Notes under the pieces: model-generated
Told to the model about the DNA's origin: nothing
Databases searched by the model: none
What the model saw: the letters and a program-made list of their open reading frames with translations, nothing else
Translations under genes and position numbers: made by a program
Assembly: GCA_016278285.1 (NCBI GenBank)
Contig: JADQCD010000240.1
Span: 1-33,694 of the forward strand
Direction: 5' to 3'
Origin: Actibacterium sp.
GTDB lineage: Bacteria; Pseudomonadota; Alphaproteobacteria; Rhodobacterales; Rhodobacteraceae
DNA: 33,694 bases
Shown: positions 1 through 33,694 of the stretch, in pieces
Numbering within the stretch: the stretch's first letter is position 1
How the letters are laid out: each line of letters begins with the position of its first letter

Positions 1-351
1 CAACGCGCCACTGCCGATATAGGCCCAGGCGGTGCGCAGAAGTTGCAGATAGGTCGCCAGGATCCCCTGCCTCATCGAGGCGCGCACGATGTCGGACCAG
101 ACCAGGACCTCGATATCCGTCGCGGTGTCAACGTTCTCGATCCGCGCGGTCACATGCCAGCCATAAGCGCCGCCGCCGGTCTTGGCGGATTGTGACAGTT
201 CGTAGCCCGAGATCGCGGCCTGCTCCGCGCCCTCCTTGCGGTAAAGCTCGCGGTAGCGTCGGGGATGAATCGGGTCATAACCGGGGATATAGAATACCCG
301 GCGCCGCCGCACCTGCCTGTGCTGTCCCTGCTCCATTATCGCGCCCGTCAT
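1..351 (-). CDS. Hypothetical protein, N-terminal part (runs off the left edge); possibly alpha/beta-hydrolase-like
   Basis: Open reverse frame from ATG (349-351): MTGAIMEQGQHRQVRRRRVFYIPGYDPIHPRRYRELYRKEGAEQAAISGYELSQSAKTGGGAYGWHVTARIENVDTATDIEVLVWSDIVRASMRQG..., no stop before the window edge. Confidence 0.7.
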   Translation of the reverse strand, partial: MTGAIMEQGQHRQVRRRRVFYIPGYDPIHPRRYRELYRKEGAEQAAISGYELSQSAKTGGGAYGWHVTARIENVDTATDIEVLVWSDIVRASMRQGILATYLQLLRTAWAYIGSGAL

Positions 352-403
352 CTGTCTGCCTGTGGCAAAGCATAGCGCGCGACTGGGGCGAAAGTAAGAA
401 GCG

Positions 404-1159
404 CTAGCCCAGCGTCGCGAGCGCGGGAAAGGTCTCAAGCAGCCAATAGGAGAATTGCGAAAAGCCGCCCGTCAGCATCATCAATCCGATGGTCCATAGC
501 AGCAGGCCCATGATCCTCTCGATCCGCTCCATGTGCCGTTTCATCCAGGCCATGAGCCCCGTCATCCGCGGGAAGAACGCCGCCACCAGAAGAAACGGAA
601 TGCCCAGTCCTGCGGCATAGACCGCAAGCAGGAAGGTGCCGCGCGTCACATTCGCCTCGGAGGCTGCCATTGACAGGATCGCACCCAGCTGCGGGCCGAT
701 GCAGGGCGTCCAGCCGAAAGCGAAAGCAAGACCCAGCAGGTAGGCGCCAAAGGCCGAACCGCCGCGATCACCCGCGTCTATGCGTGCCTCGCGATCCAGG
801 AAAGGGATGCGGTAGACCCCGACGAAATGGGCGCCGAAGACCATCACGACGATACCCGCAAAGATATTGAAATAGGTCTGGTTCTGCAGAAAGAACGCCC
901 CGAAGGCCGATGCGGTGAAGCCAAGGAAAAGGAAAACCGTGGACAGACCCAGCACAAAGAACGCAGCCGATCCGATGGCCTGTCGGCGCGCGGCGCGGCT
1001 GGATTGCGTCAACTCGTTCACGGTGATTCCGCTCATGTAGGCCAGATAGGGTGGCACGATCGGCAGCACACAGGGGCTGAGAAAGCTCAACAGCCCTGCC
1101 GCAAGCGCCACGATCATTGCGGGCATCAGCCCCGCATCCAGGATTTCTATTCCGAACAT
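404..1159 (-). CDS. ccdA: Cytochrome c biogenesis protein CcdA / DsbD transmembrane domain
   Basis: 251 aa polytopic membrane protein with LSPCVLPIVPPYLAYMSG and GWTPCIGPQLGAIL cysteine motifs. Confidence 0.93.
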   Translation of the reverse strand: MFGIEILDAGLMPAMIVALAAGLLSFLSPCVLPIVPPYLAYMSGITVNELTQSSRAARRQAIGSAAFFVLGLSTVFLFLGFTASAFGAFFLQNQTYFNIFAGIVVMVFGAHFVGVYRIPFLDREARIDAGDRGGSAFGAYLLGLAFAFGWTPCIGPQLGAILSMAASEANVTRGTFLLAVYAAGLGIPFLLVAAFFPRMTGLMAWMKRHMERIERIMGLLLWTIGLMMLTGGFSQFSYWLLETFPALATLG

Positions 1160-1254
1160 GCCCGTTTCCCTTTTCCGCCCGGATAGCGAAAGCGCGGGTT
1201 GCGGTCACGCGCCTGCCGCTCACATTACCGTGGGCTTACCACTGGACGGAGTGG

Positions 1255-1290
1255 CGGAAACGCCGGGCACATGGCCAGGCGTCCTTTCCG
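1255..1290 (-). terminator. Possible stem-loop just downstream of the rne stop codon
   Basis: cggaaacgccgggcacatggccaggcgtcctttccg: bulged inverted repeat (CGGAAA/TTTCCG, CGCC/GGCG). No clear U-tract. Confidence 0.3.
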
Positions 1291-1291
1291 A

Positions 1292-3847
1292 TCAGTTGCG
1301 TATCGCCCACCAGCCGCGTTTCTTGGGCGGTGGCCCGGACTCTTGCTCGGGGGTTTCCGAACCATTGGCCATCTCCGGCTGTCGTTCCTGTTCGGGCTCT
1401 GGCGTCGAGGCCTTTTCGGATTTCCCGACGGGTTTCGTTTCGGATGTCTTGGCCTCTGCACCTGTTTCTGGCGCCGGTTCCGGTTTTTCGGCGGGTTTCG
1501 AAACCTCGGCCGCGGGCTTCGCGCCGCTCTCCTCTGCTGCAGGGGACGCATCGGAGGCGGGTTTTTTCGCCCGGCTGGAACGGCTGCGGCTGCGCGTGGA
1601 TTTCGGCTTGGCCTTCGGCTTCTCCTCGCTCGATTCGGATTGCTCGGCCGTATCGGCAACCGTGGCCGTTGCCGCTTCGGCCTCGGCGGTTTTTTTGGAA
1701 TCGGGAGCGGCGGCAGCCTCGACCGGCGCATCATTTCCGCTATCGCCGTTCTGCGGCTGGGCACCGTCCGAACCATTGCCGCCCTTCTTTTTACTGCGGC
1801 GGCGGCGGCGGCGCTTCTTGGGCTTTTCCTCACCCGCGGCTGGCGTGGCCTCAGCGGGGGCTTTCTCCTCTTCCGGCTCGGGCAGATCAGGCATATCGGA
1901 AGTATCCACCGAGATCACCGGCGCAACCGGTTCGGTCACCGCACGCGTGGCGGTCTTGAAGCGTTCGATGGTGAAATCCGGCGAGACCAGGAAAGGATCA
2001 GCCTCAACCCGGACCGAAATGCCATAGCGCGCCTCGATCTGGGCGATGTGTTCGCGTTTCTGGTTCATCAGGAAATTCACGATTCCGACCGGCGCCTTGA
2101 GCAGCACCTCGCGGGTGCGGCCGCGCACACCCTCTTCTTCAAGCTGGCGAAGGATCGCCAGCGCAAGGTTGTCGTCGGACCGGATCAGCCCGGTTCCGTG
2201 ACAGGCCGGACAGGGCTGGGTCGTGGCCTCCAGCATGCCGGGGCGCAGGCGCTGGCGGCTCATCTCCAGCAGGCCGAAACCCGAAATGCGGCCCACCTGG
2301 ATGCGCGCCCGGTCGGTCTTGAGCTTGTCTTTCAGCCTCTTCTCGACTGCGGCGTTGTTGCGCCGATCCTCCATGTCGATGAAGTCGATCACGATAAGCC
2401 CGGCCAGGTCGCGCAACCGCAACTGACGGGCGACCTCCTCGGCGGCCTCCAGGTTGGTCTTGGTCGCGGTGTCCTCGATCGAGCCTTCCTTGGTGGCCCG
2501 TCCCGAGTTGACGTCGATCGCGACAAGCGCCTCGGTCACGCCGATCACGATGTATCCGCCGGATTTCAGCTGCACCGTCGGGTTGAACATCGACGAAAGG
2601 TAGCTTTCCACCTGGAACCGCGCGAACAGCGGAAGCGGATCCTGATAGTGTTTCACGTTCTTGGCGTGGGACGGCATGATCATCTTCATGAAGTCCTTGG
2701 CCACCCGATAGCCCTGCTCGCCCTCGACCAGAACCTCGTCGATCTCGCGGTTGTAAAGATCGCGGATCGACCGCTTGATCAGGTTGCCTTCTTCGTAGAT
2801 CGGCGCCGGCGCGATTGATTTCAGCGTCAGATCGCGGATCTGTTCCCAAAGGCGCAGCAGATATTCGTAATCGCGCTTGATTTCTGACTTGGTGCGTTTG
2901 GCCCCGGCCGTTCGGATGATCAGCCCGGCGCCCTTGGGCACCTCGATTTCCGAAGCGATTTCCTTGAGCTTCTTGCGATCGGCGACGTTCGTGATCTTTC
3001 GGCTGATGCCGCCGCCGCGGGCGGTGTTGGGCATCAGAACGCAATAACGCCCGGCGAGTGAAAGATAGGTGGTCAGCGCCGCGCCCTTGTTGCCACGCTC
3101 TTCCTTGACGACCTGAACCAGAAGGATCTGGCGCACCTTGATGACTTCCTGGATCTTGTAGCGGCGCGGGCGCGGTTTCCTCTGGGCGCGGATCTCGTCA
3201 GTGACATCCTCGTCGGCGACCGACTCGATCTCCGAGTCGCGCAATGCAGCGTCCGGGCGATCCCGGGCTGCATTCTCATCAGCCGTGTCATCGGCCGGCG
3301 CCTTGTCCTGCCATTCGGTTGTGGAATCGGCATCGTCACTGACATTCGGATCATCGGTCAGCAATTCGGCCGTGGTATCCTCGTCATCTTCCAGGTCGAC
3401 GACGCCCATTCCGGGAATCTCGTCCGAGCTCTCTGAGATCTCGCGCTTATCCACCGCGTCGTCCGAGCGTGCCTGCGCCGGTTTCGACCGCGACCTTCCA
3501 CGAGAGCCGCGCTTCGACTTGGCCGGTTTTTCCTCTTCCTCGGCGGCCATGGCTTCTGCATAGGCACGCTCTTCCTCAAGCAGCGCCTCCCGGTCGGCCA
3601 CCGGGATCTGATAGTAATCGGGATGAATCTCGGAAAACGCGAGAAATCCGTGGCGGTTGCCACCGTAATCCACAAAGGCCGCCTGAAGCGACGGTTCGAC
3701 CCGTGTTACCTTTGCGAGATAGATATTTCCGGCGAGTTGCCGTTTGTTGACGCTTTCGAAGTCGAACTCGTCAACCTTGTTTCCGTCGACCACCACGACG
3801 CGGCATTCTTCCGCGTGGGTGGCATCGATAAGCATTTTCTTGACCAT
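1292..3847 (-). CDS. rne: Ribonuclease E/G family (RNase E) with acidic S1 insertion and poly-Arg C-terminal region
   Basis: MVKKMLIDATHAEECRVVVVDGNKVDEFDFES... start (ORF track extends upstream to 4030 without homology-like sequence); VAIDVNSGRATKEGSIEDTATKTNLEAAEE, DLAGLIVIDFIDMED, CPACHGTG Zn-link motif; C-terminal KKRRRRRRSKKKGG. Confidence 0.96.
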   Translation of the reverse strand: MVKKMLIDATHAEECRVVVVDGNKVDEFDFESVNKRQLAGNIYLAKVTRVEPSLQAAFVDYGGNRHGFLAFSEIHPDYYQIPVADREALLEEERAYAEAMAAEEEEKPAKSKRGSRGRSRSKPAQARSDDAVDKREISESSDEIPGMGVVDLEDDEDTTAELLTDDPNVSDDADSTTEWQDKAPADDTADENAARDRPDAALRDSEIESVADEDVTDEIRAQRKPRPRRYKIQEVIKVRQILLVQVVKEERGNKGAALTTYLSLAGRYCVLMPNTARGGGISRKITNVADRKKLKEIASEIEVPKGAGLIIRTAGAKRTKSEIKRDYEYLLRLWEQIRDLTLKSIAPAPIYEEGNLIKRSIRDLYNREIDEVLVEGEQGYRVAKDFMKMIMPSHAKNVKHYQDPLPLFARFQVESYLSSMFNPTVQLKSGGYIVIGVTEALVAIDVNSGRATKEGSIEDTATKTNLEAAEEVARQLRLRDLAGLIVIDFIDMEDRRNNAAVEKRLKDKLKTDRARIQVGRISGFGLLEMSRQRLRPGMLEATTQPCPACHGTGLIRSDDNLALAILRQLEEEGVRGRTREVLLKAPVGIVNFLMNQKREHIAQIEARYGISVRVEADPFLVSPDFTIERFKTATRAVTEPVAPVISVDTSDMPDLPEPEEEKAPAEATPAAGEEKPKKRRRRRRSKKKGGNGSDGAQPQNGDSGNDAPVEAAAAPDSKKTAEAEAATATVADTAEQSESSEEKPKAKPKSTRSRSRSSRAKKPASDASPAAEESGAKPAAEVSKPAEKPEPAPETGAEAKTSETKPVGKSEKASTPEPEQERQPEMANGSETPEQESGPPPKKRGWWAIRN

Positions 3848-4256
3848 AGTGTTCCAATGCACCTCGGCATGCGTCCCGTCCCTGGCGGGGCGGCGCGATG
3901 CGGGTGGTGTCTGATTGTGGCGTGGGGTGGCGTGAAAGCGGCGCGAAGGGCGGTCCGATGCCTGCCCGTTCTTTGCCTGTCCATGTGCACGCGTTCCATC
4001 GCGGTTTGTCTCCGACGCCGAGTGCGGCATCCAATTATGCGGCCCGTCCCGTTAACGGCAAGGGCAATCTGGTGACCCGTAGGGCCGATCGGTCTGTTCC
4101 GGGCCGGGCCGGGCAAACGCACCGGGGCGACGCGGAATAAAGCGAATCTGATCAGGATGGCATCGCCGATATCCGGGCGTGCCCCCGTAGCGTTACCTTA
4201 TCGGCACTTTATGGTCGAAGACAATGATGTTTTTGTCATCCGCGACGATGCAGCGT

Positions 4257-5588
4257 TCACAGATAATCTGATCGGTTAAGCCCGTATTTCGCCATCTTCT
4301 CGTTCAGAGTTCTGCGCGGCAGGCTGAGTTCTTCCATCACATTGACGATCGACCCCCTGTGACGCCGCATCGTGTTGTCGATCAGCATCCGCTCGAACGC
4401 TTCGACATATTCCTTCAGCGGTTTGCCTTCGGTTGTCATCACCGGCAATGTCTGGTCGTCATCCGACATGAGCAGGCTGGCGATGCTGCCGCTGCCACGG
4501 CGGTTCTGCAGAACGGCGCGCTCGGCCACGTTGATCAACTGTCGCACATTGCCCGGCCAGGGCGCCTGCAACAATTGCGCTGCCTCCTGCGCACTGACCT
4601 CTGGCGCATCGCAGCCGTATTCCTCGGCGAACTGTTCGCTCAACCGTGTGAACAATGTCAGGATGTCCTCGCCCCGGGCGCGGAGCGGCGGCAGGGTGAT
4701 CTTCATCGCCGCCAGCCGGTAATACAGGTCCGGGCGCAGCATGTCCTCGCAGGTCTTGCCCTGCTCCTGCAGGTTGCTGACGGCGATGATGCGGGTTTCG
4801 GCGGGGGTTCCCTGGGCGTTGATGAAGTTCAGCAACCGCGCCTGAAGCGCAAGCGGCAGGGCTTCAATATCCTCAAGACAAAGGGTGCCGCCACGCGCCT
4901 CCTCGATCAGCGGCAGCGCATTTCCCGCCTGGACCGGTCCGAACAAGCGCGCGGCCAGATCCTCTTCGCCAAAGGCTGCACAGGAAATGGTGACGAATTT
5001 TCGCCCCGCACGCGGCCCCACGGCATGCAGGGCATGGGCCACCAGCGTCTTGCCGCTGCCGGTTTCTCCCTCGATCAGCGCATGGCCATCGGCCTGCCCC
5101 AGATCCAGGATGTCTTCGCGCAGCCGTTCCATCGCGGGCGAACTTCCGATCAGCTTTTTCATAAGGACGGTGCCATCCGACAGTTCGCGGCGCAGGGTGC
5201 GGTTGTCCAGTGTCAGGCGTCGCGTCTGGGCCGCGCGCTTGGCCAATTCCGTCATCCGGTCGGGGTTGAACGGCTTTTCCAGAAAATCGTAAGCGCCCAG
5301 GCGCATCGCTTCCACCGCCATCGGAACATCGCCGTGTCCGGTGATGATGATAACCGGCAACGTGCTGTCGATTCCCATCAACCGCTTGAGCAGAGCCATG
5401 CCGCCCATCCCCGGCATCCGGATGTCGGTAATCACCATGCCGGGAAAATCCGCTCCGATCTCCTTGAGCGCATCCTCCGCCGAGGCGAAGGTGGCGGTGT
5501 CGAAACCGCTAAGTGCAAGCCATTGGCTGATTGACTGCCGCATGTCCTGTTCGTCGTCGATGATGGCGACCTTGATGCCACGAGCCAT
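4257..5588 (-). CDS. dctD: DctD-like NtrC-family response regulator (receiver + AAA+ + Fis HTH), atypical AAA+ domain lacking GAFTGA
   Basis: MARGIKVAIIDDEQDMRQSISQWLALSGF receiver; GETGSGKT Walker A; PWPGNVRQLINVAERAV; C-terminal GSIVNVMEELSLPRRTLNEKMAKYGL HTH. Paired with the adjacent histidine kinase. Confidence 0.88.
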   Translation of the reverse strand: MARGIKVAIIDDEQDMRQSISQWLALSGFDTATFASAEDALKEIGADFPGMVITDIRMPGMGGMALLKRLMGIDSTLPVIIITGHGDVPMAVEAMRLGAYDFLEKPFNPDRMTELAKRAAQTRRLTLDNRTLRRELSDGTVLMKKLIGSSPAMERLREDILDLGQADGHALIEGETGSGKTLVAHALHAVGPRAGRKFVTISCAAFGEEDLAARLFGPVQAGNALPLIEEARGGTLCLEDIEALPLALQARLLNFINAQGTPAETRIIAVSNLQEQGKTCEDMLRPDLYYRLAAMKITLPPLRARGEDILTLFTRLSEQFAEEYGCDAPEVSAQEAAQLLQAPWPGNVRQLINVAERAVLQNRRGSGSIASLLMSDDDQTLPVMTTEGKPLKEYVEAFERMLIDNTMRRHRGSIVNVMEELSLPRRTLNEKMAKYGLNRSDYL

Positions 5589-5607
5589 CGGCCCCTCCTT
5601 TATGATC

Positions 5608-7371
5608 CTACTCCGCCGCCGCGGCGTTTTCTTCAAGCAATGGAAGTTGAACCTCGAAGACGGCGCCGCCGCTTCGGCCGTTATAGGCGGTCAGTCGGCC
5701 GCCATGGTCATTCACGATCCCCGATGAAATGGCCAGCCCCAGGCCGACGCCCTCGCCGGCGACCTTGGTCGTGTAGAACGGTTCGAACAACGCATCCAGA
5801 TCATCGACGCCGTGGCCGTTGTCGCGCACACGCAGCGTCGCCGTGTCGCCCGCCGTCAGGATCAGGTCGATTTGCGGTGAAGGGCTCAGCTTGGTCGCAT
5901 CCAGCGCATTCCGCAAAAGGTTGATGATTACCTGCTCCAACCGGATGCGATCGGCCATTACCATTACCGGATCCGGCGGCAATGTCCGCGTGATCGTTAC
6001 TTTCCGCCGCTTCAGCTGCGGTTCCATCATCGACAGCGCGGACGAGATCGACTGCTTGAAATCGACCGGTTCGAAAATGTCTCCGTCCTTGCGCGCATAG
6101 CTTTTCAATTGCCGGGTGATGGCGCCCATCCGTTCGATCAGGTCATCAATGCGCAGGAACGCGGCCATCGCCTCGTCGGGCCGCTTGCGTTGCAACAACA
6201 GCCGCGCACCGGCCAGATAGGTCTTCATTGCCGCAAGCGGCTGGTTCAACTCGTGACTGACCGCCGCCGACATCTCGCCCAATGCTGCCAGCTTGGAGCT
6301 TTGCGCAAGCGTCTGTTCAGCCACCTTGAGGTTCTTTTCCACCTTCTCGCGTTGGGCGATTTCCCGCTGCAAGCGCGCATTCAGCGCGCGCAACTCGGTC
6401 GTCTCCCGCTGGAAGAAGACAGAGCGGGACTGCGCCCGGCGGGAACTCACATAGAAACCAAGCGCCAGAACGATCGCAAACCCCATGATCTCGAGCGCGA
6501 GCACCCCGTTCACACGTTCACGGATCGAAGAATAAGTGGTGAAGCTTATCAGCCGCCAGCCACGGAACGGAATCCGTGCCTCATTGCGCATCACCGCCTC
6601 GCCCAGGACATAGGCATCGGGCGGCAGCGCAGCCCAGTCGGCGGTGACCTGGATCGCGCGCTGGATCGCGGTAGGCGCCGACCGCGCCGCAAGCGCCTCG
6701 TCAATCGTCAGGCCGCGCCAGCGCGGCTCGGTCGCCAGCAGAATCTCGCCCTCGCTGTTGGTGACAATGACCGCGTCGGAGATTCCGGCCCAGCTTTGCT
6801 CGAACTTTGCCAGATCGACAGCCACGGCAATCACGCCGATCATCTTGCGCTCGCTCACCATCCGTCGCGCATAAGTGAACGCATAGGAACCCGTTTCGGT
6901 CGGCGTGCTCAGAAAGACGGTGTCGTTGGTGCGCTGCGCTTCGATGAAATAGGGCTCCTGCATCAGGTTCGCGCCAATCCGGCTGCGGTCCGTGGCTGCC
7001 ACGACGCGCCCGTCCGAATCCAGCAGCGTGATCGATGCCGCGCCGATCTCGTCGACATAGGAAATAAGCCGCTGAGAGGTCTTCACGAAATCGCCCGAGT
7101 TCAACGCGCTGATAAGCGTGGGATCACGCGAAAGAAGCAGCGGCACAACCGAGGCACGCTGCAGTTCGCTCATCAGATTGCCCGCGTAAAGCGCCAGCCG
7201 CACCTCAGCCCGGTTGCGCGTCGCCGCGGTGAACCGTTCGCTCAGCAAGTCGTTGGTTATCCAGACCACGCCCGCCGCGACAAGGAAGAGCCCGGCCAGG
7301 ATCGCGCGCACGCGCCAGCCCACACCGCCCCGCGGCGGTGCCGGTGCCTCCGGTGTTCGGGATCTCGACAT
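5608..7371 (-). CDS. dctB: DctB-like membrane sensor histidine kinase
   Basis: 587 aa; N-terminal TM and extracytoplasmic sensor, AAVSHELNQPLAAMKTYLAGA H-box, NLLRNALDAT, DNGHGV, GLGLAIS ATPase motifs. Confidence 0.88.
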   Translation of the reverse strand: MSRSRTPEAPAPPRGGVGWRVRAILAGLFLVAAGVVWITNDLLSERFTAATRNRAEVRLALYAGNLMSELQRASVVPLLLSRDPTLISALNSGDFVKTSQRLISYVDEIGAASITLLDSDGRVVAATDRSRIGANLMQEPYFIEAQRTNDTVFLSTPTETGSYAFTYARRMVSERKMIGVIAVAVDLAKFEQSWAGISDAVIVTNSEGEILLATEPRWRGLTIDEALAARSAPTAIQRAIQVTADWAALPPDAYVLGEAVMRNEARIPFRGWRLISFTTYSSIRERVNGVLALEIMGFAIVLALGFYVSSRRAQSRSVFFQRETTELRALNARLQREIAQREKVEKNLKVAEQTLAQSSKLAALGEMSAAVSHELNQPLAAMKTYLAGARLLLQRKRPDEAMAAFLRIDDLIERMGAITRQLKSYARKDGDIFEPVDFKQSISSALSMMEPQLKRRKVTITRTLPPDPVMVMADRIRLEQVIINLLRNALDATKLSPSPQIDLILTAGDTATLRVRDNGHGVDDLDALFEPFYTTKVAGEGVGLGLAISSGIVNDHGGRLTAYNGRSGGAVFEVQLPLLEENAAAAE

Positions 7372-7416
7372 TACGCGAATGTAGGCGCTGCGCGGCAGCC
7401 GCTCAAGCGCGCAACA

Positions 7417-8091
7417 TCACGCCGGGGCCATCGCGCCGGCCAATGAGCGGAAAAGCACCGCCCCGTCGATATTGCCATGCGCCGCCTCGCTGGCACGTTC
7501 GGGATGCGGCATCATCCCCAGCACCCGGCGGTTCGCGCTGAGAATCCCGGCGATGTCGCCCACCGATCCGTTGGGGTTGTCGGTGTAGCGGAACGCGATC
7601 CGCCGCTCGTCTTCGAGCCGCGCCAGGGTGTCGGAATCCGCGGTAAAATTGCCGTCGTGATGCGCGATCGGCAGGGCGATCTCCTGCCCGGCCGCATAGG
7701 CGTTGGTGAAGGCGCTGTCGGCGGTTTCAACCCGCAGACCCACGGTACGGCAAATGTATTTGAGATTGGCATTGCGCATCAGCGCGCCGGGCAGCAACCC
7801 GGTCTCGGTCAGAACCTGAAAGCCATTGCAGATCCCGAGGACATACCCGCCCCGTTCCGCGAATTCCACGATCGCCCGGGTGATCGGCGAACGCGCGGCG
7901 ATCGCCCCGCAACGCAGATAATCACCGAAGGAAAATCCGCCGGGAATCGCCACCAGGTCCAGGCCGTCAGGCAGGCTGGTCTCCTTGTGCCAGACGATCC
8001 TTGCCGGCCCCGCACCGCCGACATGATTCAGCGCCACGGCCAGATCGCGGTCGCAGTTCGATCCGGGAAACTGTATGACAGCGCTTTTCAT
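7417..8091 (-). CDS. purQ: Phosphoribosylformylglycinamidine synthase, glutaminase subunit PurQ
   Basis: [21 protein letters not shown]...; [19 protein letters not shown] nucleophile Cys region; [10 protein letters not shown]. Start chosen at the second-frame Met with homology. Confidence 0.96.
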
Positions 8092-8107
8092 CTGGCTGCG
8101 TCCTTTT

Positions 8108-9148
8108 TCAACTGGAGAAATCGGTGATGACCGCGACGCCGGGCGCCGCCGGCCCGTCGAAGGCGGCCAGCTCGGCGCTCGCATCCGACAGGGTGACGCG
8201 CCGCGCGATCAGCGGTGTCAGGTCGACATGCCCGCCATCGATCAAATTCAGCAACCCGGAATAGCCCCAGGCCGGCATCCCCCGCGTGCCATAGATGGCC
8301 AGCTGTCCGGAATAAATCGCGTCCATGGGCAGGGTCATCGCCACATGTTCGCCCGCGGGCATGCCCACCTGCACCATGCGCCCGAGCTTGCGCAGCGACT
8401 TCAACGCCGGCACGACGGTTTCCGGAACGCCAAGCGCATCGATGGCCACATCGGCCCCGCCGCCGCTAAGCGTCCGCACCGCCTCGGCCGCATCGGAATG
8501 CGTGGCGTTGACCACCGCATCGGCCCCAAGCTGCCGTGCGAAATCCAGTTTTTCGTCAACAACATCGACGACCACGACCCGCGCGCCCAGTGCGCGCCCC
8601 AGCAGCAGGGCCGACAGCCCGACACCGCCGCCCCCGAAAACGGCCAGCCATTCACCCGGGGCCAGCGCCGCCCGCCCGGTCAGCGCGTGCCAGGCGGTGG
8701 TAACGCGACAGCCCAGTGCCGCGGCCAGGGCCGGGTCCATCCCCGCCGGCAGGCGGGTCAGGTTGGCATCGGCATGGGGCACCGCGATCCGCTCGGCAAA
8801 GGCACCCGCGTGCGTGAACCCCGGCAACGCCTGATCGGCGCAGATCGTCTGATGCCCCGCCGCACAGTCGGGACAATGGCCGCAGGCCAGGATGAACGGC
8901 GCGATGACCCGGTCGCCGGCGCGCCACCGTGTGACACCGACCCCCACCTCTTCGACGACGCCGCAATACTCGTGCCCCGGCACATGCGGCAGGTCCACCG
9001 GATCGCCGCCGGTCCAGACATGCCAGTCCGACCGGCACACGCCGCAAGCCAGCACGCGCAGAACTACTCCACCCTCGGGACAGACCGGCTCGGGCAGTTG
9101 CACGATGTCCAGGGGCGCGCGCCAGGCGCTCATCAATGCCGCGCGCAT
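8108..9148 (-). CDS. Zinc-dependent alcohol dehydrogenase (MDR family)
   Basis: 346 aa; [32 protein letters not shown] structural zinc, [21 protein letters not shown] nucleotide fold. Confidence 0.93.
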
Positions 9149-9149
9149 C

Positions 9150-9389
9150 TCAGCCGATCTCGATATCGTAGCGTTCGATCACCGTGTTGGCCAGCAGCTT
9201 CCCGCACATATCCTCGACTGTCGCCCGCGCCTTTCGCGCGTCGGTTTCCGCCAGTTCCAGGTCGATCACCTTGCCCTGGCGCACGCCCCCCACCCCGGTG
9301 AAACCCAGCGTTTCCAGGGCATGGCGCACGGCCTCGCCCTGCGGGTCCAGCACGCCATCCTTCAACATTACATGAACACGGGCTTTCAT
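9150..9389 (-). CDS. purS: Phosphoribosylformylglycinamidine synthase subunit PurS
   Basis: 79 aa MKARVHVMLKDGVLDPQGEAVRHALETLGFTGVGGVRQGKVIDLEL. Confidence 0.95.
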   Translation of the reverse strand: MKARVHVMLKDGVLDPQGEAVRHALETLGFTGVGGVRQGKVIDLELAETDARKARATVEDMCGKLLANTVIERYDIEIG

Positions 9390-9437
9390 CGCGGCGCCTT
9401 CCTCTTCATCTTGCCAGAAATACTCATTGAACTCCGC

Positions 9438-10199
9438 CTAGTTGATGAGCGTCGGCTTCGTGGCATGCGTCACGTTCGTCGGCAGCACGCCCAACCGTCG
9501 CGCCACTTCCGTATAGGCATCGGTCAGATTGCCCAGATCGCGCCGGAACACGTCCTTGTCCAGCTTCTGGCCGGTCTTGATGTCCCACAGGCGGCAACTG
9601 TCCGGGCTGATCTCGTCGGCCACCACCAGGCGCATGAAATCGCCCTCGTAGATCCGTCCGATCTCTATCTTGAAATCGACCAGCCTGATGCCGGCGCCAT
9701 ACATCACGCCCGACATGAAGTCATTGACGCGCAGCGCCAGCGCGATCATGTCGTCCAGGTCCTGCTGCGTCGCCCAGCCGAAGGCAATGATGTATTCCTC
9801 GGGCACCAGCGGGTCGCCCAGCGAATCCTGCTTGTAGCTGAACTCGACGATCGGGCGTGGCAGATCGGCGCCTTCCTCAAGCCCAAGTCGCTTGGCCATC
9901 GAGCCGGCAGCATAGTTGCGCACGATCACCTCCAGCGGGATGATCTCGACCGCGCGGATCAGCTGTTCACGCATGTTGATGCGCTTGATGAAATGGGTCG
10001 GCACACCGATCTGGGCCAGCCCGGTCATGAAGAATTCGCTGAGCCGGTTGTTCAGTACGCCCTTGCCTTCGACCGTTGCCCGCTTTTCGGCATTGAAGGC
10101 GGTTGCGTCATCCTTGAAATATTGAACCAGGGTGCCGGGTTCGGGCCCTTCGTAGAGAATTTTCGCCTTGCCCTCGTAGATTTTCTTGCGCCGTGCCAT
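9438..10199 (-). CDS. purC: Phosphoribosylaminoimidazole-succinocarboxamide synthase PurC
   Basis: 253 aa; [56 protein letters not shown]. Confidence 0.97.
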
Positions 10200-10380
10200 G
10201 GAAACTCCAAACTCGGGCCGTGGCCGCCCGCCATGCCCGTTCCTTGGCGCCCGTCTTATGCGATGGCAGGTGTCAGGGCAAGCGGCGGTGCAATACCGAC
10301 CGTCGCGCGACGCGAACCCCTAGGCATCTGCGCCGCAATCCCGTAAAAGCGCGGCAACGAGATTCTGGAGGACAAGGCCG

Positions 10381-10695
10381 ATGACGACCTTTGATGACCG
10401 CGAGAGTGCGTTTGAAAACAAATTCGCCCATGACGAGGAAATGAAGTTCCGCGCCCAGGCCCGCGCGAACAAGCTGCTGGGGCTCTGGGCGGCCGAATTG
10501 CTGGGCAAGACCGGCGACGAGGCGACGGCCTATGCCGCCGAGGTGGTGAAGGCCGATTTTGAAGAGGCCGGCACCGAGGATGTGTTTCGCAAGCTCTCCG
10601 GCGATCTGGGCAACAAGGCCGATGCCGCCACCATCCGCAAGATGATGATCGAATTGCAGGCCGAAGCCAAGGCCCAGTTGCTGCGCGAGGTCTGA
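10381..10695 (+). CDS. DUF1476 protein (F1Fo-ATPase inhibitor zeta-subunit-like)
   Basis: 104 aa MTTFDDRESAFENKFAHDEEMKFRAQARANKLLGLWAAELLG, characteristic of DUF1476. Confidence 0.92.
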   Translation: MTTFDDRESAFENKFAHDEEMKFRAQARANKLLGLWAAELLGKTGDEATAYAAEVVKADFEEAGTEDVFRKLSGDLGNKADAATIRKMMIELQAEAKAQLLREV

Positions 10696-10843
10696 TCGCG
10701 CTGCACGCCGGGCGCGGCACATGCCGCGACTGGGTGTGCATGTGACGATTATGACTCTGCTCGGGGCACACCGACATGATATCGGGGCGATGAATGCCGG
10801 GCCTTGCCGTGGCGCCCCAGTCCCAAGCCGAAGGACCGACCGC

Positions 10844-11854
10844 ATGAGCCAAGCCCTTTCTCGTCTTCTTGCCGAGCGCGACTGGCTGCTTGCCGATGGG
10901 GCCACAGGTACGAACCTGTTCAACATGGGCCTGCAGTCGGGCGACGCGCCTGAATTGTGGAATGTCGATCAGCCTGAAAGGATCCGGACCCTCTATCGCG
11001 GCGCGGTAGAGGCCGGGTCGGACCTGTTCCTGACCAACAGTTTCGGTGCCAATGCCGCGCGGCTGAAACTGCACGCGGCACAGGGCCGGGTACGCGAATT
11101 GAATCGCGCCGCTGCCGAGCTGGGCCGCGAAGTCGCCGACTCCGCCGGGCGGCCAGTCGTGGTGGCAGGTTCGATCGGCCCGACGGGTGAAATCATGGAA
11201 CCGATGGGCAACCTGTCTTATGCCGGTGCCGTAGAGATCTTCCATGAACAGGCCGAGGGCCTGAAAGAAGGCGGCACCGACGTTCTGTGGGTCGAAACGA
11301 TCTCGGCCGCCGATGAATACAAGGCCGCAGGTGAGGCCGCGAAACTGGCCGGAATGCCGTGGTGCGGCACCATGAGCTTCGACACCGCAGGGCGCACGAT
11401 GATGGGCCTGACCTCGTCCAACATGGTCGAGATGGTGGACAAGCTGCCTTATCCACCGCTGGCCTTTGGCGCGAATTGCGGCGTCGGCGCGTCCGACCTC
11501 TTGCGCACGCTGCTGGGTTTCGCCGCCTCAGGCAGCGAATTGCCGCTCATCGCAAAGGGCAACGCGGGAATCCCGAAATATCAGGACGGCCACATCCATT
11601 ATGACGGGACGCCGGCCCTGATGGCCGATTACGCGGTGCTGGCGCGCGACTGCGGCGCGACGATTATCGGCGGCTGTTGCGGCACCACGCCCGAGCATCT
11701 GCGCGCCATGCGCGAGGCGCTGGAAATCCGCGCGCGCGGGCCGCGCCCGACACTGGACCAGATCACCGATGCCCTCGGCCCCTTCTCTTCGGCCGTGGAC
11801 GGCACCGGGGCGGATGAAGCGTCGCCCCGTCCCCGCCGCCGGCGTCGGAGCTGA
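10844..11854 (+). CDS. Betaine/homocysteine S-methyltransferase family protein (MetH homocysteine domain-like)
   Basis: MSQALSRLLAERDWLLADGATGTNLFNMGLQSGDAPELWN; zinc-ligand regions FGANCGVG and IIGGCCGTTPEHLRAM. Confidence 0.92.
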   Translation: MSQALSRLLAERDWLLADGATGTNLFNMGLQSGDAPELWNVDQPERIRTLYRGAVEAGSDLFLTNSFGANAARLKLHAAQGRVRELNRAAAELGREVADSAGRPVVVAGSIGPTGEIMEPMGNLSYAGAVEIFHEQAEGLKEGGTDVLWVETISAADEYKAAGEAAKLAGMPWCGTMSFDTAGRTMMGLTSSNMVEMVDKLPYPPLAFGANCGVGASDLLRTLLGFAASGSELPLIAKGNAGIPKYQDGHIHYDGTPALMADYAVLARDCGATIIGGCCGTTPEHLRAMREALEIRARGPRPTLDQITDALGPFSSAVDGTGADEASPRPRRRRRS

Positions 11855-11858
11855 CCGG

Positions 11859-12947
11859 TCAGAACAGCGACAACTGATCGCCGGGGCGCGGTGGAATCCG
11901 AAACCTGGAACTGTCCAGTGGCGGAAGCGTTGCGTTCAGCCCCAGCGATCGTGCGGCCCGGTTGAACCGGGCGGCCATCATCTGGGCGTAATGCCCTTGT
12001 CCGCGCATCCGTTTTCCCCATTCGGAATCATAATCCTTGCCGCCATGCATTTCGCGCAGTCGCGCCATCACGCGGCCTGCACGGTCCGGGAAATGCTCGG
12101 CCAGCCAGTCCTGGAACAGGCCGGACACTTCGCGCGGCAGACGCAGCATGACCCAGCTTGCCGCGATGGCGCCGGCGCGTTTTCCGGCACCCAGGATCGC
12201 CTCGATCTCGTGGTCCGTCAGCGCCGGGATCATCGGTGCGGCCATGATCCGCGTCTCGATCCCGGCTGCGGCCAGCCGCTCGACAGTCTTGAGCCGTCGT
12301 TCCGGGGCGGGGGCGCGTGGTTCCATCCGGCGGCTCAGGTCGCGCTCCAGCGTGGTGACCGAGATGCCGACCCTAACCAGCCGGTAACGCGCCATGTCCG
12401 AAAGGATGTCGATGTCCCGTTCGATCAGCGTGCCCTTTGTCACGATGCCCACCGGGTGGCGGTGCGCCCACAACACCTCAAGGATGCCACGCATGATCCG
12501 CTGGTCCTTTTCGATCGGCTGATAGGGGTCTGTGTTGGTGCCGATGGCGATGGTACGCGGCGCGTAATTCCTTTTCGCCAGTTCACCGGACAGCACCGCA
12601 GGCGCCTCTGGCCGGGCCACCAGCCGTGTTTCGAAATCCAGACCGGGGGACAGGCCCAACCATGCATGGCTAGGGCGCGCGAAGCAATAGATGCAGCCAT
12701 GCTCGCACCCGCGATAGGGATTGATCGAGCGATCGAAGGGCACGTCGGGCGAGGTGTTGCGCGTGATCACGCTGCGCGGCCGCTCGATGCTCAACTCGGT
12801 GCGTAGCGCTGGCAGATCGTCGTCGCGCGGCCAGCCATCGTCGACGAGGACGCGGTCATAGGGCTCGAACCGGCCGGTGCGGTTGCTGGCGGCAGCCCGA
12901 CCCCTGCGCAGCGCGGCGGCGTCCTTGTGCGATGGTGATACCGTCAT
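11859..12947 (-). CDS. PA0069-family radical SAM protein (SPL-like)
   Basis: NPYRGCEHGCIYCFARPSHAWLGLSPGLDFET (CxxxCxxC); start at MTVSPSHKDAAALRRGRAA. Confidence 0.9.
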   Translation of the reverse strand: MTVSPSHKDAAALRRGRAAASNRTGRFEPYDRVLVDDGWPRDDDLPALRTELSIERPRSVITRNTSPDVPFDRSINPYRGCEHGCIYCFARPSHAWLGLSPGLDFETRLVARPEAPAVLSGELAKRNYAPRTIAIGTNTDPYQPIEKDQRIMRGILEVLWAHRHPVGIVTKGTLIERDIDILSDMARYRLVRVGISVTTLERDLSRRMEPRAPAPERRLKTVERLAAAGIETRIMAAPMIPALTDHEIEAILGAGKRAGAIAASWVMLRLPREVSGLFQDWLAEHFPDRAGRVMARLREMHGGKDYDSEWGKRMRGQGHYAQMMAARFNRAARSLGLNATLPPLDSSRFRIPPRPGDQLSLF

Positions 12948-13150
12948 GGAACGAAGGTAGAACATTTTCACGCGCCACGCCAGCCCCGCGCCGGGGCGCG
13001 AGTCGGAAACCTCGCTCCAGGCGGGCTTTGCGCGGGTGGGCGTCGGTTGCAGCCCCGCCAATGTCGCAATCCGCCATGTCGCGGCGGCGCATTCCTTTAT
13101 CACCCATTCAACTTGCGCGAACACCGCCCAGCCCCGGGAGATCAAGACAA

Positions 13151-13855
13151 ATGGCCGACGACGAAGACGACATCATCCTCTCGGAACTCTCCGACGAAGA
13201 GCTTGTCCTGCAAATGCATGACGACCTTTACGACGGCTTGAAGGAAGAGATCGAGGAGGGTGTGAACATCCTTCTGGAGCGCGGCTGGGAACCCTACAAG
13301 GTGCTGACCGAAGCGCTTGTCGCCGGCATGACGATCGTCGGGCGCGACTTCCGCGACGGCATCCTTTTCGTGCCCGAGGTTCTGCTGGCCGCCAACGCGA
13401 TGAAGGGGGGGATGTTCATCCTCAAACCGCTGCTGGCCGAAACCGGCGCGCCGCGCATGGGCAAGATGGTGATCGGCACCGTCAAGGGCGACATCCACGA
13501 CATCGGCAAGAACCTTGTCAGCATGATGATGGAAGGTGCCGGGTTCGAGGTGGTGGACCTGGGTATCAACAACGCGGTCGAGGCCTATCTCGAGGCGCTG
13601 GAGACCGAGCAGCCCGACATCCTGGGCATGTCCGCCCTGCTGACCACGACGATGCCCTACATGAAGGTGGTGATCGACACGCTGAAGGAACAAGGCAAGC
13701 GTGACGATTACATCGTGCTGGTCGGCGGCGCGCCGCTGAACGAGGAATTCGGACGCGCCATCGGCGCTGACGCATATTGCCGCGATGCCGCCGTCGCAGT
13801 GGAAACCGCCAAGGATTTCATGACGCGCAAACACAACCAGCTGGCTTCCGGCTGA
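13151..13855 (+). CDS. Stand-alone cobalamin-binding corrinoid protein (MtbC/MetH B12-domain-like)
   Basis: GTVKGDIHDIGKNLVSMMMEGAGFEVVDLG (DxHxxG B12 motif), LVGGAPLNEEF; N-terminal helical cap domain. Confidence 0.95.
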   Translation: MADDEDDIILSELSDEELVLQMHDDLYDGLKEEIEEGVNILLERGWEPYKVLTEALVAGMTIVGRDFRDGILFVPEVLLAANAMKGGMFILKPLLAETGAPRMGKMVIGTVKGDIHDIGKNLVSMMMEGAGFEVVDLGINNAVEAYLEALETEQPDILGMSALLTTTMPYMKVVIDTLKEQGKRDDYIVLVGGAPLNEEFGRAIGADAYCRDAAVAVETAKDFMTRKHNQLASG

Positions 13856-13913
13856 TCCGGCCCCCTTCCCTTCCCCGACCGTCGCCCCCAGATCATGGGA
13901 AACGGAGGTCGCC

Positions 13914-14090
13914 ATGCCCGCCAGTCGCCTTGCCGTGATCCTTGCCGTCGTCCTGCTTGCCGCCGCGCTTACGGTCTTTGCGGGCGCGCAACTGTCCGGT
14001 GGCACGGGCGCGGTCGGATATGTCGTGCTGCCAGCCCTGCTGGTGGCAATGGCCCTGATCGGGCGCCTCTGGTCGCGTCGGAGAAAATGA
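13914..14090 (+). CDS. Small membrane protein, 58 aa, two predicted hydrophobic helices
   Basis: ATG with ggagg upstream; MPASRLAVILAVVLLAAALTVFAGAQLSGGTGAVGYVVLPALLVAMALIGRLWSRRRK; stop 1 nt before the next ATG. Confidence 0.6.
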   Translation: MPASRLAVILAVVLLAAALTVFAGAQLSGGTGAVGYVVLPALLVAMALIGRLWSRRRK

Positions 14091-14091
14091 G

Positions 14092-14727
14092 ATGGAACTG
14101 GACGACAAGGCACTGACCACCGGCGGGTTGGATCTGTCCTCGGGCAAGGGCCGCGTCCTGCTGATCGCCTGCGGTGCACTGGCGCATGAGATCCTGGCGC
14201 TGAAGGCGGCCAACGGCTGGACCCATATCGACCTGACCTGCCTGCCCGCGATCCTGCATAACCATCCCGGCCGCATCACCCCCGCCGTCGTGGCCGCGGT
14301 GGAAAAGCATCGCGCCACCTATGACGATATCTTCGTGGTCTATGCCGATTGCGGCACCGGCGGACAGTTACAGGACGCCTGCGCGCGGCTTGGCGTGCAG
14401 ATGATGGAAGGTCCGCATTGCTATTCCTTCTTCGAGGGCAACGCCGACTTCGCCGAGCGGGATGAGGCAACGGCCTTCTATCTGACTGATTTCCTGGTGC
14501 GCCAGTTCGACGCCTTCGTGTGGAAACCGCTTGGCCTGGACCGCCACCCGGAATTGCTGGAGATGTATTTCGGCAATTACGAAACGCTGGTCTACCAGGC
14601 CCAGACCGACGATGCCGCGTTGGACGCCAAGGCGGCGGACTGCGCCGCCCGGCTGGGCCTTGCCTATGAGCGGCGCTTTACCGGGTATGGCGATCTGGTC
14701 GGCACGCTGGCGCGAGTCGCCGAATAG
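14092..14727 (+). CDS. DUF1638 domain protein
   Basis: 211 aa; GKGRVLLIACGALAHEILALKAANGWTHIDLTCLPAILHNHPGRITPAV, YADCGTGGQLQDACARLGVQMMEGPHCYSFF. Confidence 0.88.
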   Translation: MELDDKALTTGGLDLSSGKGRVLLIACGALAHEILALKAANGWTHIDLTCLPAILHNHPGRITPAVVAAVEKHRATYDDIFVVYADCGTGGQLQDACARLGVQMMEGPHCYSFFEGNADFAERDEATAFYLTDFLVRQFDAFVWKPLGLDRHPELLEMYFGNYETLVYQAQTDDAALDAKAADCAARLGLAYERRFTGYGDLVGTLARVAE

Positions 14728-14842
14728 CGCATGTCGCCGGGATATCACCTCTGCGCCGTTTGGTGGGTATCCACGCCATCAACAACAAAGCCGGGCTTGA
14801 TCCCATGACGCCCCGGTCCCGGTGGGACGGGTTTCGCGTTCT

Positions 14843-15538
14843 TCAGCCCAACGCATAGCCGGCGCCGCGGACGGTGCGCAGCGGGTCTGCCCCGCCGTGC
14901 TGACGCAGTGCCTTGCGCAGCCGCCCGATATGAACGTCGACGGTGCGGGTATCGACATAGATGTCGTGGCCCCAAACGCGGTCCAGCAATTGTTCGCGGC
15001 TCCAGACCCGGCCCGGTTTTTCCATGAAGGTCGACAACAGCCGGAACTCCGTCGGCCCCAGTTTCAGGGGCATGCCTTCGCGCGTCACCCGATGGGTTTC
15101 GCCGTCCAGCACGATATCCTCGTAGGTCAGTTGCCCGCCAACCGCGGCCGGGCGGGTCCGGCGCAGCTGGGCGCGGACACGCGCCATCAGCTCGACGATG
15201 GAATACGGCTTGATGACGTAATCGTCGGCGCCGGTTTCAAGCCCCCGCACCCTGTCGACCTCTTCCGACCGGGCGCTTAGCATGATGATCGGCAGTTCGC
15301 GCGTCTCGGAGCGGGTCTTGATCCGCCGACAGACCTCGATGCCCGAGACCTTGGGCAGCATCCAGTCCAGCACGATGATGTCCGGCGGGAATTCCCTGAC
15401 CTGCAACAGCGCCTCTTCACCGTTTTCTGCACGCGACACAGTGAAACCCTCGGCTTCCAGGTTATAGGCCAGAACCTCGCGCTGCGACGGCTCGTCCTCG
15501 ACAACCAGAACCCGTGGCTGTTCGGCGGCGGCCATCAC
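14843..15538 (-). CDS. phoB: Phosphate regulon response regulator PhoB
   Basis: LVVEDEPSQREVLAYNLEAEGF receiver, OmpR-type wHTH (LGPTEFRLLSTFMEKPGRVWSREQLLDRVWG); downstream of phoU. Confidence 0.95.
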   Translation of the reverse strand: MMAAAEQPRVLVVEDEPSQREVLAYNLEAEGFTVSRAENGEEALLQVREFPPDIIVLDWMLPKVSGIEVCRRIKTRSETRELPIIMLSARSEEVDRVRGLETGADDYVIKPYSIVELMARVRAQLRRTRPAAVGGQLTYEDIVLDGETHRVTREGMPLKLGPTEFRLLSTFMEKPGRVWSREQLLDRVWGHDIYVDTRTVDVHIGRLRKALRQHGGADPLRTVRGAGYALG

Positions 15539-16257
15539 TCATCCACCTCGGCATTCTGAAACGGGGTCCGGTCGCCCTTGGGCCGGTCGTCCTCGGGCAT
15601 CACCCCGGTGCTGAGATAGATCACCTGCTCGGCGATCGCCGTGACATGATCGCCCATGCGCTCGATGTTCTTGGCAATGAAATGCAGATGCATGCAGGCG
15701 GTGATGTTGCGCGGATCCTCCATCATGAAAGTCAGGAATTCGCGGAACAGCGCGTTGTACATCTGGTCCACCTCATGGTCGCGCATCCGCACGTCCTGGG
15801 CCAGTTCCGCATCGCGCTGGATATAGGCGTCCAGCGCGTCCTTCAGCATCCCTTCTACGGTCTTGCCCATGCGCCGGATCGCGCCCGCCGCGCCTTCAAC
15901 GGGCTGCATCTGCACCAGAACCGAGGTCCGCTTGGCCAGGTTCTTGGCATAATCGCCCACGCGCTCTAGGTTGCCCGATATCTTCATCACCGTCAGAACG
16001 GTGCGCAAATCCGTCGCCGTGGGCGAGCGCAGCGCGATCACGCGCGCGCATTCCTCGTTCACCTGCTCTTCCAGCTCGTCGATCGCCTTGTCGCCGCGGC
16101 GGACGCTTTCGGCCAGTTCCTCGTCGCGCCGCTCCAGCGATGTGGCCGCATCGAGGATCGCGGCCTCGACCAGGCCGCCCATCTTCATGATCATCGCCTG
16201 GATAGCCTCCAGGTCGCGGTCATAGGAGGCAACGATATGGTGTCCTTGATCCGACAT
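15535..16257 (-). CDS. phoU: Phosphate signalling complex protein PhoU
   Basis: MSDQGHHIVASYDRDLEAIQAMIMKMGGLVEAAI..., NLERVGDYAKNLAKR, NIERMGDHVTAIAEQVIY; 4-nt overlap with phoB. Confidence 0.95.
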   Translation of the reverse strand: MSDQGHHIVASYDRDLEAIQAMIMKMGGLVEAAILDAATSLERRDEELAESVRRGDKAIDELEEQVNEECARVIALRSPTATDLRTVLTVMKISGNLERVGDYAKNLAKRTSVLVQMQPVEGAAGAIRRMGKTVEGMLKDALDAYIQRDAELAQDVRMRDHEVDQMYNALFREFLTFMMEDPRNITACMHLHFIAKNIERMGDHVTAIAEQVIYLSTGVMPEDDRPKGDRTPFQNAEVDE

Positions 16258-16273
16258 CTTCCCGGTCCCTTTC

Positions 16274-17071
16274 TCAGCCGATCCGGCCGGTAATGTAACT
16301 TTCGGTCCGCGGGTCGCGCGGATTGGTAAATATCTGCCCGGTCTCGCCATATTCCACGAGGTTGCCGAGATGAAAGAAAGCCGTCTTGTGGCTGACGCGC
16401 GCGGCCTGTTGCATGGAATGGGTGACGATCACCACCGAATAGTCCTTGCGCAGCTCGTCGATCAGTTCCTCGACCTGGGCGGTCGCGATCGGGTCCAGCG
16501 CGCTGCACGGCTCGTCCATCAACAGAACCTCGGGCTGGGTCGCAATGGCGCGCGCGATGCACAGCCGTTGCTGCTGACCGCCGGACAGGCCGGTGCCCGG
16601 CGCGTCCAGCCGATCCTTCACCTCGTCCCAGATGGCCCCGCGGCGCAGGGATTTCTCGACGATCTCGTCCAGTTCGGCCTTGCCGCGGGCCAGGCCGTGG
16701 ATGCGTGGCCCATAGGCGATGTTGTCATAGATCGATTTCGGAAACGGGTTCGGTTTCTGAAAGACCATGCCCACCTTCGCGCGCAGCTGCACCGGATCGA
16801 CCCGCGGGTCATAGATATCCTGGCCATCCAGCGTGATCGTGCCTTCGATCCGGCAGTTGTCGATCATGTCGTTCATCCGGTTGAGGCAGCGCAGAAAGGT
16901 GGATTTCCCGCAGCCCGAGGGACCGATGAACGCGGTCACGGTCTTTTCCTCGATATCCACGTTGACGTCCTTGATGGCGTGGTTGTCGCCGTACCATACC
17001 TGACAGTCACGGGCGGAAATCTTGACCTCTCTGGCGTCCACGTCTCTCTCCACTTTTCGCATGTCGTTCAT
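16274..17071 (-). CDS. pstB: Phosphate ABC transporter ATPase PstB
   Basis: [47 protein letters not shown]. Confidence 0.97.
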
Positions 17072-17087
17072 TGTCGTGGTCCCGTTT

Positions 17088-18374
17088 CTACCATTTCCGC
17101 TCGAACTTGCTACGCAGATAGATCGCCAAGGCGTTCATCGCGATCAGGAACGTCAGAAGCACCAGGATCGCGGCCGAGGTGCGGCTGACGAAGCCGCGCT
17201 CCGGGCTGTCGGCCCAGATGAAGATTTGCGTGGGCAGCGCCGTGGCGCTGTCCAGAGGTGAACCGGGCGCCGAGGTGATGAAGGCGTTCATCCCGATCAG
17301 CAACAGCGGCGCGGTTTCCCCCAACGCCTGGGCGAGACCGATGATGGTGCCGGTCAGGATGCCCGGCATCGCCAGCGGCAGGACATGACCGAACACCACC
17401 TGGTGCTTGGACGCCCCGACGCCCAGTGCTGCCTGGCGAATCGAGGGCGGCACCGATTTCAGCGCAGCCCGTGTGGCAATGATGATCGTTGGCATGGTCA
17501 TCAGCGCAAGAGTCATGCCCCCCACCAGCGGCGCCGAGCGCGGGAGCCCGAACCAGCCCAGGAAAACCGCCAGTGCAAGCAGGCCGAACACCACCGATGG
17601 CACCGCGGCGAGGTTGTTGATATTGACCTCGATCAGGTCGCTGAATCTATTTCTGGGTGCGAATTCCTCAAGGTAGATCGCCGCGCCGATACCCAGCGGG
17701 AAGGATATCACGAAACACACCAGAAGCGCCCAGAACGACCCCACCAAAGCGCCCTTCAGCCCCGCGAGTTCCGGAAAGCGCGAATCGGCATTGGTCAGAA
17801 GCGCCCAGTTCAGCGGCTTGCTGATTGCGCCCGATTGTTTCAACTGGTCGAACCAGGCGATGGCCTGATCCTTGACCTGGCGCAGTTCCTCGGGCGTGCT
17901 GCGATCCACAAGGCCCTTGTTCAGCTGGTCGAAACGGTCCGAGACAGGCACCGTCACCCTGATGGTCTGGCCGATCAGCGACGGGTTTTCGACGATCCGG
18001 TCACGCAGCTGGAATTGCGCACCATTGCTCAGGATGTCGGTCAGTGCCCGGGTTTCGGCACGCCCTTCGACAGTGGGAAACTTCTTCAAGAGCGCGGTTT
18101 CGATCACGTCATCGAATCCGCCGCGCGGCAGACGCTCGACCTGGATCTCGGCGGGGTCGATGAAGACGTCCAGGGTCAGGTGGGTCTGCGTGAACGCCTT
18201 GTAGCCCGACGCGATCAGCGAGCCGACCAGGATGACCAGCATCAGCAGGGCAAAGCCGATCGCGGCCATGCCGATGATCTGCAACCTGATCTGGTATCGA
18301 TTGCGCCGGCGCAGCGCCGGGCCGGCATTTGGCGCCAGCAATCCGCTTTCGCGCGAAGCGTCGGTATCGGCCAT
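17088..18374 (-). CDS. pstA: Phosphate ABC transporter permease PstA with large periplasmic insert
   Basis: Permease C-terminal half ([36 protein letters not shown]-like [32 protein letters not shown]); start [13 protein letters not shown]. Confidence 0.94.
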
Positions 18375-18384
18375 GGCGTCCCCC

Positions 18385-19760
18385 TCAGTCGTAGGCTTCG
18401 CGATACTTGCGCACGATGCGCAACGCGAAGACGTTGATGACAAGCGTAACGATGAACAGCATCATCCCCAGTGCGAAAGCCGCGAGCGTCTTGGGATTGT
18501 CGAAAGAGGTGTCGCCGATCAGCAAGGTGACGATCTGAACCGTCACAGTGGTGACGCTTTCCAGCGGGTTGATCGTCATCTTGGCCATCAATCCTGCGGC
18601 CATGACGACGATCATGGTCTCGCCGATGGCGCGACTGACCGCCAGAAGGACACCGCCGACAATGCCGGGGATGGCGGCAGGAAACAGCACCGTGGTCATC
18701 ATCTCGGCCCGTGTGGCGCCCAGCCCCAGCGCCCCTTCGCGCAGCGCCTGCGGCACCGCCGACAGCGCGTCGTCAGCGAAGGATGAGATGAACGGGATCA
18801 GCATGACGCCCATCACCCCGCCTGCCGCAAGCGCCGTGTTCGGCGAAACATCCAGCCCTAGCGACTGACCGAAATCGCGAATCACCGGCGCCACGACCAG
18901 GATGGCGAAGAAGCCGTAAACCACCGTCGGCACGCCGGCCAGGATTTCAAGCAACGGCTTGGCCGTCGCGCGGAACCATTTCGGAGCGAATTCATTCAGA
19001 TAGATGGCCGACATCAACCCCACCGGCACCGCCAGAACAAGGGCGACCACGGTGATGACCATGGTGCCGAGGATGACCGGCACCCAGCCGAAAGCACCGG
19101 CAGCGGCGACCTGACCCTCGCGGATTGGAATCTGCGGTTCCCAGTTGATGCCGAACAGGAATTTGGTGAACGGCACCTTTTCGAAGAACTTCAGCGTTTC
19201 GAACAGCAACGATCCGATGATGCCGAGGGTCACGAAGATCGCCACCACCGCACAGAAGATCATCAGCCCGGAAACGATCCGCTCGACCCCGTGGCGGGCG
19301 CGGAATTCGGCCGAAACTCGGCGCCGCGAAAACAGCACAAGCGCCCCGGACAGGCCCAGCGTAATGGCCAGCAGGGCCCAGACAGAGATATCGTGCAGCC
19401 GAACCAGTTGCCGCGCCGCTTCCATCTTCCACGGCTCCGGCGTGCCGAAGATGTTGCCTGCGGCGATCGAACTGATTTCTGCCTGGATCAATTGCCTCGC
19501 GCCGCTATCCAGCCCTTCCAGCGCGCCGTCGGGCAGGCTGTTCATGACGATGGCGGTTATCACCGGGCCTTGCAGAGCGAGCCATAGAAGGATCAGCACG
19601 AAAACCGGAATGAACGACACAGGAACGCATACATCCCGTGAAAGCCCGACAGCGAATGCAGCCTCCCGCCCCCTGCGCGCAGCGCAGCCGCCGCCTGACG
19701 GTTCCAGATATACCCGGCAATCGACATTGCCAGAAGCAGGACGAAGGCGAAGAGTGTCAT
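18385..19760 (-). CDS. pstC: Phosphate ABC transporter permease PstC, apparently frameshifted near codon ~48
   Basis: C-terminal frame carries PstC motifs (LLEILAGVPTVVYGFFAILVV, SRAIGETMIVVMAAGLMAKM). The plausible N-terminus MTLFAFVLLLAMSIAGYIWNRQAAAALRAGGGRLHSLSGFHGMYAFL starts at 19760 in another frame. Span is 1376 nt, one short of a multiple of 3. Confidence 0.88.
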
Positions 19761-19785
19761 GGGATGGACTCTTGGATGAAATGAA

Positions 19786-19815
19786 ACCGCCGCCCGAATA
19801 CACGCGGGCGGCGGT
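19786..19815 (-). promoter_or_regulatory. Intercistronic stem-loop between pstS and pstC
   Basis: Perfect 11-bp inverted repeat accgccgcccg-aatacacg-cgggcggcggt in the 71-nt gap between pstS stop and pstC start. Confidence 0.75.
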
Positions 19816-19831
19816 CGGGATCAACCGAAGC

Positions 19832-20863
19832 TTATTTCTTCGGGTCCATGGCAATGGCCTCGATGGCCTCTTTCTGCTCCTGGGCGCGCTTCTTGTCACC
19901 CAGAGGAACAAGACCGCGCTCGGCCAGGTAACCGCCCGGGCCCATCGCATCCTCGGAGACATATTCCTCGATGAAGCCCTGAAGGTTCGGGATCACGCCG
20001 CGATGCGCGTTCTTGGTGTAGAAGAACAGCGGGCGCGCGATGTCGTATTCACCCGATTCGATCGTTTCGAAGCTGGGCTCGACACCGGCGATGGCAACCG
20101 GCTTCAGCGTGTCCTGGTTTTCGAACAGGAAGGAATAGCCAAAGATGCCCACGGCATGCGCATCGGCCTGAAGTCGCTGCACGATCAGGTTGTCGTTCTC
20201 GCCGGCCTCGATGAACGGGCCGTCCTGACGCAGGCGGGCGCAATTCTGTTCGGCCCAGTCTTCGCCCTTTTCGGCGATCATCGGGATGTCCATGCAGCCG
20301 TCAACGATGGCCAGTTCGACAAAGGCGTCGCGGGTGCCCGAGGTTGGCGGCGGACCATAGGCAAGGATTTCCTCGTCCGGCAGGGCCGGGTCGATGTCGG
20401 ACCATTTGGTGTAGGGGTTGGCGACCATTTCGCCGTCGACCGGCACTTCGGCGGCCAGCGCGCGATACACCTGCTCTTCGGTCAGGTTCCAGTCGTATTC
20501 GCTGTCGCGCGACACGGCGATCGACAGACCGTCGCTGCCGATCTGCACTTCGGTGATGTCATCGACACCGTTGCCGACGCACAGATCCCACTCGGACGCT
20601 TTCATGGCGCGCGAGGCGCCGGTGATGTCCGGGAATGATTCGCCGATGCCCTGGCAGAAGATCTTCATGCCGCCGCCGGTGCCGGTGGATTCGACGACCG
20701 GAGAGGGCGCGCCGGTCATGTTCGCAAACTGTTCGGCCACGGCCTGCGTATAGGGAAACACGGTGGACGACCCGACGATGCGGATCTCGTCGCGCGCCGC
20801 CGCAGCCGTGGCAGACAGGGCAGCGATCGCCATGGTCGAGGCGGTCAGTTTCACAAAGGACAT
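19832..20863 (-). CDS. pstS: Phosphate-binding periplasmic protein PstS
   Basis: Signal peptide; RIVGSSTVFPYTQAVAEQFANMTGAPSPVVESTGTGGGMKIFCQG. Confidence 0.96.
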   Translation of the reverse strand: MSFVKLTASTMAIAALSATAAAARDEIRIVGSSTVFPYTQAVAEQFANMTGAPSPVVESTGTGGGMKIFCQGIGESFPDITGASRAMKASEWDLCVGNGVDDITEVQIGSDGLSIAVSRDSEYDWNLTEEQVYRALAAEVPVDGEMVANPYTKWSDIDPALPDEEILAYGPPPTSGTRDAFVELAIVDGCMDIPMIAEKGEDWAEQNCARLRQDGPFIEAGENDNLIVQRLQADAHAVGIFGYSFLFENQDTLKPVAIAGVEPSFETIESGEYDIARPLFFYTKNAHRGVIPNLQGFIEEYVSEDAMGPGGYLAERGLVPLGDKKRAQEQKEAIEAIAMDPKK

Positions 20864-20944
20864 ATCTTGCTCCTGATATCTCGTGTTCGGTCACCCGTCC
20901 GAGCAACCTTGGGCTGCGTCCTAGGCGCGGCGCACTATGGTTTT

Positions 20945-20973
20945 GTGACAGTAGTGTAACAGTTTCATGACAA
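20945..20973 (-). promoter_or_regulatory. PHO box (PhoB-binding tandem repeats) upstream of pstS
   Basis: On the minus strand: TTGTCATgaaaCTGTTACactaCTGTCAC, three 7-mers at exact 11-bp periodicity, about 80 bp upstream of the pstS start. Confidence 0.88.
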
Positions 20974-21033
20974 CCGATGGATCCGACAGCGCGCAGTTTC
21001 GTTGCGTCGGTTCGACCCCGCGTCGCGGGTGCC

Positions 21034-22074
21034 TCAAGCCACGGGCAACATGACGGAAAAGCGGCTTCCCTGTCCTGGCCGGCTCTCGATCCGAAAACGG
21101 CCGCGATGACGGTTCACGATATGCTTGACGATCGCCAGACCCAGCCCGGTGCCGCCCATCTCGCGGCTTCGGTGGCTATCGACGCGATAGAATCGTTCGG
21201 TGAGTCGCGGGATGTGGACCGGGTCGAACCCTTCGCCACGGTCGATGACGCTGACCGTCAGGCCGGGTCCGCGGAAGGCGAGTTCGCGTTCGGTCAGGGC
21301 GGTATCCACCGTCACCTCGCCCCCCGAGCCGCCGTATTTGATGCCATTCTCGATCAGGTTCGTGAAAACCTGGGTCAGCTGATCGGCATCGCCCAACACC
21401 ATCACCGGCGCCTCACGCCCGGTGACGGCCAGATCGACGCCGGCCGTCCGGGCCATGGGGGTTAGCGTGCGGACGCAGGAATTCACCAATGCGACGGCAT
21501 CGATCCGGGTGGCCGGGCGCATACGCTCTTCGCTTTCGACGCGCGACAGCGACAACAGGTCGGATACAAGCCGGTTCATCCGCTCCGCCTCATGCGCCAT
21601 GATGTCCAGAAACCGCGCTCGTGCCTGCGGATCGTCGCGTGCGGGGCCGCGCAAGGTTTCTATGAACCCCAGAAGCGCGGTCAGCGGCGTCTTGAGCTCA
21701 TGGCTGACATTGGCCACGAAATCGCGGCGGATCTGCCCGGCCTGCTCGCGGTCGGTCACGTCCTCGAAACAGACAAGCGCGCCGCTTCCGTAGTCGCCCT
21801 CTACCGGCGACGCGGTGACCTCGTATGCCGCCTCGCGCCCCAGGTCGGTGGTCAGGTAACGGATCCGGCACTGCTGGCGCAGGCGCAGCGTCTCTTCGAC
21901 GCAATCCAGCAACGCGGGCTGCCGCAAAACGGTGATGTAGTTCCGCCCGACACCGGCGGCCCCGAACAATGTCCGGGCGCGGTCGTTCATGGCCCCCACC
22001 CGGTCATCCGGTCCAACGAACAGCATCGGAAGTGGCACTGCCGCCAACACTGCATCCGGAAAATCGGAACTCAT
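21034..22074 (-). CDS. phoR: Phosphate regulon sensor kinase PhoR (PAS + HisKA + HATPase)
   Basis: FVANVSHELKTPLTALLGFIETLRG H-box; NLIENGIKYG; GGTGLGLAIVKHIVNRHRG; first gene before pstS. Confidence 0.92.
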   Translation of the reverse strand: MSSDFPDAVLAAVPLPMLFVGPDDRVGAMNDRARTLFGAAGVGRNYITVLRQPALLDCVEETLRLRQQCRIRYLTTDLGREAAYEVTASPVEGDYGSGALVCFEDVTDREQAGQIRRDFVANVSHELKTPLTALLGFIETLRGPARDDPQARARFLDIMAHEAERMNRLVSDLLSLSRVESEERMRPATRIDAVALVNSCVRTLTPMARTAGVDLAVTGREAPVMVLGDADQLTQVFTNLIENGIKYGGSGGEVTVDTALTERELAFRGPGLTVSVIDRGEGFDPVHIPRLTERFYRVDSHRSREMGGTGLGLAIVKHIVNRHRGRFRIESRPGQGSRFSVMLPVA

Positions 22075-22309
22075 TCAAGGCCTCCGGGCTGTGCGTTCTG
22101 ACCGGACCGTTGCCCAGAGCGCGCCTATTGTAAATGCCGTGCCAACAACAGAGTTGCCCGGCGACGCAAATGCCGCTTAAGCTGCATGACATGTTAAGAT
22201 GCGCAGCATCCTGCGCAGGGATGGTTCGCCCCGCGCCGCATGGTCGCCCGAAAACGGGCGCCCGAGGATGAGCTTTTCCAGGCCGCATCTGTCACTGAAC
22301 ACCGCAGTG

Positions 22310-22642
22310 ATGACCAGACCTTGCGTTCTTGCCATCGGCTTCCAGCCTGAGGACCTGCCGCAATGGCCCGGGCAGACGCCGCCCGCCGAGATGCGCTTTG
22401 TGCCCTTACACCAACTGGGCGATAACCTGGCAGACGCGGCCGGCGTGGATTGCGTGGTTTGTCCGCTGGTCACGGCCCGGTTCGACGCGCTGGAAGTGGC
22501 TGCCGAATTGTCGCGGGCGCGGTTTCACGGCACACTGGTTCTGGTCATGCCGCGTGTGCCACGGCCGCAGATCATCGTGCGCGAACTCAAACAGATCTGT
22601 CCCGGCCTTTCGGTCGAGTTGGTTCACAAGGCGCCTCACTAG
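22310..22642 (+). CDS. Hypothetical protein, ~110 aa
   Basis: MTRPCVLAIGFQPEDLPQWPGQTPPAEMRFVPLHQLGDNLADAAGVDCVVCPLVTARFDALEVAAELSRARFHGTLVLVMPRVPRPQIIVRELKQICPGLSVELVHKAPH; amphipathic alpha/beta composition. The ORF track also allows an upstream start at 22199. Confidence 0.65.
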   Translation: MTRPCVLAIGFQPEDLPQWPGQTPPAEMRFVPLHQLGDNLADAAGVDCVVCPLVTARFDALEVAAELSRARFHGTLVLVMPRVPRPQIIVRELKQICPGLSVELVHKAPH

Positions 22643-23820
22643 GCGCGCGTGGCCGCCACGGCGGCCCCCAGTTCTTCTATCAGCAGGTCGGCGGACTCCA
22701 CCCCCACCGAGACGCGGAAGAACCCCTCGCCAATTCCCAGTGCGGCACGGGCCTCGGGGCTCAGCGCACGATGCGAGCTGGACGGCGGATGCGACAGCGT
22801 GGTGCCTATATCGCCCAGTGTCGGCGCAAAGGCGATCTGCGGACAGGCGCGGGTAAAGGCGTTGGCCGCTTCGCGCCCGCCGTTCAGCTCGAAGCTCAGC
22901 ATGTTGCCTGTGCGCGCCCCCAGCAGCGCGGCAGCGCGCGCATGGTCGGGATGATCGGCGCGACCGGGATAGAGCACCTGTTTCACCCCCGCCATTCGAG
23001 CCAGCGCGTCGGCCAGAGCCCTGGCGTTTTCCTCCGCCCGGTCATAGCGCAGCTCGAAGGAATAGAGCCCCCGCTCGGCCAGCCAGCAATCGAACGGGCT
23101 GGGCGTCAGGCCCAGCGTCACCGACGTATCGCGGATCGCCTTTTGCAGATCCGGGTCGCGCGCCACGGCATAACCCAGCGTTGCGTCGGAATGGCCGGCC
23201 AGCAGCTTGGTCACCGAATGGATAACGATATCCGCGCCGTGTTGAAATGGACGAAAGGCGCGCGGCGTTGTGAAGGTGTTGTCCACCGCCAGCAGGATGC
23301 CGCGTTCCCGCGCCAATGCGGCGATACCCGCCATGTCGGCCACCCGCAGGGTCGGGTTGGACACCAGCTCGATCAGGATCATCCGGGTCTCGGGCCGCAG
23401 CGCCGCCGCGACGGCCGCCACATCCGTCGGATCGACCAGCGAGGTGGCGATGCCGAAGCGCGGCAATTCCTCGGCCATCATCCGCAGCGACCGGCCGTAA
23501 AGCTGATCGCCGCCCAGCACATGATCGCCCGCCTTCAGGCAACCCAGCATCACCGCCGTGACCGCGGCCATGCCCGAGCCGGTAACGATGCCGTCCTGCG
23601 CCCCTTCCATCCCGTCGATCATTCGGGCCAGAACATCGGCGTTCGGATGCCCTTCGCGCGCGTAGGCATAGCCCGCAACGCGGCCCTCATACTGATCATC
23701 CAGCGCATCGGGACTTTCGGCGGCATAGACGACCGAGGGCTGCAACGGCGTGACCACCGGGCGCGAGGCGCTTTGCGGCCATTCGGTGCGGCGCACCAGC
23801 GTGCGGGGCGGTCTGGTCAT
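22639..23820 (-). CDS. Cys/Met metabolism PLP-dependent enzyme (cystathionine gamma-synthase/lyase family)
   Basis: MTRPPRTLVRRTEWPQSASRPVVTPLQPSVVYAAESPDALDDQYEGRVAGYAYAREGHPN; HSVTKLLAGHSDATLGY PLP-lysine region. Confidence 0.92.
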   Translation of the reverse strand: MTRPPRTLVRRTEWPQSASRPVVTPLQPSVVYAAESPDALDDQYEGRVAGYAYAREGHPNADVLARMIDGMEGAQDGIVTGSGMAAVTAVMLGCLKAGDHVLGGDQLYGRSLRMMAEELPRFGIATSLVDPTDVAAVAAALRPETRMILIELVSNPTLRVADMAGIAALARERGILLAVDNTFTTPRAFRPFQHGADIVIHSVTKLLAGHSDATLGYAVARDPDLQKAIRDTSVTLGLTPSPFDCWLAERGLYSFELRYDRAEENARALADALARMAGVKQVLYPGRADHPDHARAAALLGARTGNMLSFELNGGREAANAFTRACPQIAFAPTLGDIGTTLSHPPSSSHRALSPEARAALGIGEGFFRVSVGVESADLLIEELGAAVAATRA

Positions 23821-23845
23821 TTCTGGTCCTCTCAAAAAGGCGGAA

Positions 23846-24376
23846 TCAGCGAACGGGGGCAAGCCCCTGCCGGAACCGGCGCATGTTATCCTGATAGTGC
23901 CGTGCCGATGCACGCACCCCCTCGATCGCCGTGTCATCCAGCTGACGCACCACCTTGCCCGGCGCGCCCATCACCAGGCTGCCATCGGGAATTTCCTTGC
24001 CCTCGGTAATCAGCGCACCGGCCCCGATCAGGCAGTTGCGCCCGATCCTCGCGCCGTTCAGCACCGTGGCCCCCATCCCGATCAGGCACTCGTCGCCGAT
24101 GGTGCAGCCATGCAGCATCGCCTTGTGCCCGATGGTACAGTCGCGCCCGATGGTCAGCGGAAAACCCATGTCCGTGTGGCAGACCGTGTTTTCCTGCACA
24201 TTGCTGCCCGCGCCGACGGTAATCCGCTCGTTATCGCCGCGCAGGGTGCTGCCGAACCAGACCGACGCGCCGTCCTCCAGCGTCACCTTGCCGATCAGGT
24301 TGGCGTCCGGGGCCACCCACCAATCCCCGTCGGCGGGCAGAGTCGGGGAAATGCCGTCAAGCGTGTAAAGTGTCAT
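23846..24376 (-). CDS. Gamma-carbonic anhydrase family protein (left-handed beta-helix)
   Basis: [72 protein letters not shown] hexapeptide repeats with His ligands. Confidence 0.95.
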
Positions 24377-25014
24377 TGCCGGTCCTCGAATTCCATTTGC
24401 AGGCTGCGCACCGTCTCGATCAGACCCGGCTGTTGACTGCGGCGCAGCCGTTCGGCGCTGACGATGGTGCGCAAGCGGTTTTCGGTGATGTCCAGATCGT
24501 CATTGACCAGAACGTAATCGTAACTGTCCCAATGGCTGATCTCGTCCCAGCTGCGGCTCATCCGGCGGCGTACGGTTTCGGGATCGTCCTGGGCGCGCTC
24601 GATCAGGCGGCGGCGCAACTCGGCGATCGACGGCGGAAGCAGGAAGATCGACAGCACATGCTCTTGCAGAGACGAATTGCGGATCTGCTGCGCGCCCTGC
24701 CAGTCGATATCAAACAGCACGTCGATCCCGTCCTCGATCGCCGCGGCCACCGGGCCACGCGGCGAGCCGTAGAAATTGCCGAACACATGGGCATGTTCAA
24801 GCATTTCGCCTTCGGCCACCATGCGCTTGAACCCCGCTTCGTCGGTGAAGTGATAATCGCTCCCGTCCACTTCGCCGGGGCGCGGTGTGCGGGTCGTGGC
24901 CGAGACTGAAAACCGGATCGAGGGGTCCCAGTCGCGCAGCCTGCGGGCCAGCGTCGACTTTCCGGCGCCGGATGGGGACGAAAGGATGATCAGCAGCCCG
25001 CGCCGGTCGGTCAT
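24373..25014 (-). CDS. gmk: Guanylate kinase
   Basis: [44 protein letters not shown]; 4-nt overlap with the downstream gene. Confidence 0.97.
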
Positions 25015-25017
25015 GAT

Positions 25018-25251
25018 CTATTCCACATTCTGAACCTGCTCGCGCATCTGATCGATGGAGGCCTTGAGGTCAAGGCCGATCCGGGTGAGCGTGCTTGACT
25101 GTGCCTTGAGGCACAGCGTGTTGGCCTCGCGGCTGAATTCCTGCACCCGGACATCCAGCCCCCGCGCATTGACGCCGCGCATTTCCCAGGTCCAGCCAAA
25201 ATTCGCCTGCGTCCCGCTGGCCGAGGCGAACCCGGCCATGGACTTAACCAT
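25018..25251 (-). pseudogene. yicC: Internally deleted YicC/YloC-family endoribonuclease remnant ('mini-YicC', 77 aa, frame intact)
   Basis: MVKSMAGFASASGTQANFGWTWEMRGVNARGLDVR (YicC N-terminus) fused directly to VQEFSREANTLCLKAQSSTLTRIGLDLKASIDQMREQVQNVE (YicC C-terminus); immediately upstream of gmk as in canonical yicC-gmk order. Confidence 0.85.
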
Positions 25252-25392
25252 CGGAATTAACCATTTGTTGAGTTATCCCCACGATCCGTTAAATTTTATG
25301 CGAAGTTAACACTTGGGTAACCGGTCTCGCTCAAGCGTTAACACAAGGCTTGGTGCGACGACAACGGCGGGGCGCCAAGCCGGAGGTGCGAC

Positions 25393-26100
25393 GTGGAACA
25401 GGGGTTTGACGACGGGGCCGGAGAGGTGGTCAACTTGTCGACATTTCGGAGCAACATGCGCTTTCCGATCATAAACGAGGTCGAAGCCTATTGGGAGGGG
25501 TTGCGCGACGGCCGCCCGCTGCCCCGGCGCTCCGAGCTCGATCCGAGGGGCCTGGAGCGGGCACTGGATCGCGTCTTCGTGCTGGAACGGGTGGCGCAAG
25601 GGGTTGTCCGGTTCCGCCTTGCGGGGCAGTTTCTGCATGGGTTGATGGGCATGGACGTGCGCGGGATACCGTTGTCGGCAATGTTCGTCGCCGACGCGCG
25701 GGATGCGCTGTCGCACCGGATCTTCGAGCTGTTCGACGGCCCGCATGTGGTGCGACTGACCCTGATCGCCGCGCCCGGCCTTGCCCGGCCGGGAATGGAT
25801 GGTGAAATGGTGTTGCTGCCGCTTTGCGACGAGGACGGCAGTGTCAATCGGGCGCTCGGGTGCCTGGCGACCGAGGGCACGGCCGGGCGTGCGCCGCGCC
25901 GCTTCCGCCTCGCCTCGGCGCGGACACGCGCCCTGAACGGTGTGGCCGGCCGACCCGACGACCGCCCTTCACCGGCGCCGGTTTTCGCGCCTGGCCTTGC
26001 CGAGGCAGCGACCCCTTTCGGAATGGCCGAGCGCGATCCGGAAAAGGAAACCCGCCCCCGGCGCCGCCCGGCGCTGCGCCTGGTCAAATCCGGCGAGTGA
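25393..26100 (+). CDS. PAS domain-containing protein (PAS_5-like)
   Basis: EAYWEGLRDGRPLPRRSELDPRGLERALDRVFVLERVAQGVVRFRLAGQFLHGLMGMDVRGIPLSAMF. Confidence 0.82.
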   Translation: MEQGFDDGAGEVVNLSTFRSNMRFPIINEVEAYWEGLRDGRPLPRRSELDPRGLERALDRVFVLERVAQGVVRFRLAGQFLHGLMGMDVRGIPLSAMFVADARDALSHRIFELFDGPHVVRLTLIAAPGLARPGMDGEMVLLPLCDEDGSVNRALGCLATEGTAGRAPRRFRLASARTRALNGVAGRPDDRPSPAPVFAPGLAEAATPFGMAERDPEKETRPRRRPALRLVKSGE

Positions 26101-26166
26101 CGGCCCGGCGGAAAGGGAACGCGTTTCGTGCCGGGCAGCCTGTTCGCCAGCCCGGATCGGGCATGG

Positions 26167-27765
26167 TCACGGCCGCAGGGCGCGACGCATGATCTTGCCG
26201 GTGGTGGTCATCGGCAGGCTGTCGGCGCGGATCACCTTCCGGGGCGCGACATGGGGGCTGACGCGCTGGCGCACCATGCGGATCAAAGCTTCGGCCAGCC
26301 CCTCCCATTGCGCCCCGTCACGAAGCACCACATGGGCGACCACGATCTCGGTGCGCTCGGGGTCGGGCTCGCCCACCACGGCGGCCATGACCACGTCGGG
26401 ATGCGCGGTCAGGCAGTTTTCGATCTCTGACGGGCCGATCCGATAACCCGAGGAGGTGATCACGTCGTCGTCACGCGAGACATAGGTGAACACGCCCGAC
26501 GCGTCGCAGCGGCCCAGATCGCCGGTGCGCATCCAGTCGCCCAGGAATTTCCCGGCGGTCTTTTCCGGCATGCCCCAGTATTCGAGGAACATCACCGGCG
26601 TACCGCGCTTCACGCAGATCTCGCCCAGCTCTTCCGGATCGGCGCGGTTGCCGTCGGCGCGCAGCACCGCCACCTCGTGCCCCGGCACCGCCATGCCCAT
26701 CGCGCCAGGGGGCGCATCGATCAGCTCGGGCACGCAGGTGACGACCAGGTTGCATTCGGTCTGGCCGTAGAACTCGCAGATCGCCACACCCAACGCCTCG
26801 CGCGACCAGGCCAGCAGGTCGGCACCCAGACTTTCGCCACCCGAGCCGATCGAACGAATCATCACCCCCTCGGGCACCGGCGTGCGGCGCATCAGCTTCA
26901 GCGCCGTGGGTGGAAGAAACAGGTTGCGCACCTTCAGCCGGTCGATCAGGGCCCAGGCCTCGGCCGCGTCGAACTTGGGCATCCGGCGGGCGACGACGGG
27001 CACGCCGTAATAGAGGAAGGGCATGGCCATATCCATCAGCCCGCCGATCCAGGCCCAGTCGGCCGGGGTCCAGCCGCAATCGCCCGGCTGTGGAAAGCCG
27101 CGATGGTGCAGCTCGACCGAAGGCAGATGTCCCAGCAGGAAGCGATGCGCGTGCAGAACGCCCTTGGGCGGGCCGGTGGTGCCCGAGGTATAGATCAGCA
27201 CCGCCGGGTCATCGGCGCCGGTCGCCACCGGATTGTCCAGCGGATCGGCCGCCGCGATTTCATCCCAGAAGGGCCGCGCCGGACCGCCGTCAAGCGACAG
27301 GACATCGCGCAGCGCCGGCAGGCAGTGCCTGATCGGCGCCAGCTTTTCCGCCCCCTCGGCATCGGTCACGACCAGCGTTGCGCCGCTGTCGGCCAGCCGG
27401 TATTCCAGCGCGTCCGCTCCGAACAGCGTGAACAACGGCAGGCCAATCGCGCCCAGCTTCATAGCCGCGAAATGGGCGATCAACACCGCCGGATGCTGCG
27501 CCAGCAAGACGGCCACCCGGTCGCCCTGCCCCACGCCCGCCGCGGCCATCACAGTGGCCAGGCGGTCCGAGGCGTCCTTCAGTTCGCCATAGCTCCAGCG
27601 CCGGTCGCCATCCGAGGCGTCGATCACCGCCGTGCGATCGGGCGACTCGCGCGCCCAGCTGTCGCAGCAGGCCTCGGCCATATTGAACTGCGCCGGGATG
27701 TCCCAGCGAAAGGCTGCCCGCATCGCCGCCCAGCTGTCATGCTGTGGCACAAGGCGTCGTTTCAT
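26167..27765 (-). CDS. AMP-dependent acyl-CoA synthetase / acetyl-CoA synthetase family
   Basis: AVLIYTSGTTGPPKGVLHAHR, ICEFYGQTECN, GDWMRTGDLGRCDASGVFTYVSRDDDVITSSGYRIGPSEIE, TTTGKIMRR. Confidence 0.95.
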   Translation of the reverse strand: MKRRLVPQHDSWAAMRAAFRWDIPAQFNMAEACCDSWARESPDRTAVIDASDGDRRWSYGELKDASDRLATVMAAAGVGQGDRVAVLLAQHPAVLIAHFAAMKLGAIGLPLFTLFGADALEYRLADSGATLVVTDAEGAEKLAPIRHCLPALRDVLSLDGGPARPFWDEIAAADPLDNPVATGADDPAVLIYTSGTTGPPKGVLHAHRFLLGHLPSVELHHRGFPQPGDCGWTPADWAWIGGLMDMAMPFLYYGVPVVARRMPKFDAAEAWALIDRLKVRNLFLPPTALKLMRRTPVPEGVMIRSIGSGGESLGADLLAWSREALGVAICEFYGQTECNLVVTCVPELIDAPPGAMGMAVPGHEVAVLRADGNRADPEELGEICVKRGTPVMFLEYWGMPEKTAGKFLGDWMRTGDLGRCDASGVFTYVSRDDDVITSSGYRIGPSEIENCLTAHPDVVMAAVVGEPDPERTEIVVAHVVLRDGAQWEGLAEALIRMVRQRVSPHVAPRKVIRADSLPMTTTGKIMRRALRP

Positions 27766-27843
27766 GGGCCTTCTCTCCACATGAATTGATCTTGCGTTCA
27801 GGTACATCGCGCCACAGCCGGATGGCATGCGCGCGGTGCTAAC

Positions 27844-27889
27844 GAACCTCCACCCTCAACTCGGTCGAACCTCAACCCTCAACTCGGTC
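27844..27889. repeat. 23-bp tandem duplication (one mismatch) at the 3' end of the lipoprotein gene
   Basis: gaacctccaccctcaactcggtc / gaacctcaaccctcaactcggtc, directly adjacent. Confidence 0.9.
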
Positions 27890-28356
27890 AGCGCGGTCAA
27901 TGGCACGCCAAGCAGCCGCAGCGCGGCCAACGATACCTGGGTGCCCGCCCCCCGTTCCGCCAACAGCGGGCGCAGCTGAACCTTGACGGTGGCGCCGGTG
28001 GCCGGATCCACGAGCCGCCCGGCCTGCACCTGGTCCACCAAAGGGGTCTTGGCCCAGAATCCCGGATCGGCGGGATCGCCCAACGTTGCCACAGTTCGCC
28101 CCAGCGCGCGCCATGCGCCTGACGTGTTCCGGGCCGCGGTCTGCCGTTCCGCGACACTGGTGGTGTCGAACTGCTCGGCGGTTTCGGCCCCCGCGGGAGG
28201 TGGTGGCGCGGCATCGCGCCGGGCGACCGGGCGCGTCGCCTGTCGGGGTGCAGCCACCGGCCCGGCGGCATCGCCCTGCCAGAACGGCTCGCCCGCGCAT
28301 CCCACAAGCAGCAATATCGCAAAGCCGCCAAAAACCGTGTTCGTTCCGATCTGCAT
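27856..28356 (-). CDS. Putative lipoprotein, often annotated 'D-galactarate dehydratase' in Rhodobacteraceae
   Basis: 166 aa; LLLVGCAG lipobox; [16 protein letters not shown]...[46 protein letters not shown]. Confidence 0.75.
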
Positions 28357-28463
28357 CGCAATTCCTCCGGTCCGCCCGGGCCGACCTTAGGCGCCGCTCC
28401 GAACGCAATCAACTCGCAAGAAATTGGCTTGCCGCCGGGGCGCCGGACACCTACCTTTCGGCC

Positions 28464-29471
28464 ATGACACCGCAACTGATCGACCCTTTCGCCCGCGCCA
28501 TCACCTATCTGCGCGTCTCGGTCACCGACCGCTGCGATTTCCGCTGCGTCTATTGCATGGCCGAGAACATGACCTTTCTGCCCAAGAAGGAACTTCTGAC
28601 GCTGGAGGAGCTTGACCGCATGTGCTCGGCCTTCATCGGGCTGGGCGTGGAAAAGCTGCGCATCACCGGGGGCGAGCCGTTGGTGCGCAAGGGGATCATG
28701 ACCTTCTTCAATTCGATGACCCGCCACCTGGAGTCGGGCACACTGAAGGAATTGACGCTGACGACCAACGGATCCCAGCTGGAACGGTTCGCGGACGACC
28801 TTTACGCCGCCGGTGTGCGCAGGGTGAACATCTCGCTCGACACTCTGGACGAGGACAAGTTCGCCCGTGTCACGCGTTGGGGTCGGCTGCCTCAGGTGTT
28901 GCGCGGAATCGACGCCGCGCAGAGGGCCGGGCTGCGTGTGAAGATCAACGCCGTCGCGCTGAAAGGGTTCAACGAGGATGAACTTTTCGACCTCGTGCGC
29001 TGGTGCGCCGGGCGCGACATGGACCTGACCTTCATCGAAGTCATGCCCATGGGTGATCTGGGCAACGAAGACCGCGTCGGGCAATACTGGTCACTCGACG
29101 ACGTGCGTGCGCGGCTGTCCGAACAATACCGGCTTACCGATCTGGCCGAACGCAGCGGCGGGCCGGCGCGCTATGTCCGGCTGGATGAGACCGGCCAGAA
29201 GATCGGTTTCATCACCCCGCTCAGCCACAATTTCTGTGAAAGCTGCAACCGGGTTCGCATGACCTGCACCGGCGAGCTGTTCATGTGCCTCGGGCAGGAG
29301 GATATGGCGGACCTGCGCCCTGCCCTGCGCAACCACCCCAATGACGACGCCCCGCTGATCGAGGCGATTCACGGGGCGATCGGGCGCAAGCCAAAGGGGC
29401 ACGATTTCGACTATTCCCGGCAGCGCGCCGATGGCCAGGTCAGCCGTCACATGAGCCACACCGGGGGCTGA
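28464..29471 (+). CDS. moaA: GTP 3',8-cyclase MoaA
   Basis: [20 protein letters not shown] radical SAM motif; C-terminal [22 protein letters not shown] cluster; C-terminal GG. Confidence 0.97.
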
Positions 29472-29493
29472 CGGGGTGCCGTCTGCCGGCCAT

Positions 29494-30318
29494 TCACATC
29501 CCGAACACCTTGCGCAGCATGTTCAGTGCGACGACGATGATGAAAACGGCGAAGACGCGTTTCAGCGGCTTTGGGTCCATCGCGTGGGCCAGCCGAGCGC
29601 CCAGCGGGGCCGTGATCAGCGTCATCGCGATGACGACAAGGAAGGCCGGCAGGTTCACCGCGCCGATGCTGAAGGGCGGACTCATTGCATCGGGAATCTG
29701 CACGAACATGAAGGCAATGGCCGATGGTACCGCGATTAGCACGCCGAACCCCGCCGCCGTCGCCACCGCCCGGTGAATCGGCTGACCATAAAGTGACATC
29801 GTGGGCACCGCGAAAGAACCGCCGCCGATTCCCATCAACACCGACAGAAACCCGATCATGGCGGACAAGGCCCCGCGCACCGGCCCGCCCGGCATCTGTT
29901 CGGCCAGTTTCCAGTCGGACCTGCCGAAAGCGAGGTAAAGCCCGACACATATTCCCAACACGCCAAAGATGCCCTGCAACACGATCGAGCGCAGGTTCGC
30001 GGCCACCAGCACCCCGACGATCGCACCAACGACGATGCCGGGGGCCCAACTGCGCAGCACCGCCCAGTCCACCGCGCCCTTGCGGTTGTGACTGAGCACC
30101 GAGCGCACCGAGGTGACGATGATCGTGGACAGCGACGTGGCCAGGCATATCTGCATCGTGTAAGGGCCGCCAAAACCCAGTGCCGAGAATGTATAGAAGA
30201 ATGCGGGCACCAGAACGATACCGCCGCCCACGCCCAGCAGTCCCGCGATCAGGCCGGCCACCGCACCGATGACAAGAAGAAGGGCGACAAGCGGGGCAAG
30301 TGTGGCGACATCCGGCAT
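29494..30318 (-). CDS. TauE/SafE family sulfite/sulfonate exporter-like permease
   Basis: 274 aa polytopic; GLIAGLLGVGGGIVLVPAFFY and FLSVLMGIGGGSFAVPTMSLYG repeated GxGGG motifs. Confidence 0.9.
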   Translation of the reverse strand: MPDVATLAPLVALLLVIGAVAGLIAGLLGVGGGIVLVPAFFYTFSALGFGGPYTMQICLATSLSTIIVTSVRSVLSHNRKGAVDWAVLRSWAPGIVVGAIVGVLVAANLRSIVLQGIFGVLGICVGLYLAFGRSDWKLAEQMPGGPVRGALSAMIGFLSVLMGIGGGSFAVPTMSLYGQPIHRAVATAAGFGVLIAVPSAIAFMFVQIPDAMSPPFSIGAVNLPAFLVVIAMTLITAPLGARLAHAMDPKPLKRVFAVFIIVVALNMLRKVFGM

Positions 30319-30411
30319 GAGCGGCTCCTGTTGTCGGGGTACCCCTGTCGCATACCCAAGCGCGGCGCCGGGCTCAATGGCAAAACGGATCGGCCGCGCG
30401 GGCCAGCCTTT

Positions 30412-31170
30412 CTAGTGGATCAGCGATCCACCGTTTACGTCCACCTCGGAGCCGGTGACATAGGCCGACAGATCGCTGGCCAGGAACAGGCAGCAACCTG
30501 CAACGTCCGACGCCTCGCCCGCACGACCCATGGGGATTCCGGCCAGGATGCCCTGCATCTGATCATCCGTCAGCTTGCCGGCCGTGATGTCGGTGGCAAT
30601 GAAGCCCGGACAGACCGCGTTGACGCGAATCCCGTCCGGGGCCAGTTCACGGGCCATCGCCTTTGTCAGGCCCAGAACCCCGGCCTTGGCCGCCGAATAA
30701 TGCGGCCCGCCGAAAATGCCGCCGCCCCGCTGCGCCGAGACCGACGAGATGTTGACGATCGCGCCGGCCTTTTGTCGCCGCATTGCGGGGATCACCGCCT
30801 GGCTCATCTGCAGGGTGCCGCGAAGATTGACGTCCAGCACGGCGTCATAGTTCTCGCGCTTGATCTCCAGGATCTTCAGGGGCTGGGTGATGCCGGCATT
30901 GTTCACGAGCACGTCTGCCCGGCCAAAAGCGTCCAGCACTGCTGCCACCGCGCCGGCGCAGGCATCAGCGTCGGTGACGTCGCAGGCCAGGCCAAGATGC
31001 CCCTGCCCCAGATCGGCCGCGGCCGCGCGGGCCGCGTTCTCGTCCAGGTCCAGTACGGCCACCCGCCCGCCATGGTTGGCCATCATTTGCGCCGTTGCCT
31101 TGCCCAGTCCGCGGGCCGAGGCAGCGCCGGTCACGATCGCCACCTTGTCCTTCAACAGCATCACATCCAC
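30412..31170 (-). CDS. SDR family NAD(P)-dependent oxidoreductase
   Basis: VAIVTGAASARGLGKATAQMM, NNAGIT, SSVSAQRGGGIFGGPHYSAAKAG catalytic S/Y/K. Confidence 0.94.
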   Translation of the reverse strand: MDVMLLKDKVAIVTGAASARGLGKATAQMMANHGGRVAVLDLDENAARAAAADLGQGHLGLACDVTDADACAGAVAAVLDAFGRADVLVNNAGITQPLKILEIKRENYDAVLDVNLRGTLQMSQAVIPAMRRQKAGAIVNISSVSAQRGGGIFGGPHYSAAKAGVLGLTKAMARELAPDGIRVNAVCPGFIATDITAGKLTDDQMQGILAGIPMGRAGEASDVAGCCLFLASDLSAYVTGSEVDVNGGSLIH

Positions 31171-32189
31171 CCCTTGATCCGCGCCACGACCGATCCGGCC
31201 GACAGGCCATATTGTTCATGCAGCGTTGGCAAGGCGCCGGCATCGAGAAATTCATCCGGCAGCCCGACCTGGCGGAAGGTCGGATGAACGCCTGCGCGCA
31301 TCAGGGCGGCGCCCACCGCCTCGCCCAGACCGCCGGTGACGGAATGGTTCTCGGCAACGACGACCAGCCGGCCGCCCTTCGATGCCTCGGCAACGATGGT
31401 GTCCACGTCCAGCGGCTTTATCGTCGGCACATGCAGCACCGCACAATCCACGCCGTCGCGCCCCAGTGCATCGGCCGCATCGAGCGCGCGCATCGTCATG
31501 AAACCAGACGACACGATCAGCACGTCGCGCCCGCCCCGGATTTCCTTGGCCTTGCCCATCTCGAAGCGATAGCCGTAGCGCCCCAGCACGTCCGGCACCT
31601 TGCCGCGCAGCAGCCGCATGTAGACCGGGCCGGGATGGTCGGCGACCGCGGGCACGGCCTGCGCGATCTCGATCGCGTCGCAGGGGTCGATGACCGTCAG
31701 ACCCGGCATTGCGCGCATGATCGCCAGATCCTCGGTTGCCTGGTGCGACGGGCCGTATCCGGTGGTCAATCCCGGCAGGGCGCAGGCGATCTTGACCGGC
31801 AGCCCCTCTTCGGCGATGGCCATGGCAATGAAGTCATAGGCCCGGCGCGAAGCGAAAACGGCATAGGTCGTGGCGAAGGGGGTGAACCCCTCGCGCGCAA
31901 GCCCGGCAGCGGCCGAGAACAGCAACTGCTCGGCCATCCCCATCTGGTAAAACCGGTCGGGGTGATCCCGCGCAAAGATGTGCATATCGGTGTATTTCGA
32001 CAGGTCTGCCGACAGGCCCAGGATGTCGTCGCGGGTCTGCGCCAGTTCCGACAGGGCGTGGCCAAAAGGCGCGGCGATGGTATCGCGCCCTTCGGCATCC
32101 AGCGAGGCGATCATGGCCGAGGTGGCCTTGCCGTCCCGAGGCGCCTGTCGCGGCTCGTATTTCGATTTTCGACGGCTCAGCGTGGTCAT
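31161..32189 (-). CDS. Transketolase-like C-terminal subunit (PYR + C domain)
   Basis: LSADLSKYTDMHIFARDHPDRFYQMGMAEQLLFSAAAGLAREGFTPFATTYAVFASRRAYDFI; overlaps the SDR start by 10 nt. Confidence 0.92.
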   Translation of the reverse strand: MTTLSRRKSKYEPRQAPRDGKATSAMIASLDAEGRDTIAAPFGHALSELAQTRDDILGLSADLSKYTDMHIFARDHPDRFYQMGMAEQLLFSAAAGLAREGFTPFATTYAVFASRRAYDFIAMAIAEEGLPVKIACALPGLTTGYGPSHQATEDLAIMRAMPGLTVIDPCDAIEIAQAVPAVADHPGPVYMRLLRGKVPDVLGRYGYRFEMGKAKEIRGGRDVLIVSSGFMTMRALDAADALGRDGVDCAVLHVPTIKPLDVDTIVAEASKGGRLVVVAENHSVTGGLGEAVGAALMRAGVHPTFRQVGLPDEFLDAGALPTLHEQYGLSAGSVVARIKGWM

Positions 32190-33040
32190 GCGGGCATCTC
32201 CCCGTCCAGATAAGTCAGCGCCTTGTCCCATTCGTCGGCGTCGACGCGCACGAAATGGGTGATTTCGCGATTTTCCAGGAACGGCACCCCCTTGCACATC
32301 GTGGTATGACAGATGATGACACGGGGCCTGGCATCGGGCAGGTTGCGGGCGGCGTCGAACGCGGCGCGCACGGCTTCGATGTCGTTGCCGTCGATTTCCT
32401 GCGCGTGCCAGCCGAATGCCTCCCATTTCGGGGCAAGCGGGGGGACGCACAAGGCGTCGGTGGTTTTTCCATCCGCCTGCTGGTCGTTGAAATCGACGAT
32501 GGCGATCAGGTTGTCCAGGCGGTGCTGCACCGCGGACATCACCGCCTCCCAGGTGGATCCTTCGCCCAGTTCGCCGTCGGACAGGAGGTTGTATACGAAG
32601 GCCGGGTTCTTCTTGCGTTTCAGCCCCAGACCCATGCCGACGGCGATGCCCAGGCCGTGACCCAGGCTGCCGCCGGTGATTTCCATCCCCGGCGTATAGG
32701 CCGCCATGCCCGACATCGGCATCCGGCTGTCATCCATACCGTAGGTGCCGATTTCGTCCTCGGGCAGGACATTTGCCTCGATCAGCGCGGCGTAAAGCGC
32801 GATGGCATAATGGCCTATCGACAGGCAGAACCGATCGCGACCTTCCCATTCCGGGTCGTCGGGACGCAGGTTCAAGGCGTGGAAGTAACTTACCGCCAGC
32901 ACATCGGCGATGCCGAGCGCCTGGCCGATATACCCCTGCCCCTGGACCTGCCCCATGCGCAAGGCGTGACGGCGGATGTGCCAGGCTCGCCTTGCAAGGC
33001 TGGTGTTGTCGCCGCGCCGTGCGGGCGATGCGTCCTGCAT
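32186..33040 (-). CDS. Transketolase-like N-terminal subunit (TPP domain)
   Basis: MGQVQGQGYIGQALGIADVLAVSYFHAL..., GGSLGHGLGIAVGMGLGLK, SDGELGEGSTWEAVMSAVQHRLDNLIAIVDFNDQQADG; ATGA overlap with the C-terminal subunit gene. Confidence 0.92.
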   Translation of the reverse strand: MQDASPARRGDNTSLARRAWHIRRHALRMGQVQGQGYIGQALGIADVLAVSYFHALNLRPDDPEWEGRDRFCLSIGHYAIALYAALIEANVLPEDEIGTYGMDDSRMPMSGMAAYTPGMEITGGSLGHGLGIAVGMGLGLKRKKNPAFVYNLLSDGELGEGSTWEAVMSAVQHRLDNLIAIVDFNDQQADGKTTDALCVPPLAPKWEAFGWHAQEIDGNDIEAVRAAFDAARNLPDARPRVIICHTTMCKGVPFLENREITHFVRVDADEWDKALTYLDGEMPA

Positions 33041-33169
33041 GTCATGCTCCTCGGTCGTTTCGCCGGAAAGGACAACAGGTCGGACCGCGGGCCGCAACCC
33101 ATATCTCTTAAAGAAAACTTAAGCCAAGCTTAATTTTTTTCGCAACATCGTGTTTCACGCGCCCCAGCG

Positions 33170-33186
33170 TGATTCCGACGGAATCA
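33170..33186. promoter_or_regulatory. Perfect 17-bp palindrome, candidate operator
   Basis: TGATTCCG-A-CGGAATCA in the divergent region between the transketolase operon and the TRAP gene. Confidence 0.65.
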
Positions 33187-33364
33187 GCCTCAGACAGGCA
33201 GGTTGGGATGCTCTTCCTCGGCAGGAAATCCTGCCACGAAGCTCCGAGCGCACCGCCCCAATTCTCTGAAAGGCATCGAAAATTTGCCCGATTGCCGGAT
33301 TGTCTGGCAATTTGTTCAGAACCGTGCGATGGTCTTTGTGGAATTCAGAGGAGGAAAGACACAC

Positions 33365-33694
33365 ATGAAAACTGTTTCCACATTTTTCGCGGCCACTGCG
33401 GCCGCTGCCCTGATGGCTGGTGCCGCGACGGCCCAGACGACGACCCTGCGCATCCAGACGCACCAGGCGCCCGAATCGGCGTCGGGCAAAGAGGTCGCCC
33501 GTTTCGTCGAACAGGTCGAAACCATGTCCGGTGGCTCGCTCGACATCGAGATGTTCTACAGCTCGTCCATCGTCGCCTCGGCGGAAACCTTCGATGCGGC
33601 CGCGAATGGCATCATCGATTGCGACATGACCAATGGCAGTTACCAGACCGGCAAGGACGCGGCGTTCCAGTTCGTCGCCGACGTCATGGGCGGC
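33365..33694 (+). CDS. TRAP transporter solute-binding protein DctP family (N-terminal part, runs off the right edge)
   Basis: gaggaaag RBS then MKTVSTFFAATAAAALMAGAATAQTTTLRIQTHQAPESASGKEVARFVEQVETMSGGSLDIEMFYSSSIVASAETFDAAANGIIDCDMTNGSYQTGKDAAFQFVADVMGG. Confidence 0.92.
   Translation, partial: MKTVSTFFAATAAAALMAGAATAQTTTLRIQTHQAPESASGKEVARFVEQVETMSGGSLDIEMFYSSSIVASAETFDAAANGIIDCDMTNGSYQTGKDAAFQFVADVMGG

Follow-up and report, generated by a model that had tools for sequence, protein, structure and literature searches.

YicC has been described as an RNase that all bacteria conserve. It belongs to the YicC/YloC endoribonuclease family (RNase CS), which is represented by the models TIGR00255 and PF03755 plus PF08340 and by the structures of E. 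coli YicC (PDB 8VER, 8VES, and 8HVJ). According to Wu et al., the central part of YicC constitutes the cap through which the hexamer forms, and replacement of E216, E217, E252, E281, R30, R251, R280, M5, N28, or F244 of the E. coli protein by alanine renders cleavage undetectable (PMC10793500). In Clostridioides difficile, the yicC-family gene CD25890, located upstream of gmk, was deleted by engineering, and gmk expression remained unchanged (PMC8041843).

The window analyzed here, a stretch of 33,694 nucleotides, contains a yicC remnant of 77 aa on the minus strand (25018..25251), assigned by its ORF, Pfam, NCBIfam, and alignments. The remnant is composed of YicC residues 1–35 followed by the last 42 residues. 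According to the alignment, the retained 5′ part (codons 1–35) corresponds to 25147..25251, and the retained 3′ part (the last 42 codons plus the stop) to 25018..25146, both on the minus strand. The frame is free of internal stops and frameshifts. Both ends score above the Pfam curated cut-offs (YicC-like_C, 55.6 bits; YicC-like_N, 35.1 bits), and the C-terminal part aligns with residues 239–287 of the solved E. coli YicC (E 1.5e-12). The full-length NCBIfam model TIGR00255 gives 64.3 bits versus a cut-off of 167.5, which falls short of a full-length family match. An intact gmk gene encoding guanylate kinase (24373..25014, minus strand; ORF and locus reading) starts three bases past the yicC stop. 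The ORF coordinates, Pfam matches, and alignment with E. coli YicC thus bear out the first-pass annotation, which had described a 77-aa ORF with YicC-like termini in the yicC position upstream of gmk. The remnant shares with the YicC/YloC family the first 35 and last 42 residues as well as the location upstream of gmk, but lacks the central 219 residues, including the cap and Glu216/Glu217 (77 versus 296 aa).

Bacteria generally lose genes, among other ways, through in-frame deletions that join short direct repeats. The remnant resembles such deletions in keeping a single repeat copy at the join with everything between the copies gone, and shows no essential difference from them, its repeat being imperfect. 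The congener G001, the sole other genome of the genus compared, has yicC intact (296 aa) in the corresponding position, flanked by the same neighbors. Alignment with this gene yields two blocks with 657 bp (219 codons) missing between them, an exact in-frame deletion of the middle three quarters of the gene. The two blocks meet at window positions 25143-25159, and in G001 their registers differ by 657 bp. Relative to the intact orthologue at the same locus, the remnant has undergone a disabling change. The ends of the deletion coincide with two imperfect repeats, CTGGATnTCCnGnTGC, whose arms in G001 are CTGGATCTCCGGTTGC and CTCGATTTCCTGATGC. The arms are identical at 12 of 16 positions, a level reached by just 0.04% of the position pairs in yicC. 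At the junction (25143..25158, minus strand; alignment), one imperfect 16-bp copy is left and the 657 bp of the congener are absent.

This pattern fits a deletion between short imperfect repeats, as judged from the two sequences. The parent gene would have been of full length and similar to that of G001, with its GLDVR stretch (codons 31–35) and a KLDFL stretch ~657 bp downstream forming the imperfect 16-bp repeat. The loss of 219 codons together with one repeat copy would then probably have occurred by slippage of one arm onto the other or by their annealing. The first-pass annotation had proposed a precise in-frame deletion of about 200 codons between short similar sequences; the frame, the repeat, and the suggested codon boundary (25147|25146) agree with our alignment, and the size is revised to 219 codons. 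The same annotation had taken the retained frame, start, stop, and operon position to suggest either very recent loss or a functional miniature. However, 61 of the 85 repeat pairs in the gene at the level of at least 12/16 are in frame, so that frame retention by itself is weak evidence of selection or function.

The hexamer-forming cap lies within the 219 deleted codons, as defined by the comparison with G001. Among the glutamates needed for cleavage, E252 and E281 are kept, whereas E216 and E217 belong to the deleted part. The three arginines R30, R251, and R280 all align with identical residues in the remnant, M5 and N28 are likewise kept, and the F244 position is occupied by Val. Given the residue roles known from the literature, the remnant should not cut RNA, because it lacks the cap and two of the four catalytic glutamates.

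The source assembly comprises 3.1 Mb in 322 contigs and is rated 100% complete. Searches with the family models found no second yicC in this assembly, making the remnant its only YicC trace, and a search for the 219 missing residues gave no hit elsewhere in it. As a positive control, a comparable full-length YicC query detects the G001 gene. The check for another full-length yicC advised in the first-pass annotation thus gave a negative result. A weak 38-nt DNA match on contig C305 was rejected as a chance match inside a LacI-type-regulator-like gene.

The substitutions in the remnant may point to relaxed constraint. It possesses Ala6 at a site occupied by Thr in 68 of 68 relatives, and its last 42 residues include four that are present in no relative, the highest number of any sequence. 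The remnant is farther from the outgroups than G001 in 63 of 67 comparisons, which are not independent, by a mean of about two residues. Between the remnant and G001, dN/dS is 0.157 for the C-terminal part, 0.51 for the N-terminal part, and 0.062 for gmk. The C-part value does not exceed the median among other pairs for the same codons (0.188), a poorly calibrated and biased yardstick, as these are distant pairs from different genera with low apparent and unreliable dS. The low C-part dN at a dS of 0.41 could reflect a full gene that selection maintained through most of the period after the species split and that was then recently deleted; a constrained miniature would explain it equally well. 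In a simulation assuming indels at 8% of substitutions, a useless ORF of this length stays intact with a chance of ~0.4 at 0.03 neutral changes per site and ~0.05 at 0.1. A short ORF thus often survives early decay, and an intact frame is unsurprising if the deletion is recent.

The best reading of the locus is a recent natural null allele of yicC that arose from one deletion, to which we assign a probability of about 0.78. This reading rests on the intact gene of the congener at the same locus, the 657-bp difference, the lack of a detected second yicC, the loss of the cap together with E216/E217, and the Val at the F244 position. It is further supported by the similarity of the junction arms, the small size of all other gaps in the blocks aligned to G001, the recurrence of yicC loss in the family, the residues unseen in relatives, and the unchanged gmk expression in the C. 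difficile deletion. The downstream gmk is probably expressed as before, as the deletion keeps the reading frame and leaves its end three bases from gmk; this would help such a yicC allele to be tolerated. The intact ORF, the absence of clear relaxation in the C-part dN/dS relative to the median of other pairs, and the restriction to a single assembly count against it. The first-pass annotation had offered very recent loss or a functional miniature; the former is now favored, and the latter has gained no positive support.

Loss of yicC recurs in the bacterial family of the source genome. The gene is present in 255 of 298 family genomes (230 of 263 good-quality ones) and has no detectable match in the remaining 43, including 33 of the 263 good ones, or about one in eight. 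The genomes in which no yicC was detected include G013, G024, G030, and G120. A match to gmk was found in 14 of the 16 yicC-less family genomes searched, and in none of the searched genomes was a yicC-like ORF seen directly upstream of gmk. G013 and G030 also gave no match to the gmk query, which may point to gaps in their assemblies. Partial matches in four family genomes (G128, G184, G186, and G252) were set aside, since their coordinates and frame lengths make them look like genes cut off at contig ends or divergent genes, and not like miniatures. At one locus (L007, in G026), yicC makes up the last part of an exceptionally long open frame (695 aa), which may be a real fusion or just an open GC-rich frame.

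A role confined to translation of the neighboring gene is a possible, though rather unlikely, alternative that is compatible with a null allele and does not exclude it. The remnant would then serve only to bring ribosomes and RNA polymerase into gmk, and the in-frame form would have been favored over other deletions. In line with this, each of the 68 full-length loci read has gmk directly after yicC, in most cases closely spaced. In the present locus, the stop of the remnant is three bases from the gmk start, and no terminator-like or promoter-like site was found between the two. However, in-frame outcomes are common by chance for such repeats in this gene, yicC-less family genomes have gmk without such a leader, and gmk expression was unchanged in the C. 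difficile deletion (PMC8041843). The predicted RNA fold where yicC borders gmk does not surpass that of shuffled sequences (z −0.26). The C. difficile case resembles the present one in the removal of a yicC-family gene upstream of gmk, but there the deletion was engineered and gmk expression was measured, whereas the remnant is a natural allele in a distant organism, known from its sequence.

Less probable is an assembly artefact, in which the genome would possess yicC at full length, the 657 bp having been dropped by the assembler or in a chimeric molecule. The draft state of the assembly with its many contigs, and the observation of the allele in one assembly only, would allow this. However, exact identity between the two arms is limited to short stretches, below the usual k-mer overlap of assemblers, so a real joined molecule would probably be needed, and the missing middle is found on no other contig. 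In addition, all other gaps within the blocks aligned to G001 are at most 21 bases, which speaks against a generally faulty assembly. Elsewhere in the window, about 4.5 kb (16361-20893) have no match in the compared G001 stretch, where the flanks 14845-16360 and 20894-22670 are nearly adjacent; the greater part of an ABC transporter ATPase gene (16274-17071) falls within the unmatched segment. Positions 1-3196 match G001 in inverted orientation relative to the remaining window, and 3197-14844 have no match in the part of G001 compared.

Very improbable is a functional miniature, a folded 77-aa protein that would bind RNA or some other partner but not cut. The retained RNA-binding arginines, the uninterrupted ORF, and an AlphaFold model with a beta hairpin and two helices (mean pLDDT 76.7, moderate confidence) would agree with it, although the alignment behind the model misplaces about ten junction residues and makes it a rough guide only. 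Without the cap, however, the RNA-enclosing hexamer cannot form as in YicC, which together with the loss of half of the essential glutamates and the uniqueness of the form leaves the earlier suggestion of a partial oligomerisation piece unsupported (PMC10793500 for the cap). The residues unseen in relatives, one of them at an invariant site, also argue against it, and the best structural match is YicC itself (47 columns, E 0.41), as any YicC fragment would give. The form occurs in no other genome examined: scanning 84,980 species genomes with the junction pattern, a set in which records near the source genome may be absent, revealed no second mini-YicC of this exact junction type. The pattern, which was degenerate, gave 51 matches, none of which is YicC by tblastn. 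A functional miniature, if true, would uncouple the binding of RNA by YicC from its cleavage. Its most specific form, a small RNA-binding protein made together with guanylate kinase that keeps the YicC arginines and has lost cutting and the hexamer, is the least credible proposal considered here.

The feature is real and most likely represents an ordinary recent null allele in a family with repeated loss of yicC. With the null allele, the cell would have lost a YicC function that appears dispensable in the family, and the loss in about one-eighth of the good family genomes is a modest pointer to such dispensability in this group. The locus would thus be a natural and clean case in which a supposedly universal bacterial RNase was lost, no second copy being detectable in the genome.
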